Assembly (NCBI RefSeq): GCF_008831285.2
Contig: NC_045142.1
Span: forward strand, 7,540,713 to 7,604,712
DNA length: 64,000 bases
DNA from: Nymphaea colorata
Lineage: Eukaryota; Streptophyta; Magnoliopsida; Nymphaeales; Nymphaeaceae
Reading direction: 5' to 3'
The notes below the pieces were generated by a model. That model ran no database searches, had not been told where the DNA came from, and worked only from the letters and a program-made list of their open reading frames with translations. Below, one piece after another: positions 1-64,000 of this stretch. The translations under genes and the position numbers were made by a program. Each line of letters begins with the position of its first letter. Position 1 is the stretch's first letter.

Positions 1-1214
1 ATGTCAAGGTAAGCAAATTCCCCCATATGAAAATTTGACTACTGAGATTTTAGATCCATGGACATCATATATGATTTTTTTTTTTTTTGGCTGATATGGT
101 AAAGCTCCATGTTAAAATCCATGTTCAACATTGAACTTCTTAAGTCACACCTCAAATCCGTGCTTGAGATTGAGATCTTCATTTTACTTTTTGCAAGGGT
201 AGAAAGAGAGGTTGATCTTAAACCCATGAATCTCAAAGATCATATGTCAAAATACGTCAAAGGTAACCTAACATCTTCTATAGTCGAAATTTACTTCAAA
301 ATTTATTTAAAAAAAGTAGACTTGTTAAGTAGCCATGATTTATTCGTCACCTATTTTGCGTATGTAAATTCTTTTATGCAACGGAGGAGAAAAACTATAA
401 ACCAAAAGTCCACAAGAGCTTTTAATGAAATGGATGGGAGTCTTAACTCTCGGCTGGGAATTGCCAAGACATCAGTAAAAATAATCTTCACTGACATTTG
501 CCTCTGGACGTTGGTAAAAGTTGGATTCCATCGACATTGGTTTTCCCACGCGTCGGTAAATCAGTCTTTTTTTGTAGTGTGTGACCAATGTAGCAACATC
601 ATCTAAACCAAATCAAAGTGCTACCATGGATTCACAAACAGAAAAGCAGATCCCCAAGATGATCAAACGAAACCCAATGTTAACATTAATTCTTCCCAAC
701 GACAGTAAACAGGGGAGAAAACATCCTTGCAAGCTTTAGTGACATGAGACAGTAGACGTCACTAAAGCATTATTCTTGTAAGAGTCATTTTTTTTGTTTG
801 CCAAAAAAAAAAGTGCAGTTCATGACTGATCAAGTGTCCAACTACAAGTGAAACTACAAGTGAACCTTGCTGGCAACTTTGCATTATTTAAACTGGTTTA
901 TGTTCATCAAGCAAAACTGGGTTATTAATATAGCTGGACCAGACTCCTGAGGGGGTTGGTGCAATAGTTTGGCTGGGCCAGTCTTTATTTCGAATTCCCG
1001 TAGCTTCAACCCTTTGTCTTTCAAAATAGGAGACACCAATATACGACTTCATGTATAGTACAGGTGTTATTCCGTGACGCCAAAAAACAGCCTTGAACTC
1101 TAGGGAAATGGGAGAAGTAGGGAGGCTTCGGCTTTCACTTGGGTAGTGGACGTCACCCCAAAGCACCAAAAACATCTTTGAACACTTGGCATGGGTGCAC
1201 TCACCTGAAATATA
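1..1214. other. Intergenic DNA with possible CACTA-like subterminal remnant
   Basis: No recognisable gene. At about 465-570 a short motif of the form GACRTYRGTAAAA recurs (GACATCAGTAAAA, GACGTTGGTAAAAG, GCGTCGGTAAATC). It resembles the subterminal motifs of plant CACTA elements, but I see no CACTA terminus. The 165-codon open frame at 109-606 has no recognisable domain and looks like chance. Confidence 0.3.
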
Positions 1215-1222
1215 GCTGAGGC

Positions 1223-1404
1223 CAAGGGCAGAGGGAAGGGGGGGGCGCCTAGGCCATGGCCCCACCCCAACCAATGAAAATTCTTTTTTTTACATTAAAT
1301 AAATAATATTTTTTAATTACATATTTTGTATTAGAATTCAGTTTGTCAGATCTAAAGGTCGGACTGCCGGCCCGCCCTAAAAGAAAATCCTGGCTTCGCC
1401 CCTG
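1223..1404. mobile_element. hAT-type MITE, 182 bp, 8-bp target duplication
   Basis: The element runs from CAAGGGCAGAGG to TTCGCCCCTG, giving short imperfect terminal inverted repeats. It is flanked by exact copies of GCTGAGGC at 1215-1222 and 1405-1412, the 8-bp duplication typical of hAT transposition. Its body (GCCATGGCCCCACCCC near the left end, TTCAGTTTG inside) recurs at 48959-49148, 25694-25879 and 18390-18575, and inverted at 8826-9017. It has no coding capacity. Confidence 0.85.
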
Positions 1405-1412
1405 GCTGAGGC

Positions 1413-2824
1413 AACAGACCGTACTGTTGTTGAGCAGTCTAATTGCTTATTACTGTTCGTTGGTGCTTATCCTTGTCCAATTAATTGTTTACCCAATCGA
1501 GCTTTGGACATATAGACAACGTTTTCTTTCATCGCGTCTTCATTATCATCCTTGATTTTTATCCGGTCTTGTATATTTTTGTTTCTTTAACTCTTGCATG
1601 GCCTTATTAGATAGCAGCCTGTGACTTGAGTATTCTTGTGCCAATTTCCAAACATCATTTTGGCACCAATATGCTTGGCCGTGGATCACTTTATAATATT
1701 CTCAAAGTAATAAAGTAATGACATCATTTAGAGAAGAGGATTGGCACCAATATGCTTGGCCGTGGATCACTTTATAATATGTGTGGCTTCTAATAAGCCG
1801 AAATTATGTCATTACTTTATATCTAAATCACATACATCTAATTCTAACACGATCTCCCTTTTTGGTCTACTTTCTGTTGATCATTGGCCAGCTTTTTGGT
1901 TCTTATTATGTATGTCTTCTTGCAAAGTTATAAAGATTACCTTTTCTTATCTCATGCATAATACTAGGGGTGGGCATCGAGCCAAATATCCAAACCGACC
2001 TGACTCTGAAGCGGGTCAACCTAAGTCGGCCTGATAACTTAGTTTTTAATATTGTTTTGTTTAAATATATATAACTATATATTTGATTCTAATTAACTAT
2101 ATTTATATATTAAATTATATTATTTCTATATATATGTATTTATTTATTTTAATCAAGACAGGCCGCGCCTAGGCTAGCTGCGGTCTAACATTTTGTGAAT
2201 ATATAACTGAATTCGTTGATAATTATGCATTATTCATCATACAGTCAGCCTATACTCATGCAAGTCAGCATCCAAATGTTCGGATTCAGGTTCCCACGCT
2301 AATCAAGACCAACTGTTTTTCATGTCCAAATCCAAATCCAAATGGGTCTGAGGTTACCAAAACAGAAAAACAGTGGGTCTTGATTCTATTGATTCTTCAT
2401 AGAGGGCTGGGTTTATGTATTAAGGCACCCATTCCTTGAGCCATATCATGGGTTTTCCAAAGGTCAGGAGATTTAATATTTTTATTTATTGCTTACTAGT
2501 TTATAAAAACCTCTATAAGTGTGTGTTTGATAGCTTCCAATCTTTAATATAAAGCTAGACTTAAAACCCTTTTATGTGAGGCCTTACATATTAACAAGCA
2601 CCGGATCTTAGATCTACAGAAAATGAATATTTAATATATATTCACAGCATGTGCCCAGAATCTCAGATTTGACGTATGGTGGTGTTCGAAAATTTATTTT
2701 GGATTTTAGGATGCTGAAAAAAAAAAGTGAAAGGGACTTGCCTGTGGGTATGAGAATTGGCCAGTATCTATATGTTAACTAATCCAAAGGTTATACTTAT
2801 TCTTGTTGCATTTGTTGCATTTAT
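1413..2824. other. Intergenic DNA; local 40-bp duplication and a hAT-like left end
   Basis: No gene recognised. A ~40-bp block beginning TTGGCACCAATATGC occurs at about 1660 and again at 1741, 81 bp apart. At 1975 a TAGGGGTGGGCATCGAGCC end resembles the termini of the 10531-11548 and 45171-45486 elements, but the matching right end and target duplication were not found. It is probably a truncated copy. Confidence 0.5.
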
Positions 2825-3805
2825 GGTTATCACCCTAAATTTTTACAAGAGATTATAGCCAATTTATTCAAACATATTTTAGTGATTTCCATCATTTTTT
2901 GGCTTGATAGTTGATTCAGATCTCATTTGGGACCCTGGGCCCAATCTCACCCCAAAACAGGCGTTCATATTCATATCCAAATTTAAATCTCAACCCTACA
3001 TCCATATCCAAATCCAAATCTCGACCCTAGATCCAACATATATATATTTGGATCCATATCCAAATCCAAATATCGACCCTATATCTAAAATAGACCTATA
3101 GATCCATATACAAATCTGAATCTCGACCCTAAATCCAAAAAGACCTTTCGATCTGTGTCTAAATTCAAATATCAACCCCAGGTCTAAAACACACCTCTGG
3201 ATCCAAATCTAGATCCAAACACAATTTTTTGATCTACAATCCAAATTTAGATAAAGATTTGGACCCAAATCCAAGTATCAGATCCAAAATTCACACCTCC
3301 ATCAGAAATACGATGCCAAAGTCCACAATCGAGCGCAACAAGCAAAATCGAGTCCAAATTAGGAACATGTGTCCATAAAGCCACTCTTGGGCCCAAATTA
3401 GATCCAAAAACAAAGTTTGAATCCAAATCAAGAATTTCAAATCAAAATCCAAAGTCAATGCCAAAATAACAATTTTCAACACGATTTAGCGTCGCATGAG
3501 TGCGCAAACCACCCCTTTTGTTTTGCGTCTCAATCTTGCATCGAATATTCTAAAAATATGTTTTGGGTGCAAAACACTCGTCTAACTCTTGATCCGAGCC
3601 ATGGGCGTCGACCCAAACACTTTCACGGCCGAGCGACTCAATCCGGATCTAAAAGGAACCTGGGACCACCCAAAACAAAGCCGAACCTGTTTTTAACAAA
3701 AATACCATTTTTACCCTTTAAAATATGCATTTTAAAATATGTTATTTTAATTTTTTTTTTATGTGGGACCCATGGGAGGCAAAAGCCACCCTTATTGGCC
3801 CAAGC
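2825..3805 (+). repeat. Left arm of the long inverted repeat
   Basis: Reverse-complement partner of about 6155-7135. The stretch 2940-3480 is built from degenerate iterations of ATCCAAATCCAAATCTCGACCCTA-like units, so much of the arm is itself low in complexity. Confidence 0.75.
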
Positions 3806-6154
3806 CCAAAATGGAGGTATTTCGCCCCCTTTCATGCATCCTGGTGTGCCTTGGCTCGGCATCGCAAAGCCGCGCCAGGCGCAGCTTGTGACAACGCTTG
3901 GCACTGTTGCTCCTAGCATTGGCAACTATGCAAACCCAACATGTGCTGGGGCGCAGGCCCTGTTCTTGACTAAAAACCAAGTGGTTTTGTCATGATTGGG
4001 GGCATTCACCCTACCAACACCCCCAAAAAGGGGGTTTGCAGGACTAATGTTTAATTCCTTTTGGTCAAGACCAATTTTAAAAAAAACCTAAAAATAATTA
4101 AAAAAAAACACTTCAAATCACATGAAAATCTTGTTAAATTAAACTTTCAATATATGTCATACAAATCTTCTCTCTTGAGTATGAGTTAACCATTGGAGAA
4201 CATTTATAGCATTCTTACTTAAAGACTTAGAGCTTTCCCCTTAGCTGTCTCATTATTTTTCTCGTCTTGTCCTTCTCTTCTTGTCTTCTTCTTCAATCTT
4301 GGGCGCAAATTTATGTTTCAACCCCTATTCATCAAGGGAGCATGAGGAGATCTTTTGGAGAACATCCTCAACGCCTTGGAGGCTCACTCAGATAATCAGT
4401 AGACAAAGACTTGCTCCCCCTCCAATCCGTACGCTTAGACGTATGTAGTCAATATATGTCACTTGTTTTTTCTTTCTTCATCTTTTCATAGCCATACAAG
4501 ATAGCTTTAAAATTTTATCTCCAGAGTCAAGAGCTACTCTTGAGTGCTCGGGAATAATGAGCAAGGTAAAATAAAATTTCATTTTCCTTTCTATGTTGAA
4601 ATATCTTTCTTTCTTCTCTTTGCTCATTGAATGTATGCATTGTTTATGTTTGAGAAGATGTTCATACATAGTTGACTGATTTTCTAATTAGTATGTAAAT
4701 AAACGGTAAGAATGAGTGCTTGGGTTTAGTTTTTTTTGTTGTTATGTTATTTTTTTAAGTTGTTATTTGTTTAACCCAGTAAAAACCCTTTATGTACATG
4801 TTAAAACGTATCTTCATAATACTCTTATGTTTGATATTGTTTATTTCTTTCTTTTCCACCTAAGTAGGGATCCCAAAGAGAGCTTTCTTATGTTATCAAC
4901 TTTCTCTTTCAAGTATAAGTGATTTTCTCTCATTTCAATGGTGAGAGAAATAAGTTTCTTTGTACTAGATAAAATAATTATTGCTTTACATGCATATATA
5001 AAAAACTTTTGAATGTTGTTTGCAAAAGAATTTCAAAAGTTAAAACCCTCCTCAATGAAGCCATCGAGACTTAGGCTATGCTCTTGCATGAGCTTAAGTT
5101 CCTCTCCGGCCTACATAAAAAAATCGAAATAAAAAATGCTCCATGTTATCTTTCAATTTTAATTTTTAACTTTAATTTTTATATAATATTCTCACATATA
5201 TGTATATATTTATATGTGTATCTTTCTCTCTTTTTTTTTATTTAAAATCTTCTTTTCTAATATATATGTGTGTGTATCTCTTTCTCTTCTTAAAACATTT
5301 TCCTATTTCTCCTTTTCTAAAACCTCCCTCCCTCTCTCTCTCTCTCCCCCTCTCTCTCTCTCTCTTTGTTGCTCTGTCTTTTATTTTTTATTTCTTTTTG
5401 TTTAAAATCATCTTTTGTGAATAATCATATATGTAAGTGCATCTATGCGTACATATACATGTATTCTTTTTTCTAAAATCATTGCTCATGTTTTATCTCT
5501 TTTCTAAGACCTATTTTTTTCGTTGATCGACTTCACTAAAACAAAACTCACGTAATGACCTAATATTAGAATCTTGATGTTCTACAACCCCATTAGATTT
5601 TCAAAAAACTTTTCTTTCTTTACAAATATCTTTTTGACAAAATAATAAAGGTTATATAAGTAAATATAAAAAATTTACATATAATGTTATGATAGAAATG
5701 AATGATTTGTTTTCAAACATATATAATCAATACATTAATGCATTCACAAGTGCATTATTAAAAAAACTTGAGCCAAATGAGGTAGACCTCCAACTAAGTG
5801 GTATCCCAATTAGAGCAATATCTCAACAATACTTAAGATTATAAGAAAACACATTGATTTTAAAAGAAATTTTTCAAAATATAAATATTAGCTTTTAAAA
5901 GTTTTCAAATACTACTTGAAAGGATTTCTTTTTTTTTTTTTATTTCTTAAATGAAATGGTTCATCCTGACAAAATGATATTCCAAAGTTTCCACATCCAA
6001 AAGCTGCGGAGATAATAATTTTCAAAACTATTTCCATGCATCACACACTGCATTAAGGGTAAATAAGATGTTTAAATAAAATGAAATGAATCAAGAATAA
6101 GCACCACAATGCCAGGGTGCCTAGTAGTACGCCAAACATGTAAGGGCCCTCCTC
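3806..6154. other. Core of the long-inverted-repeat element, no gene seen
   Basis: AT-rich sequence without a recognisable protein. It includes a CT-rich microsatellite at about 5325-5368 and homopolymer runs. Short open frames here are low-complexity translations of T- and CT-runs. Confidence 0.6.
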
Positions 6155-7135
6155 ATTGTTTCATTAAGGGTGGCTTTCACCCCTTGGCCTCCAAGAGGGG
6201 TCCCACAAAAAAAATTGTAAAAAAACTTAAAAAACATATTTTAAAGGGAAAATGGTCTCTTTGAGAAAAAAATGAGTATGGTTCAGTTTGGGTGGTCTTG
6301 GGCTCGTGTTAGGTCTGGACTGGGTTCGTTGGTCGCAAAAGTTTTCTGATCGATGCCCAAGCTCAGGTCAAGGGTTAGATGTGTGTTTTGAGCATAAAAC
6401 ATATTTTTATAATTTTTTGTACAAGGTTGAGACGAAAAACAAAGGGCTCGTGCATGCGCATTCAGCGCTAAATATTATTGAAATTTGTTATATTGGCATC
6501 AACTTTGAATTTTGAGTTGAAATTATTAATGTAGATCCAAACTTTGTTTTTAGATCGAATTTGGACCCGACCATGGCTTTTTTGATACATTCTTCTAATT
6601 TGGACTCGAGTTCACTTGTTGGGCTCGATCATAGACTTTGACTTCTTATTTTGGATCGACGTGTGAATCTTGGATCTAGTAATTGAATTTGGGTCCAAAT
6701 CTTCAAATAAAGTTGGAGTTTGAATCTAAAACTTTCATTTGGATCTGGAGATGTAAATAGGGGTTTGTCTTGGATCTAAGGTTGGTATTTGAATTTGGAC
6801 ATGAATCTAAAGGTCTGTTTGATATAGGGTAGAGATTTGGATATGGATATATGGTCTATTTTAGATCTAGGTCGATATTTGGATATGGATATGGATCTAG
6901 AGGTCTGTTTTGGATGTACGTTCGATGTTTGGATTTGGATATGGATGTAGAGGACCATTTTATATTTGGAGTTGAGATTGGGATTTGGATCTAGAAGTCA
7001 GTTTCGGGGTGAGCTTGGGCTCAACGTCTACAATTAGATCTAGATTGACTATCAAGCCAAAAAATGGTTGAAATCACTGAAATATGTTTGAATAAATTGA
7101 GTATAATCTCTTGAAAAAAATTGGGGTAATAACCG
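6155..7135 (-). repeat. Right arm of the long inverted repeat
   Basis: Reverse complement of the left arm. Its outermost ~60 bp (from about 7073) is also the opening of each unit of the tandem array that follows, so the array and the element share a junction. Confidence 0.75.
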
Positions 7136-8825
7136 ATGAGATGTGGTTTAATTTCAAATCCTCAAAACTCTGATCCTCATTGAATCCGTGGTTGATAAAG
7201 AAAAAGAAAAGGAAAACCCCAAAAGATGAGCTTGCCTTGCTATCTACATTTGGCCAAGGTCGTGGCTCATGGCCCATAATTAACCTAACAATGGCAAAGT
7301 TAAGGGGAGTTGCTATGCCTAAACCAAACCATGATACCAATTAAAACTGCAAGTTGGCCAAAGTTATCTAAAACCAAATTTTAAGAGTATATCTGAGATT
7401 GTAAATGAAGAAGGATGATTTTACCTATTGCCATAACTTAGCGAATAAGATGTTGAGAGATTATATTTGTACAAAGTTGTTCTATAAAACCATCTTGGCG
7501 CATTGACGGTTCACGTTCAGTTCATTTCCTATGAATACTACTCCTTTCAACTGCAAACAGTCGCATGCTAAGTTGAAGAGTATACCATAGGGACCAACCA
7601 AGGCTGGATGCAGCTTTGAACCCCGAGGATATGGGGGACGGGGTTTGGTCTCACACACAACCAGTGGGATCCCTCGTTTGTCAAAGATAATTAATGGACA
7701 TGTTTGTCAAAGATAATTAATGGACATAAAAGTCTTTTTGCTTTTCAATTTTATTGTTTGTTCATGTTACATATATTTTCTTATTATCCTATTTTATGTC
7801 CAAGAATCAATTGGATATTAATTTTTAGGTGCAGCCTGGCAGTGTAGTTAACTGCATTTATGCACTCATATTTTATTTGGTTTCCAAGTCTTCTGTACTT
7901 TTATATTTGAAATCGCTAAAATATGCTTGAATAAATTGAGTATAATCTTTTGAAAAATTTTGGGGTAGTGACAGATGAGATGTGGTTTAATTTCAAGTCC
8001 TCAAATATGAGATTCCCTCATTGAATCCGTGGTTAAAAAAAAAAAAAAAGAACCCCAAAAGATGAGTGTGCCCTACCATATGCATTTGGCCAAGGTCGTG
8101 CCTCATGGCCCATAATTAACCTAACAATTGCCAAGTTAAGCAGGAGTTACTTTGCCCAGACCAAACCATGATACCAATTGAAACTTCAATGTAATATGAC
8201 CAAAGTAATCCAAAACCAAAATTTTAGGGTATATCTAAGCTCACAAAGGAAGAAGGATGGTTTTATCTATTGCCATAACTTAGTGAATAAGATGTTGAAA
8301 GACAAGTGTGCACCATAGTTCAATTGTCATGAGTACTATTCCTTCGACTGTTTCATGTTGAGTTGAAGAATGTACCATAGGACCACCCAAGTCCCGATGG
8401 AGCTTTGAACCCCGAGGATATGGGGACGGGCTTTGGCCTCTAACCCAAGCACTGGGATTCCTCATGCCTGAAAGATAATTAATTGACATAAAAGTCTTTT
8501 TGTTTTTCAATTTTATTGTACTTTCATGCTATATATATCTTATTATGATCATATCTTTATGTCCAAGAATCAATTCGTGATTAATTTTTAGGTGCAGTCT
8601 GGCATAGTTAGTTGCATGTATGCACTCATATTTTTATTGTTTCGAAAGTCTTTTGTACCTTTATATTTGAAATCACGGAAATATGTTTGAATAAATTAAG
8701 TATAAGCTCTTGAAAACATTTCGGGTGGTACAGATGAGATTGGTTTAATTTCAAATCCTCGAATTTGAGATCCTCATTGAATCTATGGTTAAAAAAAAAA
8801 CGAAAAAACAAAAGTTGAGTGTGCC

Positions 8826-9017
8826 CATGGGCGGAGCCAGGATTTCTTTTAGGGGCGGACCAAATGAAGGTTGGGTTTTGTGGGTTGGATTTGAGTAGGG
8901 CCAAACTGAACTCACATTCAAAAAATACATGGAGGCAAAAAAAAGAAAAATAATTTTTACACTGTATTTTTTTTTTCATTTGGTTGGGTGGGGCCATGGC
9001 CTAGGTGGCCCCCCCTG
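8826..9017 (-). mobile_element. hAT-type MITE inside array unit 3
   Basis: Runs from CATGGGCGGAGCC to GGCCCCCCCTG. Flanks are AGTGTGCC (8818-8825) and ACTGTGCC (9018-9025), a 7/8 target duplication. The neighbouring unit at 8063 has the uninterrupted sequence GAGTGTGCCCTACCAT, which is the empty site. It belongs to the same family as 1223-1404, inverted. Confidence 0.85.
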
Positions 9018-10530
9018 ACTGTGCCCTACCATCTGCATTTGGCCAAGGTTGTGGCCCATGGCCCATAGTTAAGCTAACATTTGCCAAGTTAAACAGGAGT
9101 TGCTTTGCCTAAACCAAACCATGGTACCGATTAGCACTGTAATATGGCCAAAGTAATCTAAAACCAAATTCTGAGGGTCATCTGAGCTCGCAAAGGAAGA
9201 AGGATGGTTTTATCTATTGCCATAACTTAGTGAATATGATGTGGAGAAATTTTATTTGCACAAAGTTATCTATAAAACCATCTTGGCACGTTGATGGTGC
9301 ACCCTTAGTTCAATTCCCATGAGTACTATTCCGTTCGACTGCAAACAATCGCATACAAGACAATTTGAGTTGAAAAATGTATAATAGGACCACCCAACTC
9401 TCGATGCAGCTTTGAACCCTAAGGATATGGGGGATGGGCTTTGGCCTCTCACACAAGCCGTGGGATTCCTCGGGCCTGAAAGATAACTAATGGACAAAAA
9501 AGACTTTTTGCTTTTTCAATTGTATTGTACGTTCATGCTATATATATCTTATTATGATCCTATATATCTTATCATGCTATATATATCTTATTATGATCCT
9601 ATCTTTATGGCGAAGTATCAATTCAGGATTAATTTTTAGGTGCAGTTTGGCACTGTAGTTAATTGCATTTATGCACCTATATTTTAATGGTTTCGAAAGT
9701 CTTTTGTACCTTTATTTTTGAAATCATTGAAATAGGTTTGAATAAATTGAGTATGATCTCTTGAAAAAATTTCGGGTGGTTACAAATGAGATGTGGTTTA
9801 ATTTCAAATCCTTGAATCTGAGATCCTCATTGAATCTGTGGTTTTTTCTTTTCAAAAGATGAGTGTGCCTTACCATCTGCATTTAGCCAAGGTTGTGGCC
9901 CATGGCCCATAATTAACCTAACATTTGCCAAGTTAAGCAAGAGTTACTTTGCCTAAACCAAACCATGATACCAATTAGCACTGTAATATGGCCAAAGTAA
10001 TCTAAAACCAAATTCTGATGGTCATCTGAGCTTGCAAAGGAAAAAGGATGGTTTTATCTATTGCCATAACTTATTGAATATGATGTTGAGAAATTTTATT
10101 TGCACAAAGTTGTTCTATGAAACCATCTTGGAGCGTTGATGGTGCACCCTAAGTTTAATTCCCACAAGTACTATTTTTTTCGACTGCAAACAATCGCATG
10201 CAAGACAATTTGAGTTGAGAAATGTATAATAGGACCACTCAACTCTCGATGCTATTTTGAATCCTGAGGATATGGGGGATGGGCTTTGGCCTCTCACACA
10301 GGCCTTGGGATTCCTCGAGCCTGAAAGATAATTAATGGACATAAAAGACTTTTTGTTTTTTCAATTGCATTGTACGTTCATGCTATATATATCTTATTAT
10401 GATCCTATCTTTATGTCCAAGAATCAATTCGACATTAATTTTTAGGTGCAGTCTGGCACTGTAGTTAATTGCATTTATGCACCTATATTTTTATGGTTTC
10501 GAAAGTCCTTTGTACCTTTATATTTGAAAT

Positions 10531-11548
10531 TAGGCCTGGGCGTCGGACCGGCTCGGCCCGGTTGGGCTCGGGCCTGGGCCCGATAAACCGGCCCGGCACC
10601 GATCCCGGGCCCAATAGGGCGGCCCGGAAGGCCCGACTCCTGCCCTCGGGTCGGGCGGCCTCCGTCCCCCGCTCGTTCCCATCCCCTCCCTCTCCTTCTC
10701 CCTCTCCGCTCCCCCTCTCTCCCTCTCCCTTCCCGTCTCCCTCTCTGGTTCCCCTCCATCCTCCGATCTCATTATCGAGAAGGGATATGGAAGGGAGTCG
10801 GCTATTGTGGTGGTGGTCACGCGCGCGAGGAGAAGGGCGCTCGATGGCAAATTGGCAACGAGGCGGCCACCTTCTAGGATGCCACGATAGACGCAGCCAT
10901 GGCTTCCGCAACCCAATAGCGTGCTCAGCGAGAACCCTTCCGTCGCCTTCTCTAGCTCCTTGTACTCGAACCTTCTGATCTCCGGGGTGGTGGTCGTGGT
11001 CGGCATCCCCTGTTGGCTGTTGCTCCTGCAGCCCTACTGCTTTTGTTTCTGTTTCTGCTTCTGCATCTTCTTCTTCCGCCTGTTAATCGTGAAGTTGGCC
11101 GAGTCGCAGGTGGCCACCGCCGAGTCGGCTCTGCAGGAGAAGTTTAGGTGCCCCATCCTCCTCTTCCTTCTCCTACCCCCTGTTGGGGACTTCAGGATTT
11201 AGGGGTTTCACCGTTTCAGAGGGTCATGTCTCACAAAGGCGGGCATGGCGTGGGAGGGAGAGCTCCACCCCCTCCTCCTCTGGTTCCCTCTCCCTCTCTG
11301 GTTCCCTCTCCATCCCCCTTCCCGTCTCCCCTTCGCAAGCACCTGGCCCGGCCGGCCGTTCTCCTCTCCCTCCCCCTTCCCGTCTCCCTCTTCGCAAGCA
11401 CCGCAAGGACTGGGCCCGGCCCGTTTGGCAGGCCGGGCCGGGCCTGACTTTTGGTGGCCCGGCCTGGCAATATTATCGGGCCCGGGTTTCAGGCCCGACG
11501 GGCCGAGGTGGGCCGGGCCAGCCCGACCCGGCCCGATGCCCACCCCTA
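10531..11548. mobile_element. hAT-type non-autonomous element, 1,018 bp, carrying a kinase gene fragment
   Basis: Termini are TAGGCCTGGGCGTCGG and CCGATGCCCACCCCTA, imperfect inverted repeats of the TAGGGGTGGGCATCGG type. Exact 8-bp duplications TTTGAAAT lie at 10523-10530 and 11549-11556. The insertion splits a tandem-array unit: sister units read continuously through TTTGAAATCA. The element is very GC-rich in AT-rich surroundings. It has CT-rich internal tracts and, antisense, a fragment with a protein-kinase start (10853-11006). No transposase is present. Confidence 0.9.
10853..11006 (-). pseudogene. Captured protein kinase gene fragment
   Basis: The minus-strand frame starting at 11006 reads [14 protein letters not shown] (residues 13-26), then the glycine loop [11 protein letters not shown] (residues 32-42) and GGRLVA (residues 46-51). 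This is the usual N-terminal lobe start of plant receptor-like cytoplasmic or transmembrane kinases. The expected catalytic lysine after LVA is absent (LVANLPSS), and beyond about residue 57 the frame becomes low-complexity arginine/glycine-rich sequence. It lies wholly inside the hAT element at 10531-11548, so I read it as a captured host exon fragment. The donor gene is not in this window. Kinase origin is fairly secure; the subfamily is not. Confidence 0.75.
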
Positions 11549-12370
11549 TTTGAAATCACTAAAATATGTTTGAATAAATTGAGTATGATCTCTTGAAAAA
11601 ATTTTGGGTGGTTGCATATGAGATGTGGTTTAATTTCAAATCCTCGAATCTGAGATCCTCATTGAATCTGTGGTTTTTTTTTTTTTCAAAAGAAAAAGAA
11701 CCAAAAAATGAGTGTATCCTAGTGTATGCATTTGGCCAAGGTTGTGGCCCATGGCCCATAATTAACCTAACATTTACCAAGTTAAGCAGGAGTTGCTTTG
11801 CCTAAACCAAACCATGATACCAATTAGCACTATAATATGGCCAAAGTATTCTAAAACCAAATTCTGAGGGTACATCTCAGCTCGCAAAGGAAGAAGGATG
11901 GTTTTATCTATTGCCATAACTAAGCGAATAAGATATTGAGAGATTCTATTTGTATAAAGTTGTTCTATGAAACCATCTTGGTGCATTGACGGTGCACCCT
12001 CAGTTCAATTCCCATGAGTACTATTCCTTTCGACTACAAACATATTCGCATGCACAACACTTTAAGTTGAAGAATGCACCATAGGACCACCCAAGTCCCG
12101 ATGGAGCTTTAAACCTCCAGGATATGGGGAGCAGGCTTTGGCCTCTCACACAAGTAGTCGGATTCCTTGTGCCTGAAGAATAATTAATGTACATAAAAGT
12201 CTTTCCTTTTCAATTCTATTGTACATTCATGCTATATATATCTTATTATGATCCTATCTTTATGTCCAAGAGTTTATTGTGGATAAATTTTTAGGTGCAG
12301 AAGCTGTAGTTAATTGCATTTATGCACTCATATTTTTATGCTTTCAAAAGTCTTTTGTACCTTTTTATTT

Positions 12371-13286
12371 GTCCAATAATATTTTATTTTGGTCAACACT
12401 CGTTTTTGTCATCTCTGTGAGTTTTATAAGGTCACCATTATCTCCCAGCTTGGTCGACATGCAAGAAATTGACCCCCTTTTATATCAAGCAAGGTTATTC
12501 TCGAGGGGTATAATATAGTTCAGTAGGTACTACTGGTTTATACTGCAATGGTAGCTAACATGACACTTAAATTTAACCGCCCAAGTCCCGAAGCAACCCC
12601 GGACCTCGGATAGGAGGAAGGGATGGTAGCTTTGCCTCTCATGTACCACTTTATATACTTATATGATGCAGGGTTATATAATTTATTATTGTTCAAATTA
12701 TTTTAAGTCATTTTATTTCAAAAAATCAGAAAAGGCTACGTGTATCAGCCAGCTATATGTATATACTGCGTGTCTCTAATCAAACTTACACAGCAAGTCA
12801 GCAACAACATAATTACAATACTTGAAGCCTTTTATATAATCACAAGGATGAGGTTTTCTTAATTAAAGAAGGCGCAGATACTATTGAATTTTAGAAAACC
12901 TGAAATGCGAAACATGTATTTGCAAATTGCCATTGAATTGGTATGCCATTTGAAGGGTTATAATTTTCTTTTTCTAATATTATTTTCAAATGATCATGAT
13001 ATTACTGTAGCTTTTGAATCAATGCAGTAAGGTTAAAAAAAAGGTGGCTCAAATCGGAAGCAAATGGTTTCAGTCATCAGTTGGTACAGGTCTCGCCTGT
13101 CACGTATACGGTTTACTTGTTATTATTTTTAAATTTCAACATTTTCCTATTGAAATATATAAGCCTAGATTTTATTCCTTTTTGAAAAGCTTTTAGATAG
13201 TAATAATTTTTGGAGGAACCCTTAGGTTTTCCAGCCACTGGATCTCACCAATGTTTGCATTATTCAACCCGATATTCTCGTTTATG
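12371..13286. other. Intergenic DNA, nothing recognised
   Basis: AT-rich sequence with no gene, RNA or complete element that I can support, apart from the possible degenerate array fragment at 12570-12650. Confidence 0.5.
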
Positions 13287-13422
13287 CAGTAGCGGAGCTA
13301 CATAGAGTGTCAGCAACAAAATTTTTATTTATTTTTACATAGATTTCTTATATTGTGCCCCTTCATAAATAAACATTTTGATAATAGTGTCCCATAGCTA
13401 AAAATTTCTAGCTCCGCCAGTG
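13287..13422. mobile_element. Short hAT-like MITE
   Basis: Bounded by CAGTAGCGGAGCTAC and TAGCTCCGCCAGTG, an imperfect inverted pair. The interior phrase GTCAGCAACAAAATTTTTATT also occurs near 30921 and 30995. No matching target duplication was seen, so the limits are approximate. Confidence 0.55.
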
Positions 13423-13515
13423 CACTTCTGCTTGGTCCACAATTTTCACATCTGTTGAAACTGAATTGCCGGATTAGTTAGGATTGATTTCCACTGAATT
13501 GACAGCCTAATTAAT

Positions 13516-13520
<5 letters not shown>

Positions 13521-13566
<46 letters not shown>
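13521..13566. repeat. (AT)n microsatellite
   Basis: Uninterrupted AT dinucleotide run. Confidence 0.95.
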
Positions 13567-13568
<2 letters not shown>

Positions 13569-14142
13569 CCTGACCACACGTCAGCCACATGCAGATAGTA
13601 GTTATATCTGATCTCCCCAAATAGATTTGATTCCTTGTTAGGTTTCGGTCTCCTCCAACACTGAAACCACTAGTTGGTACTCTATGCAAACATGGACTTA
13701 CACAGGCAGGTGTGACAATTGTCACATAGACCTACCAAAAAAAAAAAATCCTGTTTTCATATTGATATTTTTGGAAAATTTTATTCATTTGGTATTTTGA
13801 AAAATTAAAAATTTTATAACCAGTGCTCTTAAAGTTGGGTTCTCGATTTGGTCTTGCCAGGAGGATAAACGATTTTTCCTTAAAGCTGATTTTTCCAATC
13901 TGTAATATCTCCTTGTGATGCATTTACATGCAAAAATGTATTCTTTGCAAACAACACATTCTTCCTTACGACTGGGAGTTGGTTCACCTTCCATTCTCTC
14001 AAAGGCCCAAGAGATATCTTTCCTTCGTTCAGTGAGAAAGCAAAATCTGACATGAAAAAAGAAGAGCTTCTGTTTTGAGACCGCCAAAAGCTAAGAAAAC
14101 ACAGTAACATAAAGTCCAGCAGTTGGTCTCTGCAGCAGCTTT

Positions 14143-14318
14143 CAGGGTGGAGCCAAAAATTTTTTGTTTATGGGCACTAGTATTCAACTTTTAGATTTTT
14201 GAAGGCTAAAAACATAGAAATAACAAAAAAAATACCCATGGTGCACCAATGTAAAAACGAACTTTTTTTTTTGTGTGTTGTCTGTGTGGGCAACTGCCCA
14301 CTCCTGCCTCCGCCCCTG
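14143..14318. mobile_element. hAT-type MITE, 176 bp
   Basis: Ends CAGGGTGGAGCC and CCTCCGCCCCTG. Flanks are GCAGCTTT (14135-14142) and GCAGCCTT (14319-14326), a 7/8 target duplication. The internal phrase GTGTGGGCAACTGCCCAC recurs in relatives near 30508 and 33967, and in shortened form near 32640 and 34738. Confidence 0.8.
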
Positions 14319-14592
14319 GCAGCCTTAGTGCACTTAAGGTCCTTGACTTAGGCCTTTATGGTCTCAAACTAATTGTAGGAAGAGCATGAAAATGCTTAAT
14401 TTGGATCATACTCTAACTTGGTGTTTTGGAAGAAAAATTGTTTTTTTGTCTCCAAATGCTGTTTAAGGCCTGTTTGGCTGGTGGTCAAAATTAGATTTTG
14501 CAAAAACCAAGTTTAGGTGTTTTCAAAATGAAGTGAATAACCAGGCCTAGAGATGGGCTGGGTTCGGGCTGGTGCAGCAAACCCTACAGAGC

Positions 14593-14595
<3 letters not shown>

Positions 14596-14667
<72 letters not shown>
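14596..14667. repeat. (AT)n microsatellite, 72 bp
   Basis: Pure AT run. Translated frames across it give only Tyr-Ile repeats. Confidence 0.95.
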
Positions 14668-14668
<1 letters not shown>

Positions 14669-15189
14669 TTGGTTTTTTTTAGTGTACCAGGCAGTATATT
14701 TGGCCCGGTGTTGCATAACCATCGTTGGCAAACTCACCGAGCCGACTCGCGAGTTGCTCGAGTCGGCTAGGATCATCCACTTACTCGGTCACGAGTCAGG
14801 GCATGCTGAGTTAGGTGGCATGGTCAATTGATTACATATTTTTGCTATGCATTGTTAAGTGCTAAATTTGTTATTTTATAAATTAGGAAATATCACAAAC
14901 TTTACTAAATGTACACAAGTGCTCATATTATATGTTATTCAGTTTTAGACTCTTGGTTGATGGAAAAATCAAACATAGAGTCAACAAACACTTGTCTTTT
15001 ATATCAATTTGAAAAAGCATGCAGTATAAAAATTTATGACACAACCTAACCGAGTCAACTCTCTGACACAGTGATTCAATGTCTCACCTATTCAAGTCCG
15101 ACTAACGGGTTTGTGATATTCACACATCCCCCAGTATTGGAGTCAAATCATATATATCATTAACGCTATCCACCTTCTGGGATATTCAC

Positions 15190-15535
15190 ATATTAGAATT
15201 TGAATCTAGATAAAAAAAAAATGTCATATCCGAATTTGACTTCCAATTTCACAATATGAATCCAATTTTTACATTCATATTTGAATCCGAATCCAAATTT
15301 TGACCCAAATTTGACCAATTTTCAAAATGTTGGACCACTAGATATTGGATATTTGCTTAAAAATAAATCCGGTCCAAAGATTATCTATCTGAATACAAAT
15401 CCAAATCTGATCAGATGTCATTTCTTAAATCTAAATCCGATCTGATTTTTTTATCGGATAGTAAATTTTTTTTCATATCCGATTTTTTCAGAACAGTCCG
15501 ACTGAATATTCAATCCAAATTGGATACATTAGCGC
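15190..15535. repeat. Degenerate AATCCGATTT-rich repeat, copy 1
   Basis: Built of AATCCAAAT / AATCCGATTT-type words around TTGACCCAAATTTGACC and GGATATTTGCTTAAAA. Related copies lie at about 17713-18180, 36155-36505 and 44205-44470. The whole family shares a GATATTTATTTAAAACTAAAT-like core. No clear termini; probably decayed MITEs. Confidence 0.6.
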
Positions 15536-15629
15536 CCGTACGCAGTACTATCTTTCTGCAAAGTAACAAGGGGCCACTGTGCTCGTGTTTGCATGAGCTC
15601 ACAATAAATGAAGCAAGATCGACCAAAGT

Positions 15630-15905
15630 GTAAGTACTTAAAAGACTGAGATACCTTTCCGTGTGAGTACTTAAAGACTGAGACCTACTGTTAGGTACAG
15701 AGATAAACTTTCACCTAACCTCTTGTTCCCATATACATAAAGGCTTGCTTTTGATGCCTTGATGTTTCACATCTGCTGTGCTTCAATGTTTCACATCTGC
15801 TGTGCTTCAACTTTCGCATCAGTGATATTGTTTTTTACAACATATGAGGTTGATGTCCTTAACACTCGAAAGAGAGACTGACTTAACACTCGAAACAGAG
15901 ACTGA
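15630..15905. repeat. Cluster of short tandem duplications
   Basis: Three neighbouring motifs are each doubled: GAGTACTTAAAGACTGAGA-like (about 15630 and 15665), TGTTTCACATCTGCTGTGCT (about 15763 and 15788), and AACACTCGAAAGAGAGACTGAC (about 15861 and 15884). Confidence 0.75.
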
Positions 15906-17712
15906 CCACCTATCGACCTTCACACCATGTTATTTTGCCAACCCATTTGGGGACAACAATAAATTTTCAAGTCCTTTTCTTGCTTTAAAATCAACGCATT
16001 TTAAAATGGAGAGGGCCAAATGATGTAGAAGTGGGGCCTTATAAGGAGTCACAACGCAAAGTTTTGTTGCTCCATATTGCACTATAAAGTGCGATAGTTG
16101 TTACTCTTTAGAAAATATAAAAGTGAATGTCAACTCCGAACGTTTCAGAAGCTCAAGTAGCAGAGTCGCGGAGTGAACAGTAATTGAAACTATTCAACTT
16201 TACTTATATTCCTTTTCTTGAGTGGCAGGCTGTACGTGTTACTGCGGTCCTCATTTCCATTAAATGAAAGACCAACCTTCAACTGCTCCCTTCTAGAATC
16301 AAAACTTGGAAAATATTTTAACATGAAATGTTTAAAATGCAACAGCCTAGTAATTAATTTTTTTTTTTACTTACACCCAAAATAAAACAAAAAAAAATCA
16401 GAAAAATAAAAAATTGCTTGCAAAGTTATTTACCCTATAAATAAAAAATGTATAAAGTTGAATAGTTGGTTAGTCCACTTGAATTGAAATATGAAATCCA
16501 TATATCAACCCTCCTTGATCTCTCCAACTTCCTAGTTTACATATGATGTGTTAAAAAATGGTATACACTGTATAGCCACAAAAAACACGTTTTTTTAGAA
16601 AGAACACGTCTCTTGACGTTTTTTTCACTTTATTTGTTAATACTTTTCCACCTTTTTCTATAGTTTTAAATTGCCAAATTTTTATTTTCACATTTTACGG
16701 GTCTTAATTTAAAAAAAAAAGAAACTCACCATTTAAAACTCTAAAAGAAATATTTATGGACATAGTTTATAACTTTATAGTGCCTTCAGTGATATATCCT
16801 AAATATTTTAATCCTTGGACAACATACGACATCCAGCATCCGACACATTACAATTGTTTACTTGAATTGTGATAAAACGGATACCATCAAGGACAGAGGT
16901 ACAAAATTTTTCATGAGGAGGGCTAAATTAATGTTTTTATATTTTGAGTATGACCGAATTATCATTTTTTTCAAATTTACATGTAATTTTTTTTTTTAAA
17001 AAAAATTGAGATGGGGTCAAGGCCCAGCTTGGCTCTGCTCCTAGATACCATTAATCCCAATATCATTGCAAAATGAGCCACATATGAGTCTACACCAGCC
17101 CTTCAATGTTTTTTTATTGTGGCATTAACATATTCAAGTATTTACATGTTATATATATATATATATATATATTGCCCTCTTAAAAATTTTTCTAGCTTGC
17201 CATTAGTGCGATAGCTCACCTGCCCAACTCGGGAAAGGTTGGTGGTTATATAGTAGAAAGGTGTCGTTTTCTTCTACTTCAATCACATTTATAGGCACAC
17301 AATTATCATTGGCAAGTTCTCATATTCATGTGTCAACCAAGCCACTGTGTTCACGTCAGCTTCCGTAGCTCGCCCATTAATTTCGTCTCCGCCTCTGCGT
17401 TCTCTAATTAGTATCATCAAATAAATATGAAAAAGTATTCGGTTCGCAGGCTTTTTCTTCGTTATGATCTCACAATAGACCTTAGTTGTATTTCTGAATT
17501 TCTTCATCTGACCAACTTCCGCTAACTGCTGCAGTCTAATAAACAGTTTATATATATATAACGTCCTTTTAGTGTTTTAGATCAAACATGCACGCTGCTA
17601 ATTGAATCTGCTTGTAGATCGAATCGGTTCTCAAAAAGTTTCAGATTCGAGCAGCGGGTAGGATTGTATACTTTTCGTTCAAAACGGTAAACCACGTTAG
17701 CTCTGCTGTAGC
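15906..17712. other. Intergenic DNA upstream of the first transporter
   Basis: No gene recognised. Contains an (AT)n run at 17150-17172. At 17225-17290 there is a block around AACTCGGGAAAGGTTGGTGG and TTCTTCTACTTCAATCA that also occurs upstream of the second transporter (35722-35832) and, inverted in part, near 44850. Confidence 0.55.
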
Positions 17713-18180
17713 GTAGGGATGCCAGCAGAACCAATTCCAATCGAATCTGATTTACCTTTTACTTTATCTTTTTATTTTTCAGAATATTCACATATTTGAA
17801 TTCGAATTTGAATACCAACAAACAAAATACCATATCTAAATCTAAATTTGGAATCCGATTCCATGTTTCGAATCTGATTTGAATCCGATTTTTAGATTAA
17901 CATTTGCATCTGAATCTGATTTTTGAACTGAATCTGGAATTTTCAAAATGCGATGGCATTGGATATAGGATATTTATTTAAAACTAAATCCAATCCGATT
18001 CTGAATCCAAATCCGATTGGATATTTATATAAATCCTAATCCCAACACAAAGCTGATCAGGTGTCGTTTCTTAAATTCGAATCCAATCGAAATTTTTAAT
18101 TCGATATTGATTCTTTACATGATTTTTTTGGAATGGTTCGATAAGGTATTTCATCCAAATCAAATACATTGACAACCGTA
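17713..18180. repeat. Degenerate AATCCGATTT-rich repeat, copy 2
   Basis: Same family as 15190-15535. Just after it, 18180-18400 contains a doubled segment: TATCGTATAGCTGGTTAAGC at 18180 against TATCGTAGGAAGGCTGAGC at 18321. Confidence 0.6.
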
Positions 18181-18389
18181 TCGTATAGCTGGTTAAGCTG
18201 GCAGGTGTGTTAACAAATGCTTCATCGGTCCGATTTCAGTAGCCGCAGGGCTGCACTGCTGTTACCCATATGGAATGGTTTGATCGGGTATTCCATCTGA
18301 ATCAAATATATTGACATCCCTATCGTAGGAAGGCTGAGCTGACTGTCGTGTTGACAATGTTCCATTGGTTCGATTCTAATAGGTGCACG

Positions 18390-18575
18390 GTGGGGGCGGG
18401 GGCACACCTAGGCGATGGTCCCACCCCAATTAATTGAAAAAAAAATATATGAAAAAAATTAAAAAAATTTAGTTGTGCAACATAGTTTTTAGATTCGGGT
18501 TCAGTTTGACCCTACCTAGATCCGAGGTTGAATTGTTTAGTGCCGCCCTAAAAAAAATCTTGGCTCCACTCCGAG
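18390..18575. mobile_element. Diverged hAT-type MITE of the 1223-1404 family
   Basis: Shares GGGGGCGGGGGCACACCTAG and CCACCCCAATTAATTGAAAA at the left, and CTTGGCTCCACTCC at the right, with the other family members. No target duplication was recognised. Confidence 0.6.
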
Positions 18576-18730
18576 CAGGCCCAGGCCCAAAACCTGATAA
18601 TTTACCGGTTTCCTGAGTTGTTATCTAAATTTATGACGCGCAAAATGTAACAAATGACTGCCATTGATAGTGGTGAGTTGGTGAGCAAATTACGATGAAA
18701 CGACATGCCTTAAACGAAAAACTTTCATCA

Positions 18731-18736
18731 TATATA
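18731..18736 (+). promoter_or_regulatory. Probable TATA box of the first NPF gene
   Basis: TATATA lies 66 bp before the start codon. The second gene has the same arrangement 67 bp before its ATG, and the context (TCATATATA followed by GTCACC) is conserved between the two promoters. Confidence 0.55.
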
Positions 18737-18796
18737 CAGAGGTCACCGGCCGTCCTGCTCTTCCATCAGCTGCTGTGGTCACTGGTCAAGATCAAG

Positions 18797-19584
18797 ATGA
18801 CGACCAAGCAGCCGGAATACTCCGACGCCAGCCGCGACTCACTTGTCGTCCAGCTTGCCGGTAATGGCGGTTCGCGGCCTTGCCGGAAAAAGGGTGGGTG
18901 GATCACCTTCCCCTTCATCATAGGTAAGTTCAACTCCCATCTTCCTAATTCTCAAGCAGATCGGTCGGTTGATCGATGCTTGCAACATGCATGGTATAAT
19001 TAAGCTTACAGACGCGGGTGTGTTGGTGGAAGCAGGAACCAGTATGATGCTGGGACTCGCTGTGAATGGTGCATTCGCAAACATTATCGTCTACCTCGTC
19101 CAACAATTCAATGTTGATCAGATCACCGCAGTGCAGATCTTGAATGTATATAATGGATCCACCAACATTACCCCCGTCGTTGGTGCCATCATCTCAGATT
19201 CCTGCCTCAGAGCTTTCACGGTTATCCTGATATCTTCACTCGTTTCCTTCGTGGTTAGTATAAATAAGGAGCTCCAAGATTGATTTTTTTGGGGTTTATT
19301 TTCTGTTGGTAGATCCCGGACAGGGATAAAAACCAGATCGTTTATTCTTTTGCTAAAAAAATGTTTTAAACAAAATAAAAACATCCCAAAATGTTTATAA
19401 AAGCTAATATGAAACCTGCATTAGTTTAAGCTATTTTTATGAAAGATGGGAGAGCCGTTCAATTTACTTATTATAAAAATAAAATAAAATTTTAAAAATC
19501 ATTAGCTTAATATATGTTTTTGATCAACTTATCGTTAACATCGTATCTGTAAAGTTGGATCGCAAAAAATACATTTTCTTAACC

Positions 19585-19675
<91 letters not shown>

Positions 19676-19846
19676 TATGTAGCCAGTCTTCACTTATTTA
19701 GAGTGTGAGAATCGTTAACTTCCTATACTACAAAAAGTGGTCATAGTGGTCATCAATGTCCAAGCCAAAGCGCATTGGAGGCACGCTGTGAAGCACTGAA
19801 AGAAAAAAGAAAAAACAGGTTTTATCAGCCAACAGAACTCCACCAC

Positions 19847-19884
<38 letters not shown>

Positions 19885-22800
19885 CACAGGTTAAAGTTTA
19901 TTTGATACTAGCATCTTTTGTGCTTTAAGATTGGTAGATTGAATTGAAAATCCAGGCTCATTTTAAGACCCCTGTGCTCAAAATCCTGAACGGTTTACCA
20001 TACAATCGTTTGGTGGCACCACAACCCAAGATAGGAATTCGCAAATGTTATTGACATGCTAGAAATAGAAATATAAAGGAGTAAGGTCACAAATATGAAA
20101 AGTTTTACTTTAAGAAGAAAAAGTAAAACATTGAAGAATTTAGCCTTCGATGCCCTAGAGTACCGTACTGGTACTGGCAGCTCTCCCACTATATGTTGAG
20201 ATTGAATGGATAGCTCTCTGCATGTGATCTGGCTTCACAATTAAACCAGCTGTTAAACGATGGAAAGTAGTGTTTGGTGGTGTGAGTGAGACGAGAGTTG
20301 GAGAGGTATGATAGAACCATAGTCACAAATAATGTCTCAGAGTTTCAAACGGTGAAGTTTTTCTCGAGTATAATATGACAAACATGAAGAATACGGGACA
20401 AAATGGTATTTAAAAAAATAAAAAAAAACTAAAATTGGGTGAAAAAATAAAATAAGTGAGAAAATAATTTCACAAACATCAAAAGATAAGTAGATTTGCA
20501 ACAAATAAAAAATAGAAAATGAAAAAAACTATTTGGCATTAAAAAATAAAAAAAATGAAAAACAAAGTGAAAAAAAGGCAAAAAAATGCGTTAAAAACGT
20601 GTTTTTTCGTTTTTAACGTTTTTTCAAAAAAACATGTTTTTTTTAGTTTTAAACTGCATTTAATTTTCACATTTTTTCGCATTGTTTTAAAATAACATGT
20701 CTTTTGTGGATAGATTGTATACCGGGTGCACCGAGCCCCCTATGCATGAGCTTTGAACTCCTGGCCCACTTTTAAGGACAGATGTTACGCAAACGGGCCT
20801 GTACATGGTTGTATTGTGCACAACCACCTTCAGATGTATAGTATGACCCCAGCCAGTGCTAGTATCCGATATCTGCACCCGCACCACCACCTCCACCAAC
20901 AAGTCCTCCTCATTTTCTTTTTTAACTTACCCTGTTATTTGCACTATTGTCTATCCTTTCCTGACACCAACATGTGCGAATGAAACATTATCTCAAAGAT
21001 AAGGCCAAAAGGAGGGATTTGTTACGCTCTTTTTAAGCTTCGCCGTGTGAAGAAGATAAAAATAATTGCTTTGAATATGTTCCCCGTCCACCACTGAGAT
21101 CTCAATATATAGACTAGAAGCATTCACGGAATCTCTCACTGATAGAGCCACTTTTGCTGTCAGATGAGATACTGCCCTTTTAACTTGATGATGTAGAAGC
21201 AGTGCCGAAGCATAATAGACTCATTCGTTGCCTTTTTTCTTTATGATATGCGCCATGTTCTTTGAAATGACCTTTGACATATGTTTGGGAAAAGGATCTA
21301 TTGCTTTATCACCTTCAAGAAACCATTAGAGTCTTGTCGCATAGTAGTTTCTTATCTTGCACAGTTAAAGAATTGTGTTCAGCTCTGGCATCAACCCAAT
21401 CTGCATATGATTATTAGGTAAAGTGAACAATTGATCAAGATTGATGATGATTTGCAGACTATAGTTCTAGTTGGAGATACAGTTTCGTTCCTTAAGAGGT
21501 TGTTTGGTAGGAAGAACACTTAGAGAAGTGTCCATGAATCTAACATTGTTTAGTGAGCCTGCCTCAACATTTAAGGCAGACATATTGGATGCTCCATGAG
21601 TGTTCTTTCTACCAATATTTAGGGCAAATTGATTTGATCCAATGACCCATTCAAGAGTGCCACACACTGAGTTTTAACTAATGTTTTAGTGTGTTAGTTT
21701 TTTTAGCTAAAAGCTGTTCGCCACTTACTATTATTGGTGGGCATCACTAACGTTGAGTGGTGCTGAGTCGTGCGCACTAAATATCAATAATATTGAAATG
21801 ACATCCTTAAAAGTCAATATGCAAGGCATACACATCTCAATCGTAGGTTTTTTCAGATTTTCCAATAATGAATATTGCATCCCGCATTTTTGGTTGTGCA
21901 GAAAATTTTCATGCTTTATGGAATATCAATTACATTATTGTCATTTATTATGTGATAAAAATCCCTAAGAACAAGACCATCATTCTATCTTTTTTGTCAA
22001 ACATGAGAGTTGATGTTAATTAATTAATTCAGTCATAATTTGACCCCAGGGCAGAATCATAATTCTAGAAACAAACCTTTTTGTTTGATAATACAATTTT
22101 CATTTCATCAAAAATAAGAATTTTAATTATAGAATTCTATAATTTCGGCCTCATCAAGCACCCTTTAGGAGGTGGAAATACAACCCCAGAATTTTAGAAT
22201 TTCTTCATCTCCCTTTTAAGGCACATGTAATGATGATTTTAATTCATCAATTATAAAATTTTAATTGATGTTTTATCAAATATGTCATTTTCAATTCTGA
22301 AACCAACATTCAGGACCAGCAAACACAAAGGAAAAATAGAACTGTAATTTTCATTTCAATTCTAGTTTGAGGTGGAATTTTGTTTCTAGAATTTTAATAG
22401 TAGAATCAAAATACAATGCCATCAAACGCCCTGTAAGAATGGACTTTTCCTGGTAAATAAAAAGTGGGATGGATTCCGGAGCTTCAAACAGAAAGGACGG
22501 ACTTGGGAAACGGCTCAAAGGAGAGGATAATCATGGGAAAAGTTCTATAATATATGTTGCATGCGATTAATATTATGCTGGTTTTCAATATGCACAAGAT
22601 CGCCTCTAGAGAAGTTTTCTGCATTCCTTTAGAAGATGCATGAAAGATTTGCATGTCAAAGCTCAATTTACTTTATTTGAGAAGAATTGATTTGTGACTC
22701 AACTCCTTGAACTTCGCAGGGTCTTATTCCATTGACTCTAACATCTATCTTGCCGTCACTTCGACCCTCACCTTGTGCACCTACAAGCAATCCATGTGAA

Positions 22801-24475
22801 ACAGCATCAGCATTTCAGTATGCAGTTCTCTACATCTCAATGGCTTTAGTTGGTGTAGGGATTGGAGGCACAAGGTTTACAATAGTCACGTTTGGGGCGA
22901 ACCAATTTGCCGACGGCACGAGCCGGGAAGTTTTCATTAATTGGTTCTTCTTCTCATTCTATGCTGCAGTCATCTTGGCTGGCACAATTGTTGTGTATGT
23001 GCAAGATAATGTTGGGTGGGCTTGGGGTTATGGCTTTTGCTTAGTTGCTAATATCATTAGTGTCATCATCTTCATTATTGGCAAATGGCACTACAAAGAT
23101 GTCAGGCCCCAGGGGAGCCCTTTCACTAGCATCGTCCGCGTTCTGGCCGCGGCAATCCGAAAGAGGAGAGTGGCATTGTCACCAAATGCTGAGGACTACT
23201 TCTACCAAGATGACAGTATTGAGGTGGCCAAGAAGCAGCCATGTCTATTAACTCCAAAATTCAAGTTAAGAATCCTCCTTCCCTTTCATTGTATCACGTT
23301 CTTCTATGTCTGTTTAGTTAGACACCATTACAGGCCCTGCAAAAACTCATTATGCAGGTGTTCTTTGCTGAATTTCATGGTTCATTTGCTATATAAGGGG
23401 TGCAAACTGGTCCTTGGTTACCTTAATGAAAAACTTTGAAATCATTTTTCTCTTTCCCATATAAAATATGAGATTTAAATAATATTGTCCAACTTACTAA
23501 ATCTAAACTTGTAATCTTACATATAATATAACAAACATATCTTTGAAGTTAAATGAAATTATGTGTCAAGGACCATGGCATACTAAGAATTAAAGAAAGA
23601 ACACACGATTCCAACTTGCCTATTGTGCTCCTGCTTCATATTTGCTTCTGGTTTAATGCAGGTTTCTCAACAAAGCAGCCCTTGTGATGGAAGGAGACAC
23701 CCACTCCAATGGAACAATAGCAAAATCATGGAGGCTATGCACCACTCAACAAGTAGAAGACCTCAAAACACTCATCAAAATACTACCAATTTGGTCTAGC
23801 AGCATATTCCTCAGCATTCCCATTGGGGTCCAAGCTAGCATGGCTATACTTGAAGCCCTCACCATGGACCGTCACTTGGGCTCCCATTTCTCTATTCCGG
23901 CAAGTTCATTCTTGGTCTTCACCTTCCTTGCTGCAGCCATCTTCATTGCTGTCTTAGACCGTGTCATCTACCCAATTCTCCACAAGTTATTGGGGTGGTC
24001 ACCGACACTCTTCCAGCGCATTGGTGCCGGCCATTTGATCAGTATCATGGGAATGGTAGCAGCAGCTCTAGTCGAGGCCCGGCGACTAAGTATAGCACAT
24101 AGTCATGGTACCATGGACCAGTCCAATGCAACTGTTCCCATGTCTGCCCTTTGGCTTGTGGCTCCCTTAGCACTGGTAGGTGCTGGAGAAGCGTGCCATC
24201 TTCCAGCTCAGATGAGTTTCTACTTTGAGGAGTTTCCGGCACCGTTAAAGGGCTCGTCGGCGGCGATGATGGCCGTGATCATTGCCATTGGATTTTATCT
24301 GAGTGCTGCTGTGGTGAAGATAGTGAAGGCCTCAACTAGTTGGTTGCCGAATGATATTAATCATGGGAGAATGGACAAGGTATTTTGGATGCTTGGGGTG
24401 GTGGGAGCTTTCAACTTTTGTTACTTTGTTTTATGTGCCAAGTTGTACAAAAGAAAGCCTTCGATCAAACATTGA
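18797..24475 (+). CDS. NPF (NRT1/PTR family) transporter, NAXT-like, copy 1
   Basis: Four exons: 18797-18923, 19036-19253, 22720-23264 and 23662-24475 (1,704 bp, 567 aa), all with GT-AG introns of 112, 3,466 and 397 bp. Start chosen because the paralogue begins MTTAQPDF at the same place; an in-frame ATG at 18695 has no paralogue support. Seen: KKGGWITFPF (residues 31-40), GVGIGGTRFT in exon 3, FLNKAAL opening exon 4, and the C-terminal WLPNDINHGRMD, all NPF2/NAXT-branch hallmarks. Expect a 12-span plasma- or vacuolar-membrane carrier of nitrate or related anions; the substrate is inference. The proton-coupling ExxE(K/R) motif expected in span 1 is not present (GTSMMLGLAVNG instead). Odd: in the conserved SDSFLG stretch copy 1 has SDSCLR, with Cys99 and Arg101 where copy 2 has Phe and Gly. 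This may impair function. The reading frame is otherwise intact. Confidence 0.93.
19302..19585. mobile_element. Partial MITE in intron 2 of NPF copy 1
   Basis: Related to the complete copy at about 51985-52365: shared landmarks are TTGGTAGAT, GTTTTAAAC, AGAGCCGTTCA and CTTAATATATGT in order. The right terminus is missing, replaced by the CT/AT microsatellite. Confidence 0.6.
19584..19672. repeat. Compound (CT)n(AT)n microsatellite in intron 2
   Basis: (CT)n at 19584-19610 passes directly into (AT)n at 19611-19672. A second (AT)n run lies at 19849-19881. Confidence 0.95.
22040..22437. mobile_element. MITE in intron 2 of NPF copy 1
   Basis: AATTCTA/TAGAATT-rich element whose right end reads CCATCAAACGCCCTGTA. 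Relatives are 37573-37897 (intron 2 of copy 2) and about 48480-48815. All share GAGGTGGAATTTTGTTT(C/T)-like sequence near the right end. It sits just before exon 3 here but just after exon 2 in copy 2, so the two insertions are independent. Confidence 0.65.
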
Positions 24476-24521
24476 ATTGCTTGCATCAGAGAAGTGCGAG
24501 AAATGGGTAATATGTATGAAT

Positions 24522-24527
24522 AATAAA
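24522..24527 (+). terminator. Polyadenylation signal of NPF copy 1
   Basis: AATAAA 47 bp after the stop codon, conserved in position and context (GAATAATAAAATTCTC) with the second gene. Confidence 0.6.
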
Positions 24528-25693
24528 ATTCTCAATATATGTTCATAGGTCTAAGAGATTCCTTAGATGCCAGCCATTAGTAATTAATCAATTCACAATA
24601 TTCACCATGATTGAAACTTCATAAGCTTGTTGCATACCTGCAATAATATTAATTCATTAAACATTATGACAAATAATGACACCAGCTAATTCTAGAAACT
24701 CATTATTTTAAACATAATAAGCTAATACTAGAAGAAAATATCATCCCTCTGGAAAAACATGATGAACTAAATGAATATTGTTAAAATTGACTTAAATCAG
24801 GAACTAACGGATTCAAATCAAATTGACAAGAATTTGCATGCACCGGCGTTGGATGTATCTAGAAATCGGCCAATCGTTTTATGAACTTGATTATTCATTC
24901 CCAACTAAGTCACGCAGGTACCATTGAACTGTCCTAGTACTTGATCTTTCGCTCTTTTTTTTTTTATTTCCCTTCCACCTATATTCTATATTTTCCTTTA
25001 AATTTGAACATTTTTTGTAGATTATTATATATATAATGTGCATATTTATATATATATACATCTGTCAAACCCTCATACTCATATTTTCTAAAATTACGGT
25101 GCCCATACCCACCTTGCCATACCTGTGCCCATACCCACATGACTTAGATTCTAACTCTACCCAAGTTCGCATATACCACTAGGGGATTCAGCCGCTTGCC
25201 ATAAAGCATTCCTTTAGTTTAAAATGTCCCTTTTCTAAACCCTGGCCTAGTTGCCTGCTTGCATTTTCTTCATTCTTACAGTATCATTCCATCAGTTGTT
25301 GGTGGAGCTCACTGGAGATAGCCGCAGGTCTTCTCCTTCTTCCATAATTCAAATCCAAAGACTCATCTCTGTCTGATGCTAAGAAGAGAAAGGGGGAGAA
25401 AATCCGAAAAGAGTTGGTCCAATGAATTTGGTTCCAATAGCACTGAAGCCAATCCTCCTTGATCTGATTATATGAATTTGGTTCCAATAGCACTGAAGCC
25501 AATCCTCCTTGGATCCTAGATACGAACTAAGGTCCAAAAGCAAAGGATGGCAACAAACAACAAGATGAAACTCTAAGACAATTGGATAGCCACTCCTAAA
25601 GTCAGGTAAAACAAGTCTGGTTATGCTCTACACTCAATCTATATGATTCTCACATGCATGTTTGTTGAAACACAGACACATACACACACAGGG
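24528..25693. other. 3' flank of NPF copy 1 and intergenic DNA
   Basis: The first ~450 bp align with the 3' flank of copy 2 (43119-43560), for example AATTCACAATATTCACCATGATT, so the duplication extended past the gene. A 40-bp block (GAATTTGGTTCCAATAGCAC onward) is tandemly doubled at 25422-25461 and 25472-25511. No gene seen. Confidence 0.65.
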
Positions 25694-25879
25694 GCAGAGG
25701 GAGGGGGGCCCGCCTGAGCCATGGCCCCACCCCGGCAAATTGAAAAAAAAAATACATCGAAAAAATTAAAAAATTTTAGTTGCGTCATGTATTGTTTGGA
25801 TTTAGGTTCAGTTTGGCCCTACCCAAATCCAAAAGTTGAACTGTTTGACCCTTAAAAAAAAATATTGGCTCCACCCCTG
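25694..25879. mobile_element. hAT-type MITE of the 1223-1404 family
   Basis: CAGGGGCAGAGGGAGGGG at the left, TGGCTCCACCCCTG at the right. Flanks TACACACA and CAAACACA are only a weak match because the left side is a CA repeat. Confidence 0.7.
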
Positions 25880-25906
25880 CAAACACATATATATATATAC
25901 ATATAT

Positions 25907-25910
<4 letters not shown>

Positions 25911-25988
<78 letters not shown>
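25911..25988. repeat. (GA)n microsatellite, 78 bp
   Basis: Pure AG run next to the MITE. Open frames across it are Arg-Glu or Ser-Leu repeats. Confidence 0.95.
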
Positions 25989-25991
<3 letters not shown>

Positions 25992-26382
25992 TTGCTTGAT
26001 CTGCTTTATTGTTGGTGTGAGAGAGAGGAGTTTTAGTCCCACTTCACTTTTTTGCTCTTTGAATAAGTAGAGTAAGCCAAAACATATCTAGCTACACCAA
26101 TATAGTAACGTTGCTACTAGGAACTTGCCTTGGACTTTGGACGTATTGATTAATTAGGGTTGCATTTGGTTATAGATCACTTCACATGTATATGAATTTA
26201 AGTTTTTGGATATGGTATGCTTTTCAATATGCTCGATTTGGTAATTATAGACTTGAGCCTAACATGCATTTGAGTTCTGATGACGAGTTATGGTTTGAAC
26301 CCGATTTGATATGGATCAGGTTCAACCTTAATATATCCACTGGACCTAAAGAATGAGTAGGGCCGGTTTGGCTAAAGATTAA

Positions 26383-26901
26383 GGGCCCGTTTGATGCACA
26401 AGAATAATTTAACTGATAAATTTACCATGGTAAATTTCTTTAAAAAAAATTACAGGATGAAATTTCTCTCTCTTCCAATTTGAGCCTCTGTTTGATGACA
26501 AGGTAGAATTTAACGTGATAAAATTAACCTTATTTGATGCCCAAGGTAGTTTTTTGCATGGTAAAATTAACCACTTTCAACTTTTTAGCTAATCCGTGGA
26601 GACTGGAACAACTTGGTGCATAATAAGACAGGATCATCATATAACAAAGAAGTGGATTTGGCCAATACAAAATGCAGGAGTCATACATGATGTCTAAGAA
26701 AAGCAAAAGTCCACAAATTTATAGACATTTTAACTATTTCCAGTGCAAGTGATCACTGCCGTCAACTGTGGAGCGAGGAGGAGATGGGTGAAAGGAAATG
26801 GTGTGAGGGAAAAATACATCGTGAGACGGGCGGGTGAAATTTCACCCACCCGTACAGCTTTTTCTGGAATTTTTCCTTTTACCCGGGCAATCAAACAGGC
26901 C
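26383..26901. mobile_element. PIF/Harbinger-type non-autonomous element, 519 bp
   Basis: Terminal inverted repeats GGGCCCGTTTGATGC and GCAATCAAACAGGCC are flanked by TAA on both sides (26380-26382, 26902-26904). A 3-bp TAA/TTA duplication and a GGNC...GTTTG terminus fit PIF/Harbinger (Tourist-like) elements. An internal CCTCTGTTTGATGACAAGG at about 26486 repeats part of the terminus. No protein encoded. Confidence 0.75.
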
Positions 26902-26904
26902 TAA

Positions 26905-28433
26905 AGTTGTTTTGTTACAAGCTGCATTCAAACCCAATACATGATCCAAAATGAAATGGATTTCATTTTGATCTTGCTTAAACTAGAACCGACGTGTTTG
27001 TCTATGTGGATCTTGGGTAACTACTAGAAATGGTTCCGTATATATATATATACACACTGCAGTGCACCGAATCGGCCATTTTCTTAAATCGGCAACAACC
27101 ATGAGTACTTATGGTGTAACGAACGTTTATAGTGGCTTTAACGATGATCTATGGTCTTTTTAGTGACGAACTTTTAAATCTTGGTCAACCAACGACTATC
27201 ACACATATATCTGCGTTCTTTTATATTGCTTTCCGATCCACATGCAGAAACACTTTACTTAAAGAAACATATTCTTCCTGCAACCCCTATACCCCAGCAG
27301 ATTGCATCGGAAACAAACAGATTCTTCCTTTTTCTCAATGGCAGTTGGTTTCTCACCTCCAATTATGGCCGAGGTCCATCAAAAGCAAAACTTAACTCGG
27401 TTTGAGGCGGCGAATTAAAGCTCCAAAAAGACGAGAAGAGAAGGTTCAGCAATCATCAGTTCGTCACTGTTACCACGGCATCCTTGCTGCACTATGATCC
27501 TTGGCTTGTTCAAAAGCCTCCATCGATCGAAACTTGTGAAGAGCACGAAATTAATATATAGAGAGGAAGATGCGCTCAACGAAGCATTGGGTGCATATAA
27601 TAGGCCACCTGTCTATTGGAGTACCCTTCACATGCCATTTGCATCTTTTAAAAAAACTATATATTTTTTCACTTCCCAATTTTGTTGTCACAGTTTTTAC
27701 CTTTCCTCATCAACAACATTTTATTAATTGAAGTACATTCCCGATAACTAAGACAAGTATATCATGTTATTACTCTACTAAGAATCAAAGCCTCCACCCT
27801 TCCTCTCATCCTCCAAGCGTCAAGTCTGCTTTAAACAAATACTGCTCTCACTCCTTCAATTGCACCAACTCCCTTGAGAATGAGGTCCTGAACATTCAAT
27901 TTTGCATGCGCTTAGAACACATTGCATGCATCGGACGTGCAAGAGAGGTTTAGGCATTTCGCCATTTCAAAGAAAGAAATAGATATTTGACAATTTTACC
28001 GTTGCATTTCTCATCTTTTTGTCCTTATAGGTGGGGCTTGACCTTTGACATACTAGGGGCACCTTGGTCATTTCATACTTTACTCATAAGAAACAAGAAT
28101 TATGCCAAGAATGCCAAATTCATACGACACGATGATTTATTATGCCGTTTATGGACTCGATGGAAGGACGGGCTAATGCGTTCCCAATGTGCTTTTGGGC
28201 GGGCTAATGTCCCGTGTTTGCATGGGTTCACAGATGGAATGGTTGCAGGGGCTCTTATCAATAATCACTCTTGAAAGTGCTATTTTTTTTCCTGAAAAGT
28301 TTTCTTTCAGTGTTAGTGCCTAGGGGGGGCAATGGTCATTCTAATATCCCTTTCTCGAGAAGAAATTAAAACACTTTCTGCGAGCTTCTCTATGTCGTCC
28401 ACGACTGCCTGCCTGAACAAACAGGAGCTCATG
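26905..28433. other. Intergenic DNA, nothing recognised
   Basis: No gene or complete element supported. Short open frames at 27132-27405, 27494-27727 and 27987-28274 have no recognisable domain and overlap one another in different frames. Confidence 0.5.
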
Positions 28434-28491
28434 TAAGGTTAGGCATCAGGCCCATCCCATAATGAGTCGGGCTCAGGCATTTTTAATATAA

Positions 28492-28532
<41 letters not shown>

Positions 28533-28647
28533 TAAAAAAATTTAAAAATAAATTATCGAACCTGAATCAGGCTTATTCTTAAGCTCGAGCCCGAGTCGAG
28601 CCAAGTACCAAGTACTCGAAAGCAGCCCGACCCAGTGCCCAGCCTTA
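28434..28647. mobile_element. hAT-like MITE with TAAGGYTGGGCA termini
   Basis: Begins TAAGGTTAGGCATCAGGCCC and ends GACCCAGTGCCCAGCCTTA, an inverted pair shared with 48012-48321. An (AT)n run fills the middle (28497-28529). Flanking 8-mers do not match, so either the duplication has decayed or one end is displaced. Confidence 0.65.
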
Positions 28648-29250
28648 ACCTTAATGGTTCATCGGGCAGTATAGAAAGAGTGCATTTGACTAATATTGTT
28701 AAATGCAATGAGGCGAGGTGAGCTGACGTTTGTAAAATATATAATATCCATATAATGTTGTCAAAAACGAAAAATAACAACTGAAGTAAATAACAAATGT
28801 ATAAATAAAGAACAATGTGAAATACTGTTGTCGATACTACATCTTGGGATCCGTGGGCCATACCAAAACAATATATTACTTAGAACACTGTGCAACGAAA
28901 ATCACATGAATTAATTATAAGTCGGATGAACACACAAACAATGAAAAATAAATAATAAGAACTGCTACTTTTCTTTATAAGCCAATGGGAACAAAATGAT
29001 CAGCAACAACCCCGCGGGAATAGGCCTCTAACCTTTTATTTCAATAACAAAACATATGTACAACAAAAATTAGCAGTTACTCTACAAAAGGGGCTAGAAG
29101 GACGAGCCAAGAAACGAAACCAAACAAAGAGAACACCAAAAGCTGAAGGAACCAAATTTACATTGTTTGGGTTAAAAGAAACAAAATATCATGAGAAGTG
29201 ACTATAGTTGTTATATCAACTCTGAAAAGGCCAACGTCCTTCAAACATAA
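28648..29250. other. Intergenic DNA, nothing recognised
   Basis: AT-rich, no gene supported. Confidence 0.5.
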
Positions 29251-30009
29251 CCCGAATCAAAATGATCAAAACCAGAATCTAACAAGAGAGAAAGCAAGCT
29301 CTGCTAAATGCAAGAATGCCAAGAAAAAACTAATCTTTTCAACAATATGCTAACAAAAATTTTTAAAATGGAAAAGAGAGGGAGAGGTGGTGATCTTTAT
29401 TTGGAATAAGTATGCAACTAAGAAAGGCAATTGTCAACCCAGAAAGGAGACAAAAAGAGAGAAATGAACTCGTGGAGTAGCCTCACGAGATCCTGATCAT
29501 TGTCTGGTGGTTAATTGAAAATTTGTTAGTCATATATATTTAGTGTCTTTTAAAAAAAAAAATTCTGACTCCACCGCTGGGTCATTCTCTCATGGGGCCG
29601 AGATCGCCACATTGATATTCATGGGAGAGTGGAGAGAGCGTTCCAAGGGACATTTACACGCATTAAAAGTGTTTTCATGTGTGATGTGCTCCGAAGCCCA
29701 CCCTTAACGCCTCATAGCATGCAACATTGCTCTCGGCCGAGCAAAGTTTTGAAAATTTTCCGAGTCAAGATCGAGTTTCGTTTTTCTAGCGACGGCTTCT
29801 TTATAAAAATTGTGCACGTGAGTATGAAATTATCAAAAACACCTCTATTCGAAAGGACAAAAAGAAAAAATGAAATAAAAAAGGTTAAAAATTTAAAATA
29901 TACATTTCTTTATAAAAATTTTAAAAATACCCCAACCTTCTTTTTCTTTGCTTCTTTTGGGGTGGCGTGTATTGCAGAGAGTAGAAGCTAGCAACCATTA
30001 TAGAATTTT

Positions 30010-30268
30010 TAATGGGTTTGTTTTGGACTTCGGTGGGCTTGATAACGGTTTTTTAATGTATATTTTATTATTATTTTTACATATAATTACAATATTTTAT
30101 TATGATTTTTTATATTTATATATTATTTTATATTAAAAATATATATTTTATAATTTAATCAGGCCGGGCCTAGGCCAAGCTCAAGCCAAGCCCGACCCAA
30201 GTTTCGGGTGTTGGGCCTGCCAGCACCCAACTTCTTATCGGTTCAGGCCCACCCAATGCCCAGGCTTA
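30010..30268. mobile_element. Decayed hAT-like MITE in unit A
   Basis: Right end GCCCACCCAATGCCCAGGCTTA matches the family at 48012-48321, as does the AT-rich core (TTATTATGATTTTTTATATT). The left terminus is not recognisable. Unit B lacks this element at the equivalent place. Confidence 0.55.
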
Positions 30269-31813
30269 ATGGGCTCCATGAATTTGCTGGTTTTTCTAGG
30301 TTCCCTATTTTCTGTTTATAGAAGATCACCTTCTGTTTATAGAAGATCCCTATTTTCGTGTTTTTTCGGACATTGTGAAAAATATTTAATTGAAAACTAG
30401 CATAAAGGAATTACTTTTCCATGGTTTAAAACCCGGCGTTTGAAGGGCTGGAATTTTTCCATCCCATCCACTTCTGTGCTTCTGTTCAGTGGTGGAGGCA
30501 GGTATGGGCATTGTGTGGGCAACTGTCCACACTGACCAACAAAAAATGTTTACTATTATATTGCTACTTCATGATAATTTTTCTTATTGGTGCCTCTTAA
30601 AAATGTAAAATTTTATAACTAATGCCCCTCGGCTAGAATTTCTGGCTCCCTTCGGGATTCTGTCCTCCAAACTTTTTGTGCATTATCTTGTTGGATTGAC
30701 TGCTGGTGTTAATCATGAAGCCATATAATGCATGGGCGATGAGTGAGTTTATGAGGAGTTGTTTCTGTTTAGAGAAAACTTGGACGTGGTCTTTTTTCTT
30801 AAAAGAACCATAGGCTGGTTTTAGGAAGTATAGGCTTTGACCCAATTTATTTTGCTTGTGATTGTCCAAGGCAATAGCAGACCTACATATAGGCTAGTGT
30901 AGGCAACTTTTCATGCCAGCAACAAAATTTTTATTAATTTTTATATACTTTTACATAAATGTTTTACTTTTATTTACTTATTTATTTTCACGCCAGCAAC
31001 AAAATTTTTATTAATTTTTATATATTTTTACATAAAACATTTAATTACTTATTTATATATGTTGTCCCTTCAAAAATGAGAATTTCTACAATAATGTCTC
31101 ATAGCAAAAAAATTTTTGCTTCGGTTGTTAACATATTGTTCACTCAAAAGTAATAAAATGTTCAAACACCATAATTACTAGTAAAATTTGTTTGAGACTA
31201 TATACATTCAACTTGACACCTCTGGCCATAGTTTGAGACTATATACATTCAACTTGACACCTCTGGCTATAGTAGAGAAACCTGGTTGTATGCACCATAC
31301 TAGTATTGTTATTGACTAAAATAACTTTAGTTCACACTGAAAAAAAAATCATTTGTAAAGACAAAATTAAAAATGTAAAAAAAAAAAGTAAAAAAACTAT
31401 GAAGACATTTCTTTTTAATAAATTACCAAAATGTTCTTCCCTCCGTAAAATGTTTATGATCAATGCATGTATCTCCACTCTTCATTTCCATTATAATACT
31501 CCCAACTTGTACCCTCAAAGCTAATAATAATAATAATCTAAACATAAATGATGATAAATGAAAATTTTAAATGTAAAGTGTTTAGAAATTAACTTTTTTT
31601 CCATGCACATGTTTTGAAAAGTTCAAAATTTTGCATGCCATGTCATTAGTAAAACTCATTTTTTCACGTCCACTTGACAATATGCTGTCAATTAACATAC
31701 TTCGTTTTGGTTAATTTGTTCATTATTTGACATCAAGGAGGTCATAAACAAGGAGGCAAAAGGGGGTCGAGTAACATGAATGGTCAACAAATAAAAGTTT
31801 CGATGGGACTCAT

Positions 31814-32016
31814 AGGGTTGTAGCGCATTGGGTGGTAAGAGGATCTACCTCATAGAGGGACTTATGATTAAATTCTAGGGTAGTCGTTGTCATGTTCCAG
31901 TGCAGTCTTCCTTTTGACCATAACATGTTATAGAACAAGTTATGTGAACCTGACGGTAGAAGAGAGAGGGGTAGACAGCAGTGACCTCTCTTAGAGGCGG
32001 TGCAATGAACCATTCA

Positions 32017-32049
<33 letters not shown>
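31814..32049 (+). mobile_element. tRNA-derived SINE with poly(A) tail
   Basis: Starts GGGTTGTAGCGCATTGGGTGG, an A-box-like stretch, has a diverged B-box-like GATTAAATTC at about 31866, and ends in a long A run (32023-32049). Related copies are 34126-34247 and 46965-47144, both opening (T/G)(A/C)AGCGTATT and ending A-rich. Confidence 0.6.
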
Positions 32050-32053
<4 letters not shown>

Positions 32054-33408
32054 TTTAGAGGGTATATGTTATTGGTAAAAATAACCAAAATGCCCTTTTT
32101 GTTAAATGGAAAACCCTTATTTTTCTAAAAGGGCAAAAGTATAATCTTAGAAATTTTTAAAATTACCAAAATACCCTTACAATAAAATGAAGGAACACGT
32201 CTTCCCATGTTAACGGCAGAACATATAATGAATGATTGATCAACCTATGCTGCAAACATCGATGCGTATGGAATTGGGGTATCAGCAAAATATGTGTTTT
32301 TATTGGCTCTTTCCAGCAACACGGAATGATCTGATTCATACTTTATCAAGAACCGGTTGAACCGGTTGAGGTTGATTAAAGGTGAAGCGACCACACTTAA
32401 AGGGGCAGAGCATAGCTAGTTGGGTGGAGACAAAGTGAAAGTTATGTCTTTATTTTGATTTCGATGGAACTGATGCTCCTGGGCCATATAGAGCGGGATG
32501 TGATACCTAATTGATGTTACACATTGGTTGGAGGAGCATTAATCCAAAACTTCCATGCTTGAAGGGACATTAATATACACAAATAGACAAATATTTGGAG
32601 ACAGCAATATAAAAATAAAAGTTTTTTTGAGGCAGTGAGGGCAATTGCCCACACCAGATCACGTTTGGCTCTGCCATTGCGTCTAGATGCCCACACAAGT
32701 CAATACTTTGAGGGTAAAAGGGATGCCCTTGAGGGTGTTATGCCTCATGCGCGCAACATAAGTTTTGAAGGAAAAAGAGTGACTTGCTTGAAAAAATTGT
32801 TTTAGACTGTCATCTAAACACCACCTAAAATGCTTCTAGATGCTTCTTGAGGACAAGAATGTGCTCAAAGAACTCACTTGGGGGAGAGAGAGAGATAGAG
32901 GTGGTGGAATAATTATGCAACTAACAAAGGCAAGTGATTGTCGGACATTGCTAGCCAACAACCACCAACTGAGGAAGGAGACAAAAAGAAAAAAATGCCG
33001 ATAAAATGGAAATGTATATCAAAATTTGAGAAGAAAAAGACAAAAAAAATGAATGAACTCACTCGGGTGTGAGCCAGAGAGCTTACTCCTTGAAATGTTA
33101 ATTTAGTGCACATGAGTATGAAATGATCAAAATACTTTTATTGGGTATAAAAAAGTTTTTAAAAAGAATAAAAAATGAAAATATAAAAAGTTAAAAATTT
33201 AAAATATACATTTCTTTATGAAAATTTTAAAAATACCCCAACCTCCTTTTTTTTTTTCTTTGTTTCTTTTGGCGTGTATTTGTGCATGCACCGTGTGCCC
33301 TGGGCACGCAACTCGACGTCGTTGCAGAGCGTCACCTCGTGTGTTCATTTTAGTAGACGCTAGCGGCTGTATAGAATTTGATGGGTTTATAACTTTATAT
33401 TCTGTGTT

Positions 33409-33648
33409 CGGGTGAGCAAGAGGTATTAATCCCACCGCCCGAAAAAAGCCCGAAGGCCCCCCCATTCCCCCTGCCTCCGGGGTCCTGAGCTGCGTCGGTG
33501 TCAGCGATAGCAACGGTGCATCCTTCAGCTTAGATGTCGCGCCCTACCGCCTTAAGACACAGGAACATAACGCCCACGGGAATCGAACTAGAGACCTGCC
33601 TTAATACAGGCCCCTAGCTCAACCAGCTACGCTATGCCCCTTGAGGCG
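33409..33648 (-). mobile_element. tRNA-derived SINE, 240 bp, 12-bp target duplication
   Basis: On the minus strand the 5' end reads GGGGCATAGCGTAGCTGG, an exact RNA polymerase III A box (TRGCNNAGYNGG), followed about 35 bp on by GTTCGATTCC, a B box. The rest is a non-tRNA body ending GCTCACCCG. Exact direct repeats ATATTCTGTGTT lie at 33397-33408 and 33649-33660. These three features together identify a SINE. The tRNA-like part is not a functional tRNA gene. Confidence 0.9.
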
Positions 33649-34125
33649 ATATTCTGTGTTATAGGATGTTGCCACCATGAATACGGTGGTTTTTCTAGCC
33701 TCTAGGGTTCCTTTTTTTCTGTTTATAGAAGATCGCCTTCTTTGTTATGTGCTTCTTGGGATCATGGTTGATTTGGACGGTTGATGAAGGGATCTTTCCG
33801 GCCGACTTGAGTCGGCTTGATGTGAAATTTTGACAGAGATTTAATTGAACTAGCATAAACGAATTACTTTCCATGCTTTAAAACCTGTCGTCGTTTGAAT
33901 GGCTGGAATTTTTCTGTCCCATGCACTTATGTACTTCTGTTGACGGGCGGAGGCAGTATGGCATTGTGTGGGCAACTGCCCACACTGACCCCAAAAATGT
34001 TTATTTTCATATTGATATTTTATGATTTTTTTTTTGTTTAAATATTGATGGCCCTGTCCATGCTTGGGTTGATCTCCCAACTTTTTTTGGATTGACATGA
34101 ATCATGGTCAAAAAAGGTTACCTCG

Positions 34126-34247
34126 TGAAGTTGCAGCGTATTAAGCAGTAAGGCAGTCCACTTCTTAAAGGGACTTGGGATTTCAAGGAGACTCGCAGGG
34201 CAATGGAAGGAACCACTCACTTTAAAAAAATAATAATAATAAAAAAA
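34126..34247 (+). mobile_element. Truncated tRNA-derived SINE copy in unit B
   Basis: Shortened copy of the 31814-32049 SINE: TTGCAGCGTATTAAGCAGTAAG at the left, AACCACTCACTTTAAAAAAATAA at the right. It is probably the same ancestral insertion, carried by the duplication. Confidence 0.55.
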
Positions 34248-35040
34248 CTCATTTGGAGGTTAAATGTTATGGACCAAAATGACCAAAATACCCTTTTGTG
34301 TTAAATGAAAAACCCCGACTTTTCTACAAGGGCAAAAGTATAATCTTAGAAATTTTCAAAATTACCAAAATACCCTTATGATAAAAGGTGGGAACATAGC
34401 TGCCCATGTTAACCGCAGAACATAAAAACGCATGATTGATTAAGCACTGCTGCAAACATCGATGTCTATGGAATTGGCATACCGGTTGATTAAAGATGAA
34501 GCGACCACGCTTAAAGGGCAATGCATAGCTAGTTGGGTGGAGATAAAGTGAAAGCCACCTATGGGACCGATGCTCGTGGGCCATATAGAGCGGGATGATA
34601 CCTAGTTGATGATACACATTGTTCCTGCATCTAAACCGTGGCGGAGCAGATTTTGATTGGAGGAGCACTAATCTAAAACTTTCATGCTTGAAGGGACATT
34701 AATATATATATATATATATATATATAAGACGAGTGCCGGCAATTGCCCACACCAGATCACATTTGGATCGGCCATTGCTTCTAAATGCCCACACAAGTCA
34801 AGACTTTGGGGGTGAAAGGGATGGAGAATCTCTCATGCCTTTTGAAAACCAGGTTTTTACAAAAATAGTTTTTGAAAAAGCCTGATTTTGGTGTCATGCA
34901 AACACTTAAAAAAAAAAAACTGTTTTGAAGGCAAAAGGCTGACTTGCCAAAAAAATTTGTTTTAGAGTGTCATCTAAACACTACCTAAAGTGCTTCTACA
35001 TGCTCCTAGAGGACAAGAATGTGCTCAAAGAACATGTTGG

Positions 35041-35850
35041 TTGCACCACCCTAACTTATGCAACACACATGTACCAAAGGGACTTTGGAGCTTTTTAACA
35101 ATTCCTGAAAATGAAATAGTCTGCTTTTTGGAATTTTAAGTATTTTCTCTAATTTTCCATATTTGTTCTTATAGGGCTTTTCTCACACTTAGATCATTTT
35201 GCACCCAAATGCACCAACAAACTAAGTCACTGAACTCTTCTATTTTATTGCCACACCCGAGTCGCATCGAGTCAGGTGCGCACAAGACATGGTGCGGCTC
35301 CAACTCATATTCGAGCCCAGTTTGAATGTTATATTACTAAATTACTTATATAATATATGTTGTTCCGATATTTTCCTGTGCAATACAATTAGTCAAGTAT
35401 GTTATATACATTAATAACTAAATTGTAATAATAATATATACATGTTTATTTTGATATATATATATATATATATATAAAATTTAAAATAATAACAATAATA
35501 AAATACCCTGACCTCACTGCCGCACCTAAATTTTTTAGGATGTGCTGCTTGGGCGCCCGCACTCGCACCCCGCACTCTGGTGACATAACCAACAAATATA
35601 AACCGAGTATAACCAGATTCAGTATGTTCTTCATGTGTTCGAGGGGCCAGACTGAAATTTTACTTCAGCTGTGGAGGAAAATGGAATTTGTCTAAATCCT
35701 GCGGCTGCCATTGTTCACCAACCAAACTCGGGAAAGGTTGGTGGTGAGGATGAATTGCAGATTATTGTAAAACAAGAATGTCCGTAGTATCATTAGGTAA
35801 TATGTCATTTTCTTCTACTTCAATCATATTTATTTACGGGCATGTACCGT
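35041..35850 (+). repeat. Left arm end of the inverted duplication, upstream of NPF copy 2
   Basis: Inverted relative of 44820-45145: for example TTATGCAACACACATGTACC near 35071 against GGTACATGTATGTGTGTTGC near 45084, and CTGCTGGAGGAAAAT-like / ATTTTCCTCCACTGC near 35670 and 44990. Contains an (AT)n run at 35454-35476. Confidence 0.75.
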
Positions 35851-36154
35851 TGCTAGAAATTTGTTTGTCAGCTATTTCTCAAAATGTGTATAGGCGTCGA
35901 AAATGAGTTTTTTAAAATCTTACAGGAGCCAAATGAAAATTTTCAAAATTATAACTTTAAAATTTTCTTTTCTTAAAATTTGAAAGGAATACCATGACCC
36001 TTGCCTGCCCCTGATGTTATGGTCACTATAACACCATAATGCTCTAAAATGGTTCCCTACTGAACTAAGACATTATTAGATGCCAAAAATTTTGGTTATC
36101 TTTTATTGAATGTCACCATTCCACCATTTGCTTCTGATCATGCATGGGTTTTAA

Positions 36155-36505
36155 GAATGTCAATATATTCACGTTGAATCAAGTATCCAATCAAACCATT
36201 TGAAAAATCATATATGGAAAAAAAAATTAACGTCTGATCAGATCGTATTCAATTTTGAATCACATTTAGTTTTAATTAAATATCATATATCCAATGCTCT
36301 TACATCTTGAAAACCCGTCATATTCGGTTCAAATTCAGATGTAAATGTCAAAAAAGGATTCAGATTATGAAACCGAATTTTTTTAATTTAGATTCGACTA
36401 TGATATTTATTTGTTTGTATTTGAGCCTGAATATGTGAATATTGAAAGAAGTTTATATAGTTAAGGTTATATCTAATTCAAATCTAATCCGTTGACATCC
36501 TTAAT
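36155..36505. repeat. Degenerate AATCCGATTT-rich repeat, copy 3
   Basis: Ends in the imperfect inverted pair AGAATGTCAATATATTCA and AATCCGTTGACATCCTTA. Same family as 15190-15535. An (AT)n(AG)n compound microsatellite follows at 36577-36648. Confidence 0.6.
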
Positions 36506-36574
36506 CGGCCCACCAAACTCTTCTGCATGACAGAGCGCCCTTGTAGTTTCCCTCATCCCTGTAAGAGGGCCAAC

Positions 36575-36651
<77 letters not shown>

Positions 36652-36800
36652 CAATAATTTTATTCTTAGATTCAGACTCATTTTGATGATACTGCTTTCG
36701 GATTGGAATGTGAGTATTCGACTTTTTTTTTTTTTTGAAACTATGTAAAAGGCAGGCCGCAAATGGGAAATTCTCATAAATCTATGCATGTCACCAGTCA

Positions 36801-36808
36801 TATATATA
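36801..36808 (+). promoter_or_regulatory. Probable TATA box of the second NPF gene
   Basis: TATATATA 67 bp before the ATG, in the same context as in the first gene. Confidence 0.55.
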
Positions 36809-36867
36809 GATGTCACCAGTCATCCTGCTCCTTCATGAGTTGCGCGCTGTGATCAGCACTTGAAAAA

Positions 36868-39800
36868 ATGACGACCGCGCAGCCCGATTTCTCCGAAGCG
36901 GGCCCTGACTCGCTTTTCCTCGAGCCTCCCGGTAATGGCGGTTCGCAGTCCGGCCGGAAAAAGGGTGGGTGGATCACCTTCCCCTTCATCATGGGTGAGT
37001 TCACCTCCCATCTTCCTTGTTCTCAGGCAGTAGATCAGTTCGTTGATCAATGCTTGCAACATGCATGTATAAAATATAATTAAGCATATACATGTGGCTG
37101 TGTAACTGTGTTGGTGGAAGCAGGAAGCAGTGCGATGCTGGGGCTTGCAGTGAATGGTTCATTTGCAAACCTCATCGTCTACCTCATCCAACAATTCAAT
37201 GTTGATCGGATCGCTGCAGCGCAGATCTTGAACGTATTTAATGGATCAACCAACATTACGCCTGTTGTTGGTGCCATCATCTCAGATTCCTTCCTCGGGG
37301 CCTTCATGGTTATCCTGATATCTTCACTCATTTCCTTCATGGTTAGCCTATTCTATCTCTCTTACACACACACACACACACACACTCTGAGTCTCTCTTT
37401 CTCTCTTAAATGGTCGTAGCATAGCTCTGGAGGTGTGTCTCCCATGTTCAGCTCTTCTGATGGTATTAAGAGTTGGATAAATGATTATGGCATAAGATTA
37501 TTAGTTGTTCCCGTGCTGCGCCGCACCATCACAAATGTCTTTGCTGCTTTAAGATTGATGAACTGACTTAATGGAGTGTTTGATAAGGCCAGAATTGTGG
37601 AATTCTAAAATTAAAATTCTCAAAATTTTGATTCCAGAATTATAGGTTTGATCTTTGGAGTTGTGATTCTACCTTTGAGGGTGGGATTAAGATTACAGAA
37701 ATTTAGAATTTTTCATCTCTCTTTATGACACGTCATAGTGGTTTTCATCAATTCTAAAATTTTAATTCTTTTTTTTATTAACACAACATTTTCAAAATAG
37801 AACTGGAGTTTTCATTCCAATTCCAGTTTGAGGTGGAATTTTGTTTTTGGAATTTTAATCATAAAATCAAAATTCAAGGCAGTCAAATGACCCCTGAAAG
37901 TCCAATGTCAAAATTATCACTTGGCTTAAGTTAGAAGAGTTCTTATAACAGCCCTCAAAGTCAGGATTACATTTCTCATAATTGGGTGTTGCACATGGGG
38001 AGTAATGGCTAACTAGAACTAGAAAGGAATAATCACACAAATATGTTAATTTGTAATGGAAAATATCAAAGTAAATAGAGAACTCTTACTATTGTTTGGC
38101 AAATATACCAGCCAGTCTTTATCGACATATATGTACGATACGTAATTCCAATTACTGTAGTAAATCTCAGCTTTGTTCTCGTATTACTTGAACCAAGGAA
38201 ACCAATGCATACGGGGCGGTAAACATTGACCTCTATCGACCATAGAGTTAAAATCTCAAGTTAATTTTTTACGAAGGAATCGATGCATATCTATCTGCCA
38301 ATAACGGCCAATGTGGGCAGACTTTGAAATATGTCTGGGTTTGGTTAGATATGTTTGGAATCAGCAAACAAGAGTTGGATCTGGTTTGGTTTCATGGAGG
38401 TTGGGGTGGTGTAGGTAAGAAGGAGCAGGAAGTGACTTTCTCACCCTCTTGACAGGGAAACTGTACATTTCATATGGAACTATTTTATGAAGCAAACAGG
38501 TTCCAGCCACCAACACCCAATCACTTTCAAAACACACAAATAGTTGGTTAACTTAACTTGTCAATGGCGGACATATGAGATGGAAACATGCATGTAATTG
38601 CAATCACCTGCTCTCATGGCTTCTTGTTGTGACATCGATGTCTCCTTTTCCCTTGCTCACCGGTTGTCATGGCTTTCTGTACTCATGCCTCTTCTTATAT
38701 ATATAAGTAAAACAGACAATGAAAAACCCTCTAACAGGACAAAGTTAGAAACTGAATGATTATCTTTTTTGAGAAAGATCGACAAAAACGCCCTTTTAAA
38801 ACGAAAAAAAAAATACCCAAGAAAAAAAAATGTTTGAGGCTAGTAGCTGAGCTCGCGGTTAGGTGATTCAAGTGCCTCTTAACAAAAAAAAATTCTAGCT
38901 TCGCCGCTGCCCTGACACATTACGGATGTACTGGTAATAAATAACTTATATTTAATTAAAAAAATTATTATTATTAATTATATTTATGCATTATTTTATA
39001 TTTAAAAATATCAATCCAGCCGGATAGGTTCCAAACTGCAGTCACGGGATGTGGCTTGCGCCTACTCTTTATCGGGCCGAGCCGGGTCAGGCCGGCCCTA
39101 TGCGTTGAACACCCTGTTGACGTTTGAAATGTCTTTTTAATCCATCCTCTTTATTTTATTTTTCAGTATTGTCCATCGTGTAGTAGGACCAACGAGCGCC
39201 AATCAAACTTTACCTTAAGGATAAGAATAAGCTAAAAAGGGGCTTTATTTACTCTCTTTTTACGCTTGCCCGTATGAAAGAGATCACACATTGCTTTGAA
39301 AATGTGTGTCTCTAACACGTAAAATAGAAGCTTGCAGGGAATCTGTCACAGTTTCGTTGTCAGCTCGAAAACCTTCTCTTGTAACAGCTACTGAAGCATC
39401 ACATACTCAATTATTACCTTTTTTTCCTTTGTGGTACGAATCATGTTCTTTGATTAGTGAACGTTGGCCGGTGCTTGAATAAGAGGATGCATTTTGATCA
39501 CCTTCAGGAAGAAGCCATTCGACATTATAGATCTTTTCCTTCTGATGCCCATATATAGGAGGTTACTTCTCATCTTTGAGTGTGCAAAGCTCCAGTCCAA
39601 GGAATTCATGATTCATTTTGCTATGTAGATCTGATGTGATGCCTCTCAAACTTCCTTCCTTGTAAAGACGGGCCTCCTCTGAATTTCTTATAGCTTGCAT
39701 AAGACTCTTATCATGTGGCATCAAGTAGCCAGCCTTGGTCTTCTAATCTTCCCTCATGATTTTAGCGCATTCTTGACAAAGCATCCACAACTGCTTGACC

Positions 39801-42800
39801 AAAATTTGAAGAGGGTTTGAGTCGTATGTGGGCATGTGTGGATAGTTGCTCATCCATTTTCACAAAATTTGGTTGTTTACACTTCAGTAAGCTTATAAGA
39901 TTGTTTGTTATGGAATTGATATGTGTGGCAGTGGAACCAGCCACATATAGGCTGGTGTGGGCAGTTGCCCACCCCAGCTTCTCAATTTTCTTTCATTACA
40001 TTAAGATCGTTGGATATTTACTTGTTTATACAAGTAAGTGCCCCTTTAGGTATGAAAACCTGTGAATCAATGCCTCTCTAGAAAATTTCTCTGGCTCTGC
40101 CACTAAGTGCAACATGTTGGGAGGTGGTTCTGGAATTGCACCTTGGTGCCTCTCAATTATATTGGAGTTCTATTTTTTTTTTAATTAGTAGTACCCTTTA
40201 GCCAAAAAATTTAGGCTTCGCCACTAGTTGGTTTCGGTCCTAGTAAAGTGAATATGATAGAAGTAAATTTTGAGCATTAAAATGCTAGGTTTTTGCCCGG
40301 TAAAGAGAAAATTGCTTCTACCAGTCAACTTGAACCAAGAAGAAGATACTAGCCATCGATCTGATCTGTACTAAATAGGATTATTGTCCCTCACTATGAT
40401 TATTAGACCAAGTGGAAAAGCAATTCGGATTGAGTAATTCCTCGAAGGTGTTAAATTTGGGATATAAACGGTCACGTAAAACAGAAAAACACCCAAGACA
40501 ATGCATTGCGTTAAGCTTAATTTGACAATAGCTAAATAAACATCTGAACAATTGATGAAATTAATCTTGTCCAACATGAAGATTACATCTCCCAACCTGG
40601 TTCTGCAGAAAAACGCTCATACTAAAACTTTTTAGTCATAAGTTATGTGCAAAACAGTCATTATCTTTTACAAACTGAAGGCTATCTTTTTTGTCAAAGT
40701 TAACTGTTCCCATTAATTTAGTCTAGATATATATTAGCCCTTGACTTAAGCTAGACTTGTTCTAGTTAAGTAAAGGTGGCAGATTTATATAGAGAACTTG
40801 GAACAAAAAAGATGGCTTTGGAGAATGGCTTCAAAGGTGGATCGTCATGGAAATTAATAGATCTATAACAATATGTTATGCTGGTAACTTCTTTTAATTA
40901 TGCACGGTGACTACTGCTAGAGAAGTCTTCGGCATTCTTTTACAAGAAGAAACGTTTGCCTGTCAAAGCTAGCTCAATTTGCTTTGAGAACATTTGAATT
41001 GTGACCGAACTCTTTGAACTCCACAGGGTCTTATTCCACTGACTCTAACATCTATACTGCCATCACTTCGGCCCTTACCTTGCGCATCAACAAGCAACCA
41101 ATGTGAAACACCATCGGCGTTGCAGTACACAGTCCTCTACATCTCACTAGCTCTGGTTGGTGTAGGGATTGGAGGCACAAGATTTACAACTGTCGCATTT
41201 GGGGCGAACCAATTCGCCGATGAAGCGAGTCGGGATGTTTTTGTTAATTGGTTCTTCTTCTCACTCTATACTGCTAACCTCTTGGCTAGCACAGTTGTTG
41301 TGTATGTGCAAGATAATGTGGGATGGGCTTGGGGTTATGGGGTTTGCTTAGTTGCTAATATTATTAGTGTTTTTACCTTCATTATTGGCAAATGGCACTA
41401 CCAAGATGTGAGGCCTCAGGGAAGTCCATTCACTGGCATTGCTCGCGTTCTCGCCGCAGCCATCCGGAAGAGGAGAGTGGCGCTGTCACCAAATTTTGAT
41501 GACTACTTTTATCAAGACGACAGTGAGATCGCCAAGAAGGAGCCATGTCTGTTAACTCCCAAGTTCAAGTTAAGGCCACTTTCCTTCACTTTGTTGCATC
41601 ACGTTCTACTAACTTTGTTTAGTTATACGTAACACTAGTGTAGGCCCTGCAGAAACCCATGATTGTTTGTGGTATTTGTTAAACCACATCATTCAGACGT
41701 TTATGCAAAAGTTAATTAGTTAGGGTCCAAATTACAAAATCTTATTTATGTGTATTTTTGGCTAAATATAACATGGATAACATATGTTTCAATTTAGATC
41801 AAATTAGGCTTCAAGAGATATAGCATAGCTGCTTAAGGTAGCTGGCTTGAAGATCTCACATTGTCGGTTGGATTTTGGTGGGTGTTTTTGCTCCCGAGTT
41901 ATATGGGCTGGAGCACTGCACCAACTTGGAGGTGCAATGACTCCATGCTAGGCCTTGATGCAGCCTTGGACTTTCAAGACAAGGAGTTTTCAGCTCTTGT
42001 CTATGCACCAAAAAGTTAAATCAAAATAGAAACCAACCATGTTTTAGTATGTAAACTAATGCATTTTATGATATATATATGTGTATGTGTGTGTTTTGGC
42101 AAATGGGTCCATGAGGACTGCGTGGGCTTAGGGAAAAATGTGTTCTTCTCCAATGATTGGTGGACATTAAGAACAATAAAGCCACATATTTATAAACTGC
42201 CCTCATTGATCTCTTGCTTAATGTTTCTTTTCTGGCATCTGTCATGCAGGTTTCTCAACAAAGCAGCCCTTGTAGAAGAAGGAGACACCCATTCCGGTGG
42301 ATCAATAGCAAAACCATGGAGGCTATGCACAACTCAACAAGTGGAAGACCTCAAAACGCTCATCAAAATACTACCAATTTGGTCCAGCAACATATTTCTC
42401 GGGTTACCCATTGGGGTTCAAGGTAGCTTGGCTATACTTGAAGCCCTCACCATGGACCGCCGCTTGGGCTCCCATTTCTCTATTCCAGCAAGTTCATTCT
42501 TGGTCTTCTCCTTCCTTGCTGGAGCCGTCTTCATTGCTCTCTTAGACCGTGTTGTCTACCCATTTCTCCACAAGTTATTGGGGTTGTCGCCGACACTCTT
42601 CCAGCGCATTGGTGCCGGCCATTTGATCACTATCATGGGAATGGTAGCGGCAGCTCTAGTCGAGGCCCGGCGACTAAGTATAGCACATAGTCATGGTACC
42701 ATGGAGCAGTTCAATGCAACTGTACCCATGTCCGCCCTTTGGCTCGTGGCTCCCTTTGCACTGGTAGGTGCTGGAGAAGCGTGCCAACTTCCAGCTCAGG

Positions 42801-43063
42801 TGAGTTTCTACTTTGAGGAGTTCCCGGCACCGTTAAAGGGCTCGTCGGCGGCGATGATGGCCGTGATCATTGCCATTGGATTTTATCTGAGTGCTGCTGT
42901 GGTGAAGATCGTGAAGATCTCAACTAGTTGGTTGCCAAATGATATTAACCATGGGAGAATGGATAATGTATTTTGGATGCTTGCTGTTTTGGGGGCTTTC
43001 AACTTCTGTTACTTTGTCATATGTGCCAAATTGTATGAAAGAAAGCCTTCAATCAAACATTAA
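36868..43063 (+). CDS. NPF (NRT1/PTR family) transporter, NAXT-like, copy 2
   Basis: Four exons: 36868-36994, 37124-37341, 41027-41568 and 42250-43063 (1,701 bp, 566 aa), with GT-AG introns of 129, 3,685 and 681 bp at the same phases as copy 1. Exon lengths equal copy 1 except that exon 3 is one codon shorter (DDSEIAKK against DDSIEVAKK). Same hallmarks: KKGGWITFPF, GVGIGGTRFT, FLNKAAL, WLPNDINHGRMD. It keeps the conserved SDSFLG stretch that copy 1 has lost, so it is the better candidate for the functional carrier. As in copy 1, span 1 has no ExxE(K/R) motif. Known of the branch: NPF2 NAXT-type proteins of Arabidopsis export nitrate; for this protein substrate and membrane are inference. A long open frame starting at 42059 reads through intron 3 and is not the gene start. 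Confidence 0.94.
37364..37385. repeat. (CA)n microsatellite in intron 2 of NPF copy 2
   Basis: Short AC run 22 bp after the exon 2 donor. Confidence 0.9.
37573..37897. mobile_element. MITE in intron 2 of NPF copy 2
   Basis: Left end GGAGTGTTTGATAAGGCC, right end CAGTCAAATGACCCC, an imperfect inverted pair. Same family as 22040-22437 and 48480-48815. Confidence 0.65.
39930..40112. mobile_element. hAT-like MITE in intron 2 of NPF copy 2
   Basis: CAGTGGAACCAGCC at the left and CTCTGGCTCTGCCACT at the right form an inverted pair. The inner GTGTGGGCAGTTGCCCACC matches the 14143-14318 family. No clean target duplication. Confidence 0.55.
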
Positions 43064-43112
43064 GTAATTGCCTCTGCAGGAGAGGTGCAAGAAGTGGGAA
43101 ATATATATGAAG

Positions 43113-43118
43113 AATAAA
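43113..43118 (+). terminator. Polyadenylation signal of NPF copy 2
   Basis: AATAAA 50 bp after the stop, in the same context as copy 1. Confidence 0.6.
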
Positions 43119-44819
43119 ATTCTCATCATATTTTCGTATGTCCAAGATATTCCTTAAATGCCAACCAGTAGTAATTAATTAATTCACAATATTCACCATG
43201 ATTAATGAAACTTTATAAGTTTGTGGCATATGTGCAATAATATTATTTCGTTGAAAATTATGACAAATAATAACACCGTTTAATTATATAATAAGCTCAT
43301 ACTAGAAGAAAACCAAATTGATTATCATCCATAAGGAAGGACAAGAAGACCTAAATGAATAATTTTAAAATTGAATTCAATCAAGAAATAACCGATTCAA
43401 ATCAAATTGGCAAGAATTCGATCTGATGCACCATACTTGGATGTCTCCATAAATTGGCCTTTCATTTTATGAACTTGATGATTAATTCTGAACTAAGTCA
43501 GACATTTACGTTTGATCTGCCCAAGTACCTGTATTGATATGCAGGTACAATGATACGGATACATGGGTACAGCTGGGTATATATGACTGTATTTTAAAAT
43601 TTTAAAATTTATATTTTCAAACGTAATTTTTTATTTAATTTTGATTTTTTTTCCTTCTTTTATATTCATTCCATCTAGATTCTATATTGTCCTCTCTTTT
43701 TTTTTTTAAATTTTGAGATAGGGATTGGTTTCGGCCTTTTCCAGTCTGAATCTGCTACATTCTAGATTCCAATGTGAAATTTACTCACAACTTCGCATGC
43801 AAAACATCATTCATGAAATCTTCAGAATATTTCTTTTCATACTCGAAAAATGACAATGGTGTCGGCATAGTGACCAAGAAAACCTATTTGAAGACTCGAC
43901 ATATATATGATACACTATTTTTTTTTTAATATTTATTGCTCAGGCCTTCTTGGTTGAATTTGATTCTGTTGATTCTAGAGTAGAACGTGAGTTCTGCTGT
44001 GAGGACAGTTTAGTTGATGAAAATGTTTCCAGGGATGAAGTTTGAAGGTTTTATAGAGGAAGCAGGGATTAATCATTTGGGAAAGCAATGAATGTGAAGA
44101 TGAAATCAACTTTCGCAACCAACGATCTCCAAATTCTGGTAATCAATGAAATGAAGGTGCAAGATGATGATGTCTGTCGTATGGATATAATATTGTGTCT
44201 GTTTTATATATGAATCTGCATCCAAATTTTGAACTGACCCATTTTCAAAATGTAAGTGCATTGGATATATAATATTTATTTAAAACTAAATGTGTTTGAA
44301 TATGAATCCAATTGGACATTTGTGCATATTTGAATCCGATCGGATGTCATTTATTAAACCTAAATTCGATAAGATTTCTTAATCAGATATTACATTTTTT
44401 TCATATCCAATTTTTTGAAACGGTTCAGTTCGATATGTGATTTAAATCTAATATATTCACATCCTTAGGATCAATGCAGGATCAAGAGCTTGTGGATCAA
44501 CCACACGCTGCTCGATTCAGCATTGCAAAGTGCGGCTTTTCGTCATTTTAAATAACAAGTGAACAAAATTTGTTGCATATATCAACATCCTAATTTTGTA
44601 GTGCAACAGTTTAAATCTTGTAAGCATTATGGTGCTAGAGATACATAAAAGAAAACCTAATTTTGAAAACTTTCACTTGGCCCTTATAAGTTTTTTTTTT
44701 TTTAAAAAAAACATTTCAAATTTTCAACCCTACAAAATTTTGAAAAATAGTTTAAAAAATATAAAAAAATTCTAACTTGGCCCCTGCTCGCTTGAAACAC
44801 GAATACTAAAGCTTGCCAG
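43119..44819. other. 3' flank of NPF copy 2 and intergenic DNA
   Basis: The first ~450 bp match the 3' flank of copy 1. A further AATCCGATTT-rich repeat copy lies at 44205-44470. No gene seen. Confidence 0.6.
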
Positions 44820-45170
44820 CTATAATGATAGCTGCGTGTAAATAAATATGATTGAAGTGAAAGAAAATGACACATTGCCTAATAACATTCCTGATGACAC
44901 TTTTCTTTTATAATAATCTGCAATTCATCCTCACTACCAACATTTCCTGAGCCTGGTTGGTGAACTCCAATAGCAGCGGCTGGATTCCATTTTCCTCCAC
45001 TGCTGAAGTAAATTTATCCTTCTGGCTGGTGACTCGAACACATAAAGAAAGTTACAGGATGCCCAAGTCTACCAAAGTCCAGTTGGTACATGTATGTGTG
45101 TTGCATAAGTTAAAGGTGGTGCAACCAATAAGTTCTTTGAACCGTTCTCATCCTCTCGAAGCATTTTAGA

Positions 45171-45486
45171 TAAGCATGGGCACCAAGCCGCCGGTGGGTA
45201 CCCAGTACCCGGCCCAGTCGAGCCCGGATCTAGGTCGGGAAAACCAGGTCCCGGGCTGGGTTCGAGCCAGCCCAGCCGGCCCGTCCCCCATCCTCCTCCC
45301 CCGTCCCCCATCCTCCTCCTCTCCTTCTTCCCCCTTTCTCTCCACCTCCTCCGCCTCTCCTTCTTCCCCCTTTCCCTCCACCTCCTCCCCTCTCCTTCTT
45401 CCCCCTCCCCCCCATCGAGCCAGGCCAGGGCCCAGGTTTCGGGCCCAATGGGCTGAGGGCTGGGTATTACCGTATACCCACCCCTA
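45171..45486. mobile_element. hAT-type element, 316 bp, 8-bp target duplication
   Basis: Ends TAAGCATGGGCACC and TATACCCACCCCTA. Exact duplications ATTTTAGA at 45163-45170 and 45487-45494. GC-rich, with CT tracts like the interior of 10531-11548, so probably the same family. The left arm (about 34975-35010, inverted) has the uninterrupted site. Confidence 0.88.
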
Positions 45487-45719
45487 ATTTTAGATAGTGT
45501 TAGTGTTTGGATTACACTTCAAAACAGATTTATGAAAGCAAAACAGCTTTCTGCCATGATAACAGGTTTACACCGTTTGGATGACAACAAGATCAGGTTT
45601 TCTCAAAAATTATGTTTTGAAAACCTGAAGAGCTTTAGGTGTGTCATCTAAAACCCACAAACCAATCTCTTTAAACGATTAAAAAACGATTTTTTCAGAA
45701 CAGTTGTCACCACTCGTAA

Positions 45720-45985
45720 CTCGGGCACGAGCTCGGCTTGATTAAATTACAAAATATAATAATATATAAATATTATAATTATAATAAAATATTATAATTA
45801 TATATATATATAATTAATAAATTAAATATTAAAAAACTGTTATTGGGCTCACCTGAATTTATCGAGCCTACTTGGGCTAGTCCGGTAATTTATCAAGGTG
45901 GCTCGGTGCCCTTTTTTCAAGACCCAGGCCCGGACCCAAGTCGAGCCAGGTACCTGCCGGTGGCCCGGTCCAATGCCCAGCCTTA
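45720..45985. mobile_element. Decayed hAT-like MITE in the right arm
   Basis: Right end GGTCCAATGCCCAGCCTTA matches the 48012-48321 family; the AT-rich core is similar. The left terminus and target duplication are not recognisable. Confidence 0.5.
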
Positions 45986-46439
45986 AGCAAAATAAAGACA
46001 TGGCTTTGGCTTTATCTTCACCCAAGTAGCAATTCTCTGCCCCTTTGAGCATGATAGTTTCACGTTCAATCAACCCGTTCTCGACAAATTATGAATCAGA
46101 TCCTTCCTCTGGCTGGAGAGGGCCAATAAAAATGCATATTTGGCTGATATGCCACTTCCCTGCACATTGATGTTTGAGCATAGCGTATTCGACCATGTGT
46201 TCCATGTTATGCCGCTAACATGGGAAGGCAGGTTCCCTTTGGTGTAAGGGCATTTTGGTAATTGTAAAAAATATATATATGATTCTAAGCCCTTGTGGTA
46301 TGTAGAGGGAAGGGTGCTCCATTTAATAAAAAAGAGTATTTTGTCATTTTTAGTCCATAACATGTGGCCCGTTGTTAAGGGCCATAGTATAATCTCATTT
46401 GAGTATTTTTAGGGGAGGAGTGGTTCATTCCACTACGTA

Positions 46440-46850
46440 AAAGATGTCACTGCCCTCTTCCTTTCCGCTCCTCCTTTTTTCTCTTCTTTCTTCCTCTGTT
46501 CCTCTCTGTGAGAGCGGCAGAGAGAGAGAGAGAGAGAAAGGCCGATTCCCAGAGCTTGAATGGCGAGTGCGAGGGAGAGAGGGAGGAGGGACTTAGCGCG
46601 AGAGAGAGGAGGCTCTCCCCGTCGCTATTTGTATACATTCGAACCTGCGACCTCTTGTGGTGCCCACTCGTAATCATTTCCTACCTCTCCCCTCGAGGAC
46701 GTCGTGCGCGCGGCTCTACTCACTCCCCCGGGCGACGCCGTGGACCCCACTATTCGAATACTAAAAGCTACGACTTCACATTCTGCCTTGTTCCTACATA
46801 AATTTTCAGCCTTGCCATCCGCGCCGTGAAACGACGTGAGAAGTGCCGTT
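46440..46850. other. GA-rich insert with B-box-like sequence, origin unclear
   Basis: Absent from the left arm. On the minus strand it contains GGTCGCAGGTTCGAATG, close to a polymerase III B box, so it may be SINE-related. No A box or target duplication was found. Open frames here are Arg/Glu-rich and not convincing. Confidence 0.35.
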
Positions 46851-46964
46851 GTAGCGACTCTCGACCGAAGTGGGCATTGCGTAATTTCGGATCAAAACAT
46901 GTATTTTCTTATTTTACCTAAAAGTGTCACTGCAGCCAATTGTTTTTTCTTAAATGTTGCTCGA

Positions 46965-47144
46965 AGGGTGTAGCGTATTGGCTGGCAAGACGGTCTACTC
47001 CAAAAGAGGTTCACCCATGTTTACTGTCACAATAAAGTGCACTATTCTCTTACACTATAAAAAGATCTATGAATCGAAAGGATTACGGCCTCCTTTTAGG
47101 GTACTGGAGATATAACCACTTACCCAAAATTCAAAAAAAAAAAA
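46965..47144 (+). mobile_element. tRNA-derived SINE with poly(A) tail
   Basis: GAAGGGTGTAGCGTATTGG at the left and an A run at 47133-47144. Related to 31814-32049. It lies on the same strand although the arm is inverted, so it is an independent insertion. Confidence 0.55.
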
Positions 47145-47817
47145 TTTTACCAAAGAGTTTCAAGTTAAAGGAAGCCTAGACACCAGTAAAAGCTAGGTTT
47201 TACTTGTTATTTGTGGTCAAATATTGAAATAAAATTCTAGAAACGTTTTGCCCTTTGGCAATTGAACTTGTATGTTTTCGTTACATTTTCCTGTTTGTAA
47301 GACAAGGCCTTCAATGTTTACTTACAAGATTATGCTTTTCAAAAAAAAAAAAAAACTAAAATATGCACAAGATCATTAGGGTTTGCTTCAGGACTTATTA
47401 TAGTTCGTTGAAAGAAAGTATTGGAACGTGACAGCGACCACTCTAAAATTTAAATACATGTTCGTGAACCGCTTTGTCACCTAAGGCACTACGATCCCTT
47501 GGTAACCTCCTCTTAGTTGAGTCTAATCCCGTTGAAAGGCAACAAGAATTAATGTTGACACCAAAATTATTATTTGTTGTAAATCCATGTAATTGGATCT
47601 CTTTGGCCTCCTGCTTCAGCCTTCCTTGACATCAAATAGTGAACAAATCAACCAAACGGCGAGAAATTTTTAAGATTGCATGTCGTCAAGGGAACGTGAA
47701 AAATGAGTTTTACCAAATGACATGGTACGCAAAGTTTTGAACTTTTCGAAATATGTGCAAGGAAAAAATTAATTTCCAAACTTTTTTTTATTTAAAATTT
47801 TCATTTACATAGTCTTG

Positions 47818-47863
<46 letters not shown>
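47818..47863. repeat. (ATT)n microsatellite
   Basis: Trinucleotide run at the place where the left arm has a shorter (AAT)n at about 31522-31538, inverted. Confidence 0.95.
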
Positions 47864-48011
47864 GCTTTTAGGGTACCAGCTGAAAATATTATAATGGAAA
47901 TGAAGAGTGGAGGCGCATGGATTAATCATAAAGGTTGTACTCCACGTACCTACTTTCTGCCACGGATTCTAATGTGAAAGGATGAACATTAGTGTTTATG
48001 TTTCCTCCAAC

Positions 48012-48321
48012 TAAGGCTGAGCATCGGGCGAGTACTCAGTACCCAGCCGACTCATGCCCGAAAAAAAGACATCGGGCCGGTCCGATAAGTTATCAGGTTG
48101 GCTCGACTAAGCCCCTGATAAAAAATTTTTAATACATATTTTATTGATTTTTATATATAATTATAATGTTTTATTACGATTCTTTATATTTATATGTTAT
48201 TTTATATTAAAAATATTTTTAAAAATTTAATCAGGCTGGGTCTGGATTCGGGTTGTAGGTGTCAGCCCAAACTTGGGCATCAAATCGGCCCGAGCCCGAG
48301 CCAGCCCAATGCCTAGGCTTA
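48012..48321. mobile_element. hAT-type MITE, 310 bp, 8-bp target duplication
   Basis: Ends TAAGGCTGAGCATCGGGC and GCCCAATGCCTAGGCTTA, with exact CCTCCAAC at 48004-48011 and 48322-48329. The most complete member of the family that includes 28434-28647, 30010-30268 and 45720-45985. Confidence 0.92.
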
Positions 48322-48479
48322 CCTCCAACTTAACTTAACAGCCAGAGTTGTCAAGTTCAATATATGTAGTGTCAAACAAGTTTTGGCCCTGCCTTCGGGG
48401 TCCTATGTTGCATCAGCATGGGTGAGCAGTGGAACAATAAAGCACCCCCACTTTTTAGGCCTAGAGAAAGTAGCACCAA

Positions 48480-48815
48480 ACTCTCATTTTCTATTAAATG
48501 AGAATTGTGCTACCAAACAAGGTTAATTCTTGAATCAAAATTCCAGAATTGTCATACCACCCTATTGGATAGTATTGTGATTCTAAAATTTTGAAATTTT
48601 ATCATCTCTCTTTAAGGCACAAGTCATGAAGGTTTTTAATCTATGAACTCAAACATGCCATTTTCAGTTTTGGAATCAAAATTCTATACTATCAAGTACA
48701 AAGGGAAAGTAAAACTAGAACTTTTATTCCAATTCCAATTTGATGTGGAATTTTGGTTCTAGAATTGTAATTCTAAAAACAAAATTCAAGGTCATCAAAA
48801 GCACCCTTAGATAAT
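48480..48815. mobile_element. MITE of the intron family (22040-22437, 37573-37897)
   Basis: Shares TTTATCATCTCTCTTTAAGGCAC-like and GATGTGGAATTTTGGTT stretches. Right end GTCATCAAAAGCACCCTTA. Confidence 0.6.
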
Positions 48816-48958
48816 CAAAAGCAAAATAGATTGGGTCAGAGCGTAGCACATCTAGGAAACTTAAGAGATCTAAAAGAGTTTAGACCACTCATTCAGTCAA
48901 CCATAACATGCAGAGCCATGTTCCATGATCACACCTGTCTAACAAGAAGAAATGAGAC

Positions 48959-49148
48959 CAGGGGCGGAGGAAGGGGGGGCGCCTAGGCCATGGCCCCACC
49001 CCAGCCAATTTTTTTTTTTTACATTGAAAAAAATAGAAATTTTTAATTGCATAATGTATTTTTTGTATTAGAATTCAGTTTGGCCCTATCTGGATTCAGA
49101 GATCGGACTGTCGGCCTGCCCCTAAAGAAAATCTTTGCTCTAATCCTG
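48959..49148. mobile_element. hAT-type MITE, 190 bp, 8-bp target duplication
   Basis: CAGGGGCGGAGG at the left, CTCTAATCCTG at the right, exact AATGAGAC at 48951-48958 and 49149-49156. Same family as 1223-1404. Confidence 0.9.
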
Positions 49149-49927
49149 AATGAGACCACATCCTAGTTTTCTCTAAACAGAAACAACTCTTCATAAGCTC
49201 ACTCATCACCCAAGCATCATATTGCTTAATGATTTCTACGAAACAAAACTAGATTTAACACCAGCAGTCGATCCAACAAGAAAATGCACAAAAAAGTGAG
49301 AGAAAAGCTCTCACTTCTCTTTCTCTCTCTTTCACTTTTAGAATTTTTGTTAGCATATTGTTGAACAGATTAGATTTTCTCTTGGCATTTTTTACATTTA
49401 GCATGGTTTGCTTTTTGGCTTGTTAGATTCTGATTTTGATCATCTTGTGTGCTTTCTAGGTAGCCGGCTATAAGAAAGGTAGCAGCAGTCCTTCTCAATG
49501 ATCATCTTTCATTGTTTGTGTGTTCATTCGACTGAACATAGTACTCTAAATAATTGTTTAGGAGCTCTTTAGGAGCAATGAACCGAGCAATAAACAAAAT
49601 ATGAGAGACATTTTGAAAATTATTTTAAAAATAATGTTTTTTTATTTTTATTTTTATTTTTGTCTTTACAAAAAATTTTCTTTTTTTATTAATCAAAAAT
49701 ATTTTCGTTATTAAATCACGAAAAAATCATACACCACCAGTATGACATAACCAGCTTCGACTACCGTTGCCTTGCGATCAGGCGAATTAGAGTCGGAGCT
49801 CGACTCGTTAAACAGTCCGAGTCCGAGTTGATACTTAATACGTGGCATCCGCGTAAATTGGTCGCAAAACGGTCTTCTATGTTAAAACGCCAATGCTGCT
49901 GGGCAGGGAGAGCAAAAGGGGGTTCTC

Positions 49928-49935
49928 TAGGGTTT
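49928..49935 (+). promoter_or_regulatory. Telo-box-like element at the RPS23 start region
   Basis: TAGGGTTT, complement of AAACCCTA, the telo-box known from promoters and leaders of plant ribosomal protein genes. It lies 127 bp before the start codon, near the probable transcription start. Confidence 0.55.
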
Positions 49936-50061
49936 CTCTCTCTATCCGGAGCAGAGTGCTGGCACTCGTGACTGTGATAAGAGGCCACACCTCCATTTCG
50001 TCCTCGCACTTCTCTTCTTCGCCCCTCTCGTTGTTGCAGGGGAGCATCCGGATCAGCAATC

Positions 50062-53886
<3,825 letters not shown>

Positions 53887-55075
53887 GGTGATCTCCTTTG
53901 TTTCTGCATACTTGAAGCAGTCTGGATGTCTTGAGAAGTGAGCTTTTTTGCAGGTCTTCCTTAAAGAAAAGAAAAAGAAACTCTTCTTTGACTGGGATTC
54001 TTGCTTCTGCAAAATCTAATACTTACAATCTTCTAGTTGAGCACGCTTGTGCAGTGTGAATGCTATCACAGTTTATTTTGGCGAAGGAAAGAATTTATTT
54101 TACAAAATCATGTTCAGCTTTTGAAGGAAAACGAGGGACTTGTCCATGTTTGAAGACCTTTTTGGTATGGTGAGTTTAGCTGCCTGAGTTAGCCAACGGG
54201 AAGTCTGTTCGGTTGATGATCTTTTCAAACTTGATCGTGCTTTTGTTAGATCCCCAATACTGGGTTTCCCATTTGTAGGAGTTACAAAAGAAAAAGCCTT
54301 CACCAAGAAGGCCCCAGGTTTTCCCTTGCCTCCCTGACGGAGGGAGTCTTTTCATAAAAACACTACTACTGGTGGCTGGCCTCCTACCCTTTTATTAAGC
54401 ATAGAAGAGAATATTACAGAAGACCAAAAAAAAAAATTATGGTCAGTAGGAGTCTCCATAGCCTCTGTTCATTGGGCTTGTATAGACTGTACACCACCTT
54501 CCTTGCAGGAAGGTCAGTACAAACCACTGACTGAGCAGCATCCTGTTAGACAGGTCGAAGGACTCCATGGATTCGAAACTGTAGATCTTATGGCATAAAC
54601 AGACTGTTTAATTATGTCTGAATAATAAGAAGGTGAGTGAAAAGGTATTTATTTCAGGCTTTGTCTAGTTTGTAGCTGTTTAAACTTTTCACACTCGTTT
54701 GAAATAAGATAAGTGATCCTCTTTAGAAGAGAATGTCTTGCAAGGCAAAGAATGATTTGTCTGATTATTAGAAAGATCTTTCGAGCTTTTGGGGAAGCAT
54801 GTAAGCAAATCAGTGCTTTTCTGTGCAGAGGGAACTTGTTCACAATTAGGTCTCTTGCATTTAATAGGAAACTCGCAGAGGAATGCTAACTTACCAGTGT
54901 AGCTGTAACTATACTTGCACAAGGATTAGTAGTGAGAGAGATAAGTACAATATGATAAACGCGGGGAAGTAAAGAAGCTTTCAGCACCCACTAGTTACTA
55001 GAGAGGACATGCATGACTGACCAAAAAGATGGTCGTTCTTGATTCACCTAGTTCCAACCATGCAAGTGCATCTCC

Positions 55076-55153
<78 letters not shown>

Positions 55154-56540
55154 TAGTCTAGTCTAAAATACGAAAAGCACAAAATTTACACATCAAGAAA
55201 CATTCAAAAGACTAAGAAGTTGCAAAAAGTGAACAAGCCAATTGCAACTAAAATTGATTATCACGATGGACCCAAATGAGGGGCTGAGGTTAACCATATC
55301 TAAGCCATGGCCCCAAAGAATTGAACCTATATCTGGTCAGGGTTAGATTCGAATTACTAAAAAATTAGCAGAGTAGAAGAAGCGGAAGCCCCCAACATTC
55401 ACCGACACACCGACTGCTCGACCAGTCATGGTAAGCCCCTGAAGATGATATGAAGTTGAATGGAAGAACACAAACAGAAGGAGTGAGATCAAAGATGAGA
55501 ATAAGAAGCAAACTAGTGCTGATCAAATGCTTGACTGATGAGATGGTTTCGAAACAAATTTCACAACCGAGACACAAACCAACCTGCACCACTTCAAGTC
55601 CAGTGTTGTCCACTCATCACCACACAATGTCATGCGATTGCATGTGCTCATTCCCGGCCCTCTAAAAGCGTCTATTTTGCATAGCAAAAAAGGTGGCTTT
55701 GAAGAGTCATGTCATGATGTTAGACAACATCTGAATTTTGGACAAGACGGAAAAGAAAAAAACACGTATTTTAGATATTTAAAATGTGAATAGATAAGCA
55801 TAGAAGACAACATCGATGAGTATCATGAACTAGTTGTACTAAGTTGAATGCCAATAAATTCAAAGAAAATAATTTAGTCATGTGGATTAGTTTTCAGCAT
55901 CATCACACAAAAAAAGTGTTCTTTAAAATGCGAAAATAAGTCAACCAAATAAAACGACAAAAAAATGCCGTTTGTTTTAAAAAACGCTAAAACGAATGAA
56001 ACATGTTTAAAACGCACGTCTTTTTCATTTTAGGTTTTTTTTTTCATGTTTTTAACACCAAACTGCTTGTTTTTTTACTTATCTACTTTTTTTTTTATGT
56101 TATCCCTAATTTTAAAGATTTATTAATTTTTTAACAAATTATTATATTTTCTTCCTTTTTCTTATTTTTTCAAACTCACCTTATTGTACCCGAAAAAAAA
56201 ATTTCTGTTTAAAATGCCAAAACAATATTTGTAACTTTTCCACGACATACAACTAGCAAAAAGATACACTTGCAAATTCTACAATCAGTGACCAGCGGGT
56301 ATATCCGGAATAAGTTTGAATTCGTAGTCATTCTTTATCAAAGACATGCACATGGACACATGCACATGAACAAATTGACGCTAAGGTGACGGAGGGATGG
56401 CGACCGGGCTGGATGAGCGAGAGGGGAAGAGAGAAAACGAAGGGTAGGAGAAGTTCTCTACGTTGCTAGATAACGAGTGTATGCCAAATATAAACCCTAC
56501 TATCAATGTCTATATTTACTTTAATACTGCATAATGAATA
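53887..56540. other. RPS23 3' region and intergenic DNA
   Basis: The first few hundred bases should be the RPS23 3' UTR; no clear poly(A) signal. A compound (CT)n(AT)n(GT)n microsatellite lies at 55075-55153, and an AACG/TTTT-rich low-complexity stretch at 55920-56230 resembles 20360-20700. No further gene seen. Confidence 0.5.
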
Positions 56541-56547
56541 TTTTTAA

Positions 56548-56825
56548 TCATATCGATATCTCATACTTCTATCATTATCTCATACTTTTGTCATTATTTT
56601 GTACTTGTGTTGTTATCTTATACACATTATCTCATATGTTGTATGATAATAATATCTCATACTCCTATCTTCATCATACAAGTGTTTTTATCTTATAATT
56701 ATTGTCTCATACCTCAGTCATTATCTTATACATGTAGGGATTTAAGATAATGACAAAAGTATAAGATAATATATATAAGATAACCACAGATATATGGGAT
56801 AATGACAGATGTACAAGATAACGCT
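56548..56825. repeat. Foldback array of TATCTCATAC-type motifs
   Basis: A degenerate ~20-24 bp unit (ATTATCTCATACTTTTGTC and variants) is repeated about seven times up to 56740. It then appears as its reverse complement (GACAAAAGTATAAGATAAT and variants) about four times up to 56825. The centre is TACATGTAGGGATTTAAG. Confidence 0.75.
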
Positions 56826-58590
56826 ATGAAATGGATAAAAAAAAAAAACAAAGGCACATTTTTTGTCGTCCAAAGTGGTATATTGGTCATAACTCTATGC
56901 ATGCTGACAAGTTATACCTTTATTGAATTTCAAAATCTTCTTTTTGCAATTTTTTTTTGTCTTTATAAAAGTATTTTTTGTATTGAAAATAGATATTTTT
57001 TGTAATTAACATGGCACACGAAGAAAAATTCATACACAGCATGGCGTGTATAACCAGATTTGAGAGGGCAATGGTTCTGAATTGCATTTGGCATTAGCAT
57101 TGTACATTGTTATTTCATCCAAATGGGTCTAGCAAGTGTGATCCCGTTATCAGTAAACAGTAGCTAGGGTTTCGCGACTTGACAGATCTTTATTGACTAA
57201 ATTTTAGTATAAAAATACTTTTGTAATAGGTTCCAAATTCTTTTTTGACTTTAAAAGTCCAGCGTCATTTGTAACTAATGTAAAAGTAATGTTGTTTTTC
57301 TGCGTGACTATCAATGTGGATATCATAGCATAGGCTAGATTTTCAAATATATGACTAGATATATGACATGTGAAAGAAGAAAGGAATATTTTATTAAACT
57401 ATTCTACTCGACCATGGAGTTGCCATATATTTGCATTGAAAGAGACCACTTCTAGTGATTTTTGCTAGATATGCAGTTTATTTTACCTTCACTTGTATCT
57501 ACTTCTTCACAAATTGAATTATGTGTCACATTTCCTTAAATTTTATTTTTGCATTATTTTTTCAAGAGTTTCAGTATTTTATTAATCTTATTTATTTTAC
57601 AACATTGATATTGGAACTCATGATTCGATGCCTCGAGGCATAGGCCTTTTCTCATGATAGACTCAACACCTCGTCTTGCGTCAATACCTTCAAGAACATT
57701 ACTGGTAAATATGTACTTTGAAGAGTCACTTGTTTAATGGTTAATGGAGCGATAACTACATTTTCATAAACCTGTCCCAAAAATTGGAACAAGTTTTTGG
57801 TTCCGGTTTCATGAATTTACTTTAAATTTTGGGGTGGGTTCATATATATAGAAATAAAAAGTATGTTACCATTCCATTAACCAAAGGACCCCTTAATAAT
57901 AATTTTTCTTAATTTTTTCCCTAAACCAAATCAGCCAGGTTCCACTTCACTTAGCGTTTTTAATATATTCTCTCAGATAACTTGGGGTTCAGCTTGAATG
58001 AGAGTCAGCAATATGATGTGATGGAGTTCCCCATTGAATTGGGCATACCATGTGATGTACACTGCATGACTATTCTCCTTATGGGTGCTGCCGTACCCAT
58101 CTTAGTTGACTACCTTATTTGAAATTAATACAGGTCCCAACATTGTTATTTATTATCCTAATGGAACATATAATAAACCGCTCTGTTATATTTGGTAGCA
58201 AGGCAGGCTAAAGTAAACGATCTCTACAATATTCTAGGAAGAAACCCCCTATTTATCATCATATATTTATGATTACTTGATTAAGGCATTTGCCCATCAT
58301 GCGTAGATTCCCAATTTGATATTTAATGAAGCTTTTCCCCTAAAAGTTTAATCTCCTACATAAAATTATGAAGAATTATGAAGCCAAGTGATCGGATATT
58401 TGCATTCCTAACTTTTTCTATCAAATTCGAAACGGCTAAGGAAAAAAATGAAGATCCACAAAACAGTAAACCCAAACTTGATTGTTTAATTGTATGAGAT
58501 TGTTACATTCTATCAAATACGCTATCGTGTTCTTGGCAGCCCCCAACAGTGATGAGCTTCGATGTTAAACAATGGAAGATCTTAACATGA
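56826..58590. other. Intergenic DNA upstream of the P450
   Basis: No gene. The sequence CATGGCGTGTATAACCAG at about 57037 recurs in diverged form at about 49739 and 60586, each after a T-rich TTTTTGTCTTTA-like stretch, so it marks the right end of a small unclassified repeat family. Confidence 0.5.
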
Positions 58591-58594
58591 AGTC

Positions 58595-58601
58595 TATAAA
58601 T
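58595..58601 (+). promoter_or_regulatory. Probable TATA box of the P450 gene
   Basis: TATAAAT in AGTCTATAAATGAAC, 81 bp before the ATG. Confidence 0.55.
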
Positions 58602-58675
58602 GAACAGACTACCAAAGTAAACGCCGGCCTCATCACTCATGGTCCTGCTGCAAAGAATAGCTGTAACCAAAGGCA

Positions 58676-60217
58676 GTGGCTATGGCCTCCTGGATCATCT
58701 CCTTCCTCTCCCTCTTCACCATCTCAGCCTGTCTCTTCCTTCTCAACCTGTTATATGGAACCAACAAGACGAAGAAGAAGAAAGAACGCCCTCTTCCGCC
58801 ATGCCCAAGAGGACTCCCCATCATCGGCAACCTACACCAGCTAGGTCTCACCTTCGTGCTCCTTGAGCCCACCTTCCACAAGTTCATAGCCCGCTATGGC
58901 CCGATCTTTTGCGTCCGCTTTGGCCCTATGCTGGCTGTGTTCGTCGCCGACCGCAGCCTCGCCCACGAGGCCCTAGTTCAAGACGGCGCCACCTTCGCTG
59001 GTCGGCCTCGCTTCCCGGAGTTCGCCCGCATCTTGAACAGCAACCAGCATACCATCAGCTCCGCCGGGTACGGGCCCCTGTGGCGCCTCCTCCGCCGCAA
59101 TCTCATTGCCGAGACTCTCAGCCCTGCCCGAACTAAGTTCTTTACCAGAGGGCGACAGTGGGCGCTAGCCCTCCTAATAAGCGAGCTGAGGGAAGAAGCT
59201 AAGGAAAACGAAGGCATGGTCGTCGTGGGGACGTGTCTCCGGCGTGCTATCCACCGGCTGCTCCTCTTCATGTGCTTTGGTGAGATGCTCGAAGACCATG
59301 CAGTCCGAAAGGTTGCAGAAGTGTTGAAAGAGACGCTTGTGGCCACCGAGCGATTCAACATCTTGGGCTTCTTCCCCAAGCTCACCAAGATCTTCTGCCG
59401 GCGAAAATGGCGAGAGTTTCTCGATGTCCGGCGGGAGAATGAGGAGGCCCTCCTCCCCCACATCCTAGCCCGGAGGGCCGTCGAGAAGAAGGATGACCGC
59501 TTTTGCTACGTAGACTCCCTCATCACTCTGGAGCTTCCGGACGGGAGGAAACTTGATGATGGAGAGATAGTCTCGCTCTGCTTTGAGTTCCTCGGTGCCG
59601 GCATCGACACGACGGCGACGGCGCTGGAATGGACGATGGCCAACTTAGTAAAGAACCCCAAGATTCAAACCTTACTTTACGAGGAAATTGCCTGCACTGT
59701 GAGCAGTAATGCACAGGCAAGCGAGGAATACCTGGCGCGGATGCCATACCTCAAGGCGGTGATCATGGAGTCACTGAGGCGGCACCCGCCGGGGCACTTC
59801 CTCCTGCCTCATGCGGTCGCGGAAGATGACGCAAGCCTCCATGGCTATGCGATACCAAAGAACGCGACCATCAACTTCATGGTGGGGGAGATGGGGTTGG
59901 ACGAGAGAGTCTGGAAAGATCCACTAGAGTTCAGACCAGAGAGGTTCCTGGCTGGAGGTGAAGGAGAAGATGTGGACATCACGGGGAACAGAGAGATCAA
60001 GATGATGCCGTTTGGCGCAGGGAGAAGGGTCTGCCCAGGCATGGGCGTAGCCATGCTGCACCTCCAGTACCTTGTGGCCAACTTGGTCCGTGAGTTGGAG
60101 TGGTCCGCCGCCGACGGCGAGCTGGTGGACTTGGCCGAGAAGTGGGAGTTCACTGTTGTGATGAAGAACCCTTTGAAGGCTCGGATCAAACCAAGGAATG
60201 GGATTGCTGCTAAGTAA
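58676..60217 (+). CDS. Cytochrome P450, CYP89 family, intronless
   Basis: One open frame of 513 aa, normal for a microsomal plant P450. Residues 5-27 form the membrane anchor, followed by a basic stretch (KTKKKKER) and the proline hinge PPCPRGLPIIGN (41-52). Helix C has WRLLRRN (136-142), the oxygen-binding I-helix GAGIDTT (307-313), the ExxR pair Glu365-Arg368, PERF 421-424, and the haem loop FGAGRRVCPG with ligand Cys453. The RRHPPGHFLLPHAV stretch, KMMPFGAGRRVCPG and the ending EFTVVMKNPLKA are typical of CYP89A proteins, whose genes are also intronless in Arabidopsis. Arabidopsis CYP89A9 acts in chlorophyll breakdown; the substrate here is unknown. GC-rich coding sequence in AT-rich surroundings. 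The start is supported by the anchor; no upstream in-frame extension is needed. Confidence 0.95.
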   Translation: MAMASWIISFLSLFTISACLFLLNLLYGTNKTKKKKERPLPPCPRGLPIIGNLHQLGLTFVLLEPTFHKFIARYGPIFCVRFGPMLAVFVADRSLAHEALVQDGATFAGRPRFPEFARILNSNQHTISSAGYGPLWRLLRRNLIAETLSPARTKFFTRGRQWALALLISELREEAKENEGMVVVGTCLRRAIHRLLLFMCFGEMLEDHAVRKVAEVLKETLVATERFNILGFFPKLTKIFCRRKWREFLDVRRENEEALLPHILARRAVEKKDDRFCYVDSLITLELPDGRKLDDGEIVSLCFEFLGAGIDTTATALEWTMANLVKNPKIQTLLYEEIACTVSSNAQASEEYLARMPYLKAVIMESLRRHPPGHFLLPHAVAEDDASLHGYAIPKNATINFMVGEMGLDERVWKDPLEFRPERFLAGGEGEDVDITGNREIKMMPFGAGRRVCPGMGVAMLHLQYLVANLVRELEWSAADGELVDLAEKWEFTVVMKNPLKARIKPRNGIAAK

Positions 60218-60261
60218 TGAAGCATAGCGTTTCGTCGTCTCCGCCACCTGTTTTTCAGAAA

Positions 60262-60275
60262 AGGAAATAAATAAC
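60262..60275 (+). terminator. Possible polyadenylation signal of the P450
   Basis: AATAAATAA about 50 bp after the stop codon. Confidence 0.45.
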
Positions 60276-63984
<3,709 letters not shown>

Positions 63985-64000
63985 TAAGTGATGCATGACA

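Follow-up and report, generated by a model that had tools for sequence, protein, structure and literature searches.

A transporter gene between inverted arms

The window analysed here, a stretch of 64,000 nucleotides of Nymphaea colorata (NC_045142.1, positions 7,540,713 to 7,604,712, forward strand), contains two NPF transporter genes and a local inverted duplication around the second of them. Both genes have open four-exon frames with PTR2-family exons (PF00854), which identifies them as NPF/POT transporters. NPF copy 2 lies intact in a 7.9-kb spacer between two arms, in which self-BLAST and alignment identified 11 collinear inverted blocks pairing 28,909-36,345 with 49,555-44,203 in reversed order. 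The features, in window positions, are:

18797..24475, plus: NPF copy 1, in direct orientation to copy 2, with which it shares 85% amino-acid identity; open frame (exon 4 by Pfam)
28909..36345, plus: left arm, intergenic and lying upstream of NPF copy 2, putative donor; its inner limit is the end of homology with the right arm, inside the MITE (self-BLAST, alignment)
29000..29199, no strand: dispersed element in the left arm only (genome search)
29370..32873, plus: L1, first copy of a left-arm-specific tandem duplication (self-comparison, alignment)
32883..35033, plus: L2, second copy, without the counterpart of about 30.6-32.0 kb (self-comparison, alignment)
35218..35588, no strand: dispersed element in the left arm only (genome copies mostly 80-86% identical among the matches listed)
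36152..36503, plus: complete left-arm MITE, at the arm's inner end, with a recognisable terminal inverted repeat on each side (15/18 and 16/18 bases of the family motifs)
36868..43063, plus: NPF copy 2 (POT/PTR2 family), in the spacer, open frame, four exons as placed by us (exons 3 and 4 by Pfam)
44203..44467, minus: truncated right-arm copy of the same MITE insertion (alignment and genome matches)
44203..49555, minus: right arm, on the downstream side of NPF copy 2, putative flipped copy, whose inner end cuts the MITE at 44203 (self-BLAST, alignment)
46476..47363, no strand: young composite insertion, outer limits approximate (genome search, alignment)

The 11 blocks were picked by us from the BLAST hits, which biases them toward conserved pieces. 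All pairs (left arm with right arm) are inverted:

Block 1: 28909-28983 with 49555-49466
Block 2: 29258-29398 with 49447-49304
Block 3: 30660-30792 with 49307-49153 (right side overlaps block 2 by 4 bases)
Block 4: 31183-31233 with 48384-48332
Block 5: 31445-31805 with 47940-47559
Block 6: 31863-31928 with 47456-47393
Block 7: 31964-32460 with 46470-45985
Block 8: 34850-34903 with 45627-45575
Block 9: 34991-35088 with 45176-45072
Block 10: 35627-36150 with 45049-44499
Block 11, the shared MITE: 36153-36345 with 44466-44203
Extra pair, the left arm's tandem copy of block 7: 34204-34557 with 46432-46001

In a chain test with the low-complexity filter on (E ≤ 1e-4), the best chain between the arms comprised nine blocks and 1130 bits in the inverted orientation and no block in the direct one. 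The controls were 520 tile comparisons on both strands, non-independent owing to overlapping tiles; 140 that overlapped either the arms or the two NPF genes were excluded. None of the remaining 380 reached at least four collinear blocks, and the best consisted of a single 799-bit block. Self-comparison and chain test thus bear out the preliminary description, in which segments on one side of NPF copy 2 reappear in reverse order and orientation on the other. Its coordinates were nearly right, the arms extending to 36.35 and 44.20 kb instead of 35.9 and 44.8 kb; NPF copy 2 does lie in the spacer, which is smaller than the roughly 9 kb first given.

Dispersed elements are found inside both arms, and with the filter off some AT-rich ones produced arm-arm matches outside the chain, in direct (30040-30171 with 48116-48243, 83%) as well as inverted (31309-31387 with 49714-49637) orientation. 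The arms might accordingly be read as a chance alignment of dispersed repeats. This reading was rejected, given nine collinear blocks in the arms against none of 380 controls with four, and given two core stretches that are not dispersed among the best candidates listed; its probability is negligible.

These two stretches were defined by searches of the genome (407.8 Mb, 783 contigs). For the query 31440-32500, among the best 40 of 45 candidates, the four top non-self matches were local, two in the tandem copy (82% and 78%) and two in the right arm (74% and 72%); weaker matches elsewhere in the genome started at query position 372, and the right arm was the sole match to the first 360 bases. 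For 49317-49447 and 49472-49533, the left arm was the sole match among the best 40 of 251 candidates genome-wide. Low copy number therefore holds for 31,440-31,800 and 49,317-49,533 among the best candidates listed, and may hold for the rest of the arms. The scattered repeats that would have refuted the preliminary description were not seen in these two stretches, where only the partner arm matched; dispersed elements do occur elsewhere inside both arms. Across the 224 kb surrounding the locus, the larger of the shared blocks were confined to the arms and the left-arm tandem copy (E ≤ 1e-10). Arm queries bearing repeats were evaluated from the best 40 of 762, 1003, 1296 and 2858 candidates. 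In the query with 762 candidates the known right-arm match was absent among the best 40, showing that such lists can miss copies, and further arm copies elsewhere in the genome are possible.

Shared coding content was considered as a cause of the arm similarity and rejected, as blastp between arm frames gave nine matches of at most 31 residues each. Ten selected arm frames had no Pfam match at E ≤ 0.1, and the search for RNA genes as a cause of the similarity returned no tRNA and no Rfam family at gathering score. The analysis gave no sign that the arms have a function today.

NPF copy 2 belongs to a larger array. A search with its exon 4 returned 75 rows. The C5 interval 7.19-7.72 Mb accounts for 17 of these, corresponding by our count to about 15 loci, some with stop codons. 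All five exon-4 copies at 7.56-7.72 Mb, namely NPF1, NPF2 and three downstream copies, are on the plus strand; a minus-strand block is present at 7.23-7.32 Mb, and a partial minus copy at 158.7-163.2 kb of the 224-kb comparison. Direct tandem transporter copies are shared with other tandem NPF (POT-family) arrays. In contrast to these, NPF copy 2 is bracketed by a non-coding inverted duplication, the comparison with other members covering 224 kb. No literature treating NPF, tandem duplication and Nymphaea together was found.

Order of the duplications

NPF1 and NPF2 are in direct orientation and have directly homologous 3' flanks (24476-25088 and 43067-43691). The preliminary description had suggested that the palindrome may have been involved in creating the second NPF gene; orientation and flanks do not support this. 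The direct orientation of NPF2 and its 3' flank relative to NPF1 was also counted in favour of copying repair.

Divergence was compared at gap-free sites. With an aligner setting that opens gaps readily, NPF noncoding sequence differed by 0.278, the arms by 0.212 and L1/L2 by 0.145. Across five aligner settings, the fifth with a mismatch score of -0.7, NPF noncoding divergence was 0.28-0.42 and arm divergence 0.21-0.33, and the order of the point estimates (NPF > arms > L1/L2) was kept throughout. The NPF 5' flank block was omitted from the interval and five-setting comparisons. The intervals of NPF and arms were separate in one setting and overlapped in four, and one setting gave nearly equal values (0.298 and 0.292). 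Our first estimate, with lower divergence in the arms than in NPF noncoding sequence and only 0.0005 of bootstraps against it, is thus aligner-dependent. The arm values agree with the preliminary view that the event is old.

A comparison of the arms with the synonymous divergence of the NPF genes, as proposed at the outset, was mixed. The NPF1/NPF2 dS of 0.292 (0.237-0.357) lies above the arm value of 0.212; the fourfold-site divergence of 0.249 is close to that value, and the exon-4 dS of 0.18-0.19 is near or below it. NPF exon 4 may have undergone conversion. Exchange between the arms could also have reduced their divergence, which was somewhat uneven along 50-site pieces (chi-square 63, 41 degrees of freedom).

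Because NPF noncoding divergence exceeded that of the arms in all five settings, the inverted duplication is probably the later of the two; the NPF duplication is, on these alignments, probably as old as the arms or older. A single complex event as the source of the inverted arms as well as the NPF duplicate would fit the overlapping intervals, the near-equal setting and the low fourfold and exon-4 values, and would conflict with the consistently higher NPF noncoding divergence and the overall dS. It is also opposed by the array of about 15 loci and by the lack of any match between NPF and arms in self-BLAST or the 224-kb comparison. We consider such an event highly improbable, although these observations do not disprove a link between palindrome and NPF pair.

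The tandem duplication spans about 3.5 kb of the left arm. In 376 three-way alignment columns, L1 and L2 agreed against the right arm at 79 sites, the two alternative pairings being supported at 32 and 24, which places the tandem duplication after the inverted one. Consistently, the arms were older than the tandem duplication with separated intervals in four of five aligner settings.

A truncated MITE and the origin of the right arm

Both inner arm ends carry the same MITE insertion, which we take to be hAT-like. It adjoins the same flanking sequence in both arms, and its arm-arm divergence (0.215) matches that of the rest of the arms (0.212). The family has ends like TAGGGATGTCAA/TTGACATCCCTA, with 27 of 31 rows, the truncated right-arm row among them, passing a lenient cut at both ends. 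Its 8-bp target sites matched on average at 4.4 of 8 positions, against 2.2 in 108 control comparisons, with 8/8 in three of the 31 rows; those of the left-arm MITE itself matched at 4/8. Terminal inverted repeats and 8-bp target-site duplications, the marks of a hAT-type MITE, are thus present at the family level.

In the right arm, the outer MITE end retained 15/18 motif bases and the inner end 11/18, a score that unrelated sequence can also give. None of the 44 non-self rows listed for the right-arm query began before query position 511 (44202 in the window). Two genome copies, located at about C1:2980.7 kb and C1:6564.5 kb, follow the right-arm MITE only up to the 44203 point, and both also match the left-arm MITE, which continues to its other end. 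The right MITE is therefore a truncated form of the same element. As the MITE is cut in the right arm and whole in the left, the left inner junction would be the older one, and most simply the right arm would be a copy of the left, turned around, whose start lies within the MITE. Loss of the right MITE's inner half in a later deletion would leave the same picture; this is possible and less simple. The outer junction appears to carry no polarity, and no repeat spanning it was found among the matches listed in searches from both arms. The MITE cut by the junction thus serves as an internal polarity marker for the rearrangement.

We favour, with a probability of about 0.57, a local inverted segmental duplication by copying repair, in which the right arm was copied from the left and NPF2 was untouched. 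The MITE would have been in place before the arm copy arose. Some 1.1 kb beyond the NPF2 stop codon, a break or a stalled fork would have led synthesis to change template, entering the left segment within the MITE. Copying would then have proceeded away from NPF2 for several kilobases before rejoining, leaving NPF2 between the arms. The left arm would subsequently have been tandemly duplicated over its 3.5 kb, and each arm would have gained its own insertions, the right one receiving composite filler from two other chromosomes. At such arm divergence, microhomology at the junctions is unreadable. For inverted duplications, the work on Drosophila subobscura O7 describes template-switch repair as another possible route besides staggered breaks (PMC7584159).

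Staggered breaks would instead imply that the NPF2 spacer was inverted, with overhangs filled in at one breakpoint leaving inverted arm segments on both sides; the MITE polarity would then mean that the arm segment first lay on the right-hand side of NPF2, itself reversed at that time. The final anatomy would be the same as at Drosophila mojavensis inversion 2h, where an intact inverted duplication of 7.1 kb and a decayed one of 2.7 kb are described (PMC3355041), and orientation flips do occur in the NPF array, as the minus-strand block and the partial minus copy show. Against this, NPF2 is oriented as NPF1 and the three downstream exon-4 copies, so an inversion requires an additional earlier flip of NPF2, and the isochromatid form, as discussed for O7, needs unwinding of overhangs of several kilobases (PMC7584159). 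We regard this origin as rather unlikely. In the Drosophila breakpoints as described (D. mojavensis 2h and 2q, D. subobscura O7), DNA that was at first single-copy likewise stands inverted on either side of a segment; unequal decay of the copies at 2h is a further likeness, as is template-switch repair as a proposed origin, one of those put forward at O7. However, the Drosophila cases flank inversions established against related chromosomes, whereas the 7.9-kb spacer was read from one genome and an inversion is not demonstrated.

The hAT-like MITE at the inner arm ends also brings transposition into view, either as two opposite insertions of a low-copy transposon or as alternative transposition of a hAT element. 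Ac/Ds transposition can give inversions together with inverted duplications (PMC8225341), and more arm copies might exist, given the known copy absent among the best 40 of 762 candidates. Alternative transposition nevertheless fits poorly, since it forms junctions at the ends of the transposon: the right arm breaks off within the MITE, whereas the Ac inversion junctions described are exactly at element ends with 8-bp repeats (PMC8225341). Moreover, no other full arm copy was found in 224 kb or among the best candidates listed, and no terminal repeats were noticed by eye at 28909 or 49555. A transposon origin is very unlikely.

Later insertions and present state of the arms

The dispersed elements of the left arm (29.0-29.2, 30.03-30.27 and 35.22-35.59 kb) occupy sites without counterpart in the right arm, and the right arm carries a composite insertion of about 888 bp absent from the left, confirming the earlier observation that the arms accumulated different insertions. 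Positions 46486-46899 (414 bp) match C3:21876182-21876594 on the other strand, with 7 of 412 sites differing (98%). Positions 46922-47363 (442 bp) match C6 near 9267440-9267918, with 14 of 441 aligned sites differing and nine gaps (97%; 87% by the search's own count). The query 46,440-47,420 gave four genome matches including itself, all four candidates being scored. When the flanks are joined, the left arm aligns on both sides with about 45 poorly matching bases midway, and the exact insertion limits are therefore uncertain. The insertion is about ten times less diverged than the arms.

This composite is likely filler DNA from synthesis-dependent repair, and from parsimony we infer copying from C3 and C6 into the right arm. 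Such filler is described at plant double-strand breaks (PMC4423477, PMC3445842), where, as at 46.48-47.36 kb, unlinked segments are copied into one site. The rice fillers reported at transposon excisions measure 1-123 bp (PMC4423477), in contrast to the pieces of 414 and 442 bp and an arm of more than 5 kb here. The C3/C6 insertion shows that foreign copies were taken up in the right arm, and it was counted for copying repair.

The longest exact inverted match between the arms is 26 bp, too short for frequent exchange by the length requirements of recombination. Present-day exchange between the arms consequently seems unlikely, and on its sequence the palindrome looks too decayed for activity today. 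The preliminary proposal that the palindrome favours inversion of the spacer gained no support from this match length or from NPF2, oriented like four other exon-4 copies (7.56-7.72 Mb); an ancient spacer inversion is possible. Together, the evidence argues against the palindrome having made, or now destabilising, the NPF pair.

The rearrangement belongs to an ordinary class, and its layering is unusually clear: a series around one transporter gene of NPF duplication, probably then inverted duplication, tandem duplication and composite insertion. More tentatively, and unlikely as we judge it, the NPF2 flanks could be a recurrent site of copy-in repair, having received over a long time a 5-kb flipped copy of adjacent DNA, a tandem duplication and a recent composite of fragments from two other chromosomes. 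If so, copy-paste repair, and not recombination between repeats, would be remodelling this part of the transporter array.

A composite insertion in the right arm

The right arm, the inferred flipped copy of the left arm beyond NPF copy 2, contains two fragments joined as one composite insertion (46476-47363, outer limits approximate). The first is ~98% identical to C3:21876182-21876594 and the second, gaps aside, ~97% identical to C6 near 9267440, with 22 bases between them. A genome search found a partial match (81%) to the first fragment on C9, and no further copies beyond these matches to the three other contigs. The composite insertion is young.

Repeats and other reading frames

Self-comparison of the window, Pfam searches and inspection of frames by eye located the following features.
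51981-52377: imperfect self-palindrome (self-comparison)
56570-56826: imperfect self-palindrome (self-comparison)
58667-60217: stop-to-stop frame, 516 aa, cytochrome P450 domain (Pfam)
63469-63987: frame encoding RNA polymerase Rpb1 domain 2 (Pfam)
10530-11033, reverse strand: candidate receptor-like kinase domain start (frame judged by eye)

The P450 frame appears from its sequence to be intronless, because the profile was matched almost end to end in a single frame. The Rpb1-domain frame is similar to plastid rpoC1 and may stem from plastid DNA inserted into the nuclear genome, and the kinase-like frame is apparently truncated. Self-comparison also revealed clustered, diverged direct repeats at 2825-12371, including an inverted partner pair (2825-3797/7134-6162).

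Exons 3 and 4 of the NPF copies

The exon 3-exon 4 regions of the two POT/PTR2 transporter genes were compared.
22720-24475: copy 1
41027-43063: copy 2

The dS between the copies was 0.52 in exon 3 but 0.18 in exon 4, a contrast equally extreme in 2 of 5000 permutations. Together with an exact 86-base match in exon 4, this contrast points to possible gene conversion between the NPF copies.
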